In this document: positions 1 through 63,692 of the stretch, one piece after another
How positions within the stretch are numbered: the first letter of the stretch is position 1
How the letters are laid out: each line of letters begins with the position of its first letter
Assembly (NCBI GenBank): GCA_035559435.1
Contig: DATMBC010000075.1
Coordinates: forward strand, 1 to 63,692
Direction of reading: 5' to 3'
Length of the DNA stretch: 63,692 bases
Origin: a bacterium
GTDB lineage: Bacteria > Zixibacteria > MSB-5A5 > WJJR01
Position numbers and translations under genes: made by a program
The notes under the pieces: generated by a model
Database searches by the model: none
Told to the model about the DNA's origin: nothing
Seen by the model: only the letters and a program-made list of their open reading frames with translations

Positions 1-204
1 GGAGGCGCGCGCCGCCTCGAGGATCGTCGGAATGTTCAGGTAGGCCTCGGTGGCGCCGATGCCCACCGCCTCGTCGGCCAGCCAGACATGCCGGGCGTCG
101 GCGTCGACATCGGTGTACACCGCGACCGATGGCACGCCCATCTCACGCAGGGTCTGAAAGATGCGGCAGGCGATTTCGCCGCGGTTGGCGACCAGGACTT
201 TCAT
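1..204 (-). CDS. mccA: Methylcrotonyl-CoA carboxylase alpha (biotin carboxylase) subunit, N-terminus only
   Basis: The 68 visible codons begin [20 protein letters not shown], the classic first strand and NRGEIA(C)RI motif of the biotin carboxylase N-domain found in acyl-CoA carboxylase alpha subunits. The gene runs off the left edge, so the ATP-grasp, biotinyl-carrier and BT domains cannot be seen. It starts 9 nt after the stop of the enoyl-CoA hydratase and is the third gene of an mccB-liuC-mccA operon. From that context it should carboxylate biotin for 3-methylcrotonyl-CoA carboxylase in leucine breakdown; the fragment alone cannot exclude a propionyl- or acetyl-CoA carboxylase subunit. Confidence 0.85.
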
Positions 205-213
205 CGGGACACG

Positions 214-987
214 CTACTCCGAGAGCCACCGCGGTTTGCGTTTTTCGAGGAAGGCGGTCAATCCGTCCTGCCCCTCGGCGGAGATTCGCGCGCGCGCGAT
301 TGTGGCGATGGTGTACTCGCGCGCCTCGTCGCGCGACAGGCGGGTCACGCGGCGGATCAGTTCCTTGGCGGTGCGCACCGCGTGCGGGCCGTTTTTCAGC
401 AGTGCGTCGATCACCGCCCGCACCCGCCCGTCAAGTTGGTCGGGCGTTACCACTTCATGGACCAGCCCAATCGTGTGCGCGGTGGCGGCATCGAAGATCT
501 CCCCGGTGAGGAAGTACCGCCGCGCCGACCGCTCGCCGATTTTGGCCAGGGAGAAGGGCGAGATGACAGCCGGCACGATGCCGAGACGGACTTCCGTATA
601 GCCGAATTGCGCGTCGGGGGTGGCGATCACGATGTCGCAGGCGGCGATAAGCCCCATGCCGCCGCCGAGCGCCGGGCCCATGACCCGTCCGATCACCGGC
701 ACCGGGCATTCGTCGATGGCGCGGAACATCGCCTCCATCCGCGCCGCGTCCTGACGGTTCTCCTCTTCGGTGCGCTGGATTGAATCGCGCATCCAGTGGA
801 CATCGGCGCCGGCGCAGAAGGCCGAGCCCGCGCCGGTCAGCACAATCGCGCGCAGTGTGTCGGGCAGGTGCGTGAACGTCTCGTACAACTCGGCGATCAT
901 CGCCGCGTTGAAAGCGTTGCGCGCCTCCGGGCGGTGGAGCGCGACGGTCATCACGCGTCCGTCGGTGCTGGTTGACAGTGTGCTCAT
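214..987 (-). CDS. liuC: Enoyl-CoA hydratase/isomerase family, probable methylglutaconyl-CoA hydratase
   Basis: A 257-aa crotonase-fold protein. The oxyanion-hole and CoA-binding segments are visible: RPEARNAFN near residue 20, GAGSAFCAGAD near residue 55, and ALGGGMGLIAACD near residue 105, followed by the family's FGYTEVRLGIVPAVISPF. Length is normal for the family. The ATG at 985-987 is chosen because it gives the usual short N-terminus; the longer open frame upstream lies inside mccB. Sitting between the two carboxylase subunit genes, it most likely hydrates 3-methylglutaconyl-CoA to HMG-CoA, the step after methylcrotonyl-CoA carboxylase. Substrate is inferred from context, since crotonases are hard to separate by sequence. 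Confidence 0.85.
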   Translation of the reverse strand: MSTLSTSTDGRVMTVALHRPEARNAFNAAMIAELYETFTHLPDTLRAIVLTGAGSAFCAGADVHWMRDSIQRTEEENRQDAARMEAMFRAIDECPVPVIGRVMGPALGGGMGLIAACDIVIATPDAQFGYTEVRLGIVPAVISPFSLAKIGERSARRYFLTGEIFDAATAHTIGLVHEVVTPDQLDGRVRAVIDALLKNGPHAVRTAKELIRRVTRLSRDEAREYTIATIARARISAEGQDGLTAFLEKRKPRWLSE

Positions 988-1007
988 AGGGGGTGACCGG
1001 TCGGCGG

Positions 1008-2615
1008 TTACATGCGGTAGACGGGCGCCCGCGTTTCCGGGATCGGCGCGTTGAGCGCCGCGGAGAGGGCCAGCGCGACAATCGGGCGGGTCTGCGCCGG
1101 ATCGATGATGCCATCGTCCCACAGCCGGGCGGTCCCGTAGTATGGGTCGCCCTCGCGCTCGTACTTTTCCCGCACCGGATCGGCGATCTCGCGAGCTTCC
1201 TTGGCGGAGAGTGTCTTTCCGTCGCGTTCCAACTGCTGGGTCTTGACCTGCACCAACACGCTGGCGGCCTGTTCGGCGCCCATGACCGAAACGCGCGCGT
1301 TGGGCCAGGTGAAGAGGAAGCGGGGGGAATAACCGCGCCCGCACATGGCGTAGTTGCCGGCGCCGTGCGAGGCGCCGATGATGACGGTGATCTTGGGCAC
1401 CGCGGCGGTGGCCACCGCCTGCACCATTTTGGCGCCGTCCTTGGCAATCCCGCCCTGCTCGTACCGTTTGCCAACCATGAAGCCGGTGATGTTTTGCAGG
1501 AAAATCAGCGGAATGCGGCGCTGGGCGCACAGCTCGATGAAGTGAGCGCCTTTGAGCGCACTTTCGGAGAAGAGCACGCCGTTGTTGGCGACGATGCCGA
1601 CCGGATACCCCATCCAGCGGGCGAAACCGGTCACCAACGTCTGGCCGTAGTTTGCCTTGAACTCGTGGAATCGGCTGCCATCCACCAGCCGGGCAATGAT
1701 TTCATGCACGTCATAGGGCCGTCGGTTGTCGCTGGGCAGGACCCCGTAGATCTCCTCGGCGGCGTAGAGCGGCTCCTCGGGCGCCGACAAGTCGAGATCG
1801 ACGCGTTTGACGGTGTTGAGGTTCTCCATCAGGTTGCGGCAGAGCCGCAGCGCGTCTTCTTCGTTTTCGGCCAGATGATCGGTGACGCCGGAGACGCGGG
1901 AGTGCATTTCGCCGCCGCCAAGTTCATCGACGGTGACCTCCTCGCCGGTGGCGGCCTTCACCAAGGGCGGCCCGGCCAGATAGATCGTGCCGTTGCCCTT
2001 GACGATGATGTTCTCGTCGGACATGGCGGGGACATAGGCCCCTCCGGCCGTGCACATGCCCAGCACCACGGCAATCTGCGGGATGCGCAGCGCCGACATC
2101 TGTGCCTGGTTATAGAAGATCCGTCCGAAGTGCTCCTTATCGGGGAAGACCTGCGCCTGCACCGGCAGAAAGACGCCGCCCGAATCGACGAGATAGACCG
2201 CCGGCAGCCGGTTCTCCAGAGCGATTTCCTGAGCGCGCAGATGCTTGCGGATCGTCTCGGGGACATAAGTCCCGCCCTTGACCGAGGCGTCGTTGGCGAT
2301 GATGACGCACTCACGTCCGGCGATGCAGCCGATGCCGGCGACCATGCCGGCCGAGGGCATCTCGTTGTCGTAAAGTCCCCAGGCGGCCAACGGAGACAGC
2401 TCGAGGAAGGGCGTCTGCGGGTCGATTAGTTTTTCGATGCGTTCGCGCGCCAACAGCTTGCCGCGTTTGCGTTGGGTGGCGATGGCCGATTCGGGTCCAC
2501 CCCGCGCGACTTGTGCCATACGATCCCGCAGTTGTGCGGCAAGTGATTTGTGGTATTGGGATTGGGCGGCGAAATCCGCAGAGCAGGTGTCGATGTAGCT
2601 TCCCAGGACGTCCAT
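1008..2615 (-). CDS. mccB: Methylcrotonyl-CoA carboxylase beta (carboxyltransferase) subunit
   Basis: A 535-aa carboxyltransferase with the N- and C-terminal crotonase-like halves expected of acyl-CoA carboxylase beta subunits. [15 protein letters not shown] lies near residue 50, [16 protein letters not shown] near 150, and the [18 protein letters not shown] stretch, characteristic of the methylcrotonyl branch, near 190. The C-terminal half has [14 protein letters not shown], the acyl-CoA site glycine-rich loop. It is the promoter-proximal gene of the operon and transfers carboxyl from biotin to 3-methylcrotonyl-CoA. Assignment to MCC rather than propionyl-CoA carboxylase rests on these motifs and on the adjacent hydratase. 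Confidence 0.93.
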
Positions 2616-2874
2616 GATGTCTCGGCCGATGCGGGCTGCGCCGGGGCATGCCCTCGTAATTGACGGTCAGTCTTTCAGTTGCCGCCAAAGCAAGATGGCA
2701 ATTCTCCTGCGCCGGCGGCAAGCGAAATCCGGCCGTCTCTGACTTTTGAGACACAATCAAACCCGAGTTGGACAGATGCTTGGTTCGGCGACGCAAGTTA
2801 GGACGCAACAAGTCGATACGATTATTGAAGACGTGGCAGACCGGCTGATTGGTCCGCCGCGCAGAGGGGGGCGT

Positions 2875-4554
2875 ATGGCCCAAGTCGGGTATGCGCGGAT
2901 CGGCGATGTGATGCTGACGCGCGGTCTCATCACGCAACAGCAATTAGATACCGCGTTGAAGGAGCAGGAAGCGACCGGCAAACGGCTGGGCGAAATCCTC
3001 GTCGGGCGCGGGTGGATCAGTTCGACCGATCTGGTCGAGGTGATCAGCGAACGACTGGGACTGCCCAAGATCACGATCAAGGGCCTGGCGGCCGACCCCG
3101 ACGTCGTCAACATCATCCCATTGCCCACCGCCAAGAAGCACCGCGTGGTGCCGCTGTTCAAAATCGGCAACCGTCTCACGGTGGCGATGGCCGATCCGCT
3201 CGACATGGTGGCCATCGATGAGGTGCGTTACCGCACCGGCCTGATGGTCAACCGCGCGGTGGCCACGCCGGAGGACATCGATGCGGCCATCACGCAGTTT
3301 TACACCGTGGCCGACAGCGTCGAGCGCGCCATCCATGATGTGCCCGCCGGCGCCGTCACCGCCGCCGAAGACGCGCCGGTGGTGCGTCTGGTCGATGTGC
3401 TCCTAAGCGAGGCGGTCAAGCAACGCGCCTCCGATCTGCACATTGAACCGGATGACGGCGTGCTGCGGGTGCGTTTCCGCGTCGACGGTGTCCTGCGCGA
3501 AGAGGCCCAGCCTCCGGTGCATCTGCATCCGGCGATTGTCTCGCGCATCAAGGTCATGGCGGGGATGGATGTCTCCGAGAAGCGCATCCCGCAGGATGGC
3601 CGCTTCGCCATGCACGCCCCGCAGGGGCCGGTCGACATGCGTGTGTCCACCATTCCCACCATCCACGGCGAAAAAGCGGTGGTGCGTCTCCTCTCACGGC
3701 AGACCGGCGGGATGACCCTGGCGCAACTGGGGCTTTCCAGCGGGCACGAGGAGTCGTTGCGGGCTCAATTGCACGCCACCGAGGGGATGATCCTCATCTG
3801 CGGTCCGACCTCATCGGGCAAGACCACGACCTTGTATGCCGCATTGCGGGAAATCACTTCGCCGGAAAAGAACATTGTAACGGTCGAAGATCCGGTCGAG
3901 TATGCGCTGGCGACCGTCAACCAGGTTCAGGTCAACGAGAAGGCGGGACTGACCTTCCCGTTGTGTCTGCGCGCCTTTTTGCGACAGAACCCGGATGTGA
4001 TCATGGTCGGTGAGGTGCGCGATGCGCCCACCGCGCAGATCGCGGTGCGCGCGGCGATGACCGGGCATCTGGTGCTCTCCACCATCCACACCATCGATGC
4101 CGCGGCCGCGGCGCATCGGCTGGTCGACATCGGTGTCGAGCCGTTCCTGGTGGCCACCGCGCTGCGGGCGGTGGTGGCGCAGCGTCTCGTGCGCCGGCTC
4201 TGCAACGACTGCGCCACGCCGGTCACGCCCTCGCCCGCGGTCGCCGAGCAATTGGGCATTGACCTGTTCGGCGCGCAGGGGCAGTGGCGCCGCGCGGTGG
4301 GATGCCGCATGTGTCGGGGCACGGGTTACTCCGGCCAGATTGGCGTCTTTGAGATGTTTGCGGTCAATGAATCCCTGCGGCAGATGATTGCCGAGGGCCA
4401 CAGCGCGGCCGCCATCCGCGACAGATTGCGCGAGAGTGGATTCGAGACCATGCGCGATCAGGCGCGTCGGCTGGTGGCCGAAGGTGTGACGACCGCCGAG
4501 GAAGTCCTGCGGGTTGTACCGCGGCGAGTGGAAGCGTGGGAATCGGTCGCTTAA
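2875..4554 (+). CDS. gspE: Type II secretion/type IV pilus assembly ATPase with N-terminal MshEN domain
   Basis: A 559-aa secretion ATPase that would power pilus or pseudopilus polymerisation from the cytoplasmic face. The N-terminus is an MshEN domain: two 24-residue motifs beginning RIGDVML (about residue 6) and RLGEILV, separated by exactly five residues (EATGK), the layout of the c-di-GMP-binding MshEN tandem. The catalytic half has a Walker A GPTSSGKTT at about residue 310, Walker B VIMVGEVRD at about 375, and a C-terminal zinc-type pair (CNDC near 443, CRMC near 478). The ATG at 2875 is preferred because AGAGGGGG precedes it and the MshEN motif starts there; an in-frame ATG at 2746 would add 43 unlike residues. 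PilB and GspE cannot be told apart by sequence alone. Confidence 0.92.
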   Translation: MAQVGYARIGDVMLTRGLITQQQLDTALKEQEATGKRLGEILVGRGWISSTDLVEVISERLGLPKITIKGLAADPDVVNIIPLPTAKKHRVVPLFKIGNRLTVAMADPLDMVAIDEVRYRTGLMVNRAVATPEDIDAAITQFYTVADSVERAIHDVPAGAVTAAEDAPVVRLVDVLLSEAVKQRASDLHIEPDDGVLRVRFRVDGVLREEAQPPVHLHPAIVSRIKVMAGMDVSEKRIPQDGRFAMHAPQGPVDMRVSTIPTIHGEKAVVRLLSRQTGGMTLAQLGLSSGHEESLRAQLHATEGMILICGPTSSGKTTTLYAALREITSPEKNIVTVEDPVEYALATVNQVQVNEKAGLTFPLCLRAFLRQNPDVIMVGEVRDAPTAQIAVRAAMTGHLVLSTIHTIDAAAAAHRLVDIGVEPFLVATALRAVVAQRLVRRLCNDCATPVTPSPAVAEQLGIDLFGAQGQWRRAVGCRMCRGTGYSGQIGVFEMFAVNESLRQMIAEGHSAAAIRDRLRESGFETMRDQARRLVAEGVTTAEEVLRVVPRRVEAWESVA

Positions 4555-4574
4555 CCCGGAGACTGTAAGCCGCA

Positions 4575-5786
4575 ATGGCCGTTTTTCAATACACCGCCGC
4601 CAATCGCCTGGGGAAGACTGTCCATGGGCGCATCGAGGCCGACAGTGTCGGGGCCGCCGGCGCCGTGCTGGACCGTCAGGGACTTATCCCGCTGCAGGTG
4701 GCGCCAGCCTTTTCCGTGGCCGAATGGCGCCGCCGTCTCTCCGGCGGATTGCGCTGGCCGATCGAAGAGAAGATTCTCTTTACACAGAAACTGTCCTCGT
4801 TGCTGAAGGCGGGTATTCCGATTCTGACGGTGCTGCAGTTGGTGGCATCGCAAACGCGGAACCCCCAAGTGGCGGCGGCCATTCGCGAGGTCGCCGACCG
4901 GGTGGCCGGCGGCGCGACTTTCTCCGAGGCGTTGGCCGCGGCCCCGGGATTGTTTGACCGCGTCTATCTCGGCGCCATCCTCGCCGGCGAGGCCACCGGA
5001 CGCCTCGATTCGATCCTCGAGCAGACCGCGCTTTACCTTGAGCGCGAGATGAACACGCGCCGCCAGGTGAAGGAAACGCTGCGCTATCCCATCATGGTGA
5101 TCATCGCCATGACAATAGCGGCGGCGATCATTCTGAAATTCGTCGTGCCGCAGTTCCTCACCTTCTATGCCAATTTCCACACCGATCTGCCGCTGCCGAC
5201 CCGGATCCTGATGGGCGTGGCCGCCTGGTTCAACCGTCTCTGGTGGATTCTGGGATTGGCGGCGCTGGCCGGCGGGGTGGCGATGTGGCGCTGGGTCAGA
5301 ACGCCACGCGGACGGCGCTGGCTGGACCGCAAACTTCTGCGCCTGCCGATCGCCGGCGGGTTGTTCCTCAAGGTCGCGGTCAGCCGTTTCTGCCGCCTCT
5401 TCGGTGTGCTTTACTCGGCGGGTGTGCCCGCCACCAGCGCGCTGGACACGGTGGAAGCGGGCGTGGGCAATGTCGTGGTGGCGGCCGATGTCCGGGCGTT
5501 GCGCGAACGGATCATCCAGGGTGAGCCGGTCAGCCCCCGTCCCGACAGCGCCAGCATGCCGGAGTTGGTCTATCAGATGATGGCGATCGGGTTTGAATCC
5601 GGGGATGTGGACCGGATGCTGACCGAGACGGCGCGGCACTTCGAGCAGGAAGTCGACTATGACGTGCGGCGGCTCAACGAGCGGATCCAGCCGGTGCTGT
5701 TGGCGGTGCTGGCCGCGGGCGTGTTGTTGCTGGCATTGGCTGTACTATTGCCAACGTGGAACCTGATTTCACTGTTCCGACAATAA
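4575..5786 (+). CDS. gspF: Type II secretion/type IV pilus inner-membrane platform protein (GspF/PilC)
   Basis: A 403-aa polytopic protein with the duplicated T2SSF domain. It opens with the family's AVFQYTAANRLGKTVHGRIE segment, has the first cytoplasmic bundle ending near residue 170, a membrane hairpin (IMVIIAMTIAAAIILKFVVP and WWILGLAALAGGVAMW), a second T2SSF repeat from about residue 265, and a final membrane helix before LPTWNLISLFRQ. It is the platform on which the upstream ATPase acts. It follows that ATPase by 20 nt and is surely cotranscribed with it. Length and architecture are normal. Confidence 0.93.
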   Translation: MAVFQYTAANRLGKTVHGRIEADSVGAAGAVLDRQGLIPLQVAPAFSVAEWRRRLSGGLRWPIEEKILFTQKLSSLLKAGIPILTVLQLVASQTRNPQVAAAIREVADRVAGGATFSEALAAAPGLFDRVYLGAILAGEATGRLDSILEQTALYLEREMNTRRQVKETLRYPIMVIIAMTIAAAIILKFVVPQFLTFYANFHTDLPLPTRILMGVAAWFNRLWWILGLAALAGGVAMWRWVRTPRGRRWLDRKLLRLPIAGGLFLKVAVSRFCRLFGVLYSAGVPATSALDTVEAGVGNVVVAADVRALRERIIQGEPVSPRPDSASMPELVYQMMAIGFESGDVDRMLTETARHFEQEVDYDVRRLNERIQPVLLAVLAAGVLLLALAVLLPTWNLISLFRQ

Positions 5787-5811
5787 CATGACCGTGACAG
5801 TCATATATGAT
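5783..5811 (+). promoter_or_regulatory. Candidate sigma70-type promoter with overlapping inverted repeat, upstream of the first pilin
   Basis: ATAACA (5783-5788), a 17-nt spacer and TATGAT (5806-5811) match the -35/-10 consensus at 4 of 6 and 5 of 6 positions. An inverted repeat ATGAC-N7-GTCAT (5788-5804) sits within the spacer, where a repressor could bind. Transcription from here would give the first pilin a leader of about 100 nt. This is pattern matching only. Confidence 0.4.
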
Positions 5812-5918
5812 GCGCGGTGCGCAAGAAATCGGCCGAGCTGCCGATAGCCAAATTAAGCAGCGCTGAGATTAGAAGCTCGGGGCAGCCGAGAAGTGACAAC
5901 AGTATGGGGAGGACGCAC

Positions 5919-6350
5919 ATGAGTAAGTTCCGCTCATGGAAAAACGATCAGTCGGGTTTCACGCTGATCGAGTTGGTGATCATCATTGTGGTGCTTGGCA
6001 TTCTGGCGGCCGTGGCCATACCGCGCTACTTCGATATGGTTTCGGAGGCGAAGGAATCGTCGTGCAAGGGAGCGCTGGGCGGTCTGCGTTCGGGCATTTC
6101 GATCTGGTACGCCAACCAGGCGTTGACGACCGGGACGGCGTCGTGGCCGGCGATTGACTCGCTGCGGACCGTCGGCGTGGTGATGGCGGGCGCAATTCCG
6201 CCGAACCCGTACCAGACCAACGCGCCGGATTCGATCGTGACGGGCGTGACCAAGGGCACGATCGTCGGCACGCGCGGCGGCTGGGCCTACAAGCCATCGA
6301 CCGGCGAGATCTGGCCGAACACCAACACCGCCGGCGAGAACAATTTCTAA
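5919..6350 (+). CDS. Type IV pilin/major pseudopilin-like protein
   Basis: A 143-aa prepilin. A short basic leader (MSKFRSWKNDQSG) precedes the prepilin peptidase site G^FTLIELV, with Glu at +5 and a long hydrophobic helix continuing to AVAIPRYFDM. The globular part includes NPYQTNAPDS and ends WPNTNTAGENNF. The ATG at 5919 is chosen over the more upstream frame because GGGGAGGA ends six nucleotides before it and the leader length becomes normal. It has its own leader region and candidate promoter, consistent with the higher dose a major pilin needs. No prepilin peptidase gene lies in the window. Confidence 0.88.
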   Translation: MSKFRSWKNDQSGFTLIELVIIIVVLGILAAVAIPRYFDMVSEAKESSCKGALGGLRSGISIWYANQALTTGTASWPAIDSLRTVGVVMAGAIPPNPYQTNAPDSIVTGVTKGTIVGTRGGWAYKPSTGEIWPNTNTAGENNF

Positions 6351-6357
6351 ATCGCCG

Positions 6358-6900
6358 ATGCGAGGGGCGTCATCGGTGTTGCGTCGGCGCGAGCCGATCG
6401 ACGCCATGATCAGCGTGCGCGCACAACGCCACCAATCCGATCGTGCGGGAGTGGATTTCCGTCCGCTTCCGCGCCGTCGCTGTCCACGGAACGCGGGGTT
6501 CACCCTGATCGAACTGGTCATTGTGATCGTGGTCCTGGGCGTCATGGCGGCGGTGGCCATCCCGGTCATCGGCACGATCCTGGAATCGTCAAAGGAGACC
6601 GCCACCAAGGAAGAGATGCAGCGCTTGGCGCGGGCGGTGGCCGGGGCCGATACCGGTGGCGATCGGGGGTACGAAGGCGATGTCGGCCGACTGCCGGGCA
6701 CACTGGTGGACCTGGCCGTCAAGCCGGCGTCCGTGCCGGCCTGGGATCCGTTCACCCATGTCGGCTGGAACGGGCCCTACATCGACAGCACCCGCGGCGA
6801 CTACCTCTATGACGCCTGGGGACAGTTGTACGTCTATGACACGCTCACACGCACCCTTGAGAGCAATGGGTCAGGCAGCGCGATCACGATTTCGTTCTAA
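6358..6900 (+). CDS. Type IV pilin-like/pseudopilin protein
   Basis: A 180-aa open frame with prepilin site AGFTLIELVIVIVVLGVMAA at about residue 48. The mature part resembles GspG-like proteins: it contains DVGRLPGTLVDLAVKPASVP and WNGPYIDSTRGDYLYDAWG, a calcium-loop-like YLYDAWGQ segment. The leader from the ATG at 6358 is unusually long; an in-frame ATG at 6406 would shorten it to about 30 residues, so the start is unsure. It follows the first pilin by 7 nt and is presumably a second filament subunit or tip pseudopilin. Confidence 0.82.
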   Translation: MRGASSVLRRREPIDAMISVRAQRHQSDRAGVDFRPLPRRRCPRNAGFTLIELVIVIVVLGVMAAVAIPVIGTILESSKETATKEEMQRLARAVAGADTGGDRGYEGDVGRLPGTLVDLAVKPASVPAWDPFTHVGWNGPYIDSTRGDYLYDAWGQLYVYDTLTRTLESNGSGSAITISF

Positions 6901-6915
6901 GCAGGTCAGCGACGG

Positions 6916-8061
6916 ATGCATATGAAGCGGCATGGCGACCAGCGCGGGTTCACCCTGATCGAAGTTCTGATGACGATCGTCATCATCGGGATCCTCGCGG
7001 CCGTGGCCATGCGTTCGGTGCAATCGTCGATCGACAGTTCACGGATCCGCGAGACGCAGGCGGAGATGGACGAGTTGATTGCCGCCATCGCCGGCAATCC
7101 CGATCTCTACAACAACGGTTTGCGTTCCGACTTCGGCTACGTGGGCGACATCGGCGCGGTGCCCACATCGCTGGACAACCTGATCAGCAATCCCGGCGGC
7201 TACGTCACATGGAAGGGGCCGTATGTCAGCCGGCGATTCGCGCAGGACGCGCAGGGATTCAAGAAAGACGCCTGGGGCAACGACTACACCTTCACCGATG
7301 GCATCACGCTGGCATCAACCGGTGGCGGCGCGGTGCCAATGACCAAGTCGGCGGCAGCGTCCGCGGCCGACTTGACCGCGACGTCGATTACGGGGACCGT
7401 GACCGACGCCGCGGGCAACCCCCCGGGGGATTCCGCCATCGCCGTGACGGTGAGCATATCCTATCCCGACGGAGCCGGCGGCACGACTTCGGCCTCGACG
7501 AATCCCAGCGCGGGCGGATCGTTCACCTTTAACTCGATCCCGGTGGGCGTGCGTCAGTTGACGGCGGTCTATCGCGCGACCAACGACACGGCGGCCGCCT
7601 ACGTGGCGTCGCTTCCCGGCGACGGCGCGACGGCAGTGCTCCGTTTGCCGGGCGCGCCGTTTGCGGCATCGGGCGGCGGCGGAGGCGGTGGAACCGGCGG
7701 CCTCGAGTTCGTTTTCGGATCAGCATCATCTCCCAACCAACACATTTACTTCTCGGTCTGGAATTCCGGGTCGAGCCCGGTCTCTGTCAGTTCGCTGACG
7801 GCCAATTGGACCACCACCGCCTATTATCAGATCATCCGCTGGGGCGGTACCATCGTCTTTAACAGCGCCAATCCCAAGGCGGGACGCGGCGAGTTGGTGA
7901 CGTTCAGCGCGCCGCAGACGCTCGCCGCCGGACAGTTTGTGCAGATCCGGCTGGAGAACTTCACGAACGCGGTCAACGGCGGCGCGAACGTCTCGTTTAC
8001 CAACGAAGTGTTCAGCATCCAATTCAGCAACGGCTCGTCGATCGCCTTTAACAGCAATTGA
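6916..8061 (+). CDS. Long pilin-like protein with carboxypeptidase-regulatory-like and C-terminal beta domains
   Basis: A 381-aa prepilin-type protein, far longer than an ordinary pilin. After MHMKRHGDQRG^FTLIEV comes the pilin helix and a GspG-like core (YVTWKGPYVSRRF, KDAWGNDYTF). From about residue 155 a second domain begins with ATSITGTVTDAAGNPP and reads like a CarboxypepD_reg or Ig-like beta sandwich. A glycine linker (GGGGGGGTGG, near residue 250) leads to a third, beta-rich domain without cysteines, ending SIAFNSN. Such decoration suggests a tip or minor pilin bearing an adhesive or ligand-binding head. ATG at 6922 is an equally possible start. Confidence 0.85.
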   Translation: MHMKRHGDQRGFTLIEVLMTIVIIGILAAVAMRSVQSSIDSSRIRETQAEMDELIAAIAGNPDLYNNGLRSDFGYVGDIGAVPTSLDNLISNPGGYVTWKGPYVSRRFAQDAQGFKKDAWGNDYTFTDGITLASTGGGAVPMTKSAAASAADLTATSITGTVTDAAGNPPGDSAIAVTVSISYPDGAGGTTSASTNPSAGGSFTFNSIPVGVRQLTAVYRATNDTAAAYVASLPGDGATAVLRLPGAPFAASGGGGGGGTGGLEFVFGSASSPNQHIYFSVWNSGSSPVSVSSLTANWTTTAYYQIIRWGGTIVFNSANPKAGRGELVTFSAPQTLAAGQFVQIRLENFTNAVNGGANVSFTNEVFSIQFSNGSSIAFNSN

Positions 8062-9740
8062 TGCCTATGGCCAACGATACCGCCCATCCTCCGATCGCCG
8101 CGCCGGACACCGTGTCCGAGGTGGTCGTATTGCCACCCGCGACGATGGGTGTCGGTCCGGCGACCGAGGACAGCGTCGGACACCGTCCCAGCTTCCAGTG
8201 GGGCGCGCCGGCACGGCGGTCTTCACGCCGCACGACGGTCGGAATTGAGTACGACGGGCGTCGGCTGCTCGTGATCGGGGCCGCGATGCGCGGCGAGCGC
8301 GCGACGGCTATCAATCAGATCCTGCGCACCAGTTTCGACGAAGAACCCGGCGCGGAGCAACTGGCCGCGTGCCTGGGCGCCACAGTTGGACAACGACACC
8401 CCGACGTGCATCTAGTGCTGGCGACACCGCGCGCGGTGGTGCGCCACTTTCTGATTCCGCCGGTGGCCGCGCGCCGCCGGGAGAAGGCGGCGCTCTGGGA
8501 GGGGCAGAAGCTTATCCCGTTTCCGCTGCAGGACGGCCAGGCGCTCTTCGGCTTCCAATTCGTCTCGGCCGGCGACCGTGGGTGGATGGTCACGCTGGTG
8601 GCAGTGCCGACCGAGGATGTTCAGCCAATCCTGGCGGCGGTGGAGCAATTGCGTTGGACACTGCGAAGCGTCTCGGTGGCCGGGACGCAGTCGTTGGCGC
8701 CGTCGTCGTCGTCGCCCAACGAGGAGGTCGTCGCCGTCATTGCCTGGTCGCAGGAACGGGGATCGTTTGCGATTACCCACGGCGGCCAATTGGTATTCCA
8801 TTACGACCTGGGGCCGATGCCCGCCTTGCCGAGCGGGCTGGCACAGGGTGTTTCGGACAAATTCCTGCCCGCCTGGCAGCGCTGGATCGATTCAATCGGC
8901 GTCGCGGTGGGCGATGCGCTCGACTTTCACCTGAACATCAATGCCAGCATCCCGCCGACCAGTCTCTACATCTATGGTCTCCGCCCGGAGCTGGCGCCGC
9001 TGCTGTCCGAGTGGGAGTCGCGTTTCCCCGGGGGTGTGATCCTCGCCGATCCGCTGACGGGTTGGCGAGAGCCCTTACCCGATGGCGTGAGCGAATGGTT
9101 GTCGATGCATGGCGGTCTGGTGGCGCCGGTCCTCGGCGCGTTGAGTCGCCCGGTGGCGATCGACCTGACGCCGCGGCGGATCCGTCTGGCGCACGCGCAA
9201 CAGAAACGCGAGCGCATCGCGCGCAGCGCGTTTGTCCTGTGCGCACTGATCGGAATCGTCTGGGGCGGGTTCCTCTGGTCGGAGATCGCCGGCCACCGCA
9301 ACGTCACGCTACAGGTGCGGGCGGAGTTTGAGCAGTTGCAACGTTCGCCAGTCTCGAGCCGACTGGAGTACACGCTGGCGGGCATCGCGGCCAATCAGCG
9401 TATAGCGCAGACGCTCGAGCAACGCGGGGAACCCTGGATGCCCTGGGCCAAATCGGTGTTGGCGGTGCTGCCGCCGAACGCGGCGCTCCGGCGCTTTGAT
9501 CTGGCCTACCGCGACGACCGTCAGGCGGTGGTCGCCGAAGTGGATGGCACGTTGGCGCCCGGGACGGCGCCCTACGCGCTGACATACCGTGAGTGGTTTG
9601 ACCGCCTGCGCCCTCTGTGTGCCGCGCCGCCGCTTCTGGTCAGCGAAAAGCACATCGGGGTGGAGGGGGCCGAATCCTCGGCGTTTACCGTCGAACTGAT
9701 TATGCCGGCCGCACGCCGCGATCCGGGGGGCACGCGATGA
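8061..9740 (+). CDS. PilM/GspL-like assembly protein, fused to a PilN-like membrane part
   Basis: A protein of about 559 aa. The N-terminal half begins, after a variable stretch, with TTVGIEYDGRRLLVIGAAMR near residue 55, like the actin/ASKHA-fold entry of PilM and GspL. A single membrane helix (FVLCALIGIVWGGFLW) lies near residue 390 and is followed by a periplasmic PilN/GspL-like region with VTLQVRAEFEQLQ. It would connect the cytoplasmic ATPase and platform to the periplasmic PilO/P-like proteins. The ATG at 8061 overlaps the preceding stop (TGATG), indicating translational coupling; a TTG at 8058 is also in frame. Overall similarity is remote, so the assignment rests on layout and cluster position. 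Confidence 0.72.
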   Translation: MPMANDTAHPPIAAPDTVSEVVVLPPATMGVGPATEDSVGHRPSFQWGAPARRSSRRTTVGIEYDGRRLLVIGAAMRGERATAINQILRTSFDEEPGAEQLAACLGATVGQRHPDVHLVLATPRAVVRHFLIPPVAARRREKAALWEGQKLIPFPLQDGQALFGFQFVSAGDRGWMVTLVAVPTEDVQPILAAVEQLRWTLRSVSVAGTQSLAPSSSSPNEEVVAVIAWSQERGSFAITHGGQLVFHYDLGPMPALPSGLAQGVSDKFLPAWQRWIDSIGVAVGDALDFHLNINASIPPTSLYIYGLRPELAPLLSEWESRFPGGVILADPLTGWREPLPDGVSEWLSMHGGLVAPVLGALSRPVAIDLTPRRIRLAHAQQKRERIARSAFVLCALIGIVWGGFLWSEIAGHRNVTLQVRAEFEQLQRSPVSSRLEYTLAGIAANQRIAQTLEQRGEPWMPWAKSVLAVLPPNAALRRFDLAYRDDRQAVVAEVDGTLAPGTAPYALTYREWFDRLRPLCAAPPLLVSEKHIGVEGAESSAFTVELIMPAARRDPGGTR

Positions 9741-10309
9741 CGCACCGCCCTCGTTGGATTATCTGGACGGCCGGCACCGTGGTGTACTGTGCCGCCTGGG
9801 TTGCGCTGGTGTATCTGCCGCTCCGGCAGCATGAGCAGCGCGAGTCTGCCGAACGCGCCGACTGGCAGATCAAAGTCGAAGACATGCTGCGGCGACTGGA
9901 TGCCGTGCCCGCGGCGGTTGCGCGCCTCGACTCGTTGGAACGTGCGGTCGCGCTCGGCGCGGGCGTCTTGCCCACGGGGGATTCGCTGGATGCGTTCTTA
10001 TTGCAGTGGGCCGCGCTGGGCCTATCCCGCGGCATCGCGACCGTCAAGGTCGAACCGGAACTGGCCAGCATGATGGCGCTGAATCTGCCGTCAAACCGAT
10101 CGTCGTTCGAATTGGACACATTGCTGGTGAATCTTTCGGCCAGCGGGTCGTTTCACAGTATCGGCGGATGGCTGGACGAGATCGAAGCGCAGCCCGCCTT
10201 TCGCTTCTGGCGGACCGGACGTTGGGACGATGCGGAAGAGCCGGGGAACGTGCGGTTCTCCGGCATGGCCGCGATTCTGGTGGCGGTGCCGAAGGGGAGG
10301 GCTTCATGA
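9737..10309 (+). CDS. PilO/GspM-like inner-membrane assembly protein
   Basis: A 190-aa bitopic protein: a short basic N-terminus (MTHRPRWIIW), one membrane helix (TAGTVVYCAAWVALVYLPL) and a coiled-coil-prone stretch (RQHEQRESAERADWQIKVED) leading to a small ferredoxin-like periplasmic domain. The size and pattern of PilO/GspM, its position between the PilM-like and PilP-like genes, and the ATGA overlap with the gene before it support the call. It would form the periplasmic alignment scaffold. Primary sequence is weakly conserved in this family, so homology is inferred mostly from context. Confidence 0.7.
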   Translation: MTHRPRWIIWTAGTVVYCAAWVALVYLPLRQHEQRESAERADWQIKVEDMLRRLDAVPAAVARLDSLERAVALGAGVLPTGDSLDAFLLQWAALGLSRGIATVKVEPELASMMALNLPSNRSSFELDTLLVNLSASGSFHSIGGWLDEIEAQPAFRFWRTGRWDDAEEPGNVRFSGMAAILVAVPKGRAS

Positions 10310-10788
10310 GCGCCTCCCGGCGTCGACAGCTTTTGTTCGCGCTCCTGGTAGGGAGCGCCGTCTTCGGTCTGTACATGAAGCCATGGGAGCGGCGGCGTCC
10401 GACGGTCGGCTCCGTTGCGGATGAGTCCGCTCCGATGGCGACGAATGTAGCCACGATGACGCCGTCGACCGTTCCGGTGCTTGTGGCGGATGTGGGCTGG
10501 CCGGCACGCGATCCATTTGCGCAGCCCGGCGAGTTTCCGACGCGGCGCGACGATCGTCCGAAGGTCGCTGATCGGGCGTCCCTGCCGAGGCCGTCGTTGC
10601 GGCTGCAGGGAATCGTCGGTGTTGACGGAACACGATCCTGTGTGATTGGCGGCGAAGTTCACTGCGTCGGAACCACGGTGCAGGGATGGATGATCACGGA
10701 GATCGCCGCGGATGGAATCTGGTTGTCGCGGGCAGGGCAGCGGCTGTTTGTGCCGCTGAAGTCGTTCGAGCCGTCCGGGGGGAAATGA
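10306..10788 (+). CDS. PilP/GspC-like pilotin-type linker protein
   Basis: A 160-aa protein with a basic start (MSASRRRQ), one membrane helix (LLFALLVGSAVFGLYM), a proline-rich linker containing ARDPFAQPGEFPTRR, and a compact C-terminal domain: LRLQGIVGVDGTRSCVIGGE then GWMITEIAADGIWLSRAGQR. The DPF motif and the LQGIV...I.G pattern are typical of PilP/GspC homology regions that bind the secretin N-domains. It overlaps its upstream neighbour by ATGA and overlaps the secretin start, so it is translated with the secretin it would contact. Confidence 0.75.
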   Translation: MSASRRRQLLFALLVGSAVFGLYMKPWERRRPTVGSVADESAPMATNVATMTPSTVPVLVADVGWPARDPFAQPGEFPTRRDDRPKVADRASLPRPSLRLQGIVGVDGTRSCVIGGEVHCVGTTVQGWMITEIAADGIWLSRAGQRLFVPLKSFEPSGGK

Positions 10789-12074
10789 TGCATCGCCGAT
10801 TGCTGATTCTGATGTGGGCCGCCACAGTGGCGGGGAACGCCGCGATTGCCTGGTCGAAACCGGCCGCGCGCGATGTCTCGTTGCGCTTCTCATCAACGCC
10901 GGTCCCGGTGGTCCTGCGCGCGCTGGCCGAACAGGTCGGATTTGATCTGGTGGTCGGCCCGGGGATCGAGGCCGAGATCGATGTCGACCTCAACGGCGTG
11001 CCCTGGGAGACCGCGCTGGATGCGGTGGCCGCAAGCCATGGCCTCTCGTATCAATGGCGCGACGACGTGCTGGTGGTGCTGCCCGGCGGCGAAGGGAATG
11101 GATTCTTGACGCACCAAGTGGTGACGCTGCGCTATGCGAATCCACTGGCGGTCAAGACCGTGCTCGCGTCAGTCCTGCGCGCGCCGGCGAAGGTGGAACT
11201 GCTGCAGGCGGTGACCACCGGCACGACCGCCGCCACCGCCGCGCCTCCGCCCGTGCTGGTCGTCTCGGAATCGCCGCAGGCGATGCCGGCGCTGCTCGCA
11301 TTGATTGATTCGCTGGACGTCGAGCGCCCGCAGTTTGAAATCGAAGTGAAGTTCGTGGAGACGACGCTGGACGACAAGATGGATGTGGGGTTCAATTGGC
11401 CGACCCGTGTGTCGGCCACGCTCTCCAACCGCGACGCGTCGGGCACCGCCAGCGAGACCAACCAACTCCAGCCCGCCGCCGAGTATGACATCCCCGACGG
11501 CAAGATCTGGAAATTCGGCACGCTGAGCATCGATCAACTCACCGGCTTCCTCGACCTGCTCAAGCAGAACGGCAAGTCGAAACTGTTGTCCGACCCGCGC
11601 GTGACGGTGGTCGAGTCGGAGCGCGCGGTGATGCGGGTGGCCACCACCATTCCGGTGCAGACGTTGAACCGCTTCTCCGAGGGCGGCACCATCCAGGATA
11701 TCGTCAGTTTCCAGGATTTGGATGTCGGGATCACGCTGGCGGTAACGCCCCGGCTCAATGAGAACGGTCTGATGACCTTGGATGTCGAGCCGGTGGTCGA
11801 GGAGATCACCGGATTCACCGGGCCGGCGGATAATCAGCGGCCGATCACATCCAAACGGACCGTCCGCACCACCGTGCGGGTGAGAGACAATGAGACGGTG
11901 GTCATTGGCGGTCTGGTCCGTGAGAACGACATTTCCACCAAGAGCAAACTCTTCCTGCTGGGCGACCTGCCGCTCCTTGGCGGCCTGTTCACCCATTACA
12001 AGACACAGAAGCAAAAGACCGATCTGTTGATTTTCATCACGCCGCGTCTGATCACATCGATGGCCGCCAATTAG
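10785..12074 (+). CDS. gspD: Outer-membrane secretin (PilQ/GspD family)
   Basis: A 429-aa secretin forming the outer-membrane gate of the pilus/secretion machine. A signal peptide ([20 protein letters not shown]) is followed by a secretin/TonB short N-terminal domain ([20 protein letters not shown], about residues 32-100), an N1-like domain, and the C-terminal secretin core with [16 protein letters not shown] and the signature [17 protein letters not shown] near residue 370, ending in [13 protein letters not shown]. It is the last gene of the cluster and ends tail-to-tail, overlapping the GNAT gene by 4 nt. It is short for PilQ, having no AMIN domains. Confidence 0.9.
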
Positions 12075-12550
12075 CGGACTGTCAGGTCCAACTCGAAAAA
12101 CATCGCCCCCGGCACCGGGTTTTCCCGGTAGGGGGCGATTTCGTTGAAGCCCAGCGCGCGATAGAGCCCGACCGCCGAGCGCATCACCGGCAACGTGTCC
12201 AGCCGCATGCGCTCGTAGGGGACATCGCGGGCATCGGCAATCACGCGTTCGGCCAATTGCCGTCCGATCCCCCGACCGCGAAAGGCATCGCGGACATAGA
12301 GGCGCTTCATTTCGCAGATGCCCGCTGCGAGACGGCGCAGGGCGACGCATCCGGCGACGTTCTCATCGACATGCGCCAGATACAGCCGTCCGGCCGGGGG
12401 AGCATAGCCGCCCGGAAGATCGCGCACTTCGGCGTCGAATCCCTGGAAACAGAGGTCGATGCCGAGCCAACCGGCGTACTCCAGGAACAGCTCCCTCACG
12501 GCCGGGATTGCGCGGGCATCATGCGCCGGGCGTATGGCGATGTCCGACAT
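12071..12550 (-). CDS. GNAT-family N-acetyltransferase
   Basis: A 159-aa acetyltransferase-fold protein. Motif A, the acetyl-CoA pyrophosphate loop, is [19 protein letters not shown] at about residues 90-108, followed by the C-terminal [19 protein letters not shown] strand-helix typical of small-molecule or N-terminal acetyltransferases. The substrate cannot be told. Its ATG overlaps the stop of the cyclase gene by one base (TGATG), so it is the last gene of a five-gene minus-strand operon. Confidence 0.85.
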
Positions 12551-13170
12551 CAGTCGAGTGTCCTCAAGATCGCACGGACCGGCGAGGCATCCATGCCCGC
12601 CAGCTTCAGCGGCAAGGCGATGAGCTCGTAAACGCCGGGCGCGGCATCGGCCAAAGTCAGATTTTCCAGCACGCTTACGCCGCCGAGCGCGAGGGTTTTA
12701 TGCGCGTCCAGACCGTGCGATCCATGCGGATCCACAGAAGGCGTATCCAGGCCGACGAGAACAATCCCCCGGCGCACCAGCCACTCGGCGGCGGCGGGCG
12801 TCAGATACGCGTAATCCTCACGCCAGCGGTTGGGATCGCATGAGCCGGTGCGCAACAGCAACCGTGGGGGGATGTGTGCGGGCAGGCGATCCAGGTGCGT
12901 CTCAGAGATCGCGCGGGAGCCCGAACAATCGACCAGCAGCGCCTCGCCGATGAACGGCGACAGCTCGGCATCGACCGCGGGTCCGTCGGCGAGGAAGTGA
13001 CGCGGCGCATCGGCATGAGTTCCGGTGTGCAGACTCATGCTGACGCCGCCGACATTGCAATGATCGCCCCCTGCCATCTGCGCGATCCAGAAGGTCCGAA
13101 ACGGTGGGTCGCCGGGCCAGACGGCGATGCCCTCATGGAGTGTCTGGCTGATGTCAATGATCCGTGGCAT
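12550..13170 (-). CDS. Cyclase family protein (kynurenine formamidase-like)
   Basis: A 206-aa member of the cyclase/kynurenine formamidase family of metal-dependent hydrolases. It opens [20 protein letters not shown], contains the signature [12 protein letters not shown] near residue 47 with the metal-ligand histidines and aspartate, and has [12 protein letters not shown] near the C-terminus. KynB cleaves N-formylkynurenine, but related enzymes act on other amides or lactones, and no tryptophan-pathway gene is nearby. It follows the CxxC protein gene by 15 nt. Confidence 0.85.
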
Positions 13171-13185
13171 GGCGCCGCCTTTGTG

Positions 13186-13410
13186 TCAGGGTGGGAGGGC
13201 GCTCGACTCGTTGCCGGATGATGGATCCGCTTCGGGTTCATACCCTCGGCAGGCGTTTACCGGCAGCAGCGGGTATTTCGGAAACTCCGATCGCGAGAAC
13301 GATAGCCGGCAAAGGACAAAGCGCCGGTTCCGGTCGTTGACCACCACACCGGCGTGACGGCAATGGCGGCAGAGTCCGGCTGACGGGGGGATGTCACGTT
13401 CATTCGGCAT
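13186..13410 (-). CDS. Small CxxC-containing protein of unknown function
   Basis: A 74-aa protein starting MPNERDIPPS. It carries CRHCRHAGVVVNDRNRRFVLC, a CxxC pair plus a third cysteine, then FPKYPLLPVNACRGYEP with a fourth. This spacing suggests a small zinc ribbon; I recognise the pattern from uncharacterised bacterial proteins but know no function. The ATG overlaps the end of the hemerythrin gene (GATGCCGAATGA), which decides the start; the longer frame reaching 13482 lies inside hemerythrin. Cotranscription with a hemerythrin and an SRPBCC protein hints at a redox or metal role, which is inference. Confidence 0.75.
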   Translation of the reverse strand: MPNERDIPPSAGLCRHCRHAGVVVNDRNRRFVLCRLSFSRSEFPKYPLLPVNACRGYEPEADPSSGNESSALPP

Positions 13411-13930
13411 CGTCTCCGCCCACACCGCTGATGTTGACCCGGCAGCCGTCGCCGCCGGGAATGACGACCGCCGCGGGGGCATTCTCCCAGAGGAAGCGTC
13501 CCAACTCTTCCATCTCCTCCGGTGTCAGCGCCGCTTCGATTCTGGGGAACAGCTCGCGCTCCTCGAACCGCACGTGCGTTTCCAGCAGATCGGTCAGTTG
13601 CGTCAACGGGGCCGCCAAATCAGCGCCGGCGGCCAACGCCGACTCCACATCGAGTATTCGCCGATGGAGCAGGACATGGTCGGTGAGCAGTCGCACCACC
13701 TGAGGGTCCTCGGAACTGGCGTGGAGGAGGTACCGTGGGAGCAGCCACTCTTCTTCGTGTCGGAAGTGGGGCAGTAGCGCCTCCGAACGGAAGAGGCTGA
13801 ACTCCCTGGCGATCTGTTCGAGCCGGGCGCGGTCGGCGCCGTCGCGGATATGTTTGCGCGTGAAGACCACGCTGGTCAAGGCGGCGTGATGATCCCAACT
13901 GAGCGGATGTAGATTCCTGTCGCGTTTCAT
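13400..13930 (-). CDS. Hemerythrin HHE-domain protein
   Basis: A 176-aa cytoplasmic protein with the HHE cation-binding pattern. LSWDHHAALT lies near residue 9, LPHFRHEEEWLLP near 55, LLTDHVLLHRRI near 83, and ETHVRFEERELFPRIE near 115. The histidine and glutamate ligands of a di-iron site are thus in place within a four-helix bundle. Such proteins bind O2 or NO or act in iron-sulphur repair. ATG at 13930 overlaps the SRPBCC stop by ATGA; the frame extending to 14041 is read-through of that gene. Confidence 0.88.
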   Translation of the reverse strand: MKRDRNLHPLSWDHHAALTSVVFTRKHIRDGADRARLEQIAREFSLFRSEALLPHFRHEEEWLLPRYLLHASSEDPQVVRLLTDHVLLHRRILDVESALAAGADLAAPLTQLTDLLETHVRFEERELFPRIEAALTPEEMEELGRFLWENAPAAVVIPGGDGCRVNISGVGGDDAE

Positions 13931-14349
13931 CGTGCGCCTCCCCATTGGCCGGCCGGGATCGCCTGGCGGCGCCGCATGAACCGTTCCAAGTCGCGCGCCA
14001 CCCCGCGACAGACCGGCGTCCGCCGGCGCCAGTGTCCGCACAGACTCAACCGCATAAGCTCACATACCCGCACACGGTTCCGGTGGGTCCACCGGCGAAG
14101 TGGCCCGTGCAGTTGCTCGTCGGTGAGCGCGCGCGGCGGGCCCCATTCGATGATACGAGAGGGCCAGTTTAGCGGCAAGCCGTGAACCTGCTGGCGGTAA
14201 CGCAGGATCGTCCCGACCGCCAGGGTCGGAATCGGGTCATTGAGCATGTGGAACCGCAGGAAGGCCGGGGTCGTGGCATCCAGATTGCGGCAATCGCTGA
14301 CATCAGCGAATTCTTGGTCCAACGGGCTGTCGAAAGTCTGCTCAGCCAC
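13927..14349 (-). CDS. SRPBCC (START-like) family protein
   Basis: A 140-aa protein with the SRPBCC cleft-fold pattern FLRFHMLNDPIPTLAVGTIL, RQQVHGLPLNWPSRIIEWGP, LHGPLRRWTHRNR and a closing ARDLERFMRRRQAI. Members of this subgroup are usually annotated as polyketide cyclase/dehydrase or cell-division-inhibitor-like, with no proven ligand. The GTG at 14347-14349 is preceded by GGGGAGGGC, deciding the start. It is the first gene of the operon that continues with hemerythrin, CxxC protein, cyclase and GNAT. Confidence 0.75.
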   Translation of the reverse strand: MAEQTFDSPLDQEFADVSDCRNLDATTPAFLRFHMLNDPIPTLAVGTILRYRQQVHGLPLNWPSRIIEWGPPRALTDEQLHGPLRRWTHRNRVRVCELMRLSLCGHWRRRTPVCRGVARDLERFMRRRQAIPAGQWGGAR

Positions 14350-14366
14350 GCCCTCCCCGAAGCCGG

Positions 14367-14383
14367 TACCCTCAGTCAGGGTA
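14367..14383. promoter_or_regulatory. Perfect inverted repeat upstream of the SRPBCC-hemerythrin operon (candidate operator)
   Basis: TACCCT-CAGTC-AGGGTA is a perfect 6-bp inverted repeat with a 5-nt spacer, 18-34 nt upstream of the GTG start. The position suits an operator, but no regulator is known and a short RNA hairpin is an alternative. Confidence 0.3.
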
Positions 14384-14418
14384 ACGAGCGGGGGCGAAAT
14401 AGAGGACTGAGTCAGTAA

Positions 14419-14474
14419 GATTTTGGCTTGCAGTTGCGGCGATGGGGCCGTATATTGAGTTTGGATTTTGGCTT
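14419..14474. repeat. 11-bp direct repeat GATTTTGGCTT in the divergent promoter region
   Basis: GATTTTGGCTT occurs at 14419-14429 and again at 14464-14474, 45 bp start to start (about four helical turns), in the gap between the SRPBCC operon and the plus-strand dockerin gene. An activator or repressor pair could bind here. It is an AT-rich island in GC-rich DNA. Further right, TTGACT at about 14493-14498 is a possible -35 element for the plus-strand gene. Confidence 0.35.
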
Positions 14475-14556
14475 ACCCGCCATTTGTCGGATTGACTGTC
14501 AACGCCGGCTTGTGCTGAATCAAGTAAGTACCTAGCAACGACAGGGAGATGGTGTC

Positions 14557-15231
14557 ATGAAAGCGCGCCGGTTCACTCTCGCTATGCTCGTGCTGATGTC
14601 CGTTACCGTCGCTTTGGCGGCGACGCCGGAGAAGCGTGGAGCCACCAGCACGCGTGTCGCCACGCCTTCGACCCGGACCCCAGGCTCGGATGTGGCCGTG
14701 CCGGAACCTGTCAAGCCGGTCGAAACGGACAACGGCGATGTGGCGCCCTTGTCGGAGCCGATCGAGACGGCGGCGCCGGTTCCCGCCGGAGCGGCGGCGG
14801 CGGTCAATATGGACTGGTATTCGATTAACAACGGCGGCGCCATCGAAGTGTCCAGTGGGAATATCAAGATGGGGTTGTCGGTTGGACAGAATGCCGTGGG
14901 TGAGGTGTCAGCCGGCAACATCAAGATGGGCTTGGGCTTCTGGTATGGCGCCGCGGGCGGCGCCGCCCCCAGCTGTGCCTGCGATTGTTTTGCCGATCCG
15001 GAGTGCGACGGTGTGACCAACATCTTCGATGTCACACACCTCGTCAATGTGGCGTTTCGCAATGGGGCCGATATCCCTGAACCTAATGTCCTCTGCCCGG
15101 TGGAGAACACCACCGACGTTGACTGCAACGGCGTGACCGACGTCTTCGACGTGACGCACATGGTCAACGTGGCGTTCCGCGGCGGCGACCCGTCCGTCGA
15201 ATTCTGCGATCCTTGCGCTCCCAATCTATGA
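14557..15231 (+). CDS. Secreted protein with two dockerin-like repeats
   Basis: A 224-aa exported protein. A signal peptide (MKARRFTLAMLVLMSVTVAL, cleaved near ALAA) is followed by a low-complexity T/P/E stretch. A short beta-like module (about 85-130) in which SGNIKM and SAGNIKM recur precedes GLGFWYG. Two C-terminal dockerin-like units follow: PECDGVTNIFDVTHLVNVAF and VDCNGVTDVFDVTHMVNVAF, closing CDPC. These resemble EF-hand-type dockerin halves with Asp/Asn ligands. No enzymatic domain is visible, so it may be a structural or anchoring protein. It overlaps the next gene by ATGA. Confidence 0.82.
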   Translation: MKARRFTLAMLVLMSVTVALAATPEKRGATSTRVATPSTRTPGSDVAVPEPVKPVETDNGDVAPLSEPIETAAPVPAGAAAAVNMDWYSINNGGAIEVSSGNIKMGLSVGQNAVGEVSAGNIKMGLGFWYGAAGGAAPSCACDCFADPECDGVTNIFDVTHLVNVAFRNGADIPEPNVLCPVENTTDVDCNGVTDVFDVTHMVNVAFRGGDPSVEFCDPCAPNL

Positions 15232-16850
15232 TTGCCACGCTGCAGGAGTTGATTGTCATCGCCCGGAGTTGTTGTCCGGGCGATGTTATTTGGGGGGCGG
15301 TGCGCACGCTCGCGCTCTTGTGCGTCCTTGTGCTTTCCCCTGTCGTTGATATCCGCGCCGCGGTCGATTACGTGTGGTGCGGAGCGGTCACGCCGACAAC
15401 GGCGCGTATAAAGGCCAAGGCGCAAGCCGAGGGAGCCGTGGCGCGGGCGGTGTACGCCACCGATTCGGCTCTGGGGAGTCCGGTCTACTCGTTGCCCGAT
15501 ACTGCCGCGGATGCCGTCAATCATGGGGTGGTCGAACTTTCGCTCTCCGGGTTGGCGCCCTCGACGAGGTATTTCTATGCGATCGAAATCGATGGCGCCG
15601 TCGATACGCTGAAGCGGGGGGAATTCACCACGATGCCGCCCGACGGCGCGGCCATCTTCACGATCGCTCTTGGTTCCTGCGCCTCGACCGGTTCGAATCA
15701 TGCCGTGTTCCAGACCATCCGCGGCCACCGGCCGCTTCTGTTTCTGCACACCGGCGACTTTCACTACCAGAACATTGCTGTCAACGACGCCTCCCTTTTC
15801 CGCGCGGCCTATGCGACCGTGCTGGCCGCGCCGAATCAGTCGGCGCTCTATCGCAGCACGGCGATCGACTATATCTGGGACGATCACGACTATGGCCCCA
15901 ACAACAGCGATTCGACCGCGCCGGGACGGTCGGCATCGCGGCTGACCTACCAGGAACAGGTGCCCCACTATCCGTTGCCGGCCGGAGGCGGCGATGTGCC
16001 GATTTATCACACCTTCGCCATCGGACGCGCCCTGTTCATCGTGACTGATTCACGATCGGAGCGCAGCCCGGCTTCAGCGGTCGATGACGCCAGCAAGACC
16101 ATGCTCGGTGCGACCCAGAAGGCCTGGTTCAAGCAGACGCTGCTGGATGCCCAGGGTGTCTATCCACTCAAAGTCTGGGTCAATACGTTGCCGTGGATCG
16201 GCCTCACCGGTGATGACGGGTGGCACCTGTACACCAACGAACGGCGTGAGATCTCCGACTTTATCAAGGACAACAGGATCACCGGCCTGTGCATGCTCTC
16301 CGGTGATGCCCACATGCTGGCGATTGATGATGGCACAAATAGTGACTATGCCACCGGCGGCGGGGCTGGGTTTCCCGTCTTCCACGCCGCGGCGCTCGAC
16401 CGAACCGGGAGTATCAAGGGCGGCCCCTACAGCGAGGGGGCCTATCCCGGCGCCGGGCAATACGGACTCATGACTGTCATCGACTCGGGTGGTTCCGAAA
16501 TCCGAGTGGTCTGGAGTGGCCGGACGGCCGCCGACGTTCAGCGCGTCGGTCATTCGTTCACCGTCCCGGCCGAACCGCTGCCCTGCGATTGCGCCCGTCA
16601 TGGCGACGTGGCTGGAGACGACGGCGTGGCGACTGTGTTCGATCTGGTCAGTCTGATTGACCATGTCTTCCGGGGCGCCGCCGCGCCGGTCCGCGACCTG
16701 GTCTGCCCGCATCTGCACCGCGGCGACCTCAATTGCGATGCCGCCGCCGATGTTGTGGATGTCGTGTTGATGGTGCAGCGCGCTTTTCGCGGCGGGATGG
16801 AACTCTGCGCCCCGTGCGACTGCCCGCCCTACCCGGCGATCTGTCCGTAG
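15228..16850 (+). CDS. PhoD-like metallophosphatase with C-terminal dockerin-like repeats
   Basis: A 540-aa exported enzyme. After a signal-like N-terminus comes an N-terminal fibronectin-like domain (YVWCGAVTPTTARIKAKA), as in PhoD. The metallophosphatase core has ALGSCASTGSNHAVFQTI, FLHTGDFHY, YIWDDHDYGPNNSD and CMLSGDAHMLAIDDG, the Asp/His clusters that bind metals. PhoD enzymes cleave phosphomono- and diesters. The last about 90 residues are two dockerin-like units, one in a CDCARHGDVAGDDGVATVFD context and one with DLNCDAAADVVDVVLMVQ. The ATG at 15228 overlaps the previous stop; an ATG at 15213 is in frame. The two dockerin proteins are thus made together. Confidence 0.87.
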   Translation: MIATLQELIVIARSCCPGDVIWGAVRTLALLCVLVLSPVVDIRAAVDYVWCGAVTPTTARIKAKAQAEGAVARAVYATDSALGSPVYSLPDTAADAVNHGVVELSLSGLAPSTRYFYAIEIDGAVDTLKRGEFTTMPPDGAAIFTIALGSCASTGSNHAVFQTIRGHRPLLFLHTGDFHYQNIAVNDASLFRAAYATVLAAPNQSALYRSTAIDYIWDDHDYGPNNSDSTAPGRSASRLTYQEQVPHYPLPAGGGDVPIYHTFAIGRALFIVTDSRSERSPASAVDDASKTMLGATQKAWFKQTLLDAQGVYPLKVWVNTLPWIGLTGDDGWHLYTNERREISDFIKDNRITGLCMLSGDAHMLAIDDGTNSDYATGGGAGFPVFHAAALDRTGSIKGGPYSEGAYPGAGQYGLMTVIDSGGSEIRVVWSGRTAADVQRVGHSFTVPAEPLPCDCARHGDVAGDDGVATVFDLVSLIDHVFRGAAAPVRDLVCPHLHRGDLNCDAAADVVDVVLMVQRAFRGGMELCAPCDCPPYPAICP

Positions 16851-16926
16851 TCCGCCGCCGTCCCACAATACCGCTTGGCCGCAAGTCCGCGATGTGCGAT
16901 AGTATCGGCCGGGATTCATCCGGCGC

Positions 16927-18288
16927 ATGCCACAGGTTCAATCACAACTGCAGACGACCTCATCGCCACCCGCCGGCGATGACTTGCGGCGTGTCCTGAC
17001 GTACTGGGACGCGGTCGCGCTGATTGCCGGGATCATGATCGGCTCGGGGATTTTCGCGACGCCACCGCAGATTGCCGCGTCGCTGGACCGGTTCGGGCCG
17101 ATGATCTCGGTGTGGCTGCTCGGAGGGCTGCTGGCGCTCTGCGGCGCGCTCACCTACGCCGAGCTGGCGGCGATGTACCCGCGCACCGGCGGCGCGTTTG
17201 TGTTTCTGCGCGAGGCGTACGGTCGGCCTCCGGCTTTTGTCTATGGCTGGTCGGCCCTGCTCATCACCTATCCCGCCTCGGTCGCCGCGGTCGCGGTGGT
17301 CTTTGCCGCGTATCTCAAGCGATTGGTTCCCGGCATCCCGATCCCCGAGAGCGTCATCGCCGCGGGGCTGGCGCTTTTCGCCTGCGGGTTGAACATGCTC
17401 GGCGTGGTTTTGGGCGCGCGGGTTCAGCGGACGTTTACCGCCGCCAAGGTGGGGGCGCTGGTGTCGCTTGTTGTCTTTGCGGTCTTTGCCACCGAGGGGC
17501 AATTTACGCACCTGACGCCGATTTGGGCGGCTCCGTCGGGAGGCTGGCAGGTGGGCGCGTTCGCGCTGGCGATGGCGTCGGTCATGTGGACCTATGAGGG
17601 TTGGGCCGACGGCCCGACCCTCTCCGGTGAAGTGAAGGACATCCGCCGCGATCTGCCGCGGGCCCTGATCATCGGCACCGGCGCGGTGACGATTGTCTAC
17701 ATCCTCGTCAACGCTTCCTACGTCTATGTTCTCTCGATTCCCGGCATCGCGGCCAGTTCCTCGGTGGCGGTGGACATGGCCGAGCACACCATGGGGCAGT
17801 TTGGCGGGCTGTTTGTCAACCTGCTGGTGATCGCCTCGACCGCGGGGAGTGTCAATGGGATGGTGATTGCCGGTTCGCGGGTGTCGTTTGCGATGGCGCG
17901 CGAGTGCCTGTTCTTCGAATCCGTTGGACGCGTGCATCCGCGTCTGCAGACCCCGGCGAACGCGCTGGCGATTCTCGGCGTGGTGTCGGCAACGTACTGC
18001 CTGCTGGGCACCTTTGACCAGCTGATCCGCTACTTTGTGTTCGTGGCAATGATCTGGTTTGTCATGAACATCCTGGCGGTCTTTGTCCTGCGCACCCGCG
18101 CGCCGCGTCTGGACCGGCCCTTCCGAGTTCCCCTCTACCCGGTGACACCGGCGATCTTTCTCGTCGTGGCGCTGGGGCTGATGTACCAGCTCTTCCACGA
18201 GAACACCCGCGATTCGGTGATCGGGCTGGTCATCATCGCGGTGAGTTTCCCTGCCTACTGGCTCTGGCGGCGCTTCTACTGCAAGTAG
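16927..18288 (+). CDS. APC-superfamily amino acid permease
   Basis: A 453-aa polytopic protein with about 12 membrane helices. The APC signature of helix 1 is clear: YWDAVALIAGIMIGSGIFAT, followed by GGLLALCGALTYAELAAMYP (helices 2-3). The central MWTYEGWADGPTLSGEVKD resembles the LAT/SteT-like exchangers and serine/threonine transporters. Substrate cannot be assigned. There is no good Shine-Dalgarno before the ATG at 16927, but the N-terminal length suits the family. It stands alone between the PhoD-like gene and the convergent efflux operon. Confidence 0.88.
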   Translation: MPQVQSQLQTTSSPPAGDDLRRVLTYWDAVALIAGIMIGSGIFATPPQIAASLDRFGPMISVWLLGGLLALCGALTYAELAAMYPRTGGAFVFLREAYGRPPAFVYGWSALLITYPASVAAVAVVFAAYLKRLVPGIPIPESVIAAGLALFACGLNMLGVVLGARVQRTFTAAKVGALVSLVVFAVFATEGQFTHLTPIWAAPSGGWQVGAFALAMASVMWTYEGWADGPTLSGEVKDIRRDLPRALIIGTGAVTIVYILVNASYVYVLSIPGIAASSSVAVDMAEHTMGQFGGLFVNLLVIASTAGSVNGMVIAGSRVSFAMARECLFFESVGRVHPRLQTPANALAILGVVSATYCLLGTFDQLIRYFVFVAMIWFVMNILAVFVLRTRAPRLDRPFRVPLYPVTPAIFLVVALGLMYQLFHENTRDSVIGLVIIAVSFPAYWLWRRFYCK

Positions 18289-18372
18289 AGTCGCTCCTGC
18301 CGTGCACGGCCCGCGAGGGCCATGCCCGACGGCCCGAACCTGCTCTGTTCGATGTCCGCGAATTATGCGGTC

Positions 18373-19626
18373 TTACTCGTAGCGCAGCGCTTCAATGGGG
18401 TTGACGCGCGCGGCGCGCCAGGCGGGGTAGAGGCCGGCGATCATGCCGGTGCCGGCCGACATTGCCAGGCCGATAAAGGTCCACAGCAAGGAGAGCGAGT
18501 AGTGCCAGTCGAGCAGGGAGGTTACCAGCAGGCCGACCAGCGCGCCGACCACGATGCCGATGATGCCGCCCATGCCGGTCAGGGTGCCGGCTTCGACGAG
18601 GAACTGGAACATGATGTTGGCGCGGCGGGCGCCGACCGCCTTGCGCACGCCGATCTCGCGCGTGCGCTGGGTGACCGCGATCAGCATGATGTTCATCACG
18701 CCGATCACGCCGACCAGCAACCCGACGCAGGCGACGCCGGTCGCGCCGAGCTGCACTTTGACGACGATGTCGCCGACCTGGTCTTTGAACCGGGCCTGGG
18801 TCTCGACGCCGAAGTTGTTCTCGTCTTCCGGCCGCAGTTTCCGCACCCGGCGCACGGCGTTGACGACCTGATCGAGGGCCTCGTCGAAGACCTCGCGCGA
18901 GACCGCGCTGACCAGCAGTTCCACTTCCTTTTCGTTGGGGTAGAGCCGCTCGAAAGTGGACATCGGGATGAAGGCGAAATCGTTCTCACTGATGTTGAAG
19001 AAGTCCTCGATGTGCTCCATCACGCCAATGACCTGGAACCTGTAGCCGTTGATGCGGATGTCCTTGCCGACCGCGTCGGCTCGGGTGTCGAAGAGGGCGT
19101 CGGCGATCTCGGGTCCGATGACAACCACCATCGCCTCGCGCGCCATGTCGTTGTCGTCAAACGAGCGGCCGTGTTCGATCTCCCGCGCCATCACATCAAC
19201 CCACTCCGGCCAGGTGCCGCGGAAATCGTCGGGGGTGCGGATTTCCTTTTCCTCGTACTTGAGGATGTTGTTGCGGGCGCTCTTCTGCGGCGCGATCGCG
19301 CCGACCAACGGACACATCTCGCGGATGGCGTAGGCCTCGTCCATCGTGATCGGCTTGCGGCGGCGCTCCTCCTCGGTCAGGTTGTCCCAGTCCTCGTGGC
19401 CGGTCCACTGGCTGACGTACATCACGTTGCGGCCGATCTTGTCGATCGATTCGTAGGTGTACTGCGTGAACCCGTCCATGATCGTGTTGACAAGGATCAC
19501 CGCCCCGACGCCGATCATGACGCCGATAATAGTCATGATCGAGCGGAACTTGTTGACGCGGACGGCATCGAACGCCAGCCGCATCCCCTCGACCATCTCC
19601 GGCCAGGTCTTGACCGACTTACTCAT
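18373..19626 (-). CDS. MacB/FtsX-type ABC transporter permease (second of a pair)
   Basis: A 417-aa permease: an N-terminal membrane helix (FRSIMTIIGVMIGVGAVILV), a large periplasmic MacB core of about 230 residues, and three C-terminal FtsX helices beginning VGLLVGVIGVMNIMLIAVTQ, with RTREIGVRKAVGARR in the coupling loop. MacB-type transporters do not move substrate through the membrane but transmit mechanical force to a periplasmic adaptor. It begins inside the end of its paralogue (8-nt overlap). No nucleotide-binding domain is fused. Confidence 0.9.
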   Translation of the reverse strand: MSKSVKTWPEMVEGMRLAFDAVRVNKFRSIMTIIGVMIGVGAVILVNTIMDGFTQYTYESIDKIGRNVMYVSQWTGHEDWDNLTEEERRRKPITMDEAYAIREMCPLVGAIAPQKSARNNILKYEEKEIRTPDDFRGTWPEWVDVMAREIEHGRSFDDNDMAREAMVVVIGPEIADALFDTRADAVGKDIRINGYRFQVIGVMEHIEDFFNISENDFAFIPMSTFERLYPNEKEVELLVSAVSREVFDEALDQVVNAVRRVRKLRPEDENNFGVETQARFKDQVGDIVVKVQLGATGVACVGLLVGVIGVMNIMLIAVTQRTREIGVRKAVGARRANIMFQFLVEAGTLTGMGGIIGIVVGALVGLLVTSLLDWHYSLSLLWTFIGLAMSAGTGMIAGLYPAWRAARVNPIEALRYE

Positions 19627-20842
19627 AGGACAGCGCCTTGATCGGGTCGAGGCGCGAGGCCTTCCACGCCGGGTAAATGCCGAAGAACAGGCCGACGCCG
19701 GTCGAGATGCCGAGGCCGAGAATCAACCCCAGCGCCGTGGCCGAGACATGGATGTCCAGCAGGGAGGTCAGCACGGTCCGTCCCAGGAGGATTCCGAAGG
19801 TGGCGCCCAACAGCCCGCCGACCAGCGAAAGGATCAGCGATTCGTAGAGGAATTGCAGCAGCACATGCCGCCGGCGCGCGCCGATCGACTTGCGGATGCC
19901 GATTTCGCGAGTGCGCTCGGACACGGAGATCATCATGATGTTCATGATGACGATCCCGCCGATGACAATCGACAGAAGCGGCAGCGACACCACCAGCACC
20001 CGGAAGGCGCGGGTGATGTTGTTGATGAAGCTGAGGATCGCATCGGGGGTGAAGATCTCGAAGTCATCGGGCTTCTCGTAGTCGACCCGACGGATGGTGC
20101 GCAGCACCACGCGCACCTGGTCCATGGCGCGTTCGCGGGACTCCATCGATGCGGCCCTGATCACCAGATTGACCGGGTTGCCCGGCTTGGGATACAGCGA
20201 CTGATGGGTGGCCAACGGAATGGAGACAAACTCGTCGGCTTCGTCGCCGAAGAGGCCGCCGACCGACTCCGCGACGCCGATCACGGTGAATTCTTTGGGC
20301 CCGATCCGAATGCGTTTGCCGATGGGATCCTCGTTGGGAAAGAGCTTGTCTTTCACCTTGCCGCCAATGAAGGCGACTTTGGCGCGGCGGTGGTCATCCT
20401 CCCAGGAGAAGTAACGTCCTTCCACGACGTCCTTTTCGCGAATGGCCAGCATGTTGGGCGTCTCGCCGGTGACCTGCACCCAGCTCATACCCTGCGCGCC
20501 GTATTTGAGATGATCGCTGGCATACCCCTCGGCGCCGATGTCCTCGCAGTCGGGGCAGCCCTCGCGCAACGGATCGATCAGGTGGCGGTTGAGTTTCTTG
20601 CGCTTGAGACGCTCGAGGTACTGCTTCATGTCGACGGCGAAACCGATGCGGGAAACCATGAACGTGTTCGGCCCCATCGACTCGAACGTCTGCACCATGT
20701 TCTTCTGCATGCCCTCGACGGTCGAGACGATGGCAATGACCGACGTCACGCCCATCACCATGCCGACGATGGTCAGGACAGAGCGGAGGCGGTTGACCCA
20801 CAGGGCGGAAAACGCCTCTTTGATGAGAGACAAAAGGATCAT
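19619..20842 (-). CDS. MacB/FtsX-type ABC transporter permease (first of a pair)
   Basis: A 407-aa paralogue of the next gene, with the same layout: N-terminal helix (LRSVLTIVGMVMGVTSVIAI), a periplasmic MacB core containing a CPDCEDIG segment (two cysteines not seen in the paralogue), and the FtsX block SIVIGGIVIMNIMMISVSER with RTREIGIRKSIGARR. Having two different permeases suggests a heterodimeric exporter. It lies 21 nt after the membrane-fusion protein gene, with which it should form a periplasmic-adaptor efflux complex. Confidence 0.9.
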   Translation of the reverse strand: MILLSLIKEAFSALWVNRLRSVLTIVGMVMGVTSVIAIVSTVEGMQKNMVQTFESMGPNTFMVSRIGFAVDMKQYLERLKRKKLNRHLIDPLREGCPDCEDIGAEGYASDHLKYGAQGMSWVQVTGETPNMLAIREKDVVEGRYFSWEDDHRRAKVAFIGGKVKDKLFPNEDPIGKRIRIGPKEFTVIGVAESVGGLFGDEADEFVSIPLATHQSLYPKPGNPVNLVIRAASMESRERAMDQVRVVLRTIRRVDYEKPDDFEIFTPDAILSFINNITRAFRVLVVSLPLLSIVIGGIVIMNIMMISVSERTREIGIRKSIGARRRHVLLQFLYESLILSLVGGLLGATFGILLGRTVLTSLLDIHVSATALGLILGLGISTGVGLFFGIYPAWKASRLDPIKALSYE

Positions 20843-20863
20843 GGCCGTCCGCGCGCGAGGCGG

Positions 20864-22201
20864 CTACTTCTTGTCCGGGCCGCCGCCGGTGGGATTATCG
20901 ACGCGCACCAACTCCCCGTCGGAGAGACGTCGCAACGTCTGGAAGGAGCCGGAGACCACGCTGTCGCCGGGAGCCAGGCCCTCGTGCACGGCGATGTTGC
21001 GGTCATCGGCAATGCCGGTCCGGATCTCCCGGAAGGCGGCCTTGCCATCCTTGATCAGAAAGACGCCGGTCTTGCGGATCTTCTTGGCTTTGCGTGCCGG
21101 GCCTGATTCAGTCGACTCGGCATCGGGGTCGTCAGTGGCGGCGGCGTGCGCCGTGCCAACCGCGCTGGCCTCCTCGACGGGCGTCGCGGACTTCTTGAGC
21201 GAGTCCGGATCGAACTCACGGGTGACGACGGCGGCATACGGAACCAGCAGGGCATCCGCCGCGGTCGCGGTGGTGATGTCCACCGAGGCCGACATGCCGG
21301 GACGCACTCCGGGGTTGGCATCGGCGAAACGCACCTTGACCCGGAAGCTGGTGGTGTAGCTTTCGGTCCCCTGGCCCGAGATGGTCGCCGAGTTGCCGAC
21401 TTCCACCACTTCGCCGGCAAACGACGTGTCGCGGAAGGCATCGACGCGGATCTTGGCGGTCTGGCCCACCTGGACCTTGGCGACTTCGGTCTCATCGACA
21501 TCGACTTCGACCTCGAACACCGACAGATCGGCGATCGTCATCAGCGTCTGGCCCTGTGTAAACGAGGTCTGCGCCTGCGAGATTTCGCCGACCTCCGCGC
21601 CGAGGTAGGTTACCACGCCGTCCATCGGCGCGGTGATCCGGGTCTTGCGCAGATTATCCAGCGCCTTGTCGAGGCGGGCGCGGCCGGTTTTGACCTGCGC
21701 CTCCATGGCGTCGTACTCGGCCTTGCTGCTTTCGTAGGCAAGCCGGGCGTTGGTGTATTCGGTTTCCGAGGACAGTTTCTGGGCGTAGAGTTTTTCCTGC
21801 CGTTCGGCCTCGAGCTTGTCGCGTTCGAATTGCGCCTTGGCGGAAGCCGTGCGTGAGGTCAACTCATCCAGCGAGTAACGCGCCTGGGCGACATCCGATT
21901 TCAGCTGGACGGTGTCCAAAAGCAGGAGTGGTTGCCCCTTGGTGACTCGATCCCCTTCGCGGACATAGATTTCGCGAATCTCGGCCGAGACCTCCGCCAC
22001 GATGTTGACCTTGGTCTGCGGCTGGATACGTCCGGAAGCGTTGACCAGTTCGGTGATGTCGTCCTTGATCGCGACATCCGCCTGAACCACCGTGCGTTTG
22101 TCGCCGGATTTGGTGAGGGAAATCAGAGCAAAGACGATGATGATCAAAGCGATGCCGCCGCCGATCAGCAGCTTCTTCCGGGAGCGCCATTTGATAGCCA
22201 T
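20864..22201 (-). CDS. HlyD/RND-type membrane fusion protein (MacA-like adaptor)
   Basis: A 445-aa periplasmic adaptor. One N-terminal membrane helix (LLIGGGIALIIIVFALI) is followed by a barrel-sandwich/lipoyl domain (VNASGRIQPQTKVNIVAEVS), a long coiled-coil hairpin (YSLDELTSRTASAKAQFERD and onward to about residue 185), the returning lipoyl strand TAPMDGVVTYLGAEVGEI, and beta-barrel and membrane-proximal domains. An acidic Thr/Ala/Asp-rich insert near residue 355 is unusual. The ATG at 22201 gives MAIKWRSRKK; a TTG 30 nt upstream is in frame. It would link the two MacB-like permeases to an outer-membrane channel encoded elsewhere. Confidence 0.88.
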   Translation of the reverse strand: MAIKWRSRKKLLIGGGIALIIIVFALISLTKSGDKRTVVQADVAIKDDITELVNASGRIQPQTKVNIVAEVSAEIREIYVREGDRVTKGQPLLLLDTVQLKSDVAQARYSLDELTSRTASAKAQFERDKLEAERQEKLYAQKLSSETEYTNARLAYESSKAEYDAMEAQVKTGRARLDKALDNLRKTRITAPMDGVVTYLGAEVGEISQAQTSFTQGQTLMTIADLSVFEVEVDVDETEVAKVQVGQTAKIRVDAFRDTSFAGEVVEVGNSATISGQGTESYTTSFRVKVRFADANPGVRPGMSASVDITTATAADALLVPYAAVVTREFDPDSLKKSATPVEEASAVGTAHAAATDDPDAESTESGPARKAKKIRKTGVFLIKDGKAAFREIRTGIADDRNIAVHEGLAPGDSVVSGSFQTLRRLSDGELVRVDNPTGGGPDKK

Positions 22202-22267
22202 GCCCCCTGAGTACGGACATGACAGCGGCAAGTTGCGTTGGTGCCCGACTTTTTTCGGCCGCGGCGC

Positions 22268-24361
22268 TCACTCCAAGCCGTAATCAAGCACATAATCCGG
22301 CGGCTCGCCGCCGGGCCCCTTCAGGTAGTGCTCCAACCACTGAAGCATCCGCAGGTTGTAGTCGCGCTGGGCGGCGGCCTTGCGATTGCCGTGCGCCTCA
22401 TCGGGATACCACACCAGACGGACCGGCGCCTTCCCGCGCATCGTCAGGTGGGTGTAAAGCTCCAGCGATTGGGAGGGATTGACTCGCGTATCCTTCTTGC
22501 CGTGCAGGATCAACGTCGGCGTCTTTGATCGGTCGGCGTAGTAGATCGGGCTGCGTTCCAGCAGGAATTGCCAGTTCTCCCACGGCGTCTTGCGCAGATG
22601 CACTTCGATCAATTCGTTGGGAATGTCAGAAATCGCGAACTTTGAGACCTGATCGGTGACGCCGACCGACATGACCGCCGCGGCGAAGCGATCGGAGTAG
22701 TAGGTCGCGCACCAGGCCGTGGCGTAGCCGCCGTATGATCCCCCCGTCACTCCCACCTTGGCGCTGTCGACCAGTCCGGCGCCGATCAGGTGGTCGACGC
22801 CGTCGATCAGGTCGTCGAATTCCTTCCCGGCCAAATCGCCGTGGTCCATCTTCGAGAATTCCACTCCCCGCCCGGTGCTGGCCCGGTAGTTCGGGTAGAA
22901 GACCGCCATGCCGCGGGCGGCGGCGACCTGCCCGGCGCTGGCGTAATTGGTCAGCCAGCCATTCTGATAATGCGCCTCCGGACCCCCATGCACCTGCAAG
23001 ATGAGGGGGTAGCGGGTGCCGGGTTGTTCGTTGAGGGGACGGATCAGGATGCCTTCGATCTCCAGGCCATCCCGCGCCGTGTAGCGGACCACTTCCTGCG
23101 GCGCCAGGGCGCAATCGGCCAGCCAAAGGTTGTTGTCGGTCAGACGCACCGGCTCGGAACCGGTGCTCCGGCGGTAGTAGACTTCCGTGGGATGCCGCGG
23201 TGAATTCCCGGTCAGCGCCAGCGCGCCGGTCAGGTCCGCATACGAAAACGACGTGAAGATCGCGCCCTCCTCGGGCCGGCCGATGGGTGTCTGCCGGTCG
23301 GACCAGATCGGCGCGGGAGAGGCATACAGGCGCGACTGGCGTTCATCGAGGCCGATCACGTCGAGATGCGACCAAACGCCCTGATTGACGAGGACGACCA
23401 GCGACTGATTGTCGCGCCAGGCAAAATCGGCGATGTCGCCCTGCAGGTCGGGGATGATGTCGATCGGAACGCCGCCGGAAGACGGCGCGATCATCAACCG
23501 TCCCGCGGCGGGATCGTTGGGATCGGCCCCGGCGATCATGGCCAGATGGCGCCCGTCGGGCGACCAGGCCACCTGTCCGATCTTGCCGGGATTGTCGATT
23601 CTGGCGATCAGCGCGCCGTTTGCGGCATCGATGACGTGCACGCGACGGCGCATGTACTCATCGTCGGCCATGGCGGTCGGCGCCAGACAGAGCGCGATTT
23701 TCCCGCCGTCGGGGCTCCAGTGCGCCTCGGAGGCGCTGCCGGTCAGGTCCAGCCGCTTGGCCAGCGAATCGGGGGCGTCCACCGCGCGCACCCAGACCCG
23801 GACCGGTTCTTTGGACTCGGTATAGACTTCCTGCGTGAAGCCCTTCTTGCGGAGTGACTCGATCGCCTTCGGGGTCGGCTCGGTCGCCAGGAAGAACAGG
23901 CGCTGCCCGGAGGGATCCAGTTCATAATTGGCGATGTCGGCGCCATGTTCGGCGATCTTGCGCGATTCGCCGCCGTCAAGGGGGATCTCATAGAGCGCGC
24001 GTTTCTCATCCTCGCCGCGGCGGGCCAGATAGGTGATCGCGCGGCCATCGGGCGTCCAGCGCACCGTGGTCACATTGACCGCGCCGGTGACATACGGCCG
24101 CGAGCGCCCGTCGGCGTCGACCACATGCAGCTCCTCCCACGCCGCGCCATCCTTCTCGGTGCGCAGATCGCGGGGCACGCGCAGCGTGTAGGCGATCCAT
24201 TTCCCATCGGGGGAGATGACGGCGCTGGTGACGCCGCGCAGGCGGGCCACTTGATCGGGTGTCAGGGGATCGCGCGCGGCGGCGTCACGCGGCCAGACGG
24301 CCAACACGACCAAGGCGACCAGCGTGGCGATCGTCACAACCGGCAGTGGACGACACTTCAT
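22268..24361 (-). CDS. Exported S9-family (prolyl oligopeptidase/acylaminoacyl-peptidase-like) serine peptidase
   Basis: A 697-aa exported peptidase. A signal peptide (MKCRPLPVVTIATLVALVVL, cleaved near AAARD) is followed by a WD40/TolB-like seven-bladed propeller containing repeated SPDGKW and WTPDGR motifs. The C-terminal alpha/beta-hydrolase has Ser542 in GGSYGGY, Asp624 in HGKKDTRVNP and His657 in DEAHGNRK, the full S9C triad. It probably trims oligopeptides in the periplasm. The ATG at 24361 is preceded by CCGGAGGCTGCC; the frame reaching further upstream has no such site. It is divergent from the cytochrome locus and 66 nt ahead of the efflux operon. Confidence 0.93.
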   Translation of the reverse strand: MKCRPLPVVTIATLVALVVLAVWPRDAAARDPLTPDQVARLRGVTSAVISPDGKWIAYTLRVPRDLRTEKDGAAWEELHVVDADGRSRPYVTGAVNVTTVRWTPDGRAITYLARRGEDEKRALYEIPLDGGESRKIAEHGADIANYELDPSGQRLFFLATEPTPKAIESLRKKGFTQEVYTESKEPVRVWVRAVDAPDSLAKRLDLTGSASEAHWSPDGGKIALCLAPTAMADDEYMRRRVHVIDAANGALIARIDNPGKIGQVAWSPDGRHLAMIAGADPNDPAAGRLMIAPSSGGVPIDIIPDLQGDIADFAWRDNQSLVVLVNQGVWSHLDVIGLDERQSRLYASPAPIWSDRQTPIGRPEEGAIFTSFSYADLTGALALTGNSPRHPTEVYYRRSTGSEPVRLTDNNLWLADCALAPQEVVRYTARDGLEIEGILIRPLNEQPGTRYPLILQVHGGPEAHYQNGWLTNYASAGQVAAARGMAVFYPNYRASTGRGVEFSKMDHGDLAGKEFDDLIDGVDHLIGAGLVDSAKVGVTGGSYGGYATAWCATYYSDRFAAAVMSVGVTDQVSKFAISDIPNELIEVHLRKTPWENWQFLLERSPIYYADRSKTPTLILHGKKDTRVNPSQSLELYTHLTMRGKAPVRLVWYPDEAHGNRKAAAQRDYNLRMLQWLEHYLKGPGGEPPDYVLDYGLE

Positions 24362-24491
24362 GGCAGCCTCCGGAGATTGCGGCGCGGTGCGCAATGAACC
24401 GGACCCGCATACGGGTATTTCCGCGCCGCCGGGGCCTACGATAGCAACACCGGGCCGCGTTGTCGACGGCGTTGTCAGAAATCTGGCAAAA

Positions 24492-24516
24492 CTGTCAAAA
24501 GTCGCGGCGAATTCGG
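24492..24516 (+). promoter_or_regulatory. CTGTCAAAA-type motif, copy 1, upstream of the 42-haem cytochrome
   Basis: CTGTCAAAA (24492-24500) is followed by TCGCG, then GAAT, then CGG. The same order occurs upstream of ccmF at 35739. It is 108 nt before the cytochrome start and lies in the region divergent from the S9 peptidase. This could be a regulator site for the electron-transfer locus. Confidence 0.35.
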
Positions 24517-24608
24517 ACAAGAACCTGTCACTATGTGCCGTCGCTCCCTTGCGTTTATCCCCTATCCCATATCTTGTTTGCGTCACCGGAGCGTACTCCG
24601 GTCGGAGG

Positions 24609-27600
24609 ATGAGAACCCCTATGCCCCATCGGCGTGGCGTGACAATGGTGTGGTTGCTGCTTTGGGCGGCGGCCCTGATGCTGACCGTGGCTTCGCGCGC
24701 GGCCCTCGGCGCGGAGAAGACTTGCTACGACTGCCACGAGGAGGCAAAGACCCGCTTCAAGAAGAAAGTTCAGCACGAACCGGTCGCCAAAGGCGATTGC
24801 GAAGATTGCCATCTGCGCCACGGGTTCTCGAATATGCTGATCCTCAAAAAGGACGGCAAAGAACTCTGCTTGGAATGCCACACCGATTTCGACACCACCG
24901 TGGCATCCGGCGCGCATGCGCACCCGGCGTTCGCGCAGGGAATGTGCAACACCTGCCATGAGCCGCACGCCTCCGATCAAAAGGGACTGATCCGCCACCT
25001 CGACGGCGATGTAGTCTGCCTCGCCTGCCATAAGCAATTGGCGGACACGTCATCGGCCTCGCGGCAGCATCCGCCGTTTGCCGAACGCGCCTGCGGGCAG
25101 TGCCACGTGCCCCACACCGGTCCGTTGGACAAGCTCCTCAACGCCGATCAGCGCTCGCAGTGCGGGGTCTGCCACGACAATGGGGGCGTTCAGCGCGCGC
25201 ATGACGCCAAGGGGATCAACCCGGCGGGGCTGGAATGCTCGGGCTGCCACGATCCGCATCGCTCGTCCAAGCCCGCGCTGATCGGCGAGCATGTGCATCC
25301 GCCAGTGGCCGACGGCATGTGCGACGCCTGCCACACCGGGGAACCTGTGCCGCCGCAGTCCATCGGCGCGGCCGATTCCACCTGGAACGGGTGCTCCGCC
25401 TGCCATGAGAACATCGGCGCCAAACTGGAACTGGCCACGCCGCATGCGCCGGCCGCCATGGGCGAATGCTACCAATGTCACTCGGCGCATCAATCCAGTC
25501 GCCCGGGGCTTTTGAAGGATGGCGTGGCGCTGCTGTGCCAGACCTGCCATGAGGACATGTCGGCGCCGGTGCTGGAAAAGACGGTCAGCATTCACCAGCC
25601 GGTGCTGGCGGGAAACTGCAACGTCTGCCACGACGCGCACGGCTCCGCGGAAAAATCGCTGTTGATCAAACCCGGCGAGGCGCTCTGCCGCGATTGCCAC
25701 ACGGACGCGAAATTCACCGCGTCGCATCATCTGCAGGCCGCCGACCTCGGCTGCCTGGACTGCCATTCGCCGCATGCGAGCATGCAGCCGGCGCTGTTGC
25801 GCGAAACGCCGCAAGCCACCTGCGTCAAATGCCATGATCCGCGCCTGTCGCCGACGATGGTGGCGCACGAGCCGGTCAAGCAGGGCGATTGCGCCATCTG
25901 TCACGACCCGCACGCCGGCGTCGGCGCCAAGTCATTGCAGCAGGAGCCGCCGATGCTCTGCTTCAATTGCCATCAGAACATCGCGCGTTTTGTCACCGCC
26001 GAACACAAGCATTCGGTGGTGGAGGACTGCGGCACCTGTCACGGCGCGCACGAAGCGCCGCACAAGGGACTACTGTTGAAGCCCGGGTCCGGGGTCTGCG
26101 CCGATTGCCATGATGTCGCACGCGACCCGGCGGCCAAGTCGGTGCACAAACCCTTCGATCAGGGGGATTGCGGCGGTTGCCACAATCCGCACGGCAGCCA
26201 GTTTGCCAACCTCCTGGGCCCGCGCCGGCAGATGCTGAGCACGCCGGTCGGACAGATATTCAACTACCCCAAACTGGACAGCACGTCCGTCTCTCTCTGC
26301 CGGACCTGTCACGCCGACGAAATCGATCTGTGGCAGACCAAGACCGTGCAGCACCTGCCGGCGCGCAACGGCGAGTGCTCCGCCTGCCACTCGGCCCATC
26401 AGTCGCCCAATGGCAATCTGCTGACGAAGCCGACCTACGAGCTCTGTCAGGGGTGCCACGATCCCGCCGCCATTCCGGCCGAGCCGCATCGGGGGATCAA
26501 TCTGGCCAGCGCCGATTGCGCCCAATGCCATGACCCGCACGCTTCAGAGCGCAAGGGGCTGATCAAGTCGAACACGCACGTGCCGTTCGGCGATGGCTCC
26601 TGCGATGCCTGCCACACCGGCCCGGGGAGCGTCACGCTCACGGCCGCGCAGCCCGATCTCTGCCTGACCTGTCATGAGGACCTGCAGACGCAACTGGACA
26701 TGACCGTCGCGCATGCGCTGGCGGCAGGCGGCGAGTGCACGGCCTGCCACAGCGCACACTCGTCGAACGAGCCGCATCTGTTGACGGGCAAACTGTCGTC
26801 GGTCTGCGGATCATGCCATGATGCCACCCCCGGCAAGATCCGCCACCGTCCCTATGCGGAAGGCGACTGCCGGCGCTGCCATGAGCCGCATGGTTCCGCG
26901 CAGCCCGGCCTGCTGGTGAAAAACGCGAACGGTCTCTGCCTGGATTGTCACACCACATTGGCGGAACGTATGCAGAACGAGACACGTCACGGCGCCATTG
27001 CCGAAGGGTGCCTGGCCTGCCATGCCGGCCATGCGTCGGACAACGCCTCGCTCCTGCAGTTGCCGCCGTCGGAGCTCTGCGGCAAGTGCCATGACACCAA
27101 GACCGCCGCCTGGCGCGCGGTGCATGTGGTGCCGGGCGTGGCGGCCACCGGCGGCGACTGCATGTCCTGCCACGATCCGCACACCACGGCCGCCCGAGGC
27201 ATGGCGATGCTCAAGCGCTCGCAGCATCCCCCCTTTGAAGCGCGCGAGTGCGGCGCCTGCCACGAAGCCGGCGCGACCGAAGTCCGTGGCGACCGTCAGC
27301 TGTGCGGGCAATGCCACGACGAGACGATCGCGGCCATCGACGGCATGCCGGTGGTGCACGCGGCCATGGCCGACAGCGCCGCCTGTATGACCTGCCACTC
27401 GCCGCACGTGGGCGACACCCCCGCGCTGCTGCGCAAGACCGGGTTCTCCGTCTGCACCAACTGCCACGAAACGATCAACCTCGCCGATTCGGTGGTGCAC
27501 AACCCGGCGCGCGAGGACTGCGCGATATGCCACACCCCGCATGGCGGCAGCGACGCGCGGCTGTTGTCCGAGACGGACATCATGGCGTTGTGCATGCGCT

Positions 27601-27797
27601 GCCACGAAGACGCGCCCAAGACGCACTTCCATGCGATGGGCGAACAGACCAAGAATCCCGACAACCGCGGCAAGATTGTCTGCACCAGCTGCCACTCACC
27701 CCACAATTCCGCGCAAAAAGCGTTGCTTCTCGGCGACGCGATGCGTGGTTTGTGCGTGCGCTGCCATGATCCGTCGGCATCGCACAGTGGAGGATGA
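24609..27797 (+). CDS. Giant multihaem c-type cytochrome with 42 CxxCH motifs
   Basis: A 1062-aa exported cytochrome. After a signal peptide (helix MVWLLLWAAALMLTVASRAA) I count 42 CxxCH haem-binding motifs from CYDCH to CVRCH, about one per 25 residues. Many are in the paired-CxxCH arrangement with following HxPH or HAS/HGS segments (for example CNTCHEPHAS and CSACHSAHQS). No membrane anchor or other domain is visible. Repeats of about 45-50 residues suggest growth by duplication of a two-haem unit. It would be a periplasmic or surface electron conduit. GGAGG at 24604-24608 abuts the ATG at 24609; the in-frame ATG at 24621 has a more usual spacing and may be the true start. It overlaps the next gene's region by a few nucleotides. 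Confidence 0.93.
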   Translation: MRTPMPHRRGVTMVWLLLWAAALMLTVASRAALGAEKTCYDCHEEAKTRFKKKVQHEPVAKGDCEDCHLRHGFSNMLILKKDGKELCLECHTDFDTTVASGAHAHPAFAQGMCNTCHEPHASDQKGLIRHLDGDVVCLACHKQLADTSSASRQHPPFAERACGQCHVPHTGPLDKLLNADQRSQCGVCHDNGGVQRAHDAKGINPAGLECSGCHDPHRSSKPALIGEHVHPPVADGMCDACHTGEPVPPQSIGAADSTWNGCSACHENIGAKLELATPHAPAAMGECYQCHSAHQSSRPGLLKDGVALLCQTCHEDMSAPVLEKTVSIHQPVLAGNCNVCHDAHGSAEKSLLIKPGEALCRDCHTDAKFTASHHLQAADLGCLDCHSPHASMQPALLRETPQATCVKCHDPRLSPTMVAHEPVKQGDCAICHDPHAGVGAKSLQQEPPMLCFNCHQNIARFVTAEHKHSVVEDCGTCHGAHEAPHKGLLLKPGSGVCADCHDVARDPAAKSVHKPFDQGDCGGCHNPHGSQFANLLGPRRQMLSTPVGQIFNYPKLDSTSVSLCRTCHADEIDLWQTKTVQHLPARNGECSACHSAHQSPNGNLLTKPTYELCQGCHDPAAIPAEPHRGINLASADCAQCHDPHASERKGLIKSNTHVPFGDGSCDACHTGPGSVTLTAAQPDLCLTCHEDLQTQLDMTVAHALAAGGECTACHSAHSSNEPHLLTGKLSSVCGSCHDATPGKIRHRPYAEGDCRRCHEPHGSAQPGLLVKNANGLCLDCHTTLAERMQNETRHGAIAEGCLACHAGHASDNASLLQLPPSELCGKCHDTKTAAWRAVHVVPGVAATGGDCMSCHDPHTTAARGMAMLKRSQHPPFEARECGACHEAGATEVRGDRQLCGQCHDETIAAIDGMPVVHAAMADSAACMTCHSPHVGDTPALLRKTGFSVCTNCHETINLADSVVHNPAREDCAICHTPHGGSDARLLSETDIMALCMRCHEDAPKTHFHAMGEQTKNPDNRGKIVCTSCHSPHNSAQKALLLGDAMRGLCVRCHDPSASHSGG

Positions 27798-27799
27798 CA

Positions 27800-28942
27800 A
27801 TGAGACGAGGTTGGGGACGAGAACTGTCGTGTGCGCTGGCGGTGGGGACCGCGGCGCTGGCGTTGACGTTCTCGCATGAGGCCCGCTCGCAGGCGCCGCT
27901 TGATCCGCCGGGGAATCTGCCTTACGACGGGGCGCATCTGTCGCCGAGCGACGGAGTGCTGCGCGATCCGGCGCTGCCGCGCGGCGACTGCGGCCAATGC
28001 CACATCACGCACGCGGAGACGCAGCCGCAGGCGCAGAACCTGTTTGCGCCGAACAACAACATGCTTTGCTACTCGACCAGCGGCATCGGCGGCTGTCATA
28101 TCAACCGCCCCGACGGCGGCGCCGCCGGCTACCCGGCGCAGGAGCAGGACCGGTTCCCCGACCAGCATCCCTACCACGGCTACTTTGAGGCCGGCGCGGG
28201 AGGCGTGCGCGTGCCGGGGGTCAACAACCGCACCCGATGGCCGGGCAAACTGATCTGGGAGAACACCGCCTACTCGGCGCATTACGCGAGCCCGTCTATG
28301 CCGCGTCTGGACAACACCGGCCGGGGCTCATGCCTCAATTGCCACGATCCCCACAACGGCGCGACGCCGTATGATCAACTCAAGCGCCGTTACGGTCCAA
28401 TCGCCGGTTCGGGCACCAACGCCGCCCCGGCCGAATATGCCCTGTGCCTGGACTGTCACGGTCCCAGCGGACCCTCCGGGCTTACGCCCGAATCGCGCCG
28501 GATCGCCGACTTCTACAGCCGTGTCAGTTCCGGTTCCTCACGCGCCGGCCATGCGATTTCCTACACCCGCGGCGCGGTCAAGCGGGGCGATCGGCTGCCC
28601 TGCTACGATTGCCACAACCCGCATGGCTCAGCCGGCAGCGACGGGCAGCATCCCAACGGTTATCTCATCTCCGATCAACGACCCGGTTGGTATGGCCTGA
28701 CCGACATCAGGAACGACGCGGCGCAGGTGCGGCGTTTCTGCACCGGCTGCCATGCCTATCCGGATCAACCGGGCAGCGGGGGAACGGTCGAAGGCATCCG
28801 GCCGAAGGCGCTGCCGAATGAATACCCGCATCGCTCGTACGAGACCAAGCATTGCTACGACTGTCACGGGCGCGACTACTCCAGCCCCGGCGGATTCAAC
28901 GTGCACAATCCCTCCTCGGGAGAACACGGCGGAGGCGATTGA
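27800..28942 (+). CDS. Six-haem (possibly seven) exported c-type cytochrome
   Basis: A 380-aa protein with signal peptide (ELSCALAVGTAALALTFSHE) and six canonical CxxCH motifs: CGQCH, CLNCH, CLDCH, CYDCH, CTGCH and CYDCH. In addition, CYSTSGIGGCH is a C-X8-C-H arrangement in the place where a haem might be expected. It has the paired-CxxCH style HDPHNG and HNPHGS. GGAGG (27789-27793) lies six nucleotides before the ATG at 27800, which is chosen over the ATG at 27794 that overlaps the previous stop. Its place between the giant cytochrome and a beta-barrel gene suits the periplasmic partner of a porin-cytochrome conduit. Confidence 0.9.
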   Translation: MRRGWGRELSCALAVGTAALALTFSHEARSQAPLDPPGNLPYDGAHLSPSDGVLRDPALPRGDCGQCHITHAETQPQAQNLFAPNNNMLCYSTSGIGGCHINRPDGGAAGYPAQEQDRFPDQHPYHGYFEAGAGGVRVPGVNNRTRWPGKLIWENTAYSAHYASPSMPRLDNTGRGSCLNCHDPHNGATPYDQLKRRYGPIAGSGTNAAPAEYALCLDCHGPSGPSGLTPESRRIADFYSRVSSGSSRAGHAISYTRGAVKRGDRLPCYDCHNPHGSAGSDGQHPNGYLISDQRPGWYGLTDIRNDAAQVRRFCTGCHAYPDQPGSGGTVEGIRPKALPNEYPHRSYETKHCYDCHGRDYSSPGGFNVHNPSSGEHGGGD

Positions 28943-28967
28943 TACGCGGTCCCGGTGTCACCGATGG

Positions 28968-30581
28968 TTGGCGGGTGTGCCGGGGCGTGCCCTGGGAACG
29001 ATCGCTCTGGTGTGGGCGGCCGCATGCCCCGCGGCGGCGCAGGAAATCGGCGGATCGATGAAACTCGACTACCAGAGCACATCCGCCGGCGCGGAGGCGG
29101 ATGCCAATGAATCGGTCGCGCAGCAATACTATCTGCGGCTGACCGACCGTCTCTTTGTCAAGAACCTGTTGGTGTTCACCGGCAACTTCTACTACCGCAC
29201 CGGCAACGCGGTTCAGCCGGTGGATTTTCGCCCGCGCTATGACCTGCAGCTCTCCAGCGCCGGCTATGGCGCGCGGGTCGGGTATGAGCCGTACACACTG
29301 CGTCGGGGCGGCGCGGCGCCCGATGAACAAAGCCGCCGCTGGCGCGCCAACGTGCAGCTGTCTCCGGCGAAGTGGCCGCGCCTGGCCTACGACATGTCGC
29401 GCTTCCGGACGGAAACGGCCGATCGGCCCGGCGGACGCGACAACTGGGATTCGTACATGATGAACTGGCAGGGAGGATCGCGAGTGCTGGCTACCACTTA
29501 CTCCCGCCAGCGCCGGCACGCGCGCGACACGCTTTCGGAAACGGTCGAATCCTACCGCGCGATCGCCTCGATCGATCTGCCGCTGCCCGGCCAGGGGCGG
29601 CTCGGGCTCGGGTACAACTTCGACCGCACCTGGAATCGCCGCGTCGGCCAGGTCACGACCGCGGTCAATCAGCATGTGCCGACCGCCAATCTGTCCAGCC
29701 AGCCCGCCCGTTGGGTCTCGCTGACCGGTCAATACAGCGGCCGCTACATCCGCCGCGACGCGGGCGGCAACCCCACAGACAACACCGACGATCAACTCGC
29801 GACCGGTGTGCTCACTCTGATGCCCACCGCGCGCTGGTCGATTGGCGTGCTCCGCTACTTCGAACGGACCGAAGAACGGCAGGGCACCGAGTCCCGCAAC
29901 ACCGACTACTGGCAAGTGCGCGCCAACACCGACCGGATCTTCTTCCGCCGGATCAACAGCCAGTTCACCGTCTATCGCATCGCCTACCAGGGGGCGGGCA
30001 AGGGTGTTCGCTTTTCGGACGCCTACTTCGCGGCGCTGCGCGGCCGTCCGCATCGGCACGCCGAGCTGTCCACCGAGGTCAGTTTGGCCGACCGGCACGG
30101 ACTGCAGGCGGTGCGCTACGCGGTCAGCGGCACCTCCTATTTGCGTCTGTATCCGACACACGGCTCGCAGGCGCAGGTGTCCTACAATGCCATCGCCGAG
30201 GGCAAGCGGCTCTCGGAGTTTGACATCAGCGAGGAGAGCGTCTCCGGCTCAATGCAGTACTCGCCGGATGCCAGACTGAGCTTCACCGGAACCAGCACTC
30301 TGCGCCGCAACCGGCTCCTGGAGTCGTCGTGGACGATGATCTGGAGTGTGGCGACGACCTATCGCCTGGCATCGGTGGCCAACGCCAGCGCGTACTACGC
30401 CAGCCGCGAGACCGCCCGGACCGCCGGGGCCACCGCCCCCGCGGAGGCGGCCTCTTCCTGGATCCTGACGTTCGATTACTGGCTGAGCCCATCAACGACC
30501 ATCTCAGTGAACTACACATGGCGCGGCAGCGGCCGTGACACACATGACATCTGGGGCGCGGGATTCTCGGCCCAATTCTGA
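28968..30581 (+). CDS. Outer-membrane beta-barrel, putative porin of a porin-cytochrome conduit
   Basis: About 537 aa. A hydrophobic signal (ALGTIALVWAAACPAAAQ^E) is followed by regular amphipathic beta strands through the whole length, such as YYLRLTDRLFVKNLLVFTGN and WVSLTGQYSGRYIRRDAG, ending in aromatic-rich WGAGFSAQF with a terminal Phe as a BAM signal. The size fits a 20-plus-strand MtrB/PcoB-like barrel, though sequence similarity to MtrB is not evident and there is no CxxC near the N-terminus. The start is uncertain: no ATG precedes the signal, and TTG at 28968 or GTG at 28977 are the candidates. It follows the six-haem cytochrome by 25 nt. Confidence 0.78.
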   Translation: MAGVPGRALGTIALVWAAACPAAAQEIGGSMKLDYQSTSAGAEADANESVAQQYYLRLTDRLFVKNLLVFTGNFYYRTGNAVQPVDFRPRYDLQLSSAGYGARVGYEPYTLRRGGAAPDEQSRRWRANVQLSPAKWPRLAYDMSRFRTETADRPGGRDNWDSYMMNWQGGSRVLATTYSRQRRHARDTLSETVESYRAIASIDLPLPGQGRLGLGYNFDRTWNRRVGQVTTAVNQHVPTANLSSQPARWVSLTGQYSGRYIRRDAGGNPTDNTDDQLATGVLTLMPTARWSIGVLRYFERTEERQGTESRNTDYWQVRANTDRIFFRRINSQFTVYRIAYQGAGKGVRFSDAYFAALRGRPHRHAELSTEVSLADRHGLQAVRYAVSGTSYLRLYPTHGSQAQVSYNAIAEGKRLSEFDISEESVSGSMQYSPDARLSFTGTSTLRRNRLLESSWTMIWSVATTYRLASVANASAYYASRETARTAGATAPAEAASSWILTFDYWLSPSTTISVNYTWRGSGRDTHDIWGAGFSAQF

Positions 30582-30600
30582 CCATGCGCGAGGTGAACTC

Positions 30601-31173
30601 ATGAGATTTGCCAATGTCCTTGTCATCGCATCCCTGACGGCGCTGCTGGTGTCGTGTTCCGGCACGCGCTCCTATGTCAATCCCGACGCCGATATGGCGT
30701 ACTACCGCCGTGTCGGCGTGGCCGCCTTCGAATCTCTGGCCGAAGATTCGCGGGCCGGGCAGAAGTTGCAGCGCATCTTTCTGACCGAATTGTTGAAGAA
30801 GGGCAAATTCGACCTGGTGCCGCAGGGTCAGTTCGACAAGGTGGAACTGGAAGTGCGCAACAAGCAGGGGCTGGCTTTTCCGGCGGCGTTGGATTCGGCG
30901 GCGCTGGCTGCCATCGCGCAGCAAACCGGCGCGCAGGGGATCATCATCGGCACCGTGCGCGACTACCGGATGGAACGGGTCGGGCAGGAGGAATTCCCGA
31001 TGGTGGCGTTCTCGCTGAAGTTAATCGATGCCCCCACCGGGCGGGTGGTCTGGGATGTGTCGGTCGGCGAACGCGGCGGGCCGAAACTGCCGGTGATTTC
31101 GCTGGGCGAGACGCACACGTTGAGCGAACTGGCCACCAAACTCTGCCGCCGGGCGCTGGGGACGTTGCCATGA
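30601..31173 (+). CDS. Lipoprotein, CsgG/GNA1162-like outer-membrane assembly family
   Basis: A 190-aa lipoprotein: MRFANVLVIASLTALLVSC^S is a clear signal peptidase II site. The mature part reads VGVAAFESLAEDSRAGQKLQ, then GAQGIIIGTVRDYRMERVGQ and MVAFSLKLIDAPTGRVVWDV, the alternating pattern of the CsgG/DUF799-like ABD fold. CsgG itself secretes curli; relatives are periplasmic-facing lipoproteins of unknown role. GAGGTGAACTC precedes the ATG. It lies just after the beta-barrel gene and overlaps the next gene by ATGA, so a role in assembling or exporting surface cytochromes is plausible but inferred. Confidence 0.8.
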   Translation: MRFANVLVIASLTALLVSCSGTRSYVNPDADMAYYRRVGVAAFESLAEDSRAGQKLQRIFLTELLKKGKFDLVPQGQFDKVELEVRNKQGLAFPAALDSAALAAIAQQTGAQGIIIGTVRDYRMERVGQEEFPMVAFSLKLIDAPTGRVVWDVSVGERGGPKLPVISLGETHTLSELATKLCRRALGTLP

Positions 31174-31961
31174 CACGGTGTGCACTGGCCGCGCTGGCGC
31201 TTGTTGTCGCGCTGTATGGCGCCCTCCGGGCCGAGCCGCTGACGGTGACTTGTCCGGATGGCCGGGAAGTGCTCTGCCGGCTCCTGGATGACCTCGACGC
31301 TTGCGGGCGTCCGCAGGTCGCCGGCGGATGCGGGGGCGTGTCGCTCCTGTACCGGGACTCGGTGCTGGCGGTCGATTCGCTGGTGATTCGCATCTGGTCG
31401 GTGGCGGACACCTGCGGGGAGGCGCAGGTCTGCTTCCAGCCGCTGACACTTCTGCCCGGACGACCCCGACTCGCCGTCTTGCCGCTTGAAAACCTCTCGA
31501 CGGCCGAGGAAGGGGCGCGGGTATTGCAGCGGCTTCTGGAGGAGGCGCTGGCTGGTCTCGAGCCGGCCGAGCTCATCGCGCCGGCGAAGGTCGACGATGC
31601 GGTGATGCGCGGACGAGTGCGGCAGCCGGTGTTGATGGATGATGAACAGCGGGCGCGGCTAAGCAGGGCGCTGGACGCGCAATATCTGGTGGTCGGCTCG
31701 CTGCTTAACTACGAAATCTACCAGGACCAGTACTCCGGGCCGATCCCGATGATCAGCTGTGTGTTGCAGCTTCAGCGGGCCTCCGACGGCCGCACCTTGT
31801 GGTCCGAGTCGCTGCATGCGGTCGGCAACGATGGGGAATGGCTGTTTGCGCTGGGGGTGGAGCATGACATCACCCGTCTGGGCCGCAATCTGGCGCGCAA
31901 AGCGGCCCGCGCGCTGGCAAAGCACATCGCCGATGCCCCCTGCGCGCCGCGCGCCGATTAG
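31170..31961 (+). CDS. Exported CsgG-like/FlgT-like protein of unknown function
   Basis: A 263-aa exported protein with signal peptide (MTRCALAALALVVALYGALR) and a short cysteine-containing N-terminal part (CPDGREVLC, CGRPQVAGGCGG, DTCGEAQVC). A CsgG-like domain follows: RLAVLPLENLSTAEEGARVL, LDAQYLVVGSLLNYEIYQD and CVLQLQRASDGRTLWSESLH. This fold is shared with the preceding lipoprotein, so the two may act as a pair at the outer membrane. Six N-terminal cysteines could form disulphides. The ATG overlaps the preceding TGA. Confidence 0.72.
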   Translation: MTRCALAALALVVALYGALRAEPLTVTCPDGREVLCRLLDDLDACGRPQVAGGCGGVSLLYRDSVLAVDSLVIRIWSVADTCGEAQVCFQPLTLLPGRPRLAVLPLENLSTAEEGARVLQRLLEEALAGLEPAELIAPAKVDDAVMRGRVRQPVLMDDEQRARLSRALDAQYLVVGSLLNYEIYQDQYSGPIPMISCVLQLQRASDGRTLWSESLHAVGNDGEWLFALGVEHDITRLGRNLARKAARALAKHIADAPCAPRAD

Positions 31962-32148
31962 CGGCGTGCCAACCGGTGTAATTGCGGCGAACTTTGTGTC
32001 ACAATCACGGCAGACTCCTCGACTTACTGCCGAGATGGTCGTCGCACGGCCCCCGTCGGGCTTCGAATCGGGCGTGACCGTTGACGTTGGCGCGTGTCGA
32101 TTCTGACAGCTCCTCGCACTTTTCTTTCGTGATTGGCACGGCGTTGCG

Positions 32149-32157
32149 CTGTCAAAA
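32149..32157 (+). promoter_or_regulatory. CTGTCAAAA motif, copy 2, upstream of the NHL-repeat/OmcS-like gene group
   Basis: An exact nine-base match to the copies at 24492 and 35739, 139 nt before the assigned start of the NHL gene. The downstream TCGCG/GAAT part seen in the other two copies is not preserved here. Confidence 0.3.
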
Positions 32158-32228
32158 CAAGAGAAAGGTTTCACAAAATCCGTTGACTTTTCCCGAGTAA
32201 ACGCGATCTTTTGCTTCGTCGGGCGTCA

Positions 32229-32259
32229 CCGCGGCGACCCCCCGTGGGCGTCGCGGCGG
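32229..32259 (+). other. Hairpin in the leader of the NHL-repeat gene
   Basis: CCGCGGCGAC (32229-32238) pairs with GTCGCGGCGG (32250-32259) with one G/G mismatch across an 11-nt loop. No T-tract follows, so it is not a standard terminator. It lies in the probable 5' leader and could affect translation or mRNA stability. Confidence 0.35.
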
Positions 32260-32295
32260 CAAACACTGTATCCGGTACTCGCCAAGACGCGTCGC

Positions 32296-33381
32296 ATGTG
32301 CCACATACGAACCAGCGCTGTATCCCCAAGAGATTGTGAAAATAATCGCAAAGTAAATATATATGTGACGCTTTTTGTCCTGATCGTCGCGGCCGTGATT
32401 CCCGGCGCATCCGTGCGTGCGCAAGTCTCGCCGTGGGAGGTCACGGCCATTCTCACCGAGTCTGCCAGCGGGAAACCGTATCGCGCCATCGTCGGACTCT
32501 TCGCCGATCCGGTGACGGGCGAGTTGTACGTCCTCGATGGCGGGCGCAGAATGATCGACGTGCTCGATTCGACCGGTCTGCCGCGCTACTCGTTTGTCCA
32601 CTGGATCACCGACCCGCAGACGGGGCGTCGCGTGCCGGGTGAACCGCACGCGTTGGTGGTTTCGGCCGAAGGCGAGATTTTCATTACCGACTACTATTCC
32701 CGAATGATCGATGTGCTCAACATCCGCGGCGAGCGGATCGACCAGATCGATGTGCTTGAGGCCATCGGCTGGCATGATCCCTCGCTCCGTCCCGAGAAGA
32801 TCGCGCTGGACGGAGAGGGGCGCCTCTACGTGAGCATCGCCGGCTCACGCACCGGGGTGGCGCGTTGCCTGACGGATGGGTCATCGTGCGAACTTTTGGT
32901 CAACACCACAGCGGAAGGAGTGCAGGCGATAACGGCGATGAGTGTTGCTCCGGATGGTCGATTCGCGGTCTTGGACTACCGCGGCGAACCGGCGGTGCGC
33001 GTCTACGATCCCAGCGGCCGGCTGATTGTGGCCTTTGCCGGGCACGATGTCGCGGAGGGGGATTTGTCCTATCCCGCGTCGTTCCTGTTTGCCGCTGACG
33101 GGTCGTATTGGATCGCGGACGCGCTTCGTCACGCGGTCAAGCACTATTCGGACAAGGGTGAATTCATCGAATACGTCGGGGGATACGGCGCCGGACCTGG
33201 CAGCGTCCGTTATCCCTCCGGAGTCACCGGGGATGGCGTCGGACGGCTGGTCGTGGCCGAGCGGGTCGGTGCTCGGATTCAGGAGTATGTCCTTCCCGGC
33301 GCGGTCTATGCCGCCCCCGCTCAACCCACACCCGCGTCCGGCCCAGGAACCGTCGTGGTGGACCCGGAAAGCGTTGAATGA
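32296..33381 (+). CDS. Exported NHL-repeat (six-bladed beta-propeller) protein
   Basis: A 361-aa protein with an N-terminal hydrophobic segment (VTLFVLIVAAVIPGASVRA^Q) and NHL-type repeats: GLFADPVTGELYVLDGGRRM, ALVVSAEGEIFITDYYSRMI, IALDGEGRLYVSIAGS, SVAPDGRFAVLDYRGEP, FLFAADGSYWIADALRHAVK and GDGVGRLVVAERVGARIQEY. It ends in a Pro-rich tail. The N-terminus before the hydrophobic stretch is odd for a signal peptide, so the ATG at 32296 may be wrong and a GTG just before the hydrophobic part is possible. NHL propellers near multihaem cytochrome genes probably serve as extracellular or periplasmic interaction scaffolds. The stop is followed within 60 nt by an OmcS-like cytochrome. Confidence 0.82.
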   Translation: MCHIRTSAVSPRDCENNRKVNIYVTLFVLIVAAVIPGASVRAQVSPWEVTAILTESASGKPYRAIVGLFADPVTGELYVLDGGRRMIDVLDSTGLPRYSFVHWITDPQTGRRVPGEPHALVVSAEGEIFITDYYSRMIDVLNIRGERIDQIDVLEAIGWHDPSLRPEKIALDGEGRLYVSIAGSRTGVARCLTDGSSCELLVNTTAEGVQAITAMSVAPDGRFAVLDYRGEPAVRVYDPSGRLIVAFAGHDVAEGDLSYPASFLFAADGSYWIADALRHAVKHYSDKGEFIEYVGGYGAGPGSVRYPSGVTGDGVGRLVVAERVGARIQEYVLPGAVYAAPAQPTPASGPGTVVVDPESVE

Positions 33382-33437
33382 GATTACAAGTCATGACGTA
33401 CTCACACGTTTCAACCATCAACCTTGGGAGGCTTCAC

Positions 33438-34454
33438 ATGAAGCGTACCTTCGTGCTGATGGTCGCGCTCGTTCTCATCGTGCCTGTCGCAGTCATGGCC
33501 GGTGATTATCACAAGGGCGTGACCCTCAACTGTTCCGAGTGCCATGTAATGCATGGCTCTCAGCAGCACGGCTACAACGCCGACGGCAGCGGGGTGTTCA
33601 CCCCGATCGGCGGCGCCCCGCCGTACCAGTACCTGCTCCGCAATGAGATCAACGCGCTCTGCCTGACCTGCCATAACAATCAGACCTTCGCGCCTGATGT
33701 CCTGGAGGCCAACGGCGGAACGGCCCCGACCACCGGTCGCCAAGGCGGCGCATTGAACATGAACAACACGGCGCCGTATTTCGCGTCCACCGGCCACACC
33801 TTGGGATCGCATGACGTGGCCCCGGGCGGCACGTTCAGCAACCCCCATGGACTCGAGTGCGTGGACTGCCACCAGCCGCACGGCCGGAGCAGCGGCACCA
33901 ACACCAACCCCTATCGCAATCTGGGCAACTACGACGCCACCCACACGGTGTACACGGCGTACATGACCTATGCGATTGGGACCAACGATCTGACCAAGGA
34001 CGTCTTCGAGCGCACCGCCAGTGGTTCGGATCACTATGACATCGGCAATGTCGACTTCAACGAACCGAACGTCACCGGCTCACGCTATGGCGACTTCTGC
34101 AAGAGCTGTCACACGAACTTCCATGGCAACTCGACCGACGCCCACATGGCCAACGCCGACGGCTGGCTGCGTCACCCGGCGGCCGAAGCGAATATCAGCA
34201 TCTCGACGTTCGGCGCCCGTCTCTATCGTCCGAAGGTTATGAGCGCGACCGGCGATTGGGGCACGCAGGGCACGGCCTTCACCACCGGCCCGACCGACCT
34301 GACCCCGTCCTGCTTCTCGTGCCACCGGGCGCATGGCAACACCAACAGCTTTGGCATAATCCTTCAGGATGGTCTGTCGACCATCGGTGAAGACGGCACC
34401 GCGGGCGCGACGATGCGCACCACCTGCCGCACCTGCCATCGCCAGGGCTCGTAA
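33438..34454 (+). CDS. Hexahaem c-type cytochrome, OmcS-like (candidate nanowire subunit)
   Basis: A 338-aa exported cytochrome: signal peptide MKRTFVLMVALVLIVPVAVM (cleaved near VMAG^D), preceded by GGGAGG. The six haem motifs are CSECHVMHG, CLTCHNN, CVDCHQPHGR, FCKSCHTNFHG with LRHPAA downstream, CFSCHRAHGN and CRTCH. This order matches what I recall of Geobacter OmcS: CxxCHTMH, CLNCH, CSSCHDPHGK, WCANCHTDIH...LRHPAG, CLSCHRAHAS, CNKCH. OmcS polymerises into extracellular filaments. The resemblance is in motif order and flanking residues; filament formation is inferred. Length is about 90 residues shorter than OmcS. Confidence 0.88.
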   Translation: MKRTFVLMVALVLIVPVAVMAGDYHKGVTLNCSECHVMHGSQQHGYNADGSGVFTPIGGAPPYQYLLRNEINALCLTCHNNQTFAPDVLEANGGTAPTTGRQGGALNMNNTAPYFASTGHTLGSHDVAPGGTFSNPHGLECVDCHQPHGRSSGTNTNPYRNLGNYDATHTVYTAYMTYAIGTNDLTKDVFERTASGSDHYDIGNVDFNEPNVTGSRYGDFCKSCHTNFHGNSTDAHMANADGWLRHPAAEANISISTFGARLYRPKVMSATGDWGTQGTAFTTGPTDLTPSCFSCHRAHGNTNSFGIILQDGLSTIGEDGTAGATMRTTCRTCHRQGS

Positions 34455-34468
34455 GACGTTCGCGTTCC

Positions 34469-34523
34469 CGTCCCGCATCGGGGACGTTGTTCCGGGGGGA
34501 CACCGCAACGGCGGTGCCCCCCC
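34469..34523 (+). terminator. Two tandem hairpins after the OmcS-like gene
   Basis: Hairpin 1 is CGTCCC-GCATCG-GGGACG (34469-34486). Hairpin 2 (34494-34523) is stronger: six G, then CACCGC, loop AACG, GCGGTG, six C, with a single A/C mismatch. There is no T-tract after either, so they may act as a 3' stabiliser or attenuator that leaves the OmcS-like transcript more abundant than the downstream cytochrome, and not as a complete terminator. Confidence 0.5.
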
Positions 34524-34582
34524 ATTGTATGGAGTAACACGATGAGATCGCAGAGATATCAGAATCGCGCCGAGGACCACAC

Positions 34583-35677
34583 GTGAGACCCATACTGTCA
34601 ATCGTACCGATCCTGATGAGCATCGCGTCCGTGGCGATTGCGGCGAGCGGTCCTTCGCCTCTGCGTCCGATCCATTTGCGCACGGCCCCGCGGTCCCCGA
34701 TGGCGGCCGGCGCCCAGGCTCTGGACACTTATCACAACGGCGTCACGTTGCGTTGCGCTGATTGCCATGTCATGCATCAGTCGAAACAACATCGACTCAA
34801 CGATGACCCAGTCAATGATCCGTTTGGGGGATATCCCCAGAATTTTGCCGGGGGAGCGCATTTGCTGAAGACGGCGGATCCGATCGACCTGTGCCTGACA
34901 TGCCACGACAACCAGCCCGGGATCCCCGATGTCGTCGGCACGGACATCAATGGCCTGGCGGCCCGTTCGGCGGGCTACTTCGCTGACATCGGAGAACGCA
35001 ATCCCCGCGGGCATTCGTTGGAGCGCGGTCTGAAGACGGAAGATTACGAACTTTGCCTCCGTTGCCATTTCGGCGGGGAACTGGCCACCGCCTCGGTCAC
35101 CTGCATCGACTGCCACAATCCGCACGGCAACGGCCGCCCGCGCAATCTGCAGTGGGCGTCCTACCCGGGCGGCGAGCCGCAGTTCGGGCTTCTGCAATCG
35201 GGGCCGGCCGCGGGTCTGGCGCGTTACGAGGAGGCGAATGTCGCCTACGGGACCGCCAATTCCGACCTGTTGCGCGAAGTCTCCAACATGTGCCTGGATT
35301 GCCACCATGTCTACAGCGGCGAGTCCTACATCGATCCCGACGGCGACGGATGGCACAATCGCCATCCTTCCTACGACAGCGAGCGCGGGTCGACCAACTC
35401 CATCGCTCAGGGCGCGGCGCGGGGCACTACCGACCCGTCGCACTGGGAAGCGGGGTCAGGCGCCGGATTCAACGGCACGTCGCGGCTGAAGTGGGTTGGC
35501 ATCAACGCCACCGACTTTGTCACGGCCACGCAGGTCCAGGCGACGACCAACGGCGTGTTCTGCCTGAGCTGCCACCAGGCCCACGGGAATGGCCACGCGT
35601 TTGCCCTCCGTTGGGATCCGACGACCACTCCGGATGGCCTCGGTTGCGAGCAGTGTCATAATCGGACCGAATTGTAG
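34583..35677 (+). CDS. Heptahaem c-type cytochrome, paralogue of the OmcS-like protein
   Basis: A 364-aa exported cytochrome with seven motifs: CADCHVMHQ, CLTCHDN, CLRCH, CIDCHNPHGN, CLDCHHVYSG with NRHPSY downstream, CLSCHQAHGN and CEQCH. The opening YHNGVTLRCADCHVMH mirrors YHKGVTLNCSECHVMH of the gene before it, so they are paralogues; here an additional haem sits before the PHG motif. The start is GTG (34583) six nucleotides after CGAGGA. A signal helix (ILSIVPILMSIASVAIA) is present. It may be a second filament type or a connector to the outer-membrane conduit. Confidence 0.87.
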   Translation: MRPILSIVPILMSIASVAIAASGPSPLRPIHLRTAPRSPMAAGAQALDTYHNGVTLRCADCHVMHQSKQHRLNDDPVNDPFGGYPQNFAGGAHLLKTADPIDLCLTCHDNQPGIPDVVGTDINGLAARSAGYFADIGERNPRGHSLERGLKTEDYELCLRCHFGGELATASVTCIDCHNPHGNGRPRNLQWASYPGGEPQFGLLQSGPAAGLARYEEANVAYGTANSDLLREVSNMCLDCHHVYSGESYIDPDGDGWHNRHPSYDSERGSTNSIAQGAARGTTDPSHWEAGSGAGFNGTSRLKWVGINATDFVTATQVQATTNGVFCLSCHQAHGNGHAFALRWDPTTTPDGLGCEQCHNRTEL

Positions 35678-35738
35678 GGCGTGTGATCGGCCTGTACGCC
35701 CTCCGGCCGGATGGTTTCCGGACACGGCAGCGTTGATT

Positions 35739-35762
35739 CTGTCAAAATCGCGAGTGAATCGG
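35739..35762 (+). promoter_or_regulatory. CTGTCAAAA-type motif, copy 3, upstream of ccmF
   Basis: CTGTCAAAA (35739-35747) followed directly by TCGCG, then GAAT, then CGG, closely like copy 1 at 24492. It lies 80 nt before the ccmF start. Confidence 0.35.
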
Positions 35763-35827
35763 TCGGAATTGACCGCCGACGTCTTGCCCCCCGCGTAGAT
35801 TCCATGCGGGCGGGAGGAGAACGCTAA

Positions 35828-38086
35828 ATGATGAATGTTCAAAACATGACGCTGTGGCTGGCCGGACTGACGATGTTGGCGGCCATCGTGCTGTACGCGC
35901 GCGCACGCGATGCGCGCATGCTGCGCCTGGCCGACCGGATGGTCTACGCGCATCTGGGTCTGTTGTCGGCGGCGCTGGTCCTGCTCCTGGTCGCCTTTCT
36001 GGCGGACCAGTTCCAGTTCGCCTACGTCGCGCACAATTCCTCGCTGGCCCAGGAGCTCTTCTATAAGATCTCCGCGGTCTGGGCGGGGCAGGAGGGGACA
36101 TTCCTGCTCTGGGCCTGGATGGTCGCCGTCATGGCCGTCTTCGTCATCCGCCGCGGCGGCGAATATCATCGCTGGGCGATGGTCTATGTGCTCGCGACCC
36201 AGGCGTTCCTCATGCTCCTCCTGTTTGTCCGCTCGCCGTTCGCGCCGGTGGAGGGCGGCGTTCCGGCCGACGGCAGCGGGATGAACCCGCTTCTGAAGGA
36301 TCCGTGGATGGTGATCCATCCGCCGATCGTCTTCATCGGGTATGCCGCGTTCACCATTCCCTTTGCCTACGTCATCGCCGCGCTAACGATGCGGTCGTTC
36401 AGGTCGCTGGCGACCACAATTTTCCCGTGGGTGGCCTTTGCGACCGTGACGTTGGGCGCCGGCATCTTCATTGGCGGTTTCTGGGCTTACAAGGTGCTGG
36501 GGTGGGGAGGGTACTGGGGCTGGGATCCGGTGGAGAACGCTTCGCTGGTGCCGTGGCTGACCGGCATGGCGCTTCTGCACGCCCTCATTCTCTATCGCAC
36601 CAAGGGGCAGCTCCCCAAGACCACAATGTGGCTGGCCTGTGTGTCGTACATCCTGGTGGTGTATGGCACCTTCCTGACGCGGTCCGGCGTGCTGTCCGAT
36701 TTTTCGGTGCACTCGTTCGCCGATGCCGGTATCAACTCGTACCTGTCGGCCTTTCTGTTCATCGTCGCGCACATCTCCTTCATCATGCTGCTGATGCGCG
36801 GCCGCAAGGTGACCGGCCCGCCCATTCCCAAAGCGATCAGTTCGCGGGAGTTCGGGCTGGTGACCGGCGTGCTGCTTTTCTGCCTGGCCGCGGCGTTTGT
36901 GATCCTCGGGACGTCGTCACCGATTCTCACTGGCCTGGTCGGGAATCCCTCGAATGTGGCGATGAGTTACTACAACCAGGTCTCGTTGCCGATCGGCATC
37001 CTCATCGCGCTGGTGCTGGGATTTTCGCCCTTCCTGCTGGTCGAACGCACCCAGTGGGGCGAACTCTTCCGGACGGTCATCTGGTCGATCATCGCTGCCA
37101 CGGTGGTGACCGTTGGGGCGATTTTATTGACGACACTGGCGCCGTTGCACGCGGTTTTGATTTTCGTCTCGGTGGCGGCGCTGGCGTCCAACGGCCTGGC
37201 GATCTGGCGGTTTTCGCACGGGCATCCATTGCGGATGGCCGGGCACCTGACCCATCTCGGATTCGCGGTCATGCTGCTTGGGATCATCGCGTCGGCCGCG
37301 TATTCGGGCGAGGAGACGCTGACTTTGCGCTCGGGCGAAACGGGTGAATCCTACGGCACGCAGATTCAATTTCTCCGCGCGGTCAAAGGCGAGACCACCG
37401 AAGACGGTTATCTCGATCTTCGCCTCGTGCGCGGAAACGACACGACCGTGGCGCATCCGAAGCTCTACATCTCCGAGTATTCACAGCAAGTGATGCGCAC
37501 CCCGCACATCGAGAAGGGGTTCCTTTCCGATCTCTACATCGCGCCGCTGGACCATCAGGCCTCAGCCCACGCCGGCCACGGTCTGACGCTGACCAAGGGT
37601 CAGACCTCCTCCTATGGCGGCTGGAATCTGAGCTTTGTCCGCTATGACATGTCGCAGCATGGCGAGGGCGGCGCCATGAAGGTTGGCGCGGTCATCAACG
37701 CCGAACAGAATGGCACATCCTACGAGATCATCCCGTCGATGGAGTCCACGGTGTCGGGCAAGCACTCCCCGATCGTCCGGATCCCCGGCACGGAGATGGG
37801 GCTCTCGCTGGTCGGGATGTCGGTGGAGCAGCGATCGGTCACGCTGGAGATCGATGACCCCACGACGGGGCAGATGGCCGGCGGCGAGTCGCTGGTTCTG
37901 TCGGTGTCGCGCAAACCGTTGACCAGTTTGGTCTGGGCCGGCTGCATCCTGATCACCCTCGGTACCGGCTTTTCCTACTGGCGCCGTCGGGTCGAGGAGA
38001 AACTCGTGATCGCGCACGATCATCCCGCTTCCGCGTTCCCCGGCCTCCCCAAAGGGGGCCGTCTGAAGACCACGCTGCCGCATTAG
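35828..38086 (+). CDS. ccmF: Cytochrome c haem lyase subunit CcmF
   Basis: A 752-aa polytopic protein with the CcmF/CcsA tryptophan-rich haem-handling motif WGGYWGWDPVENAS starting at Trp226, preceded by HPPIVFIGYAAFTIPFAYVI and followed by about a dozen further membrane helices and a C-terminal periplasmic domain (about 500-690) with a closing helix. CcmF ligates haem to CxxCH apoproteins in System I maturation. GGGAGGAG lies before the ATG. No ccmA-E, ccmG or ccmH gene is in the window, so this copy may be dedicated to the adjacent cytochromes, or the rest may be elsewhere. Confidence 0.94.
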   Translation: MMNVQNMTLWLAGLTMLAAIVLYARARDARMLRLADRMVYAHLGLLSAALVLLLVAFLADQFQFAYVAHNSSLAQELFYKISAVWAGQEGTFLLWAWMVAVMAVFVIRRGGEYHRWAMVYVLATQAFLMLLLFVRSPFAPVEGGVPADGSGMNPLLKDPWMVIHPPIVFIGYAAFTIPFAYVIAALTMRSFRSLATTIFPWVAFATVTLGAGIFIGGFWAYKVLGWGGYWGWDPVENASLVPWLTGMALLHALILYRTKGQLPKTTMWLACVSYILVVYGTFLTRSGVLSDFSVHSFADAGINSYLSAFLFIVAHISFIMLLMRGRKVTGPPIPKAISSREFGLVTGVLLFCLAAAFVILGTSSPILTGLVGNPSNVAMSYYNQVSLPIGILIALVLGFSPFLLVERTQWGELFRTVIWSIIAATVVTVGAILLTTLAPLHAVLIFVSVAALASNGLAIWRFSHGHPLRMAGHLTHLGFAVMLLGIIASAAYSGEETLTLRSGETGESYGTQIQFLRAVKGETTEDGYLDLRLVRGNDTTVAHPKLYISEYSQQVMRTPHIEKGFLSDLYIAPLDHQASAHAGHGLTLTKGQTSSYGGWNLSFVRYDMSQHGEGGAMKVGAVINAEQNGTSYEIIPSMESTVSGKHSPIVRIPGTEMGLSLVGMSVEQRSVTLEIDDPTTGQMAGGESLVLSVSRKPLTSLVWAGCILITLGTGFSYWRRRVEEKLVIAHDHPASAFPGLPKGGRLKTTLPH

Positions 38087-38187
38087 CCGTACCAGTGACG
38101 GCGCCATTGCATCCCCCGTTGACAGGATCGACGGGGGATGTCTGTTTTGAGGTAGAACAATTGGCGGGAATCCACGTAACAGAGAGC

Positions 38188-38391
38188 ATGGCGACCTTCA
38201 TCATCTGGCTCATCCTGTTTGTCGTGTGCTGGCCGCTGGCGCTGTTGGCGTTGGTGCTCTACCCGATTGTCTGGCTGCTCTTGCTGCCGTTTCGGATTCT
38301 CGGAATCGCGGTTGACGCGGTCTTCGAGGTGCTGCGCGCAATCCTCACGCTGCCGGCGCGCCTTCTCGGCGGGCCGCGCAGGGTTGCCTAG
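38188..38391 (+). CDS. Small membrane protein (67 aa)
   Basis: A 67-aa protein that is almost entirely hydrophobic: MATFIIWLILFVVCWPLALL and ALVLYPIVWLLLLPFRILGI form two likely helices, ending in a basic tail (LPARLLGGPRRVA). I have seen small proteins of this style in other bacteria without a function. Its start is within a gap after ccmF, with GAGAG before the ATG. It ends tail-to-tail with the GNAT gene, sharing four bases. Confidence 0.65.
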   Translation: MATFIIWLILFVVCWPLALLALVLYPIVWLLLLPFRILGIAVDAVFEVLRAILTLPARLLGGPRRVA

Positions 38392-38849
38392 ACCGGCTGC
38401 CGTACCATGACGTAGTGCGGGCCGACGCCGGGTATCTCAAACTCGTCTCCGACCGTGACGAATCCGTGTTTGCGGTAGAAAGGCACCGCGCGGGTGCGGG
38501 CGTTGCACCAGATGAGCGCGCCGTCCTTGGCGCGCACATGTTCGATGCAGGCGGAAAGCACCAGCGCCCCGATGCCTTGCCCCTGCCGCGCCGGGTCGGT
38601 GGCCATGCCGCGCAGCCGCCAGGTGTTGGGCGGATCATCCGCGCGCGGGCAAATCGCCATGGAGGCCACACCGACGACTTCGCCATGGCGGAAGGCGGCG
38701 AAGTGCGCGGTGGTGGGCTCATCGTCCTGCGCCCAGATGCAGTCGGCGAAGGGACGGCCGGGACGCAGGACCTTGTGGCGCAGTGGATAGATGACCTGCG
38801 CGGGAACGATCCGGACCTGAATCTCATCGTGCTCTGCCATATCCGTCAA
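38388..38849 (-). CDS. GNAT-family N-acetyltransferase
   Basis: A 153-aa acetyltransferase. Its start includes IRVIPAQVIYPLRHKVLRPG, like bacterial GNATs that bind via an N-terminal LRxxVLRPG segment; motif A is ATDPARQGQGIGALVLSACI at about residues 85-104, then GALIWCNARTRAVPFYRKHGF. This pattern is seen in the YitI/ElaA-like GNAT group of unknown substrate. ATG at 38849 overlaps the stop of the alpha/beta hydrolase (ATGA). Convergent with the small membrane protein gene. Confidence 0.85.
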   Translation of the reverse strand: MTDMAEHDEIQVRIVPAQVIYPLRHKVLRPGRPFADCIWAQDDEPTTAHFAAFRHGEVVGVASMAICPRADDPPNTWRLRGMATDPARQGQGIGALVLSACIEHVRAKDGALIWCNARTRAVPFYRKHGFVTVGDEFEIPGVGPHYVMVRQPV

Positions 38850-39997
38850 TCCACTCCATGGGCGAACGTTGGCGCATTGAGCCGCTCGAGAAATCCCCGC
38901 GCCCGCTCGAAACTGCCCAGCAATGTGACCGGATTGTGTGTGCCGCCGGTGTAGAGGAAGACGGCGTAATCGGGGGCTGTCAGACCGGCATCGTCGAAGA
39001 CGTCCCGCAGACGCTCGGCCTCGCCGACCGGCACGATGTTGTCGGATCGGCCATGATGCGCCTGGGTCGGCGGCAGCCGGTCGACAAAGTAAACCGGCGA
39101 GCGGCGCAGCATCGCCAGCCGGACGTCGCTGTAACTCATCGTGCCACTCTTCAGCGGCTGGATGATCTCGGCGTTCAAGGCCTGCAGCCCGGGCAACGGA
39201 CGCAATGAGCCGGTGAGCGCATCCTCGAAGACATCCTGCGCGAAGTCGCCGTAGAAGTCGGTCGGGCCGAAGAACTCGATTACCAAATCGATCCGCTCAT
39301 CGCGAATCCCCATCAACATCCCGACGCATGCGCCGCGGCTGAAGCCTACCACGCCGATCCGGTCCGGATCGGCCGCCGGAACCAGCGACAGGGCGCTGTT
39401 GACCAGCGCGAGGGCATCGTCGACATCGTAATCCCAGGGGCTGGCGGCGCCGGTCGACTGGTAGACCGCGCCCTGGTATCGCAGCGGCTCGGAACGGAAC
39501 GATGGGATCAGGTATACGTAATCATCCTGGGCGCTGGCCAGCGCGACGGTCAGGATCGTGAGCAATTCGCTGACATCCACGCCTTCGTCGCCGCCGTGCG
39601 AATAGACAACCAGTGGCAGCGATGCCGCCCCGGCATTGTCAGGCGCAATCGCCGCGCCGAAGTGGGTGACCCCGCCGACGGTGTGCGAAATGATGCTGAC
39701 CGTGGCGGCGGTGCCGCCCAGCGAAACAGGGGAAGAGTTCACAATCACCGCGCCGCCGGCCGCCACCGACCGCGCCGCCCAGTCGGCCACGACCGCCTGC
39801 TTTTCCTGCGCGGTCGGCGGCTGGAACAACTGGGTGAGGTTGATGCCCTCCACAATGTGATCGCCATCGTCACTGCCCGTTGAGGAACTGCTGCAGGCCA
39901 GGAGCGTCATCGTCGTGGCGCAGGTCAGCACGGCGACGAGCATGTGACGCCCGCGCGGGCATTCTCTGACCAACGCATTCTGTTTCGAGATATCCAC
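38846..39997 (-). CDS. Alpha/beta-hydrolase lipoprotein
   Basis: A 383-aa lipoprotein: a lipobox TLLAC^SSSS at about residues 32-36, then a hydrolase of the dienelactone hydrolase/acyl-peptidase style with nucleophile motif GVVGFSRGACVGM (Ser in GFSRG), an acid within VPVGEAERLRDVFDDAGL and a histidine in LYTGGTHNPV. A substrate cannot be named; esters or peptides are plausible. The signal is preceded by 18 unusual residues, so ATG at 39943 could be used instead. Cotranscribed with the GNAT gene. Confidence 0.8.
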   Translation of the reverse strand: MDISKQNALVRECPRGRHMLVAVLTCATTMTLLACSSSSTGSDDGDHIVEGINLTQLFQPPTAQEKQAVVADWAARSVAAGGAVIVNSSPVSLGGTAATVSIISHTVGGVTHFGAAIAPDNAGAASLPLVVYSHGGDEGVDVSELLTILTVALASAQDDYVYLIPSFRSEPLRYQGAVYQSTGAASPWDYDVDDALALVNSALSLVPAADPDRIGVVGFSRGACVGMLMGIRDERIDLVIEFFGPTDFYGDFAQDVFEDALTGSLRPLPGLQALNAEIIQPLKSGTMSYSDVRLAMLRRSPVYFVDRLPPTQAHHGRSDNIVPVGEAERLRDVFDDAGLTAPDYAVFLYTGGTHNPVTLLGSFERARGFLERLNAPTFAHGVD

Positions 39998-40215
39998 AAG
40001 CGCCCCGTTGGTTTGGGATTCCCCGGTACCTTCAATTTAACGATCAGTTTACGCCCCCGTCATGTTCCGGCAACGAGGGGTCGGTTCCATCGAACGCATC
40101 GATCCCGATATGTGGCGGACACGATCTGACGTCGTGTCTTACGAACCGGGGTCATGAAGCCAAGATAACGAATCACGGGATGGAGAAGACAGATCGCAGG
40201 CGAGGAGCGCGAGAA

Positions 40216-43005
40216 ATGTTCAAGCGAGCGATTCATGCCATCGTCCTGATCGTCGCCATGCTGGCGGCGCTCGGCGCGTCCGCCCATGGCGCCACGGGAC
40301 AGATTGTCGGAACGATCCTCGACGTGCGGACCGGCGAACCGTTGATCGGCGCCAGCGTGCTGATCGAGGGAACCAGTGTGGGGGCGGCCTGCGACATTGA
40401 CGGGCGCTACACGATTCGCAACGCGCCGGAGGGGACGCACACCCTGGTGGTGGCGAGTCTTGGCTACGCGACGAAGAAGATCACGCAGGTGGCCGTCAAG
40501 GCGGGCGAGACGCTGAGCGTGGATGTGTCCCTGGCGGAGGCGGTCACGGAGATGAAGGCGATCGAGGTGACGGCCGAACGGGCGCGCGCCACCGAATCGT
40601 CGGTGCTGATCAAGCGCCGGTCGGCGGTCAACGCGACCGACGGTGTCTCGGCGGAGATGATGCGCAAGGCCGGTGACGCCGACGCCGGCGACGCGGTCCG
40701 GCGGATGGTCGGCGTCTCTGTGGTCGGCGGCCGCAGTCTGGTGGTCCGCGGAATGGGCGGACGTTACTCGTCGGTCAGTCTCAACGGCTCGCCGATGCCC
40801 AGCCCCGAACCGGAAAAGCGCGAAGTGCCGCTGGACTTGTTCCCAACGAGTCTGCTGGATGAGGTGGTGGCGTCCAAGACCTACACCCCCGACATGCCGG
40901 CGACCTTCGGCGGCGGCGGTGTCAATTTGTCAACCCGCGACTTCCCCACCGGTCGGGAGATCTCGTTTTCGGCGTCGGGATCGTATAACTCCGCCACGAC
41001 CGGGAATGCCCAGCTGACCTACGATGGCGGCGAGAAGGAATTCGCCGGGCTGTTCAATCTGGGCGTTGATGACGGCTCGCGCGCGATGCCGTCCGAACTG
41101 ATGGACCCGGGCTGGGGCGCCAGCGACTCGGCGCGCGAGGCCGCCGGCGAAGCGCTGGCCGCCGGCCGGCAATGGACGCCCACGCGCACCAAGGCGCCGC
41201 TGAATCGCAGTTACAATTTGAACATAGGTGACGTGTTCGCGCTGGGCCGGCAGACCGACCTCGGTGTCGCCACCTCGCTGTCTTACGGCAGCTCCTACCG
41301 GGCATCGAAGGAACTCTATCGCGAGTACCGCGGCGCCGGCGGCGTCAAAGATCTGGAATTGAATGTCGAACGCGGTGTCACCACGGTTCTGTGGGGCGGG
41401 CTGTTGAACTCGGCGCTCCGGCTCTCCCCGAACCACCGGCTCTACTTCCGTGGCCTGCACAATCGCACGGCCGACGATGAAGCGCACATGGGGTATGGTT
41501 ACGACCTGCTGACCAGCTCCTCAATCGAAGATGTCCGTCTCCGATACTCATCCCGGCGGATCACCTCGGGGCAAATTGGCGGAGACCACAATCTTCAATG
41601 GCTCCTCGGCTCGATCATCGGCTGGCGCGCAGTCGTCTCCGGCGCCGACCGCGACGATCCGGCCATGCGCTCGAATCTCTATTCATTAGACGTCGTGGAC
41701 GGCGACACAACGCGCACATGGTATCAAGCCGGGTACTCCGGCGCCTTTATTGACATCGCCTTCGAAGACCGCGACAATCAATTCGGGCTCGATTGGACCC
41801 TGCCGTTTGTGGCGTCGGGCTCAAAGCTCAAGTTTGGCGGAATATTCCAGGCGCGGACGCGTGACTTTCGGTCCAGCCGGTTCCGCTATGTCACCACCTC
41901 TGGATTGGTCTCACGCGACGGGTACGCGGAGCAGATCTTCACGGCCGACCAGATTGCCGGCCGAAAGAATCGGGGGTTTGCTTTGGAGTCCGGGTCGCGC
42001 GGGACCGACGTGTACGATGTCAACGAACATGTGGCCGCCGGATATGCGATGCTGGAGCTCCCTGTTGGACCGCGGGTGAAACTCATGCTTGGCGGGCGGT
42101 ATGAAGACCTTGTTATGCTGATGAACACGGGACATCCTGACACGGTCGGTCCGCTCAACATCTCAATGCACACGGGAGATTGGTTCCCCGCCGCAAATCT
42201 GGTCGTCACGGTATCGGACCGCATCTACTTGCGCGCCGGACTGAGTCGGACTGTGGCACGGCCCGAGTATCGTGAAATCGCCCCGTTCCAATTTCAGGAT
42301 TATGTCCAGGGACGGCCCGTGCAGGGAAATCCCGGGCTTCGGTCGACCTACATCACCGGCTACGATCTGCGGGCGGAGATGTATCCCGGCCCCGGCGAGG
42401 TGCTCGCCGTCAGTCTGTTTGCCAAGGGATTTGACGACCCGATTGAGTTCACTTCGATCGATGGCGGGCGCCCCATCATCACCTGGGAGAACGCGGACGA
42501 AGCCAAAAACATGGGAGTCGAATTCGAGGCACGCAAGTCGTTGGGCTTCCTGAGTTCCGCGCTGAGCGCGGCCACCATCGGCGGCAATCTCACAATTATC
42601 GAGTCGCAGGTGGTCTATCGTGACTCGGGACTCTACCAGTACGAAATCGACCGTCCACTCACCGGGCAGTCGCCCTACACGCTGAACTTCGTTCTCGGCT
42701 ATGTCACCCCGGACGGCAAGACCGACGCAAACGTGATCCTGAACGCCTTCGGCAGACGAGTGGTCGGTCTCGATAACGCCTTTGCGCCCCCTTACTACGA
42801 GCAGCCGCGGCAGGAACTGGACGTGTCGGTTGCACGACGGCTCTGGCAGGGTGTGACAGCCAAACTCAGCGTCAAGAATCTGCTGGGCGCAGACTACGAG
42901 GAAAAACAACGGCAGATCGGCGGAGAACTCGCCGGGCAGGACGTCCTTGTCAAGCGCCGGGAAATCGGGCGCTCGTTCTCGCTGGGGTTCTCTTACTCGC
43001 TGTAG
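40216..43005 (+). CDS. TonB-dependent outer-membrane receptor with CarboxypepD_reg-like domain
   Basis: A 929-aa receptor. A signal peptide (MFKRAIHAIVLIVAMLAALG) is followed by a CarboxypepD_reg-like domain (GQIVGTILDVRTGEPLIGAS, about residues 25-110), a plug domain (RSLVVRGMGGRYSSVSLNGS near 190) and a long 22-strand barrel ending FSLGFSYSL. GAGGAG lies eight nucleotides before the ATG at 40216. Such receptors import a bulky ligand using TonB energy; the ligand is unknown. The convergent lipoprotein and secreted dockerin protein downstream could be partners in capturing it. Confidence 0.92.
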   Translation: MFKRAIHAIVLIVAMLAALGASAHGATGQIVGTILDVRTGEPLIGASVLIEGTSVGAACDIDGRYTIRNAPEGTHTLVVASLGYATKKITQVAVKAGETLSVDVSLAEAVTEMKAIEVTAERARATESSVLIKRRSAVNATDGVSAEMMRKAGDADAGDAVRRMVGVSVVGGRSLVVRGMGGRYSSVSLNGSPMPSPEPEKREVPLDLFPTSLLDEVVASKTYTPDMPATFGGGGVNLSTRDFPTGREISFSASGSYNSATTGNAQLTYDGGEKEFAGLFNLGVDDGSRAMPSELMDPGWGASDSAREAAGEALAAGRQWTPTRTKAPLNRSYNLNIGDVFALGRQTDLGVATSLSYGSSYRASKELYREYRGAGGVKDLELNVERGVTTVLWGGLLNSALRLSPNHRLYFRGLHNRTADDEAHMGYGYDLLTSSSIEDVRLRYSSRRITSGQIGGDHNLQWLLGSIIGWRAVVSGADRDDPAMRSNLYSLDVVDGDTTRTWYQAGYSGAFIDIAFEDRDNQFGLDWTLPFVASGSKLKFGGIFQARTRDFRSSRFRYVTTSGLVSRDGYAEQIFTADQIAGRKNRGFALESGSRGTDVYDVNEHVAAGYAMLELPVGPRVKLMLGGRYEDLVMLMNTGHPDTVGPLNISMHTGDWFPAANLVVTVSDRIYLRAGLSRTVARPEYREIAPFQFQDYVQGRPVQGNPGLRSTYITGYDLRAEMYPGPGEVLAVSLFAKGFDDPIEFTSIDGGRPIITWENADEAKNMGVEFEARKSLGFLSSALSAATIGGNLTIIESQVVYRDSGLYQYEIDRPLTGQSPYTLNFVLGYVTPDGKTDANVILNAFGRRVVGLDNAFAPPYYEQPRQELDVSVARRLWQGVTAKLSVKNLLGADYEEKQRQIGGELAGQDVLVKRREIGRSFSLGFSYSL

Positions 43006-43395
43006 CGGGCGCCGCCATCGCGGCGGCCTGCCGCGCTGGCGCCGAATCTTTCGTGGAATTTACTCCGCCCTGACGCCGGCGACGCCGGGCGGCACGACCC
43101 TGAGCGCATTGCCGGCGGCCCATCCAGCCGCCCCGGGAGGACCCATGAGGAACCGATCACGCCGCCGAGCCGCCAAAGTTGTCTGGCATCCGTTGTCGCT
43201 GCAACAGTTGGCGCCCGGCCGATTCATCAATGTTGTGAACAGCATACTGAGCGGCAGGAGCGTCGTCCGCACGGGCACGCTGCGGTCGGCAACCTCAGTA
43301 AGCGAGGACGAACAGCCGATCCGTCCGACGCGCGTTTTGTCCGATACGGCCGTAAACGCGTAGCTTCGCCGGTCCCTGGTGTGGGAGACGGTCCG
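43006..43395. other. 390-bp gap after the TonB receptor, with a hairpin and one weak small ORF
   Basis: A GC-rich hairpin (GCCGC at 43011-43015 with GCGGC at 43020-43024) follows the receptor stop but has no T-tract. The remainder is Arg-rich coding-like sequence on the plus strand; the only candidate is the small ORF at 43145. Nothing else is recognisable. Confidence 0.5.
43145..43363 (+). CDS. Possible small basic protein (72 aa), weakly supported
   Basis: An ATG with a good upstream GGGAGGA starts a 72-aa frame: MRNRSRRRAAKVVWHPLSLQ, ending VLSDTAVNA. It is very basic at the N-terminus and has no recognisable domain. The ribosome-binding site is the only support, and Arg-rich frames arise easily by chance in GC-rich DNA. 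Confidence 0.3.
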   Translation: MRNRSRRRAAKVVWHPLSLQQLAPGRFINVVNSILSGRSVVRTGTLRSATSVSEDEQPIRPTRVLSDTAVNA

Positions 43396-43950
43396 TCAGT
43401 CGCGAATACTGACGAGCTTGTACCGCCCGTCCTGCTCGAGTATCGAGCCGAAGATCCCCAGCACCATTTCCTCACCGGCAGCGTCCCGGACTCTGACCTC
43501 GGTCCCTTTGTGGACGATCAGGTGCCCGTACTTCTCCTCGGGCCGGTTGAATTTCACTGACACGAGTTCGAATCGCTGCCCGCCATAATCGGCTAAGGCG
43601 CGACGGATTCCCTTGATGTTGCGTTGTTCCAGCATGTACCAGGCCAATGCGAGATCCTTGTGGCCGGTCGTGTCCTTCCCAATGGGCATATGCGGCACCA
43701 GGATCGAATCATGCTCGAAGCGCGTGATCCGAATCGTCTCAAGGGCCAGTGTGTCGCAGGCGGCCAGGGCCACCAGCACCCGTTGACAGAGCGTCGCGGG
43801 AGAGTCGTAGGAATTGGTCAGAGTCATCAAATCGGGCGACTTCCGGCCGCATCCGACCACCGCGCCGATCAAGACGCAGAGCACCGCAGTTCGAGCTGCG
43901 CGTTTCCGGGTCTGCAGGAGATTGTTCAACAACCAGCGAGTCGTTGTCAT
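43396..43950 (-). CDS. Lipoprotein of unknown function
   Basis: A 184-aa lipoprotein: ARTAVLCVLIGAVVGC^GRKS is a plausible lipobox. The mature part has LMTLTNSYDSPATLCQRVLV near residue 45 and a C-terminal beta segment: KYGHLIVHKGTEVRVRDAAG and GIFGSILEQDGRYKLVSIRD, like a small SnoaL/NTF2- or SH3-type fold, but I do not recognise it. AAAGGA six nucleotides upstream favours the ATG at 43950. It follows the secreted dockerin gene but is separated from it by a strong terminator. Confidence 0.7.
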   Translation of the reverse strand: MTTTRWLLNNLLQTRKRAARTAVLCVLIGAVVGCGRKSPDLMTLTNSYDSPATLCQRVLVALAACDTLALETIRITRFEHDSILVPHMPIGKDTTGHKDLALAWYMLEQRNIKGIRRALADYGGQRFELVSVKFNRPEEKYGHLIVHKGTEVRVRDAAGEEMVLGIFGSILEQDGRYKLVSIRD

Positions 43951-43994
43951 CGATATTCCTTTCATTGGGTTGTCGCCAGCGCAGATTCCAACGC

Positions 43995-44033
43995 AAAAAG
44001 AACCGCCCCGGCGGGGGAGGGGCCGGGGCGGTT
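43995..44033 (-). terminator. Strong intrinsic terminator of the secreted dockerin-protein gene
   Basis: On the minus strand, AACCGCCCCGGC pairs perfectly with GCCGGGGCGGTT (12 bp; 44001-44012 with 44022-44033, loop of nine), followed by CTTTTTGCG. This is a textbook rho-independent terminator 64 nt after the stop at 44097. Reading from the plus strand it lacks a T-run, so it works in one direction. Confidence 0.85.
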
Positions 44034-44096
44034 TCTGCCGATGGATGCGTGGTTGACGTTTGCTGCACTCCCCACTTGAGTCTTCTGGCCGTTTGA

Positions 44097-45704
44097 TTAG
44101 AACTGCGAGAAGTCGGTCCAGCCGAGCCACCAGGGCGACGCATCGTTGGCCGCGATTGCGCCCAGATATGTGGCCGTCGAGTCGAAGAAACCGTCGTTCG
44201 GCGGCGTACCGCCAACCTTGGTGTCGAGGTTGATCGGGTTGGAGCCGGTGATCGGACGGAAATCCGGGAAGCCCGCATCGCCGTAGTTGACTTCGACGAA
44301 GATCTCGGCCAGCGGCGCCGCAGGGGTCGCGTTGACATACGACTCGTTGGCGTACGCCGGATTGTCGCGGAACTGGTTTTCCAGAACGGTCGAGTCGCCG
44401 TCGCCGAAGAAGCGGTAATCGTACCACACCGAGTTCTTAATCGACAGGTCGCCGTTGGCGATGAGCGTGGCGGCGGGCGGGTTGTTGTCGATGTCGAGCG
44501 CCATACGGAACTTCGTCCACACCGTGTTATTAATGTCGCAGGCAGCGCCTCTGCGGATGTGATTGCCGGCGTTTTGCGAGGTTGCGAAGTTCGCGGTCTG
44601 GCCGATCACCGTCATGTTCCAGACCGTCGGCCTCATGCGCGGCAGAGAATCGACGAACGACGGGTGGTTGTCCCACTCGTTGCCAGTCGGGTTCGATGAG
44701 GAGGTCTTGGTCGGGTCCTGGATCGTGATCAGGAACTGGCCCTTCCACTGCGCACCCAGGTCGGAGTCGAAACCGTCATCGTCCGTGCCGGAGAGGACGA
44801 TGTGTTTGACGTTGCAGCGTCCGCCGAACCATTCAATCCCGTCGTCCGCGTTCTGGTTGATCTGGATGTACTCCATCGTCGTGCCGTCGCCGACGCTGTT
44901 GAGCGTGATTCCGTTCAACTCATTGTCGGTGGTGAATTCGCGGCCTGCAAATTCGACGCGCAGGTATTTGTAGCACCCGCTGTTGTCGTTGGGATCGGTG
45001 CCGCCGCCGAGGCCGCCGTTCCCCTCGGCCTGATAGAGGTAGCTGGGAGCGTTGTTGTTTGGCGCAAAGCCATTGATCACGAGACCGCCCCAGTCGCCTC
45101 GATCGCGCAACCCGTCCGGAAGGAGACTTGTGAACACCACCGGATCGGTGGGGGTTCCGACCATATGTGCGTAACCCGTCCGACGAACGATGAACGCCGA
45201 AGGCGTGGCCAGGGAGGTGTCGCCCTCGACATCCGTGCCCGGCTGAATGCGCAGCGTGTCCGTCTTTGGGGTCGACCCCGTGCCGAGATCGGCGCGATCC
45301 TCTCCGATCGAGTAGACGCCGAAGAACCGGTATTGGATTGAGTCGTCGGCGATCAGCGTGTAGGTGCCCTGGCCGGACCGTCCGCTCAGCGCGTAGATGC
45401 GAAACGGTGTGGTCGCCGCCTGGCCGCGGAAGGCGACGTTGACGATGCCGACCACATCCTGCACGTTCACGACGCCGTCACCGTTGATATCGTCGGCGCC
45501 GAGGAAGCGTGAGTTCGGCTGTCCGCGGAAGGCCACATTGACCATCGAGACGACATCCTGCACGTTGGCGCGCACGCCGTCGCCATTGGGGTCGCCGATC
45601 AATGTCGGCGTCAGTGGGTCGCACTCGGCGCGGGCGATCGACGCGGCCGCGCCGACCAGCAGGCATCCGGTCGCGAACAGCGTGATCATTCGATGAAACT
45701 GCAT
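44097..45704 (-). CDS. Secreted beta-rich protein with N-terminal dockerin-like tandem
   Basis: A 535-aa exported protein. A signal peptide (MITLFATGCLLVGAAASIAR) is followed by two textbook dockerin-like EF loops: DPNGDGVRANVQDVVSMVNV and DINGDGVVNVQDVVGIVNVA. The rest is beta-rich, with GDWGGLVINGFAPNNNAPSY, CYKYLRVEFAGREFTTDNEL, MEYIQINQNADDGIEWFGGR and WKGQFLITIQDPTKT, suggestive of a right-handed beta helix. I have seen this GDWGG-type family beside TonB receptors in Bacteroidetes-like genomes, but no function is settled. The ATG at 45704 is preferred since GGAGGAACTC precedes it; an ATG 15 nt upstream is in frame. Confidence 0.8.
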   Translation of the reverse strand: MQFHRMITLFATGCLLVGAAASIARAECDPLTPTLIGDPNGDGVRANVQDVVSMVNVAFRGQPNSRFLGADDINGDGVVNVQDVVGIVNVAFRGQAATTPFRIYALSGRSGQGTYTLIADDSIQYRFFGVYSIGEDRADLGTGSTPKTDTLRIQPGTDVEGDTSLATPSAFIVRRTGYAHMVGTPTDPVVFTSLLPDGLRDRGDWGGLVINGFAPNNNAPSYLYQAEGNGGLGGGTDPNDNSGCYKYLRVEFAGREFTTDNELNGITLNSVGDGTTMEYIQINQNADDGIEWFGGRCNVKHIVLSGTDDDGFDSDLGAQWKGQFLITIQDPTKTSSSNPTGNEWDNHPSFVDSLPRMRPTVWNMTVIGQTANFATSQNAGNHIRRGAACDINNTVWTKFRMALDIDNNPPAATLIANGDLSIKNSVWYDYRFFGDGDSTVLENQFRDNPAYANESYVNATPAAPLAEIFVEVNYGDAGFPDFRPITGSNPINLDTKVGGTPPNDGFFDSTATYLGAIAANDASPWWLGWTDFSQF

Positions 45705-45948
45705 TGCGAGTTCCTCCATGGGTCATGGGGACCCGGGTTGGTGGTGGCCACCCCGCTCGAGTCGGCCGCGGGATGGGTGAAACGGCAAGTATGGTGGAGC
45801 GGACGCTTGGCACGGCGTCGACGGGTTGTGTCTCGACCACCCGTCGGGCGCGAAGAAGTCGGATGGGGATTAGAGCGGGATTAGTGCCACATTAAGAGGA
45901 GGTAAAGTATCGCATGCTCAGTAACAGTTTGTACCGCATGTCGCTGTG

Positions 45949-46953
45949 TCATCGCCGCTGGCGTTGTTCGCGTTTGACGCGGCTGTTGGCGGCGTTGTGC
46001 TGCTCGAGGGTGCGGGAGAAGATGTGCGCGCCCTGGCCGTCGGCCACGAAGTACATGGCGTCAGTGGAATCGGGGTAGAGCGCCGCGCGGATTGACGCCA
46101 GCCCCGGATTGCAGATCGGGCCGGGAGGTAGGCCGGGGTGGAGGTAGGTGTTATAAGGCGAATCGAGATTCAAGTCCTGCCGGGTCAATTGCCGGCCCGG
46201 CGGCAGGCCGCCCATCGCGTAGATCACGGTCGGGTCGCACTGGAGAAGCCAGCCCTCGCGCAGGCGGTTGTGAAAGACCCCCGATATCAGGCCACGCTCG
46301 TTGCCGTCGGCGGCTTCGGCTTCGATGAGTGAGGCCAGGGTCAACACTTGGTGACGGGTCCAACCCAAAGCGGCGGCGCGCACCGCCAGTGTGTCGTTGA
46401 ATTGCTCGCGTCCTGACTGCAGGAGGCGTGTGAGCGCTTCGCGGGGTTCGACTCCCCAATAGAACTGATAAGTCTCCGGCCAGAGATACCCTTCCAGACT
46501 GGCCGCTCCGGGCGCCCACTCGGCCAGAATCGCGGTGTCGCTCATTAACGTGGTCAGCGCGCCGGGAGGCCACTGTAACTCGCCTTCCAGGTGAAGCGCA
46601 ATCCGCGCGAGGGTCCATCCCTCGGGGATGGTGACCATGACAGAGACAATCCGTCCTTCGTTCAGTTGTTGCAGGACATCGGAGAGCCGCACCGCGCCTT
46701 CAAAACGGTACCGTCCCGGGCGCAGATGTCGATCAATCCCCTTCCATTGGGCCAGCCAGCGGAAGGCGCGCTCCGAGCGGATCACACCCGCCGAATCCAG
46801 TTTGGCGGCGATCTCACGGGTGCCATCGCCGGGCGCGACTGTGATCTCACGCGGGGCATCGAACGCAATCGGCCGTTCGACCCAGTAGCCGAGCGCGAAG
46901 GCACCGGCGAGCGCCAGCACGAGGAGCGTGAAAACAGTCAGGACAAACTTCAT
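45949..46953 (-). CDS. mltG: Endolytic murein transglycosylase MltG
   Basis: A 334-aa bitopic enzyme. One membrane helix (VLTVFTLLVLALAGAFALGY) is followed by a LysM-like subdomain (ITVAPGDGTREIAAKLDSAG) and the YceG catalytic domain with SLEGYLWPETYQFYWG, the catalytic Glu in LASLIEAEAADGNERG, then VFHNRLREGWLLQCDPTVIY and SPYNTYLHPGLPPGPICNPG. It cleaves nascent glycan strands and sets their length. It starts about ten nucleotides after the 54-aa gene, in an operon with ruvX. Confidence 0.93.
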   Translation of the reverse strand: MKFVLTVFTLLVLALAGAFALGYWVERPIAFDAPREITVAPGDGTREIAAKLDSAGVIRSERAFRWLAQWKGIDRHLRPGRYRFEGAVRLSDVLQQLNEGRIVSVMVTIPEGWTLARIALHLEGELQWPPGALTTLMSDTAILAEWAPGAASLEGYLWPETYQFYWGVEPREALTRLLQSGREQFNDTLAVRAAALGWTRHQVLTLASLIEAEAADGNERGLISGVFHNRLREGWLLQCDPTVIYAMGGLPPGRQLTRQDLNLDSPYNTYLHPGLPPGPICNPGLASIRAALYPDSTDAMYFVADGQGAHIFSRTLEQHNAANSRVKREQRQRR

Positions 46954-46965
46954 GATAGGCTCATT

Positions 46966-47130
46966 TCAATCCAACCCGCCGCGTCGCCGGATCCACCACG
47001 CGGTGACCCCATCGGCGGCGCGGATGACCAGCGCCGGCGGAATCATCAGGATGGCCAGCGTCCATCCGACCAGCGCGCGCCATGCGTCGTCCAGCCACTC
47101 CGCGAATCGCGGCGCGCGACGCTCAGGCAT
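46966..47130 (-). CDS. Small membrane protein between ruvX and mltG (54 aa)
   Basis: A 54-codon frame below usual ORF cut-offs: MPERRAPRFAEWLDDAWRAL, then VGWTLAILMIPPALVIRAAD, then GVTAWWIRRRGGLD. The middle is one likely membrane helix flanked by basic residues. The ATG overlaps the ruvX stop by eight bases and its stop is 12 nt before the mltG ATG, so it is well placed in the operon. I know of no function. Confidence 0.6.
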   Translation of the reverse strand: MPERRAPRFAEWLDDAWRALVGWTLAILMIPPALVIRAADGVTAWWIRRRGGLD

Positions 47131-47590
47131 TCGGATCATACCCCGAAGCGGCGTCCAGCGAATCGAGGTAATTGCGCAGGAGAATTTCGGCGGCCAGACG
47201 GTCGATCTCGCCTTTGCGTCCCTTCAGTTTCTTTCCCGTCTGGTGGAAGATGCGCATCGCCTCGCGTGAGGTGTATCGTTCATCGACCAGCCGAACTTCG
47301 ACACGGGTCCGTTCGCGCAACCGCTCCGCAAACGCGCGCACCGCGGCGGCCATCGGTCCTTCGACACCCGATTCGCTGATCGGCAACCCGACGATAATGG
47401 CGCGGAAGCCCCACTCGATATGCCCGGCGGTGATGCGGTTTAACGCTTCCTCGTCGTTTTGCACCTCGATACATCCCAATCCGGTGGCGATGGTGCCGGT
47501 CGGATCGGAAATAGCCAGCCCGATCCTCCGCCGTCCGTAGTCAATGGCGAGAATCCGTCCGCCCGGTGCGCCATGGTCGGAATGGTCCAT
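47123..47590 (-). CDS. ruvX: RuvX/YqgF-type Holliday-junction resolvase family protein
   Basis: A 155-aa RNase H-fold protein with the family's start ILAIDYGRRRIGLAISDPTG, then IIVGLPISESGVEGPMAAAV and VRLVDERYTSREAMR, and closing DRLAAEILLRNYLDS. It has the aspartate in AIDYG, the Glu in DERYTS and the C-terminal Asp. YqgF acts in 16S rRNA 5'-end maturation and on recombination intermediates. A possible upstream -10 (TAAGAT) lies in the AT-rich stretch near 47600, but a promoter is unproven. Confidence 0.93.
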   Translation of the reverse strand: MDHSDHGAPGGRILAIDYGRRRIGLAISDPTGTIATGLGCIEVQNDEEALNRITAGHIEWGFRAIIVGLPISESGVEGPMAAAVRAFAERLRERTRVEVRLVDERYTSREAMRIFHQTGKKLKGRKGEIDRLAAEILLRNYLDSLDAASGYDPNA

Positions 47591-47888
47591 CCTTCAATCT
47601 TAATTATTCCATCGCCTTCGGTCATGGGGTTTGGTGTCGTGAATTGTGCACCCGACTGCGCATTTTGGTGCGTATTTCGGCTAGCGGTCCACGGGTGTGG
47701 ACAATGTGGACATCGCCGAGTGGAAATCGCCGTTACGGATGTGCTCGTAACGTGTTGATGGTGAATCGGTTAAGTGCGACGGCGGGGTTCCGACAGATTT
47801 GACACAGGGTCGCGCGCGGCCCTCCGGCCCCGGATTCAGCGGCATGTGGGTTGCCTTAGTCCAAGGCATGAGACCTGAGCAAACACCT

Positions 47889-48527
47889 ATGACAGCGCCG
47901 GCTCCCCATCCCCTGGCTGATCTGGAACGTGGATTTCCGACCGCGCGTCTGGAGCACCAGCGCGAGCCGAAGGTCAAGCATGATGAACGCGGCTTTTACA
48001 TCATGACCTTGTCGGAAAACATCAAGGTCTACTTCGAAGATTACTACCAGTTCCTCGAACTGATCGCGGGCCGTTGCCAGGCCGAATTGGCGCACCTGGA
48101 CAAGTCACTGGCGGAGACCGCCGCCGACCACATCGAGTCGCTGGCGTACTTCCGGGCCCGCCGCCTGATCGTCGATCTGGTCTACCGCAACGTGCGCTCG
48201 TTCTACTCCGACCGGCACAATCTCGGCGTGATCATGACCCCGTGGTGTTTCGGCACCGTCATTCTCGAGAAAGTCGAGTTGATGCGCGACCGGGTCTCGC
48301 GCGGCGAGGTCACCACCAGCGACATCGGCGAGTATCCGTACGACACGGTCCGGTATATCGACGAGATCAAGACGCGCGTGCTGATGGACATCTTCGATTT
48401 CCCGCCCAAGGCGTTTGCGATGCGCTGGCAGTACAGCGAGCTGATCAAGCGCTACTCGACGGCGCTGTCGAACGTGACCACCTCGCTGCAGAACATCCTG
48501 GAGTTGATGAAAAACTACGGCAAGTGA
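47889..48527 (+). CDS. Protein of unknown function (helical, about 212 aa)
   Basis: About 212 aa, or longer if ATG at 47868 is used. I do not recognise it. The conserved-looking core starts MTLSENIKVYFEDYYQFLEL and continues with SLAYFRARRLIVDLVYRNVR, LGVIMTPWCFGTVILEKVEL and IDEIKTRVLMDIFDFPPKAF, ending LQNILELMKNYGK. It is predicted mostly helical and soluble, with a single Trp-Cys pair and no clear signal peptide. A single-gene unit with its own strong terminator suggests good expression. Start is uncertain for lack of a clear ribosome-binding site. Confidence 0.65.
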   Translation: MTAPAPHPLADLERGFPTARLEHQREPKVKHDERGFYIMTLSENIKVYFEDYYQFLELIAGRCQAELAHLDKSLAETAADHIESLAYFRARRLIVDLVYRNVRSFYSDRHNLGVIMTPWCFGTVILEKVELMRDRVSRGEVTTSDIGEYPYDTVRYIDEIKTRVLMDIFDFPPKAFAMRWQYSELIKRYSTALSNVTTSLQNILELMKNYGK

Positions 48528-48554
48528 CCTCCTCCTTCTCCCGTTGGTGGACGG

Positions 48555-48588
48555 ACGCCGCATTGGACACAATGCGGCGTTCGTTTTT
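48555..48588 (+). terminator. Intrinsic terminator after the unknown helical protein
   Basis: ACGCCGCATTG (48555-48565) pairs perfectly with CAATGCGGCGT (48570-48580) over the loop GACA, followed by TCGTTTTT. The 11-bp stem and T-tract make this a confident rho-independent terminator. Confidence 0.9.
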
Positions 48589-48658
48589 GGGGGCGACGAT
48601 TCCGCTTTTTCCCGCGGCCCGGCGGAGCGTAATTCGGTGCCGGGAGGTACCACCTATC

Positions 48659-49045
48659 ATGAGTCACCAGGCCATTCAGACAGCCAACGCGCCGTCCGCG
48701 GTGGGGCCCTACAGCCCGGCGGTGGTCTTTGAGGGCGGCAAGATGGTGTTTGTCAGCGGACAGATTCCGATCAACCCGGCCACAGGCCAGATCCTCACCG
48801 GCGGCATCGCCGAGCAGACCGAGCAGGTGCTGAAGAATCTGCGCGCGCTCCTGGAAGCGTCGGGTACGGGGATGGACCGAGTGCTGAAGACCACGGTCTT
48901 CCTGATCGACATGAACGAATTTGCGGCGATGAACGAAGTCTATGCGCGCCACTTTCCCGGTGTGCCGCCGGCGCGTTCGACCGTCGAGGTCCGTCGCCTT
49001 CCCAAGGATGCGAAAGTCGAGATCGAGGCCATCGCGCTCGTATGA
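48659..49045 (+). CDS. ridA: RidA/YjgF-family reactive intermediate deaminase
   Basis: A 128-aa RidA protein: APSAVGPYSPAVVFEGGKMV, VFVSGQIPINPATGQI near residue 30, GIAEQTEQVLKNLRALLEAS and the signature ARSTVEVRRLPKDAKVEIEA with the catalytic Arg and the Glu near residue 120. RidA hydrolyses 2-aminoacrylate and related imines formed by PLP enzymes. GGGAGG precedes the ATG at 48659. It overlaps the acyl-CoA dehydrogenase start by ATGA, an unusual pairing. Confidence 0.95.
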   Translation: MSHQAIQTANAPSAVGPYSPAVVFEGGKMVFVSGQIPINPATGQILTGGIAEQTEQVLKNLRALLEASGTGMDRVLKTTVFLIDMNEFAAMNEVYARHFPGVPPARSTVEVRRLPKDAKVEIEAIALV

Positions 49046-50253
49046 TCGATTTCCGACTCTCCGATGAGCACCACGCGGTGCAAGCGCTGGTGCGCGAGTT
49101 CTGCGCCCGAGAGGTGTTGCCGACCATCCGTGAGCGCGACCGCAACAGCCGTCACGACCCGACGCTGATGCCGAAGATGGCGGCGGCCGACATTTTCGGG
49201 CTGTGCTTCCCGCAGCGCTACGGCGGCCTCGGGCTCGATTACACCGCCCTCGGGCTGGCCTGCGAGGAGACCGAGTATGCCGACACCTCGGTGCGGGTCA
49301 TCCTGTCGGTGCACGTCGGGCTGGTGTCATTGACGCTTCTGACCTGGGGGACCGACGCGCAGAAAGAGCGATATCTGCCGGATTTGATCGCAGCACGGCG
49401 GATCGGCGCCTATGGCCTCACCGAGCCGAATGTCGGCTCCGATGTGGTGGGGTTGCAATCCACCGCCGACCGCGACGGCGGCGACTACATCCTCAACGGC
49501 GAAAAGACCTGGATCTCGCTGGCCGACATCGCCGACACCTTTCTGGTCTTCGCCTGGACCGACCGCGCCAAGATGAAGAAGCGCGATCACTCCGGCATGA
49601 GCGCGTTTGTGGTCGATCGCGGGATGCGGGGGCTGACGACCTCCAGCATCCACGGCAAACTCGGCGTGCGGGCGGGCAACACCGGCTCGATTCAGATGGC
49701 CGACCTGCGGGTGCCATCGTCGGCCATGCTCGGACATGAGGGAGAAGGGTTCAAGGTCGCGATGTTCGCGCTCGACCAGGGACGGTTCACCGTGGCCGCC
49801 GGCGCCACCGGGCTGATCCGCGCCTGCCGCGATGCCAGCGTCGCCTACAGCCAGACCCGCAGGACATTCGGACGTCCCATCCGCGATCATCAATTGGTCA
49901 AGGAGATGATCGCGAAGATGGAGGCCAACTTCCAATCCTGTCGGTTGCTCTGGCTGCGCGCCGCCTGGCTGAAGAACACCGGTCAGACCAACACGCGCGA
50001 GACGGCGCTGGCGAAATGGACCGCGGCCGCCGCCGCCGAAGCCGCGGCCGCCGATGCGGTGCAGGTGCATGGCGCCTATGGATTCTCCGATGAGTACCCG
50101 GTGGAGCGGTTCTACCGCAACTCCAAGGGATCGTCGATCTACGAAGGCACGCGCGAAATTCAGATCTTGATGCAGGCGGATTATGCCCTGGGATTGCGCA
50201 ACGATGAACCGACCCGCTGCATGCTGCCGGTGCCCGAGCGCATGCCGGAGTAA
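49042..50253 (+). CDS. Acyl-CoA dehydrogenase
   Basis: A 403-aa flavoprotein with the three-domain layout: helical N-terminus (LSDEHHAVQALVREFCAREV), the FAD-loop GAYGLTEPNVGSDVVGLQST and WISLADIADTFLVFAW (about 130-165), and the C-terminal helical domain with QTRRTFGRPIRDHQLVKEMI. The catalytic base is the Glu of SSIYEGTREIQ near residue 370. It is of the short/branched/isovaleryl-like kind but the substrate cannot be fixed. With mccB at the left edge it could be isovaleryl-CoA dehydrogenase of leucine breakdown, although the genes are far apart. Confidence 0.92.
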   Translation: MIDFRLSDEHHAVQALVREFCAREVLPTIRERDRNSRHDPTLMPKMAAADIFGLCFPQRYGGLGLDYTALGLACEETEYADTSVRVILSVHVGLVSLTLLTWGTDAQKERYLPDLIAARRIGAYGLTEPNVGSDVVGLQSTADRDGGDYILNGEKTWISLADIADTFLVFAWTDRAKMKKRDHSGMSAFVVDRGMRGLTTSSIHGKLGVRAGNTGSIQMADLRVPSSAMLGHEGEGFKVAMFALDQGRFTVAAGATGLIRACRDASVAYSQTRRTFGRPIRDHQLVKEMIAKMEANFQSCRLLWLRAAWLKNTGQTNTRETALAKWTAAAAAEAAAADAVQVHGAYGFSDEYPVERFYRNSKGSSIYEGTREIQILMQADYALGLRNDEPTRCMLPVPERMPE

Positions 50254-50294
50254 CTGTGCGATGGCAGCGGCGAGGACGCATGTGATGCAAAGCA

Positions 50295-50365
50295 GGCTCG
50301 GCAGAAGTCTCGCCCTCCCGATTGTATGGGATGACCGAACGGGAGGGCGGGGCTCCTGCCGAGCC
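50295..50365. repeat. 71-nt near-perfect long palindrome (REP-like element)
   Basis: GGCTCGGCAG (50295-50304) pairs with CTGCCGAGCC (50356-50365) and CGCCCTCCCG (50311-50320) with CGGGAGGGCG (50340-50349). The six intervening bases on each arm also pair apart from one A/C mismatch and two wobbles, giving a 26-bp arm and a 19-nt loop. It sits between the acyl-CoA dehydrogenase and UbiA genes. It has no T-tract. The form fits a repetitive extragenic palindrome. Confidence 0.75.
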
Positions 50366-50421
50366 GCACAGCCAAAGGCGATGAGGCGGCGATCTCCGAC
50401 CGTCACCGCCGGGGGGCATGA

Positions 50422-51285
50422 GTGATTCCGCTTCTTCGCTCCCTGCGTCCGGTGCACTGGGTGAAGAACCTTGTGGTCTTTGCCGGGCTGATCTTCTCAC
50501 GTCATTTCGACCGTACCGATGACATTCTGCGATCGCTGGGGGTCTTCGGCGTCTTCTGCGCGCTGGCCAGCGCGGTCTATCTGTTCAATGACATTCGCGA
50601 CCGCGACAGCGATCGCGCCCACCCCGACAAGCAGCGCCGTCCGATCGCGTCCGGGGCGGTTGCGATTTCGAGGGCCGTGGTGGTGATGGTGATCTTGCTT
50701 GCCGGCGGCATGGCGGGCGCCTGGCTGCTGGGGCCGCCGGTGTTCATCACCGTGGCCATCTATGTGGCCTTGAATGTCGCGTATTCGCTGGGATTGAAGC
50801 GTGTGTCGTTGATCGATGTGATGGTGGTGGCGCTCGGTTTTGTGCTGCGCGCGGTGGCGGGGGCGGAGGCGATCAATGTGGAGATTTCGCCCTGGCTGGT
50901 GGTCTGCACATTGCTTCTGGCGCTCTTTTTGGGATTCGGCAAGCGGCGTTGGGAGTTGGAATCGCTGGGCGCCGATGCGACCAGTCATCGCGCCGCGCTG
51001 GCCGGCTATACCATTCCGCTTCTGGATCAACTGACCGCGGTGACCACCGCCGCCACGGTGGTGGCCTATTCGCTGTACACGCTCGCGCCGGAAACCCAGG
51101 CCAAGTTCGGCACGTCGCAGTTGATCTGGACGCTGCCGTTTGTCCTCTTCGGCGTCTTCCGATACCTCTGGCTCATCCACGGCGCCCACAAGGGCGGAAA
51201 CCCCACCTCGGCGCTGTTGCGTGATTGGCCAATCGTGTTGACGGCCATGTCGTGGCTGGGAACGGTGCTATGGCTGATTGCCTGA
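50422..51285 (+). CDS. UbiA-family prenyltransferase, decaprenyl-phosphate phosphoribosyltransferase-like
   Basis: A 287-aa polytopic membrane protein with nine likely helices. The start LRPVHWVKNLVVFAGLIFSR and the aspartate-rich NDIRDRDSDRAHPDKQRRPI (about residue 52) match the decaprenyl-phosphate 5-phosphoribosyltransferase branch of the UbiA family, and YSLGLKRVSLIDVMVVALGF carries the second conserved region. In mycobacteria this enzyme makes the arabinan precursor. Elsewhere such homologues occur in LPS or glycan loci. The start is a GTG preceded by GGGGGG. The usual companion epimerase genes are absent. Confidence 0.85.
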   Translation: MIPLLRSLRPVHWVKNLVVFAGLIFSRHFDRTDDILRSLGVFGVFCALASAVYLFNDIRDRDSDRAHPDKQRRPIASGAVAISRAVVVMVILLAGGMAGAWLLGPPVFITVAIYVALNVAYSLGLKRVSLIDVMVVALGFVLRAVAGAEAINVEISPWLVVCTLLLALFLGFGKRRWELESLGADATSHRAALAGYTIPLLDQLTAVTTAATVVAYSLYTLAPETQAKFGTSQLIWTLPFVLFGVFRYLWLIHGAHKGGNPTSALLRDWPIVLTAMSWLGTVLWLIA

Positions 51286-51309
51286 TTGAACGTCAACACG
51301 AGCACTGAA

Positions 51310-52179
51310 TTAGAACCGCACCATCCGCACCATCTCCGCGGTCAGCTTTGCCGCGAGAAAGTCGGGGTGGTGCAGGCCGGGGATGGGGGAGAGCTCGACG
51401 ATGTCGAAGCCGACCACCTGCTTACGGGCAAAGACCATTCGCAGGAAATCGAGGGTTTCATACCAGTGCAGGCCGCCGGGTTCGGGCGTGCCGACCGCCG
51501 GCATGATCGACGGGTCGAGCGCGTCCAGATCGAGCGTGATGTAGACTTGGTCCGACAGCGGTTTGATCGCCTCTTCCTGCCAGCCGCTCCGTCCGACAAT
51601 GTCCCGCGCCCAGTAGACCGGCGCGTTGGCGGCCCGCAGTGAACGCAGACAGTCCTCCGAGGCGTTGCGGATGCCGACCGACACCGCCGGGCAGAGTTCG
51701 CGCACCCGGCGCATGACGCTGGCGTGCGACCACTTCGACCCTTGATACGACTCGCGCATGTCGGCATGGGCGTCGATGTGCAATACGCTCAATTCGGTGT
51801 ATTTGGCCCTGTGGGCGCGCACCGGTCCGGTGGTCAGCGAATGCTCGCCGCCCAGCATGACCACAAACTTGCCGTTTCGCAGATGCTGCGCCACCGCGCG
51901 CTCGACCACATCGATCATCTGTGCCGGGCCGTCGGCCTCGGCTTCGATCTCCAGCGCGGTATGAATGCCGATTTCGCCGATGTCGCGTCCAGATGCCGGG
52001 TCAAACGTCTCCACCTCGCGCGAGGCGGCGATGATCGCGGCGGGGCCGTACTTGGTTCCTGACTTGTAGGAGGTGGTCGCGTCGTAGGCCACCGGCAAAA
52101 TCACAATGTGGGAATGGCCGTATTCGGTCTCCTCGGGAGTCAGCCCGAGGAAGTTGTAGCCGCGCAGGGGTTCGGTCAT
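51310..52179 (-). CDS. speB: Agmatinase (ureohydrolase family)
   Basis: A 289-aa ureohydrolase. Mn-binding motifs are LGGEHSLTTGPVRAHRA (about residue 108), LSVLHIDAHADMRESYQGSK (about 130) and YITLDLDALDPSIMPAVGTP (about 215). It hydrolyses agmatine to putrescine and urea. The neighbour pdaD makes agmatine, which supports agmatinase over arginase. No Shine-Dalgarno precedes the ATG at 52179; an in-frame ATG at 52212 with AAGGGGCG before it lies within a palindromic repeat and would add 11 residues. Confidence 0.93.
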   Translation of the reverse strand: MTEPLRGYNFLGLTPEETEYGHSHIVILPVAYDATTSYKSGTKYGPAAIIAASREVETFDPASGRDIGEIGIHTALEIEAEADGPAQMIDVVERAVAQHLRNGKFVVMLGGEHSLTTGPVRAHRAKYTELSVLHIDAHADMRESYQGSKWSHASVMRRVRELCPAVSVGIRNASEDCLRSLRAANAPVYWARDIVGRSGWQEEAIKPLSDQVYITLDLDALDPSIMPAVGTPEPGGLHWYETLDFLRMVFARKQVVGFDIVELSPIPGLHHPDFLAAKLTAEMVRMVRF

Positions 52180-52203
52180 GGAGGTCTCGCTTGATTGACG
52201 CTG

Positions 52204-52286
52204 GGGGCTCATCGCCCCTTGTCCCGGACGGAGTCTGTCTCTCTGTTCATCACAATATAGCGAACAAGGGGCTTTCAGCCCCTTGT
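52204..52286. repeat. Paired palindromic repeats in the pdaD-speB gap
   Basis: ACAAGGGGCT-TTC-AGCCCCTTGT (52264-52286) is a perfect 10-bp hairpin. The first arm, GGGGCTCATCGCCCCTTGT (52204-52222), is a diverged inverted partner of its left half, so the block can fold in two ways. REP-like elements are likely; a role as a terminator/attenuator between pdaD and speB is possible. Confidence 0.65.
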
Positions 52287-52311
52287 CGATCGAATTCATC
52301 GGGCGCCGGGG

Positions 52312-52860
52312 TTATTCGGTGATCATCACCGCCGCGGTCACCACCGTGGTCCAGAGCCCGTCCTTGTCGCCGGTCGCCGATTGGGTGATGTTGCGGGTGG
52401 TGTAGATTTTCCCCTGCACTTTCCACTCTTCCTTGTTCTGGTTCCAGCTCTTGTCGAGATCGATTTTCCAGCCCATCGAAGTGGCCAGCATCGAGATGGC
52501 CAGATCTTCGGAGTAATCACCGGCCTTCTTTTCGGTCAGGCCATAATCGTGATGTTCGGTCAGGTAGCCGATGGTGTTGCGGTCCTTGGGAATGGCCAAC
52601 CCGACCGTGGCCGAGATCAGGCGCGAGGGTTCGTTGGTGTCGTTGCGGCTCATGACCACAAACAGCACCTGTCCGCGATTGAGCTTCTTTTCGCCCTGTT
52701 TGCGGGAGATCAGCCGGCATTGCGGCGGGAAGATGGACGACACGGTGACGATGTTGTAGTGCGCGATGCCGGCGTCGCGCAGCGCCAGCTCGAAGCTGGA
52801 GAGGCGCTCGCGGTGCCGTCCGACACCCTTGGTCAGATACAATTCCTTGGCGATGATCAT
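52312..52860 (-). CDS. pdaD: Pyruvoyl-dependent arginine decarboxylase
   Basis: A 182-aa proenzyme. It has the PvlArgDC features: MIIAKELYLTKGVGRHRERL at the N-terminus, the self-cleavage motif IVTVSSIFPPQCRLI (Ser-Ser, near residue 41) that generates the pyruvoyl group, and GQVLFVVMSRNDTNEPSRLI with the catalytic-region Glu. It decarboxylates arginine to agmatine in the cytoplasm, feeding agmatinase encoded just downstream. The gap to speB contains palindromic repeats, so the pair may not be a single tight operon. Confidence 0.94.
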   Translation of the reverse strand: MIIAKELYLTKGVGRHRERLSSFELALRDAGIAHYNIVTVSSIFPPQCRLISRKQGEKKLNRGQVLFVVMSRNDTNEPSRLISATVGLAIPKDRNTIGYLTEHHDYGLTEKKAGDYSEDLAISMLATSMGWKIDLDKSWNQNKEEWKVQGKIYTTRNITQSATGDKDGLWTTVVTAAVMITE

Positions 52861-53007
52861 CGGCGCATCCTCCCGTTCGACGCGAAGTGGTGCAGTTCCC
52901 GGTCACCTGACTGGGGGCCGTTAGGGCGCGCAATATACACGCGCGCCGGGGGAAATCAACATTCGCGCCGGGTGCGCGCCAAAATTGGGGGAGAAAAGTG
53001 GGGCGGC

Positions 53008-53466
53008 CTACTTCTCGGGGGGCTCGGACGGCGGCGTGACACGGGAGCCGAAGGGCCACCACCAGCGGCGGCGTCCGCTCGTTTCAGCCAATCGGGCGGC
53101 GCGTCGCGCCGCCCTGGCCTCGCGCTGGCGCTCCAGGGCGCGGGCGTCGAATTCTTCGATTTTCAGGAGCAGCCGCTCGACGTTTTCCCGCTTCTCCATC
53201 ATGACCCGGAAGGTTTCATAGTCCTTCAGGTTAAAGAGGGTCTGTACGAAGGGTTCGAGGAAGATCATCGCCTGCGACCCGATGAAGTTGAGCGGCTTGA
53301 CCGTCTCCAACGCCATGATCGCGGGCACGGTCGCCTGCCAGCGCACCACTTTTTCCGCCAGCTTCTCGAGGAGGGCCTCCTCCTCGGCCAAGCGTGCCTG
53401 CGTTTCGGGATCGTCGGCCGGCGGCAGCGCCGGCTGCTGGGTGCGGAACCAGTCGCCGAAGCTCAT
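53008..53466 (-). CDS. Protein of unknown function (152 aa, charged coiled-coil tail)
   Basis: A 152-aa soluble protein. I do not recognise it. It starts MSFGDWFRTQQPALPPADDP and contains a helical middle (LAEKVVRWQATVPAIMALET, then FIGSQAMIFLEPFVQTLFNL) and an Arg/Ala/Glu-rich coiled coil (ALERQREARAARRAARLAET) ending in a Trp-rich tail. The FxxP/FLEP core is reminiscent of small cytoplasmic helical proteins found next to PH-like membrane proteins. It overlaps the next upstream gene by ATGA. Confidence 0.65.
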   Translation of the reverse strand: MSFGDWFRTQQPALPPADDPETQARLAEEEALLEKLAEKVVRWQATVPAIMALETVKPLNFIGSQAMIFLEPFVQTLFNLKDYETFRVMMEKRENVERLLLKIEEFDARALERQREARAARRAARLAETSGRRRWWWPFGSRVTPPSEPPEK

Positions 53467-53945
53467 GCGGACTCCTTGGAATCGGAGGGCGGCAGCGGGA
53501 TGCGCTCACGCACCACCGCCATCACCGCCTCGCGGTTGCCATGAAAGCGGACGAAGAGGCCCCGGAAATTCTCCAGGCGCGACGGACGCGGGAACGGCGA
53601 CAGCAGCACGCCGTTGCGGTCCGGGTAGTAACTGCGGAACTGACTCCAGGTGAAACGACGGGTCACGCCGAGGAACCGTGTCTCCAGTCCGCCGACGAAG
53701 AGCGTGTAGTGTGTGGGCAGGAAATAGATGCCCAGCGAGGCCGAGAGGATGACCAGCGCCAGCAGAACGAAAAACGGGCCATACAACCAGCCGACCAGCG
53801 CCGGGATTCCGATCAGGCAGGCGACCACTGCCGCCAGCCGCCAGCCGCCCTCGCGCACCGGGTGGTAGCGCCAGCGCAGCAGTTCGCGCGCCGGATCGTC
53901 GGCGGTCGCGACTTCCGTCGTGGTGGTGGCGGTCGGTTCGGTCAT
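53463..53945 (-). CDS. Membrane protein with PH-like cytoplasmic domain
   Basis: A 160-aa protein with two adjacent helices (LAAVVACLIGIPALVGWLYG, then FFVLLALVILSASLGIYFLP) and a C-terminal bPH2-like beta domain (YTLFVGGLETRFLGVTRRFT, then PSRLENFRGLFVRFHGNREA). Such proteins are of unknown function. The ATG overlaps the previous gene's stop by one base (TGATG). The call of a PH-like fold is from the strand pattern only. Confidence 0.65.
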   Translation of the reverse strand: MTEPTATTTTEVATADDPARELLRWRYHPVREGGWRLAAVVACLIGIPALVGWLYGPFFVLLALVILSASLGIYFLPTHYTLFVGGLETRFLGVTRRFTWSQFRSYYPDRNGVLLSPFPRPSRLENFRGLFVRFHGNREAVMAVVRERIPLPPSDSKESA

Positions 53946-54172
53946 CAGGATGACGTGCCGCCCGGCTCGGGGCGGTACCGTTCGGATTTCACCGCGCCGA
54001 TCTCCTCGAGCAATTCTTCGGTCTTGATCAGCTTCTTTTTCACCAGCAGGCGCACGAGCGCCTCCTGGGCGAGATTGTTCGAAAGCGCCAGTTCCTCATA
54101 CGAGACCAGCCGTTCCTTGCCGTCAACGACCAGGCGCAGGGCATAGGGCGAGGGTTTCTTTTCATCCGGCAC
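53945..54172 (-). CDS. Small conserved-looking protein (75 aa)
   Basis: A 75-aa protein from a GTG at 54172, which follows AAGGAGA at a normal spacing: PDEKKPSPYALRLVVDGKER, then EELALSNNLAQEALVRLLVK and KKLIKTEELLEEIG. The second half is helical and could dimerise. Unknown function. It lies between the bifunctional nuclease and PH-like genes in the same operon. Confidence 0.6.
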   Translation of the reverse strand: MPDEKKPSPYALRLVVDGKERLVSYEELALSNNLAQEALVRLLVKKKLIKTEELLEEIGAVKSERYRPEPGGTSS

Positions 54173-54286
54173 GACTGTCTCCTTCCATCGGTTTCCCGCC
54201 GCGCGGGCGTTGTCCCGGCAAGATAGCCAATGAAAAACCGCGGCGCTCCGAATTCGCGCCGCGGTTGGCCGGACGAACCGGGTCAT

Positions 54287-54793
54287 TCAAAGCGAGTATT
54301 TCCCGAAGTCCTCGGGATTAATGTTACGGAGGCGCTCCTTGAGCGCCTCGGCGTCGTACTTCTCGGACTGTTCGCCGGAGGCCGGGCGTTTCTGGAACAA
54401 GTCGTAGCGCACGAGGATCGGCGCCTTGGCCTTCAGTGCCAGCGCGATCGAGTCCGACGGGCGGGCGTCAACCTCGATGGTGGCGCCATCGCGCTGGAGC
54501 ACAATCTTGGCATAGAAGGTCTGATCGCGCAGGTCGATCACCTGGATCGATTCGACCCGGGCGCCGAGGGTGGTGATCATGCCGATGAGCAAATCGTGCG
54601 TCAGGGGCCGCTTCGACTTGACCTCCTGCAACTCCATCGCAATCGCCCAGGCCTCGTAATGTCCGATCCAGATCGGCAATATCAGGTCTTCATTCTCCGG
54701 CGCCAGCACCACCACCGGCGAGTTGGACGAGATGTCCAGCGCCAGGCCGTTGACCTTGGCTTTGACCAGTTCCTGACCGGATTCGGGCGGCAT
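54287..54793 (-). CDS. Bifunctional nuclease family (BFN/DUF151) protein
   Basis: A 168-aa protein of the BFN family: VNGLALDISSNSPVVVLAPE, LPIWIGHYEAWAIAMELQEV, RPLTHDLLIGMITTLGARVE, and DGATIEVDARPSDSIALALK, all hallmark segments. A C-terminal extension runs into a basic, charged tail where some relatives have a UvrB/UvrC domain. In plants the fold has RNase/DNase activity; in bacteria its role is unclear. GGAGTGACG precedes the ATG at 54793. It overlaps the rplI stop. Confidence 0.9.
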   Translation of the reverse strand: MPPESGQELVKAKVNGLALDISSNSPVVVLAPENEDLILPIWIGHYEAWAIAMELQEVKSKRPLTHDLLIGMITTLGARVESIQVIDLRDQTFYAKIVLQRDGATIEVDARPSDSIALALKAKAPILVRYDLFQKRPASGEQSEKYDAEALKERLRNINPEDFGKYSL

Positions 54794-54795
54794 CG

Positions 54796-55245
54796 TCACT
54801 CCGGTTTCTTGACCACCCAGACCTTCAGCTTGGCGATCACATCGCGGTCGATCTTGACGTCGACCGTGTAGACCCCCAGCGCCTTGAGCGGCTCATCGAG
54901 GAGGATGTCGCGACGGTCAATGGTGAAGCCCTGATCCTTGAGCAGTTCGGCGATGTGGGCGGCGGTCACCGACCCGAACACCTTGTCCTCCTCGCCCACC
55001 TGGACTTCGGCGGTGCAGGAGACCTTCTCGAGCGCCAGTTTGATACGGTCGGCTTCACGGAGGCGTTTTTTGTCCCGCTGCTCCTTCTGAAGGCGGACTT
55101 GGTCGATCGCGCGCAGGTTGCCCGGGCTGGCGGGGATGGCCAATTTGCGCGGGATCAGGTAATTGCGGGCGTATCCGGCTTTGACCGTGACGATCTCGCC
55201 GACCTTTCCCACGTTTTCCACATCATCTCGCAGAATGATCTTCAT
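54796..55245 (-). CDS. rplI: 50S ribosomal protein L9
   Basis: A 149-aa protein of normal length with the L9 signature: MKIILRDDVENVGKVGEIVT, then GYARNYLIPRKLAIPASPGN, a long connecting helix, and the C-terminal domain GEEDKVFGSVTAAHIAELLK. It binds 23S rRNA domain V at the base of the L1 stalk. It follows rpsR in the rpsF-rpsR-rplI operon. Confidence 0.97.
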   Translation of the reverse strand: MKIILRDDVENVGKVGEIVTVKAGYARNYLIPRKLAIPASPGNLRAIDQVRLQKEQRDKKRLREADRIKLALEKVSCTAEVQVGEEDKVFGSVTAAHIAELLKDQGFTIDRRDILLDEPLKALGVYTVDVKIDRDVIAKLKVWVVKKPE

Positions 55246-55269
55246 CGGAGTGCACCTGTTGGATTCGGT

Positions 55270-55584
55270 TTACTTGAACGTCTCCGCCACATAGGGTAGG
55301 AGGGCCAGATGCCGCGCGCGCTTGATCGCGGTGGTCAGACGGCGCTGGAAGAGCGCCGAGATGCCGGTGGTCCGACGCGGCAGGATTTTGCCGCGTTCGG
55401 AGACGAACTTGCGCAACAAGCGCTCGTTGCGATAGTCGATTTCGTATAGTTTCAGATCGGTAAAGCGGCGTCCGCGGCGCTGTCCGCGCATGCCCCGGCC
55501 GCCGTAACCTTCCTTGCCATCCTGATCGCGGTCGCGATCACGGTCGCGGTCACGGTCACGCTCTCTGCGGTGAAACTCTGCCAT
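55270..55584 (-). CDS. rpsR: 30S ribosomal protein S18 with Arg-Asp repeat extension
   Basis: A 104-aa S18. The conserved body [20 protein letters not shown], then [20 protein letters not shown] and HLALLPYV is intact. The N-terminus carries an extension MAEFHRRE followed by six Arg-Asp dipeptides and a glycine/arginine-rich stretch that most S18 proteins lack. The repeat is encoded by hexanucleotide-like DNA (55528-55563), so copy number could vary. S18 pairs with S6 on the 30S platform. Confidence 0.95.
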
Positions 55585-55616
55585 GTATGCGTCCTTCCTT
55601 CGTTTGATCGATCGGG

Positions 55617-56030
55617 TTATGAGGCGCTGCCGCTTTCCGGGCCAGCGGTGTCAACGGCGGGCGCCGCAGTGGCGGCGGCTTCGGCGGCGGCCGCTTCGGC
55701 CTCCTCACGCGCCGCGCGTCGCTTGTCCATCTCTTCCAGGTACATCGGATTGTCGGCCAACACCGTCAGGTAGCGCAGGCAGTTCTCGTCGAGCAGGAAC
55801 TGACGCTCCATCTCCCGCGGCACCGACGGCGACGACTCGTGCACGATGTGCACGTAGTAGCCCTGCGTGCGCTTCTTGATCGGATAGGCCAGGCGGCGCA
55901 ATCCCCAGCGTTCGGTGCGCTTGATCTGACCGTTGCGCGTGATGATCTCGGAGTAGCGCGCGATCGCCTTCTCCCAGCCCTCATCCAAAAGCTGGGGATC
56001 CATGATAAAGGTTGTTTCGTAGAGCTTCAC
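55617..56030 (-). CDS. rpsF: 30S ribosomal protein S6 with Ala-rich tail
   Basis: A 137-aa S6: [20 protein letters not shown], then [20 protein letters not shown] and [18 protein letters not shown] are intact. The last about 30 residues form an Ala/Glu-rich tail ([20 protein letters not shown]) as in many longer S6 proteins. It binds S18 at the 30S platform. The operon lacks the ssb gene usually present between rpsF and rpsR. Its ATG overlaps the pth stop by ATGA. Confidence 0.96.
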
Positions 56031-56674
56031 GTACCCTCCCTCGGTCTGTCGGCGCCCGCCTCATCCCCTGGAGGGGAATCGGGCGCGGGGGGTTTGCGGT
56101 TATAGGTATTTGCAGCCACAGCCACCCCGTCAGTCAGGATGGTCCTGACCGCAGCGGCAGCACGGACTGCCATCTCTCGCGCCAAGGATAACTCATTTTC
56201 AGGGAAAGGAGCAAGGACAAACTCGGCCGGATCGACCCCGTCGGGCACTGGCCCCACCCCGCAGCGCACACGGGCAAGCTCTTCGCTGCCAAGGGATTCG
56301 ATGAGCGATGCCAGACCGTTATGCCCGCCGGCTGACCCGCTTGCCCGGATGCGTAATTGACCCAGCGGTAGATCGATATCATCCAGCACCACTGTTACAC
56401 GGTCCGGGCTGACAGGATGCCTTGCGGCGAATTCGTCCAGGGCATGTCCAGACAAGTTCATGAATGTCAGTGGCTTAAGAACTGTTACATTCGTCTGCCC
56501 GCAGGGAATTACCGCATACTCGAACTTTCCCCAGCCCGGCAGGAAGTGCCCCGATGCGCCGACCAGGAGGTCGGCCACCCACCAGCCGAGATTATGCCGG
56601 GTCATGGCATAGCGTTGGCCCGGGTTGCCCAGGCAAACGACAAGCGGGGATGCTGCGGGTATGGCAATCGACAT
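56027..56674 (-). CDS. pth: Peptidyl-tRNA hydrolase
   Basis: A 215-aa protein with the Pth fold: VVCLGNPGQRYAMTRHNLGW with the catalytic His (near residue 30), LKPLTFMNLSGHAL, TVVLDDIDLPLGQLRIRAS and GSAGGHNGLASLIESLG. It releases peptides from prematurely dropped peptidyl-tRNA. The C-terminal about 25 residues are a Pro-rich low-complexity tail. The ATG at 56674 gives MSIAIPAASPLVVCLG; the much longer upstream open frame is antisense to the EIIA-like gene. It heads the rpsF operon. Confidence 0.94.
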   Translation of the reverse strand: MSIAIPAASPLVVCLGNPGQRYAMTRHNLGWWVADLLVGASGHFLPGWGKFEYAVIPCGQTNVTVLKPLTFMNLSGHALDEFAARHPVSPDRVTVVLDDIDLPLGQLRIRASGSAGGHNGLASLIESLGSEELARVRCGVGPVPDGVDPAEFVLAPFPENELSLAREMAVRAAAAVRTILTDGVAVAANTYNRKPPAPDSPPGDEAGADRPREGT

Positions 56675-56765
56675 CGACCGGCGAATGACAATGGTTGCGG
56701 CCGGGATGTCAATGCCGGAGAGGAAATCTGACGTTCGCCCCCCTCGATCCACTAATTTCCGGCCC

Positions 56766-57272
56766 ATGAATCTGGCACGCCTGCTCGATCCGGCCCTGAT
56801 TAAACTCTCGATGGAGACCCGCCTCGAGCCGCCGACCGATGGGGAACAGAAGACGCGCCGCCAGCGGCGCGACGACAAGGAAAAGATCCTCGATGAATTA
56901 GTGGCGCTGCTGGAAAAGTCGGGCAAGGTGGGCAACCGCACCAAGTTGTTGACCGATTTCATTAATCGCGAACGCAAGGCCTCGACCGGCATCGGCCATG
57001 GGATCGCCATCCCCCACATCCGCACCTATCAGGCGCGCGAGCTGGTGATTGCCATCGCGCGGTCGGCCGAAGGGTATGACTTTGAGGCCCTTGATGGGAA
57101 GCCGGTGCACCTGTTTTTCGCCATGGCGGCGCCCTCCTACGGCGATGAAGCGCTCTATCTGCGGGTGTTCAAGGCGCTGGCCGAGGTGTTGCGGTTTGAT
57201 TACTTCCGTGAACGGCTCATGACGGTGGAGTCGGAATACGAAATGATCCGGGCGTTCAGCGAGATGGAGTAG
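56766..57272 (+). CDS. PTS EIIA (fructose/nitrogen-type) domain protein
   Basis: A 168-aa stand-alone EIIA-fold protein: LARLLDPALIKLSMETRLEP, then KEKILDELVALLEKSGKV and the phosphorylatable His in GIGHGIAIPHIRTYQARELV near residue 85, then GKPVHLFFAMAAPSYGDEAL. The second domain half, LRVFKALAEVLRFDYFRERL, completes it. No PTS permease is adjacent, so it is more like the regulatory PtsN (EIIA-Ntr). It is divergent from pth, and the preferred ATG gives the normal N-terminus. Confidence 0.87.
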   Translation: MNLARLLDPALIKLSMETRLEPPTDGEQKTRRQRRDDKEKILDELVALLEKSGKVGNRTKLLTDFINRERKASTGIGHGIAIPHIRTYQARELVIAIARSAEGYDFEALDGKPVHLFFAMAAPSYGDEALYLRVFKALAEVLRFDYFRERLMTVESEYEMIRAFSEME

Positions 57273-57381
57273 CCCGGCGCGGGTTCGGCACAAGCGGTCT
57301 CCATTTGACATCCATACGGTAGTTCCGCACCTTGGGGGACTACGTAGGCACACGGTGCACCCATTGCGGAGGGATATGCAG

Positions 57382-57963
57382 ATGAAGCGTATGGTTACAG
57401 CGGCCGTGCTGGCGGCATTGGTGCTCGCCTGCGGCCAGAAGGCGGAACAGAGACCGGCACAGCAGACGCAGGCCCAGACCCAGACCCAGCAGCAACCCCA
57501 GACGGGCAAGCAGGAGCCCCCGCGTCCGGCGATCAAGCAGTCTGACGCCCGCGTCTGGATCGATCCGGTCACCGCCGCCAAAGGTTCGACCGCGGCCATC
57601 AAAGTCCAGTATTACGGCGTCGAAGAGGCCAAAGCGATCGTCATCCCGCTGGTCGTTCCGTCGGGTGTCACCATCGATTCGGTGTCGTATGCCGGCTCGA
57701 TCCTGGAGTTCATCGCCACGCGTCCGATCAACATCGACAACGACAACCACCGCGTGCTGTTCACCGCCATCCCGACCACCGAACCCAATATCCCCGCCAA
57801 GGAAGGGCTGTTGGGCACCGTTTATGTGACCATCGGTCCGAATGCGGAATCGGGCGATATCGAAGAGACATTCTTCCCGCCGGGCAATTACCTGACCTAC
57901 GTCGACACGGCCAACGCGCTGATCGAGCCGCATTTCCAGCCCGGCAAGCTGACGGTGCAGTGA
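57382..57963 (+). CDS. Lipoprotein with Q-rich linker and cohesin-like beta domain
   Basis: A 193-aa lipoprotein: MKRMVTAAVLAALVLAC^G has a good lipobox. The linker (AEQRPAQQTQAQTQTQQQPQ) is Gln/Thr-rich. The C-terminal beta domain begins ARVWIDPVTAAKGSTAAIKV and continues AIVIPLVVPSGVTIDSVSYA, LEFIATRPINIDNDNHRVLF and GTVYVTIGPNAESGDIEETF. This strand pattern is similar to cohesin-type modules, which bind dockerins; the likeness is by eye and low-level. GGAGGG eight nucleotides before favours the ATG at 57382. It is 22 nt before pyrE. Confidence 0.7.
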   Translation: MKRMVTAAVLAALVLACGQKAEQRPAQQTQAQTQTQQQPQTGKQEPPRPAIKQSDARVWIDPVTAAKGSTAAIKVQYYGVEEAKAIVIPLVVPSGVTIDSVSYAGSILEFIATRPINIDNDNHRVLFTAIPTTEPNIPAKEGLLGTVYVTIGPNAESGDIEETFFPPGNYLTYVDTANALIEPHFQPGKLTVQ

Positions 57964-57985
57964 CGGCAGGGCAGTTGGAGTTTCG

Positions 57986-58552
57986 ATGAACACGATGGCA
58001 GTCGAGATCGACGAGCAGGCGAAGGCCGCGTTGCGGGTGGGTCTGAACCGCCATGCCCTCAAGCGCGGACGGTTCATCCTGGCCTCCGGCGCGGTCTCGG
58101 ACTATTACGTCAACGTCAAGGAGATCTGCCTGCGCGGCGAATACCTCCGACTGGTGGGGCATCTGCTTTGGCAGATGATCAAGCCCACGGGGGCGCAGGC
58201 AGTCGGCGGGATGACGCTGGGTGCTGACCCGATCGTCTCCGCCGTCACGATCGCAGCGGCCGAAGACGGTTTCGACTGCCCGGCGTTGATCGTGCGACGC
58301 GAGGCCAAGGACCATGGCACCGGACGGCAGATCGAAGGACCGTTCGAGGCGGGCATGAAGGTGGCGGTGGTCGAAGATGTGACCACCACCGGCCAGTCGG
58401 CGATGCGCGCCGCCGAAGCCATTATCGCCGGCGGCGGCAGCGTGATCGGTGTTTACACCGTGCTCAACCGCGCGGCCGGCGCCGATGCGCTGTTTACCGA
58501 CAAGGGCTGGCCATTTCAGGCGATCTTCACGACCGCCGATCTGGACTTATAG
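57986..58552 (+). CDS. pyrE: Orotate phosphoribosyltransferase
   Basis: A 188-aa PRTase: LKRGRFILASGAVSDYYVNV, then GAQAVGGMTLGADPIVSAVT and the PRPP-binding loop VAVVEDVTTTGQSAMRAAEA near residue 130. It forms OMP from orotate and PRPP. RREAKDHGTGRQIEGPF is the flexible loop with the catalytic Lys. ATG at 57986 follows TTGGAG. It is probably cotranscribed with the lipoprotein before it, and a hairpin follows the stop. Confidence 0.95.
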   Translation: MNTMAVEIDEQAKAALRVGLNRHALKRGRFILASGAVSDYYVNVKEICLRGEYLRLVGHLLWQMIKPTGAQAVGGMTLGADPIVSAVTIAAAEDGFDCPALIVRREAKDHGTGRQIEGPFEAGMKVAVVEDVTTTGQSAMRAAEAIIAGGGSVIGVYTVLNRAAGADALFTDKGWPFQAIFTTADLDL

Positions 58553-58560
58553 ACGATTGT

Positions 58561-58585
58561 CCGGGCGGGAACATCTCCCGCCCGG
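58561..58585 (+). terminator. Hairpin after pyrE (terminator-like)
   Basis: CCGGGCGGGA-ACATC-TCCCGCCCGG is a perfect 10-bp stem (58561-58570 with 58576-58585). Only a weak T-rich run follows (ATATGCTTGTTC), so it is more doubtful than the terminator 53 nt further on. Confidence 0.55.
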
Positions 58586-58637
58586 ATATGCTTGTTCGAC
58601 AACCGGGCGGCGAGTTGCCCGGACCTGAGCGCCGATA

Positions 58638-58665
58638 CCCACCCTCGACAGAGGGATGGGGTTTT
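58638..58665 (+). terminator. Terminator-like hairpin with TTTT just before mfd
   Basis: CCCA-CCCTC, loop GACA, GAGGG-A-TGGG, then GTTTTC: nine paired positions with one bulge. It lies in the frame that would extend Mfd upstream to 58588, so it also argues that the real mfd start is at 58687. Confidence 0.6.
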
Positions 58666-58686
58666 CGTGTATGCGCCGAGCCGACC

Positions 58687-61600
58687 ATGTCCGCTGAACA
58701 CCAGGATTCCACGATGACACGCCGGGGCGTCCGCGCCCGGCACGCTTTTGATACCGCCTTTCGGGCGCTGGACCGTCTGGAGGCGTTTCGGCAACTGGAT
58801 GATCAATGGACTTCCGGGGGCGGCGTCCATGTTGATTTGACCGGGACATCCGGCTCCCTGGCCGCCTGCGCCCTGGCGCGTCTGCACTTGCGCCATCCGC
58901 GCCCGACGGTGGTCGTCGTGGCCGAGCCCGAAGACGCTGCCCACTGGCACGATGATCTGAATCACCTCCTCGGCCACGATCGAGTCCTGCGCTTTCATTC
59001 GTGGGAAATCCTGCCCTATGAGTTCCGCCATCCGGGTCCGGAGTCGGTGGGGCGGCGGTTGGAGACGCTGTGGCGATGCCTGGCGCCCGATCCGCCGGTG
59101 GTCGTCACGCATGTCCGTGCCCTGTTTGAGCCGACCCTCCCCCCGGAGGATCTCAGGCAACGGATGTTCGAGGTTCGCCTCGGCGGGGAGTATGCGCTCG
59201 ATGAACTGTCCGCGCGCTTGGTGGCGCTCGGGTTTCGCCGGGTACCGCTGGTCGAGGAAGTCGGCACGTTTTCAGTGCGCGGCGGAATTCTGGATTTGTT
59301 CACTTACAGTTCGTCCGAGCCGTTGCGCATTGAGTTCTTCGGCGACACCGTCGAATCGATCCGCACTTTCGCGGTCACCACCCAGCGGACCACCGCCAAA
59401 CGCGATCACTGCGTGATCCTTCCATCGCGGGAAGTGCGGGCCGGCGGGCCGGAGTACGAGAAGGGGTGGGACCGGGCCGGTTGGGATGCGGCGTGGCGTG
59501 ATCGTGTCGAGAACGATCCCGAGCGCCCGGGCCTCGAATGGCTGGCCGGCGCGCTGGGTCAGCGCCGCGGCAGCCTGCTTGACTACTTCGGCCGGGATCT
59601 GGCGATCTGGACGCATGATCCGACGCGGTTGCGGCACGCGGCCGACCGTTTCGAGGAGGAATCGCAGCGGTTCCACGCGCGCCTGGCGTCTCATCTTCCC
59701 GATCCGCCGCCGCCGTCGCAGGTCTACCTGCCGATCGAGCGCTGGCACGAGGCCCCCGTCGGCGGGCTGCACGTCTGGGTCTATGATCTCTTTGTCGAAG
59801 CGACCGCGCGCGGTGTGCGTTGCGACCTGGCGGCGGTCGGTCCGCCGTCGGTCGGCGCCAGTGTGCGGCGGCTCTCCGAGGAATTGACCGCCTTCGAGCA
59901 GCAGGGGTACGATGTCGCCATCGCCTGCGACAACGAGGGACAGAAACGGCGTCTGGCCGAGATGCTGGAGGATGTGCACGGCACGGTCGAGTACATCTTT
60001 CCGGCGCCGCACGCCGGGTTTGTCCTGCCCGATGCGCGGTTTGCCCTGCTGACCGAGCACGAGGTCTTCAACCGGCACAAGGCGCGTTTCCGACGCCGCA
60101 AGTTCCAGGAAGGGCTCGCGCTTTCCAGCTACACGCAACTGAAAAAGGGCGACTACGTCGTGCACGTCGACCATGGCGTGGCGCGTTTCCGCGGCCTGGA
60201 AGCGATCACCGTTGATGGACGACGGCGCGATTGCCTGCTGCTTTTGTATCAGGGCGACGACAAGCTCTTCGTCCCGATCGAGGAATTCGACCGTGTCCAG
60301 AAGTACTCCGGGCAGGATGCCCGTCCGGCACTCTCGAAACTGGGCGGCACGGCCTGGGAGAAGACCAAGCGGCGCGCCAAGCAGGCGCTATTGGCCATGG
60401 CCGAGGACTTGATCAAGCTCTACGCCGCGCGCAAGGCGCGGCCCGGGCACGCTTTTGCGGAGCATGGCGAGTGGATGGCGCAGCTGGAGTCTTCATTCAT
60501 CTACGAGGAGACACCCGACCAGGAGAAGGCGATCGCGGCCGTGTCCGAGGACATGACCGCGCCGACACCGATGGAGCGGCTGATCTGCGGCGACGTGGGC
60601 TACGGAAAGACCGAAGTGGCCATCCGCGCCGCCTTCCGCGCCGTCTGCGATCACAAGCAGGTCGCGGTGCTGGTGCCCACCACCATTCTCGCGCAACAGC
60701 ACCTGACCACCTTCCGCGAGCGTCTCTCCGAGTTTCCGGTGCGGATCGAAACCTTGTCGCGCTTCCGTTCGCCCAAGGAGCAAAAGCGCATCGTCGCCGA
60801 AGTGGCGGCGGGGAAAGTCGACATCATCATCGGCACGCACCGTCTGCTTCAGAAGGATGTCGTCTTTCACGACCTTGGGCTTTTGATTATCGATGAGGAG
60901 CAGCGCTTCGGGGTGGGACACAAGGAGCGTCTGCGGCAGATGCGCCAAACGGTGGACACGCTGGCGCTGTCGGCGACACCGATTCCGCGCACCTTGCAGA
61001 TGTCGCTTCTGGGCGCGCGCGATCTGTCGTTGATCACCACCTCCCCGCGCGACCGTCTCCCGGTGCAAACCGAGATCCGTCCTTTCGGACCGGAGGTGGT
61101 CTCCGAGGCGATCCTGCGCGAACTGGACCGCGGCGGACAGGTCTACTTTGTGCACAATCGCATCCAGACGATCGGGACGATGGCCGATTTTCTCGCCCGG
61201 CTTCTGCCGACGGTCCGAATCGGCGTCGCGCACGGCGAAATGCCCGAACGCGAACTGGAAGCGGTGATGACGCGCTTCTACCACGGCGACTATCACGTGC
61301 TGCTCTCGACGGCAATTATCGAGTCGGGGCTGGACATCCCATCGGTCAACACGATCGTGATTCACCGCGCCGACCGTTTCGGGCTGGCGCAGCTGTACCA
61401 ACTGCGCGGGCGGGTGGGCCGTTCGGCGCGACAGGCCTACGCGTACCTCCTGGTGCCGCCATCGGGCGCGCTGAGCGCGACCGCCAAGGCGCGGTTGCGC
61501 GCGATCGAGGAGCACACCGCGCTGGGCTCGGGTTTCCACCTGGCGATGCGCGACATGGAAATCCGCGGCGCCGGCAACCTGCTCGGGGCGCAGCAGCATG

Positions 61601-62205
61601 GGTTCATCGAGGAGATCGGGTTTGATCTCTACTGTCGTTTGCTGGACGAGGCGGTGGCCGAAGCGCGCGGCAGCGCGCCGATGCTGGCGCAGGCGCCGGT
61701 CCAGATCGACGTCGATGGCGACCGGTTCATCCCCGACGGCTACATCACCGACAACCAGCAACGGTTTGAGATGTACAAACGGTTGGCCGAAATGAATTCG
61801 CCCGCGGCCGTCGATGATCTGGCGTTGGAGCTGACCGACCGCTTTGGCGCCCCCCCCGCGGAGGTGCGCCGTCTGTTGGCGATGGCGCGTGTCCGTGTGC
61901 TGGCGCGCCGCGCGCGGGTGGCGCAAGCGTCGGCGCGTGGCAATCTCTGGGCGGTGACCTTTGTGCCCGAGGCGCCGGTCACCCGAGCGCAGATTGAGAC
62001 CTGGCGGCTCGCGCTGGGGGACCGCGCCAGTTTTGTCAGCGGTCCGCCGTTTGCGATCACCGTCCGTCCGCCCATGGGCCAGTCCGCCGACCTGGCCGGG
62101 CTGGTCCGAATTGTGGGGATTTTGGCGGGTGAGCCCGAATCGGGCGTGATCGACGGCGTCTCCGGGGCGCAGGGGACTGTTGGAGCGGGCGGCGCAATTG
62201 GTTAA
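58687..62205 (+). CDS. mfd: Transcription-repair coupling factor Mfd
   Basis: A 1172-aa ATP-dependent translocase of normal size. The UvrB-like N-terminal region has VLRFHSWEILPYEFRHPGPE and FEVRLGGEYALDELSARLVA, then the RNA-polymerase-interaction (CarD-like) domain KKGDYVVHVDHGVARFRGLE. The helicase has Walker A GDVGYGKTEVAIRAA near residue 634 and the DEEQ box IIDEEQRFGVGHKERLRQMR near 735, then the TRG motif in STAIIESGLDIPSVNTIVIH. A C-terminal UvrA-binding TRCF domain follows. Mfd removes stalled RNA polymerase and recruits UvrA. The ATG at 58687 is preferred; ATG at 58714 is also possible. Confidence 0.96.
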   Translation: MSAEHQDSTMTRRGVRARHAFDTAFRALDRLEAFRQLDDQWTSGGGVHVDLTGTSGSLAACALARLHLRHPRPTVVVVAEPEDAAHWHDDLNHLLGHDRVLRFHSWEILPYEFRHPGPESVGRRLETLWRCLAPDPPVVVTHVRALFEPTLPPEDLRQRMFEVRLGGEYALDELSARLVALGFRRVPLVEEVGTFSVRGGILDLFTYSSSEPLRIEFFGDTVESIRTFAVTTQRTTAKRDHCVILPSREVRAGGPEYEKGWDRAGWDAAWRDRVENDPERPGLEWLAGALGQRRGSLLDYFGRDLAIWTHDPTRLRHAADRFEEESQRFHARLASHLPDPPPPSQVYLPIERWHEAPVGGLHVWVYDLFVEATARGVRCDLAAVGPPSVGASVRRLSEELTAFEQQGYDVAIACDNEGQKRRLAEMLEDVHGTVEYIFPAPHAGFVLPDARFALLTEHEVFNRHKARFRRRKFQEGLALSSYTQLKKGDYVVHVDHGVARFRGLEAITVDGRRRDCLLLLYQGDDKLFVPIEEFDRVQKYSGQDARPALSKLGGTAWEKTKRRAKQALLAMAEDLIKLYAARKARPGHAFAEHGEWMAQLESSFIYEETPDQEKAIAAVSEDMTAPTPMERLICGDVGYGKTEVAIRAAFRAVCDHKQVAVLVPTTILAQQHLTTFRERLSEFPVRIETLSRFRSPKEQKRIVAEVAAGKVDIIIGTHRLLQKDVVFHDLGLLIIDEEQRFGVGHKERLRQMRQTVDTLALSATPIPRTLQMSLLGARDLSLITTSPRDRLPVQTEIRPFGPEVVSEAILRELDRGGQVYFVHNRIQTIGTMADFLARLLPTVRIGVAHGEMPERELEAVMTRFYHGDYHVLLSTAIIESGLDIPSVNTIVIHRADRFGLAQLYQLRGRVGRSARQAYAYLLVPPSGALSATAKARLRAIEEHTALGSGFHLAMRDMEIRGAGNLLGAQQHGFIEEIGFDLYCRLLDEAVAEARGSAPMLAQAPVQIDVDGDRFIPDGYITDNQQRFEMYKRLAEMNSPAAVDDLALELTDRFGAPPAEVRRLLAMARVRVLARRARVAQASARGNLWAVTFVPEAPVTRAQIETWRLALGDRASFVSGPPFAITVRPPMGQSADLAGLVRIVGILAGEPESGVIDGVSGAQGTVGAGGAIG

Positions 62206-62250
62206 ATTGAGTGGCTTGTGCGTGGCAACGCCCGGCATTGAGGAGAACTC

Positions 62251-63692
62251 ATGACTGTTGGATTCAAACGTCTGTTGGCGGCGGTGTATGCCGCGTCGCT
62301 TCTGACCCTGATGGTCACGTTGGCGGCGTGCGGGACCAAGTCGAGCACCAACGAGGCGATCGTGGCCGAAGTCGGCGGCCGGAAAATCAAGATGCGCGAA
62401 GTGACCGATTACATCACCGCGCTCTCGCTCAACTTCCAGAGCGCCTCGGAGGAGTACGCCGCCCGGGTCCGGTACCTGGACCGCCTGATTGAGAACAAGC
62501 TGCTGGTCATCGGCGGATATGCGCGCACCCTGGATGCCGACATCGGCATTCTGGAGGCGGTCGACGCCGAAAAAGAGAAGTTCCTGCTCGATGAGCTGTA
62601 CCGTGTGGAAGTGCTCGACAAAATCAACGTCGAGGAGGCGGAGGTCAAGGCGATCTACGAGCACTGGTTCGACCGGGTGCGCTTCCGTCACATTGTGGTC
62701 AAGGACCGCGACCGCGCCGACTCGCTTCTGGGGTTGTTGCAGGCCGGGGCCGATTTCGGCGATCTGGCCGAGCGCTTTTCCATCGACCCCGCTTCGCGGT
62801 TCCGCGGCGGCGATCCCGGGCGCGAGTTCAGTTACAGCGAGCTGCCGGCCGATCTGGCCAATCTGGTTTTCACGTTGGCGCAGGATCAGGTGGGCGGCCC
62901 GGCCAAAAGCGACATGGGCTGGCACATCGTCAAGGTGATCAACATCCGCCAGTTGGAATCACGCGGTTACGAGACCGAACGGCCCGCCATCGAAGCCGGC
63001 TTGCGCCGGCGCCTGCAGCAGGAGCGACGCAACGCCCAACTCGAGGAGCTGGAGCAACGGTCAAACATCCGCTTCGATCCGGAGACGCTGGCGCTCTGGC
63101 GGGAGAAGTACCGGCAGGTGGCCGATACCAGTTCCCTGCCCACCGACCGTCTGCCCGCGGTTCCGGTCGCCACGCTCACGCAGGCCGAGAAGGATCGTGT
63201 GATTTACACCTTCGGCTCCGACTACAAAGTCGGTTTGGGCGAGTTCTGCGAGGCGCTCGAGGCGCGCTCCCCGTTCGAGCGGCCCAGCCCCGACGACGAA
63301 AAGCAGCTGCGGCGCTTCGCTTTCCAATTGTCGCTGTTCGATATCCTGCACGAAGAGGCGCTCAAGCAGCGTCTGGATGAGTCGCCGATCTACAAAGAGC
63401 GCGTGCAGTCATTCCTGGAGAATCTGATCGCCGACCGGATGCGCAATTCGGTGCTGGTGCGCGGCATCTCGGTGACCGAATCGGAAGTGCGGGCCTACTA
63501 CGACGCGCATCCGGACTCGTTCACCGATCCGATCAGCTACCATTGCCGCGAAATCCTGACGTACAAGTCGGAGGACGCCGAGCGTCTCGCCGGACAGTTG
63601 CGCGCCGGCGCCAACTTCGAGGAGCTGGCCCGTCTGCACACCCAGCGTCCCGGCATGAAAAGCAACGGCGGGGACATCGGCTGGGTGACGCC
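62251..63692 (+). CDS. SurA/PpiC-like peptidyl-prolyl isomerase lipoprotein, truncated by the window
   Basis: The 480 visible codons form an exported parvulin. A lipobox TLAAC^GTKSS lies near residue 30; SurA-like helices follow (YITALSLNFQSASEEYAARV). The first PPIC domain is VRFRHIVVKDRDRADSLLGL with FSIDPASRFRGGDPGREFSY near 185, then DMGWHIVKV. A second PPIC domain starts at SYHCREILTYKSEDAERLAG near 430 and reaches NGGDIGWV at the edge. GAGGAGA precedes the ATG at 62251. It folds or escorts outer-membrane proteins in the periplasm. The C-terminus lies outside the window. Confidence 0.9.
   Translation, partial: MTVGFKRLLAAVYAASLLTLMVTLAACGTKSSTNEAIVAEVGGRKIKMREVTDYITALSLNFQSASEEYAARVRYLDRLIENKLLVIGGYARTLDADIGILEAVDAEKEKFLLDELYRVEVLDKINVEEAEVKAIYEHWFDRVRFRHIVVKDRDRADSLLGLLQAGADFGDLAERFSIDPASRFRGGDPGREFSYSELPADLANLVFTLAQDQVGGPAKSDMGWHIVKVINIRQLESRGYETERPAIEAGLRRRLQQERRNAQLEELEQRSNIRFDPETLALWREKYRQVADTSSLPTDRLPAVPVATLTQAEKDRVIYTFGSDYKVGLGEFCEALEARSPFERPSPDDEKQLRRFAFQLSLFDILHEEALKQRLDESPIYKERVQSFLENLIADRMRNSVLVRGISVTESEVRAYYDAHPDSFTDPISYHCREILTYKSEDAERLAGQLRAGANFEELARLHTQRPGMKSNGGDIGWVT

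Follow-up and report, generated by a model that had tools for sequence, protein, structure and literature searches.

A probable divergent homologue of the Geobacter osc nanowire cluster in Zixibacteria

Described Systems and the Zixibacteria Locus

Porin-cytochrome conduits combine a periplasmic cytochrome, a barrel and an outer cytochrome, and the cytochrome OmcS forms filaments. In the OmcS polymer, one haem is ligated by the adjoining subunit (Filman et al. 2019, PMC6584659). The osc (omcS-companion) cluster of Geobacter sulfurreducens comprises GSU2504-GSU2493; in the accounts of Shen et al. 2025 carried by PMC13194489 and PMC12977616, the maturation and secretion of OmcS are ascribed to GSU2500-2493, OscI being GSU2495 (26 haems) and OscJ being GSU2494. 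A further point of reference is the PelBC exopolysaccharide exporter, in which PelC forms a 12-subunit ring beneath the PelB outer-membrane export barrel (PMC12141448).

The window considered here covers positions 1 to 63,692 of contig DATMBC010000075.1 of Zixibacteria MSB-5A5 WJJR01 (GCA_035559435.1), and the locus lies at 24609-38086. An initial annotation, whose coordinates are retained, had counted eight genes; all are present on the plus strand, and the genes listed come to nine. Judged from sequence, its nearest counterpart is the Geobacter osc nanowire cluster, of which it is probably a divergent homologue; a generic Mtr-type conduit describes it less well. The comparison was made with osc-like clusters of other genomes, the Geobacter osc genes being known by their published description.

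Like osc, the locus has OmcS-family cytochromes, a propeller, putative secretion proteins and the equivalent of the 26- and 16-haem cytochromes, here one 42-haem protein. The osc-type set with a barrel and a PelC-like pair also occurs in loci L083, L077 and L097-L100. Unlike osc, this locus has the apparent OscI-OscJ fusion, extra hexahaem (OC6) and heptahaem (C7) cytochromes, and a barrel of ~535 aa as against ~700. No prolyl isomerase like the folding factor OscH occurs among the ORFs of the window cluster, with PPIC-type proteins encoded elsewhere in the genome, and the cluster lacks the YncE-like second propeller of L083 and L085; both absences count against reading it as an osc module. 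The propeller that is present, a possible counterpart of OscD, the proposed morphology factor of osc, is an NHL beta-propeller (32296..33381; start at ATG 32296 or GTG 32365); it is predicted to be secreted and was recognized by Pfam and by its conserved neighbourhood.

The initial annotation had suggested looking for synteny in related genomes. The gene order is indeed conserved in Zixibacteria, and it is rearranged, with blocks kept, in Krumholzibacteriota and Eisenbacteria. Moreover, the OmcS-like C6 (found in 21 genomes) and the 42-haem H42 (found in 19) occur together in 18. Together with the OmcS homology described below, this conserved order and co-occurrence support the earlier view of one electron-export locus in an uncultured FCB-group lineage, and they make it scarcely credible that unrelated cytochrome genes came together here by accident: cytochrome genes do often group together, but chance is contradicted by the synteny across Zixibacteria and two more phyla, by the shared genomes and near-invariant haem spacing, and by the homology of the barrel and lipoproteins to those of osc-type clusters. 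The CcmF/NrfE haem lyase at 35828..38086, identified by family match and previously counted in the locus, is present as described; it adjoins the cluster in its own genus only and was rejected as a core member.

OmcS-Like Cytochromes

The candidate filament subunit is C6 (33438..34454), a hexahaem protein whose profile has OmcS as its top match in the PDB (E 1.4e-6). From sequence, C6 is an OmcS homologue over its length: a homology chain runs from it through intermediates at 31-56% identity to OmcS, all six of its CxxCH motifs are in register with those of OmcS, and seven OmcS non-motif histidines, the likeliest distal ligands, are invariant in the C6 alignment. With these histidines, C6 would have the sequence complement for six haems with twelve histidine ligands. 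H39 of C6 aligns with the histidine that we take to be H16 of OmcS, a conserved residue and a candidate inter-subunit haem ligand. Compared with the OmcS filament (PDB 6ef8/6nef), C6 is ~25% identical and ~70-90 residues shorter. OmcS is the sole significant fold match of its AlphaFold monomer model, a weak model with a TM-score to OmcS of 0.28; that score is a point against the osc-module reading.

Further downstream, C7 (34583..35677) is a heptahaem cytochrome with OmcS and OmcE as its top profile matches in the PDB, and could possibly be a second surface or filament cytochrome. The initial description of two OmcS-like cytochromes thus holds in that both are nearest OmcS by profile, with the correction that C7 has seven CxxCH motifs, not six. 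For both proteins the matches came from profiles alone; single-sequence phmmer searches of the PDB with C6, C7 and OC6 returned nothing firm. OC6 itself (27794..28942), a predicted secreted hexahaem cytochrome, lacks three of the OmcS ligand histidines, and its profile found no relative in the PDB.

The 42-Haem Cytochrome

The locus opens with H42 (24609..27797), a predicted periplasmic cytochrome with a signal peptide, whose start could be at 24609, at 24621 or farther upstream in an open frame that begins at 24324. The CxxCH counts first given for H42 and OC6, 42 and 6, were borne out, and Pfam recognized 21 paired-CXXCH stretches in H42 (E 8e-191, far above chance). A literature search found no paper on a 42-haem cytochrome. 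In other phyla, osc-like clusters encode a 26-haem and a 16-haem protein apart, and H42 aligns with this pair haem by haem; on this sequence correspondence it is the equivalent of OscI (26 haems) and OscJ fused, the count of 16 haems for OscJ being that of split relatives such as cultured Malonomonas (L085, 26+16) and not of GSU2494 itself. Ten split pairs divide as 26+16. Among the fused forms, 42 CxxCH motifs are present in 19 distinct sequences, and one more has 41 plus a degenerate site. Haem spacing is near-invariant among the relatives of H42, and their tree holds a single change between fused and split forms. The aligned sequences thus indicate that 42 haem sites are kept across phyla, despite fusion or fission and deep divergence.

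The Barrel and the PelC-Like Proteins

Between these cytochromes lie the genes for a putative outer-membrane exit. The outer-membrane barrel noted earlier, BAR (starting at ~28968 or 28977, judging by homologues, and ending at 30581), has no CxxCH motif. It shares homology (E 7e-18) with the osc-type barrels encoded alongside OmcS homologues of 31-56% identity to OmcS; its AlphaFold model has 28 strands (pLDDT 84.8). A scan of genome contigs with the barrel alone yielded no relatives. Directly downstream, LPO1 (30601..31173) has the lipobox LVSC expected of an outer-membrane lipoprotein, and its paralogue LPO2 (31170..31961) has no clear lipobox; the profiles of both match the PelC structure 9h80 (E 2.6e-7 and 1.1e-10, respectively). 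BAR and this pair are homologous to their counterparts in osc-like clusters, and by gene order they would be the equivalents of OscE, OscF and OscG.

Two genes for CsgG-like assembly proteins had been annotated here. Both genes are present, and their products are nearer PelC than CsgG: LPO1 scored 16.0 bits against a CsgG cut-off of 20.8 and LPO2 did not score, and a CsgG/curli exporter was rejected. PelC-like lipoproteins encoded next to an outer-membrane barrel gene do recall the PelBC exporter, but the barrel here has 28 strands as opposed to 16, the PelC-like proteins are two paralogues and the cluster has no polysaccharide genes.

Resemblance to MtrCAB and the Geobacter porin-cytochrome conduits is seen in the large outer-membrane barrel beside multihaem genes and in MtrB as the best PDB fold match of the BAR model, another point against the osc-module reading. 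MtrB has 26 strands, however, and there is no match at the family level: BAR matches no Pfam family, MtrB/PioB included, and PF11854 is absent from the genome, on which grounds an MtrB/PioB conduit by family was rejected. PelC-like proteins and an OmcS homologue also set this locus apart. The earlier description of conduit plus nanowire parts stands for the OmcS-like parts and needs revising for the remainder, because the barrel, lipoprotein pair and 42-haem protein match components of clusters carrying OmcS homologues, a kind of cluster described in the literature as serving OmcS maturation and secretion.

Proposed Function and Alternatives

The locus is probably a fused-type osc module, machinery that would send OmcS-family cytochromes out to the cell surface for polymerisation into filaments and supply them with electrons. 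In the mechanism that we infer, C6 (and C7) would cross the outer membrane through the 28-strand barrel, seated on a PelC-like lipoprotein ring, and the NHL propeller would aid their export. Once outside, C6 would polymerise like OmcS, lending H39 to a haem of the next subunit. H42 would form a linear haem chain across the periplasm to the filament base, ~365 A long if its spacing is MtrA-like, and OC6, at or inside the barrel, would supply the linking haem set. More tentatively still, H42 could be a periplasm-spanning wire with haem number as its ruler, docking on a complex of the barrel, PelC-like proteins and OC6 that would serve the OmcS-like filament both for export and as an electrical socket; one unbroken haem path would then run from inner membrane to nanowire, with 42 haems kept either as one gene or as 26+16.

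A second, rather unlikely explanation is a porin-cytochrome conduit, in which OC6 (or the C-terminal part of H42 with its haems) would sit in BAR as a fixed wire through the outer membrane, much as MtrA sits in MtrB, while C6 and C7 are surface reductases with no need to polymerise and the PelC-like proteins merely assist assembly. Besides the MtrB fold, this would suit the position of the OC6 gene, which in fused-type loci invariably comes immediately before that of the barrel, the other multihaem genes directly 5' of the barrel in Desulfobulbaceae, and the scores of H42 against decahaem models (DmsE/MtrA-type and GSU2203) and, weakly, of BAR against GSU2204. It is countered by the missing family match, by PelC-like proteins that point to export, by the OmcS ligand set retained in C6 and by those Zixibacteria loci whose OmcS homologue is of the closer type, which have the barrel, the PelC-like pair and 26/16-haem genes but no OC6 counterpart. 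The same lack of OC6 also counts against the osc-module reading.

It is very improbable that the same machinery takes electrons inward from Fe(II) or partner cells; no feature of the locus sets the direction of flow, but the characterised relative, Geobacter OmcS, works in outward transfer, and a NapC/NirT-type quinol-linked cytochrome in the genome fits outward flow.

Possible Implications for Nanowire Export

Evidence at the level of haem ligands now places OmcS-type machinery in uncultured Zixibacteria as well, and loci related to this one occur in Krumholzibacteriota, Eisenbacteria, Armatimonadota and Planctomycetota. The locus offers a comparative handle on nanowire export, for which the barrel and PelC-like proteins are the likely exit, and on electron supply across the periplasm, through a chain of 42 haem sites that would have survived fusion or fission. 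Both the exit and the chain give specific, testable predictions.

Gene content and conservation of the locus

The window is part of contig C75 in a 100% complete, 3.0-Mb Zixibacterium genome (G000). The plus-strand gene set described in the initial annotation is indeed present: a cytochrome with 42 CxxCH motifs (H42, ~24609–27797), one with six (OC6, 27794–28942), a barrel (BAR, ~28968–30581), two small CsgG/LpoB-like proteins (LPO1, 30601–31173; LPO2, 31170–31961), an NHL propeller (NHL, ~32296–33381), cytochromes with six (C6, 33438–34454) and seven (C7, 34583–35677) motifs and, last, CcmF (35828–38086). Between them, the four cytochromes carry 61 CxxCH motifs. From H42 to LPO2, the first five genes either overlap or are separated by tens of bases, and wider gaps precede NHL, C7 and CcmF.

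Gene order proved to be conserved in relatives, as would be expected of a single system. In Zixibacteria it reads H42-(NHL2-X6)-OC6-BAR-LPO1-LPO2-NHL-C6-(C7), the bracketed parts being variable. Two blocks, NHL-C6 and OC6(or variant)-BAR-LPO1-LPO2, persist in Eisenbacteria and Krumholzibacteriota, where H42 comes after both. A same-strand CcmF downstream is confined to the window's own genus. Strong LPO1 matches and strong C6 matches pick out an identical set of 10 genomes among 58 relatives. Of 132 genomes from the phylum, 21 have C6, 19 have H42 and 18 have both (hypergeometric 4e-18, kinship ignored).

Two same-genus genomes carry single genes, H42 in G073 (L114, 14424–17618) and C6 in G071 (L117, 8354–9421), each close to a DnaE-like gene, as if the other parts had been deleted or had dropped out during assembly. 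The locus extends farther downstream in two same-family genomes, adding large cytochromes that have 11, 19, 17 and more haems (L026, 0–5994; L028, 9939–17907).

OmcS homology of C6 and profile matches of C7

A single-sequence search with C6 gave no OmcS match. A profile of 12 relatives, searched against 177,635 PDB sequences, placed OmcS (6ef8) first at E 1.4e-6, with the next cytochrome at E 0.014, and the C7 profile returned OmcS and OmcE as its top PDB matches. Proteins of related clusters align with OmcS along its full length at 31–34% identity, and homologs in a Nitrospira MAG do so at 50–56%; the OmcS query behind these figures agrees with the 6ef8 stretches in the C6 profile match.

A joint alignment with OmcS and the intermediates puts all six CxxCH motifs of C6 in register. 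Seven non-motif histidines are common to OmcS and the intermediates, and every one of them is invariant in C6, where six distal ligands are needed. OC6 lacks three of the seven and is therefore not OmcS-like. C6 H39 aligns with OmcS H16, presumably the histidine lent to the adjacent subunit. In OmcS, one haem ligand is supplied by a neighboring subunit (PMC6584659). The AlphaFold model of C6 is weak (pLDDT 60), and its sole significant Foldseek match is OmcS (E 9e-4, TM 0.28). The profile match, intermediates, conserved histidines and Foldseek match together establish homology, and C6 is, as judged by sequence and ligands, an OmcS-family protein.

C6-type genes also occur elsewhere. Armatimonadota-type loci (L050, L051, L054, L055, L061) carry a tandem pair, followed in most cases by a large protein of 8 or 9 haems. 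In MAGs labeled Thermincola ferriacetica (L087, 9524 and 11113; L091, 9515 and 11086), an NHL protein, a hexahaem protein resembling C6 and a 15-haem protein of ~1,820 aa are encoded one after another; no PelC-like proteins or barrel were detected at these two loci.

The barrel and its PelC-like partners

BAR matches no Pfam family. Its family profile aligns over the full length (prob 99, E 7e-18) with barrels of osc-like clusters, which resemble the omcS-companion cluster of Geobacter sulfurreducens. The AlphaFold model is confident (pLDDT 84.8) and all-beta, with 28 strands; its best fold match among 350,542 PDB chains is MtrB (E 2.4e-10, TM 0.43/0.37), and TonB receptors, ushers and LptD rank next. 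LPO1 and LPO2 are paralogs (E 1e-26), and the best named PDB relative of each is PelC; they also match 5t10, 5t11 and 5t0z, which we take to be PelC as well. PelC forms a 12-subunit ring beneath the PelB barrel (PMC12141448), and this kinship supports a role for BAR and LPO1/LPO2 in export. Less probably, OC6 would instead form a fixed conduit through BAR.

A 42-haem chain and the osc cluster

Two papers that cite Shen et al. 2025 (PMC13194489 and PMC12977616) describe an osc operon in G. sulfurreducens with omcS, omcT and oscC, and with OscD assigned to morphology, OscE/F/G to secretion and OscH to folding; oscI (GSU2495) encodes a 26-haem protein of about 70 kDa, and oscJ is GSU2494. The window locus differs from osc in respect of OscH, and is for this reason classed as an osc variant. 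A PPIC/SurA-type prolyl isomerase (62251–63692, plus strand) is cut off by the right edge of the window, at a distance of about 24 kb from the cluster, which itself has no OscH.

A closer OmcS homolog occurs in 18 other Zixibacteria genomes, none of which has C6. The two types (21 and 18 genomes) never occur together among the 132, about 2.9 shared genomes being expected under independence with kinship ignored, and both are represented in the window's own family. Four closer-type Zixibacteria loci encode the OmcS homolog, a barrel, two PelC-like proteins, a ~560-aa ORF and 26- and 16-haem proteins, with NHL in three of the four. L077 and L083 share this arrangement, and the counterpart of the ORF in L083 and L085 is a PPIC-type isomerase. 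At the Nitrospira MAG locus (L086, 7106–18168), three OmcS homologs occur with two PelC-like proteins, a barrel and an NHL propeller.

At seven loci, joining the 26-haem protein end to end with the 16-haem protein gave an alignment to H42 in which haems 1 to 42 paired without offset, the split falling exactly after haem 26. By haem spacing alone, the best offset was 26 for 10/10 16-haem proteins and 0 for 7/10 26-haem proteins, the remaining three favoring 9 or 15. The CxxCH count is 42 in nineteen distinct fused sequences; one more, that of L065, has 41 plus a degenerate YRVCH at position 23. Spacing is nearly constant, the exception being 20 residues inserted after haem 21. One change divides fused from split forms in the tree (SH-aLRT 99; some rows long-branched), a pattern compatible with one fusion or fission event. 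Ten haems span 80 A in MtrA (PMC7198977); extrapolated at that spacing, 42 haems in a linear chain would extend for about 365 A. Neither the fused, number-conserved chain nor the PelC kinship of the secretion proteins was described in the literature searched, a scope outside which Shen et al. 2025 falls, and priority for both is uncertain.

Proposed electron supply and export

Type II secretion-like genes at 2746–12074 (plus strand), encoding GspE (ATPase), GspF, a prepilin-methylation-motif protein and a secretin, could serve as cytochrome exporters; they show no syntenic tie to the locus. Further multihaem genes of the genome (L104, G000:C14:12000-26000; L103; L105) are a candidate quinol-side electron source, and include a NapC/NirT-type membrane cytochrome next to 13- and 5-haem genes, a 9-haem protein, and a 13-haem protein adjoining a 4Fe-4S protein. 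The locus itself is most likely a nanowire exporter with its own periplasmic electron supply, in which C6 would be the candidate wire former.

Follow-up and report, generated by a model that had tools for sequence, protein, structure and literature searches.

A compact OmcS-fold hexahaem cytochrome, a probable filament subunit, encoded with a conserved companion gene cluster in Zixibacteria

The DNA analysed here (the window) is a stretch of 63,692 nucleotides of contig DATMBC010000075.1, from a Zixibacteria genome assembly of 3.0 Mb in 106 contigs (GCA_035559435.1). Across the whole window, 65 CXXCH-coding sites were counted, compared with 3.9 expected from shuffled sequences. The hexahaem cytochrome gene under study (gene A), its seven-haem paralogue (gene B), and the genes around them are listed in Table 1. 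Gene A is a complete open reading frame (ORF) of 338 codons with exactly six CXXCH motifs. Its start was placed at 33438 rather than at the ATG of a longer ORF (33378) because a Shine-Dalgarno sequence (GGGAGG) lies only a few bases 5' of the former. The product begins with a signal peptide, as read from the sequence (MKRTFVLMVALVLIVPVAVMA), followed by a mature chain of ~317 residues that starts with GDYH (GDYHKGVTLNCSECHVMH...). The reading frame is conserved in relatives from the same class (44 to 67% identity), and the product is a predicted secreted hexahaem c-type cytochrome.

Table 1. Annotated genes of the gene A locus, with the basis or remarks for each assignment
Feature	Position	Strand	Basis or remarks
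42-haem cytochrome, fused equivalent of 26-haem and 16-haem pair	24324..27797	+	probable signal peptide from ~24645
6-haem cytochrome adjoining barrel, not OmcS-like	27794..28942	+	only 20.7 bits with OmcS-like profile
Probable outer-membrane beta-barrel	28752..30581	+	OMP-like sequence with C-terminal F; family F14; true start probably 3' of 28942
LpoB/CsgG-like lipoprotein, lipobox LVSC	30535..31173	+	Pfam LpoB 1.2e-7, CsgG below cut-off; probable start ~30601
Second LpoB/CsgG-like envelope protein	31170..31961	+	ATG overlaps stop of preceding gene
NHL beta-propeller protein directly 5' of gene A	32296..33381	+	Pfam NHL; probable start nearer 32353
Gene A: OmcS-type hexahaem c-type cytochrome, probable filament subunit, with signal peptide	33438..34454	+	sequence, profiles, predicted fold
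Gene B: 7-haem paralogue of gene A	34583..35677	+	same twelve histidines plus one extra CXXCH
CcmF/NrfE-type haem lyase with ResB-like tail	35828..38086	+	Pfam Cytochrom_C_asm 3.1e-31, CcmF_C 6.1e-25

Pfam searches returned no match for the barrel candidate or, taken alone, for the second LpoB/CsgG-like protein, which corresponds in family and place to the second gene of the Geobacteraceae LpoB/CsgG-like pair. The first LpoB/CsgG-like gene is conserved in 35 loci. A 435-amino-acid ORF at 30654-31961 was rejected as a single gene, its first part overlapping this conserved gene in another frame, and several neighbourhood families (such as F1, F3, F4, F5, F10, F11, F13, F15, and F38) were discarded as shadow frames of the cytochrome or neighbouring genes. 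Farther upstream (2746-12074) lie type II secretion or type IV pilus-like genes, encoding a GspE-type ATPase, GspF, an N-methylated pilin-like protein, and a secretin. At the other end of the window (58588-63690), mfd is followed by a gene for a SurA-like PpiC isomerase, a housekeeping pair by position.

The original prediction was that the six haem motifs of gene A follow the order of those in OmcS of Geobacter sulfurreducens, including an RHPA after the fourth haem. The motifs read, in order, CSECHVMH, CLTCHNN, CVDCHQPHGRS, CKSCHTNFHGN (followed by WLRHPAA), CFSCHRAHGN, and CRTCHRQGS, and the predicted order was borne out by the one-to-one alignment of twelve conserved histidines with OmcS. 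The six CXXCH histidines are in register, and six others pair as OmcS His 2/16/110/147/257/335 with gene A His 25/39/120/148/246/299. Six extra histidines for six haems fit what bis-histidine ligation needs, and the conservation of these residues in the alignment suggests that they are the axial ligands. One further histidine is common to both proteins (OmcS His247, gene A 229), and this position is not conserved in Geobacteraceae.

A search of the PDB with gene A as a single sequence gave no significant match, a result in favour of a generic likeness among multihaem cytochromes rather than a particular tie to OmcS. Profiles were more discriminating. OmcS was the sole significant PDB match of a profile of 14 gene A relatives (E = 1.7e-9), and a profile of 56 relatives searched against the whole PDB retrieved OmcS (6ef8/6nef) at E = 8.8e-19, with the next chain at 5e-4. 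Matches to MtrC/MtrF, DmsE, and similar proteins were rejected as general CXXCH matches near or below the cut-off. In the reciprocal direction, a profile built only from nine Geobacteraceae OmcS-family proteins scored 39.7 bits with B and 22.6 bits with gene A and did not match the 42-haem gene or the other 6-haem gene of the window. The best of 500 shuffles of gene A in which the CXXCH residues were held fixed reached 15.4 bits with this profile. The OmcS sequence used had been verified along its full length against 6ef8.

The fold of gene A was predicted with AlphaFold2 from the 56-sequence alignment, from which OmcS was absent, and the resulting model had a pLDDT of 83.9 and a pTM of 0.80. 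In a Foldseek search of 350,542 PDB chains, OmcS was again the sole significant match (E = 3.3e-7, probability 1.00). VIA-align superposed the model on OmcS with a Z score of 13.6 (3.8 Å over 260 residues; residues 20-337 of gene A on 1-407 of OmcS), and the next-best chains were an undecahaem cytochrome (Z 3.6) and OmcE (Z 3.3). The AlphaFold version used was trained on structures released before that of OmcS, so the match is unlikely to have been remembered. OmcS is singled out by the profiles in both directions (the reciprocal one with CXXCH-preserving decoys), by the fold, and by the gene cluster (below), and these results already contradict a general multihaem resemblance, which can hardly be maintained. 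Gene A almost certainly belongs to the OmcS superfamily and shares its fold.

Membership in the superfamily does not make gene A an OmcS orthologue. A rapid maximum-likelihood tree built from 128 OmcS-type proteins (SH-aLRT support only, no bootstrap, midpoint root, long branches) grouped gene A with Zixibacteria (SH-aLRT 95-98), then with Eisenbacteria, Latescibacteria, and Planctomycetota. The OmcS, OmcT, and paralogous proteins of Geobacteraceae formed another group, which also took in two proteins from the class to which the window belongs. The likeness to OmcS that had been predicted thus holds at the level of the superfamily, as judged from the profiles and fold, and fails for OmcS itself, since gene A falls in a separate clade, one spread over Zixibacteria, Eisenbacteria, Planctomycetota, and others. 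Gene A shares with OmcS the haem order, the histidines, the predicted fold, and the adjoining NHL gene. It differs in its low identity (~25%), in several missing loops, and in a mature chain shorter by ~90 residues (407 in OmcS), so that "shorter type" was an apt description. OmcS is a structure-proven filament (6EF8, 6NEF), whereas gene A is known here from genes and a predicted fold. OmcE (7TFS) and the archaeal tetrahaem nanowires are stacked-haem filaments with inter-subunit ligation, the arrangement proposed below for gene A; they carry four haems instead of six, and OmcE is only weakly similar to the gene A model in structure.

The neighbourhoods of gene A-type genes were compared in 73 loci from a single scan of GTDB genomes seeded with gene A. 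Most of these genes sit just 3' of an NHL propeller gene of the family that also flanks omcS in Geobacteraceae. Among the longer loci from Zixibacteria and Eisenbacteria, most also contain a barrel, two LpoB/CsgG-like genes, and a giant cytochrome, and a CcmF-type gene occurs near gene A in several loci besides that of the window. Some gene A-type copies stand alone, several of them from Planctomycetota. In five Planctomycetota loci (L085, L088-L091), the usual companions were absent within 10 kb, and some of these genomes hold a clustered copy as well.

Three Geobacteraceae loci, whose OmcS proteins are ~57-72% identical to that of G. sulfurreducens, served for comparison. Their gene order is NHL, OmcS (with or without OmcT), YNCE-like propeller, barrel, two LpoB/CsgG-like genes, PpiC isomerase, 26-haem, 16-haem, and NHL; in one of the three, 15 haems were counted in the 16-haem gene. 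By this order, the locus is the osc operon, and Osc letters were assigned by gene order from published accounts (PMC12977616, PMC13194489). The osc block comprises eight genes downstream of OmcS genes and has been linked to maturation and secretion (PMC12977616), with proposed roles in folding for OscH, secretion for OscE/F/G, and morphology for OscD (PMC13194489). Related cassettes have been described as the electron conduit OetABI in partners of methane-oxidizing archaea (PMC10553843), and a related set comprises 26-haem and 16-haem cytochromes, a propeller, and an isomerase (PMC5539420). Because these accounts differ, both secretion of OmcS and a conduit role are allowed for the barrel and lipoproteins.

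Judged from gene families and order, the gene A cluster matches most of this omcS-companion/oet locus. Common to both are OmcS-type cytochromes with an adjoining NHL propeller, two LpoB/CsgG-like genes in tandem (OscF and OscG by order), and giant cytochromes. A barrel-like gene precedes this tandem pair, in the position of the Geobacteraceae outer-membrane barrel (OetI; OscE by order), and may be its counterpart; its F14 profile matches one Geobacteraceae barrel weakly (4e-7). Unlike the osc/oet locus, the window has the 6-haem gene, the seven-haem OmcS paralogue, and CcmF, and one 42-haem gene takes the place of the 26-haem and 16-haem genes. Neither an OscH-type PpiC prolyl isomerase nor a YNCE-like second propeller (OscD by order) was found in the gene A locus. 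The best genome match to the isomerase was the SurA-like gene at 62251, 24 kb away, which was rejected as OscH because the match is weak and mfd is its usual neighbour.

The giant cytochrome of the window has 42 CXXCH motifs, a number found in twelve other complete homologues (41 in one more) on contigs of Zixibacteria-like organisms, Eisenbacteria, Latescibacteria, and Anaeromyxobacter, among others. In ANME-partner sulfate reducers and Geobacteraceae, a 26-haem and a 16-haem protein together reach the same total, and placed end to end they align with residues 125-764 and 780-1149, respectively, of the 42-haem chain. The kept haem total and the end-to-end alignment imply either a gene fusion in one group of lineages or a gene split in the other group. 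The split form occurs in Planctomycetota, Nitrospinota, Geobacteraceae, and others, and it is the form accompanied by the isomerase and YNCE-like propeller, with the exception of one Anaeromyxobacter locus that combines the 42-haem gene with the isomerase. The two arrangements (26 + 16 with isomerase; 42 mostly without) can help to separate assembly factors from electron carriers. In our literature search, which was not exhaustive, we found no description of the 42-haem form.

We take the inter-subunit ligand of OmcS to be His16. The OmcS subunit has twelve histidine ligands, eleven supplied within the subunit and one by the neighbouring subunit at haem 505 (Filman et al., PMC6584659). All 56 gene A-type sequences retain a histidine at the His16 site, as does B, whereas three Geobacteraceae paralogues have lost it and show CHGRQ, CHGSL, and CHGSR there. 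The latter are hexahaem paralogues encoded after the 16-haem and NHL genes (L125:14217-15524, L127:17708-18994, and L129:16224-17444), and the absence of the equivalent histidine may prevent them from ligating an adjacent subunit. Kept and lost sites thus provide a natural contrast ready for testing polymerisation.

We infer that gene A likely forms an OmcS-type filament in vivo, an interpretation strengthened by the presence of the companion cluster. Its product, a compact OmcS-fold cytochrome, would be exported to the periplasm and loaded with six bis-histidine c-haems, with help from CcmF. Once through the outer membrane, the subunits would stack head to tail in a continuous chain of haems, in which each His39 (OmcS His16) would complete the ligation of a haem in the next subunit. 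The barrel and the two LpoB/CsgG-like proteins would serve as the site of export or as a conduit, assembly would be aided by the NHL propeller, and the 42-haem protein and adjacent 6-haem protein would conduct electrons through the periplasm to the base of the filament. B may be a second OmcS-type subunit (a cap, a base, or the subunit of a second filament), and the cell probably exchanges electrons with external solids or partners.

The missing OscH isomerase and second propeller of the Geobacter locus speak against a filament and in favour of gene A being a monomer or short oligomer, that is, the terminal surface cytochrome of a porin-cytochrome conduit made up of the 42-haem protein, the 6-haem protein, and the barrel. 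The adjoining genes for these three resemble a conduit, and OmcS paralogues that have no known function and are not known to polymerise are common (PMC12977616). However, the remaining companion families are kept, and it is hard to see what a monomer would do with the invariant His16 equivalent if that histidine is an inter-subunit ligand. We consider such a surface cytochrome unlikely.

The roles of A and B could also be reversed, with B as the filament subunit and gene A as its companion, as OscC is to OmcS. B outscores gene A on the Geobacteraceae-only profile and keeps all twelve histidines, and OmcS was the best PDB match of a profile of B (E = 1.2e-8). The extra CXXCH of B (35054-35068, between haems 2 and 3), however, adds a seventh haem absent from OmcS. 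In the scan seeded with gene A, B-type genes were present in a minority of loci and gene A in nearly all, usually beside the NHL gene. The gene A model matches OmcS, whereas the AlphaFold model of B (pLDDT 44, pTM 0.45) was too poor for use. This exchange of roles is therefore very improbable. B can be compared with OmcT, OmcJ, and OscC (GSU2501), OmcS-type paralogues of Geobacter of which OmcT and OscC adjoin omcS as B adjoins gene A; it differs from them in its seven haems and its clade.

With gene A as the probable filament subunit, cytochrome nanowires are probably also made by microbes that are not closely related to Geobacter, because an OmcS relative adjoins most of the genes proposed to build and feed such filaments. 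A broader proposal, which we regard as possible but somewhat doubtful, is that OmcS-fold nanowires of a second, compact class are made by Zixibacteria and other uncultured phyla, perhaps from two subunits (the 6-haem A and the 7-haem B with a side-branch haem), with a single 42-haem periplasmic wire charging them and with assembly independent of the OscH isomerase of Geobacter. The structure of a single OmcS-type filament is known. A family of many uncultured phyla that is a quarter shorter and keeps the fold and ligands offers a natural experiment for identifying the parts of OmcS that a wire requires.

The gene A cluster also leads to the prediction that named uncultured lineages carry out extracellular electron transfer. 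Geobacter-like porin-cytochrome operons were predicted in Zixibacteria with FeGenie (PMC7005843), and Zixibacteria were described as iron-cycling generalists in a deep mine community in which OmcS genes were detected (PMC8478452). OmcS homologues have been reported from Geobacter, Geoalkalibacter, and Anaeromyxobacter (PMC10954620). Our search, again not exhaustive, found no account of an OmcS-fold protein with a companion cluster in Zixibacteria. Even in Geobacter, it is disputed whether OmcS filaments are physiologically needed (PMC11077965), and the dispute extends to a Zixibacteria filament. Two genomes of the window's class (loci L027 and L029) encode proteins nearer to Geobacter OmcS (36% identity) than gene A is, and transfer between phyla is possible for these OmcS-type proteins.

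Follow-up and report, generated by a model that had tools for sequence, protein, structure and literature searches.

Gene B encodes a seven-haem cytochrome of the OmcS superfamily, and it belongs to an old clade whose members add exactly one haem and one histidine to the set that all OmcS-type proteins share. B lies after a six-haem paralogue, A, in the window (the whole stretch of Zixibacteria DNA that we analyzed, 63,692 nucleotides). We tentatively propose that B is an accessory subunit of A-type filaments, placed at an end, a junction, or a branch near the outer-membrane conduit and less abundant than A, although we would put this reading at somewhat less than an even bet.

B begins with a GTG codon and contains seven CXXCH motifs (CADCH58, CLTCH104, CLRCH158, CIDCH174, CLDCH237, CLSCH327, and CEQCH355), while A contains six (CSECH32, CLTCH75, CVDCH141, CKSCH221, CFSCH292, and CRTCH330). 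This agrees with the haem count in an earlier note on this DNA, and so do the shared ends of the two proteins: they open with YHNGVTLRCADCHVMH (B) and YHKGVTLNCSECHVMH (A) and close with CLSCHQAHGN and CFSCHRAHGN. The additional CLRCH sits directly ahead of the CIDCHNPHG haem, also as the note had described. We judged the signal peptide of B by eye, and the outer-surface context of the locus (Table 1) is compatible with an extracellular site.

Table 1. Features of the B locus (positions in the window).
Feature	Position	Strand	Remarks
42-haem cytochrome	24255..27797	+	stop-to-stop frame
Six-haem cytochrome directly before putative barrel; not OmcS type	27794..28942	+	
Putative outer-membrane barrel (porin of porin-cytochrome conduit), weakly classified	28923..30581	+	NCBIfam GSU2204 E=0.006; synteny
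LpoB/CsgG-like lipoprotein, conserved neighbor	30535..31173	+	
Second conserved lipoprotein-like gene; no Pfam match	31167..31961	+	
NHL-repeat protein, conserved neighbor upstream of A	32350..33381	+	
A: six-haem OmcS-type cytochrome, likely main filament-type partner of B	33438..34454	+	
GC-rich stem-loop between A stop codon and B	34494..34523	+	
B: seven-haem OmcS-type cytochrome, probably secreted; precursor 364 aa, mature ~343 aa	34583..35677	+	signal peptide by eye
N-terminal arm of B, residues 22-49, signal peptide to YH opening; conserved His31 (codon 34673-34675)	34646..34729	+	
His65 of B (CxxCHxMH), equivalent of OmcS His16	34775..34777	+	75/75 sequences
Additional haem motif C158-L-R-C161-H162, lying between haems 2 and 3 of OmcS	35054..35068	+	
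His242 (CLDCH-H), B-specific invariant; predicted distal ligand of extra haem	35306..35308	+	ligation inferred
CcmF-like haem lyase after B; adjoins A/B genes only in close relatives	35828..38086	+	

This appears to be an outer-surface electron-transfer locus, with the barrel as a putative component (we found no PDB match for it). In the window, the genes run from the 42-haem cytochrome through the six-haem cytochrome, the barrel, the two lipoprotein-like genes, and the NHL-repeat gene to A, B, and the CcmF-like gene. Much the same order recurs in many Zixibacteria: a 42-haem gene, a six- or twelve-haem gene, the barrel, a lipoprotein, the NHL-repeat gene, A, and, where present, B. Several relatives have a gene with 41-42 CXXCH motifs in the position of the 42-haem gene, and at four loci the six-haem cytochrome that precedes the barrel has a 12-haem extended form. 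We left CcmF out as functional evidence, because it occurs widely across the phylum and adjoins these genes only in close relatives.

A and B are clearly related to each other and to OmcS. BLASTP aligns them at 30% identity over 319 columns (E=3e-21), and their family profiles match with an hhalign probability of 100% (E=2.5e-39). Since the second six-haem cytochrome in the locus, the one before the barrel, is matched by B only at E=1e-3, the earlier note's claim that A and B are OmcS-type paralogues, closer to each other than to unrelated multihaem cytochromes, is borne out. In the PDB, the best profile match is OmcS for both A (E=1.5e-7) and B (E=4.4e-6); OmcS was not matched when we searched with the single sequence of A or B, but the family profiles did match it. 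(The OmcS sequence that we used is that of 6ef8, which is identical over all 407 residues.) An AlphaFold model of B built from 30 natural sequences (pLDDT 71, pTM 0.71) aligned best to 6ef8_A in VIA-align (rank 1, Z 12.1, 250 residues, rmsd 4.0), with model residues 49-362 covering OmcS residues 2-407 and the next rows at Z 5.0 and 4.2. OmcS ranked first only in this second look: plain Foldseek with the same model gave no significant match, just weak rows for OmcE and Mtr proteins. (The model of A had a pLDDT of 38 and was not used.) Overall, both A and B are members of the OmcS superfamily.

We then compared the haem motifs and the histidines. The six haem motifs at OmcS positions and six histidines outside the motifs are invariant in all 75 sequences. 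The latter are H2, H16, H110, H147, H257, and H335 in OmcS, corresponding to H51, H65, H144, H181, H261, and H334 in B. We take His16 of OmcS to be the ligand that is given to haem 5 of the neighboring subunit. The 12 axial ligands of OmcS are all histidines, of which 11 come from the same subunit and 1, for haem 5, comes from the neighbor (PMC6584659). The ligand counts balance, with as many universal free histidines as haems (six of each), so we infer that the free histidines are the distal ligands; our list of axial ligands for OmcS-type proteins was drawn up in this way, from conservation. The equivalent of His16 is present in B and in all of its relatives. Because the interface residues that B has kept are common to the whole superfamily, they do not discriminate between roles for B, and they are compatible with a connector or a second filament alike.

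Beyond this shared set, the invariant additions in B are exactly one haem (H162) and one free histidine (H242), each found in 18/18 B proteins and in 0/57 of the others. By elimination, H242 is predicted to ligate the extra haem. A precedent is found in the tetrahaem cytochromes c3, in which the second histidine of CxxCHH ligates a neighboring haem. As H242 lies beside the haem of H241, its use as a ligand would place the extra haem next to the chain. A caveat is that a single branch gained both the haem and the histidine, which makes their joint occurrence one event and not a replicated correlation. The earlier note spoke of one inserted haem; the extra haem is there, but the change also includes the invariant H242 and, in most members, an N-terminal arm.

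The earlier note also proposed that B arose by duplication of the gene before it, and the phylogeny contradicts a recent event of this kind. We built a tree of 62 proteins after removing the sparsely filled alignment columns, among which the segment with the added haem should fall. In this tree, OmcS, A, B, and C each form one clade, where C is a third OmcS-type six-haem paralogue. All of the seven-haem proteins group together, with support of 100/98. According to their MAG records, they come from Zixibacteria, Krumholzibacteriota, Planctomycetota, Eisenbacteria, Armatimonadota, Poribacteria, and Spirochaetota. Since a single clade of seven-haem proteins spans these phyla, the haem was gained long ago, and B was not copied from the neighboring A; a recent tandem duplication from A to B is ruled out. 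A, B, and C are separate old clades. The best tree groups B with C, not with A (75/44), and the AU test tolerates A and B as sisters (p-AU 0.20). The nearest paralogue of B would thus be A or C, and the tree leans to C. A quick tree with wider sampling placed six-haem proteins from Armatimonadota closest to B, as its sisters (SH-aLRT 80).

In many Zixibacteria, C is found close to the 42-haem gene (12 loci), and in distant relatives its position is after that gene. We searched for C in the genome of the window and did not find it. Nor is B an orthologue of OmcS, as it falls outside the OmcS clade in the 62-protein tree and has seven CXXCH motifs instead of six. The canonical OmcS clade does have members in other Zixibacteria, at 11 loci.

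All seven haem motifs are kept in the complete relatives of B. NG86 estimates of dN/dS for B range from 0.05 to 0.20, with dS saturated in most pairs, and B is under purifying selection.

What might B do? We have two kinds of evidence that favor an accessory role. First, B seems to depend on A. Within Zixibacteria, B is present in 10/132 genomes (plus one fragment at a contig edge) and A in 21/132, and all 10 genomes with B also have A (hypergeometric 1.1e-9, with kinship ignored). A often occurs without B, and B never without A. In other phyla, all 10 genomes with B (10/10) also encode a six-haem protein of OmcS type, which in some cases lies on a different contig. A point against the accessory role is that B lies apart from its six-haem partner in Spirochaetota, Eisenbacteria, and some Planctomycetota.

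Second, a hairpin follows A. Strong stems are found after A at 19/23 loci by a perfect-stem score (p about <=0.025; 20/23 with window, p 0.035). At most A loci, a similar stem with a different sequence is in the same place, and it is present with or without B. (Two Zixibacteria genomes have a second A-type gene elsewhere, with no stem-loop after it.) A run of T after the stem is usually absent from the stem-loop before B. As a partial terminator, or as a stabilizer of the 3' end, the stem-loop could raise A over B, but it could also be no more than the old terminator of A, since the hairpin follows A even where B is missing. Transcripts of omcS in Geobacter occur both with and without omcT (PMC10599522).

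In the accessory reading, six of the haems of B would make up an OmcS-type chain, with one universal distal histidine for each. His242, beside the H241 haem, would close the seventh haem (C158/C161/H162), which would then be a side or branch haem that does not lengthen the chain. Less B than A would be made, and B would sit at the end, junction, or branch of an A filament, where its extra haem might serve as an additional point of entry or exit for electrons.

A less probable reading, though one that we take seriously, is that B polymerizes by itself into a seven-haem nanowire, a second type of filament that is used under other conditions. B has the OmcS fold from end to end and keeps all six of the universal distal histidines, including the equivalent of His16; it is also old, under purifying selection, and located away from A in several phyla. 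Furthermore, filaments of OmcS, OmcE, and OmcZ coexist in Geobacter (PMC12954529). But every B that we found was accompanied by a further OmcS-type protein, and of the pair in Zixibacteria it is B that is dispensable.

The N-terminal arm is a further difficulty for a filament of B alone, because it alters the end that contacts the neighboring subunit in OmcS. In 16 B proteins, 26-39 residues separate the apparent signal peptide (judged by eye) from the opening [YFW]H motif, whereas mature OmcS, A, and C begin at most about 3 residues before this motif. The sequence of the arm is poorly conserved except for a histidine that is found in all 16 armed members (16/16) and mostly follows a hydrophobic residue, and the arm has low pLDDT in the model of the B monomer. 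The B proteins of Poribacteria and Spirochaetota lack the arm, which is also a point against the accessory reading. As these proteins are also the first to branch, the arm arose after the haem.

The arm would fit another reading, which we consider only slightly less probable than a second filament: B could be an extracellular or surface electron relay, or a terminal reductase, that keeps the OmcS fold without polymerizing, its arm capping the interface. The conserved histidine of the arm could then stand in for the neighbor's ligand. However, the core histidines are also kept in the armless proteins from Poribacteria and Spirochaetota, which means that arm capping cannot be a feature of the clade as a whole.

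Returning to the accessory role, the arm and His65 of B may instead reach into a neighboring subunit. In its most specific form, B would be a dedicated junction or branch subunit, the first to be recognized, that co-assembles with six-haem subunits, carries an off-chain haem ligated by His242, and supplies a second inter-subunit ligand from its arm. We regard this full combination as unlikely. It is barely credible that B is a duplicate of A that is decaying or neutral and has no role of its own: B is missing from a relative in the same genus, but its clade crosses phyla, complete members keep seven haems and seven core distal histidines, dN/dS is well below 1, and the placement after A is conserved.

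To our knowledge, cytochrome nanowires have been regarded as polymers of one kind of subunit, and how a filament begins, ends, branches, or joins the outer membrane is still a question. H162, H242, and the arm histidine are concrete residues with which to ask whether filaments have specialized subunits. With the B clade, the OmcS superfamily also reaches into several phyla that have received little study, where searches restricted to hexahaem proteins would miss this clade.

Among characterized proteins, the closest to B is OmcS from Geobacter sulfurreducens (PDB 6EF8/6NEF), which has the same six haem positions and distal histidines and a near-identical N-terminal motif, [FY]H..G...CxxCHxMH. 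B differs by its seventh haem, His242, the usual N-terminal arm, its separate clade, and fewer residues per haem (343 amino acids for 7 haems versus 407 for 6). OmcE (PDB:7TFS) is a weaker match to B by profile (E=1.6e-4) and by structure (Z 4.2), and it has four haems and little sequence similarity to B. In OmcZ (PDB:7LQ5), one haem lies off the linear chain (PMC9473688), which resembles the side haem that we propose for B; its fold appears to be unrelated, and OmcZ was not found among the profile or fold matches of B.

OmcS-type paralogues beside a filament gene were already known. In the omcS operon of Geobacter, OmcT and GSU2501 are divergent OmcS-type paralogues of unknown function beside the main filament gene (PMC12977616). 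They are like B in their placement but are hexahaem proteins, with no seventh haem reported. The seven-haem variant appears to be new: a search of the open literature, partial in its coverage, turned up no account of an OmcS-type protein with seven haems. By gene content, the B locus also resembles the OetABI-type porin-cytochrome cassettes of syntrophic sulfate reducers, which include OmcX, OmcS-like, and Apc2a cytochromes (PMC10553843). Both combine a conduit (a putative one in our case) with several filament-type cytochromes, though they are from different phyla. Elsewhere in the window, positions 2743-12074 hold a cluster that resembles type II secretion or type IV pilus systems (T2SSE, T2SSF, a prepilin-like protein, and a secretin).
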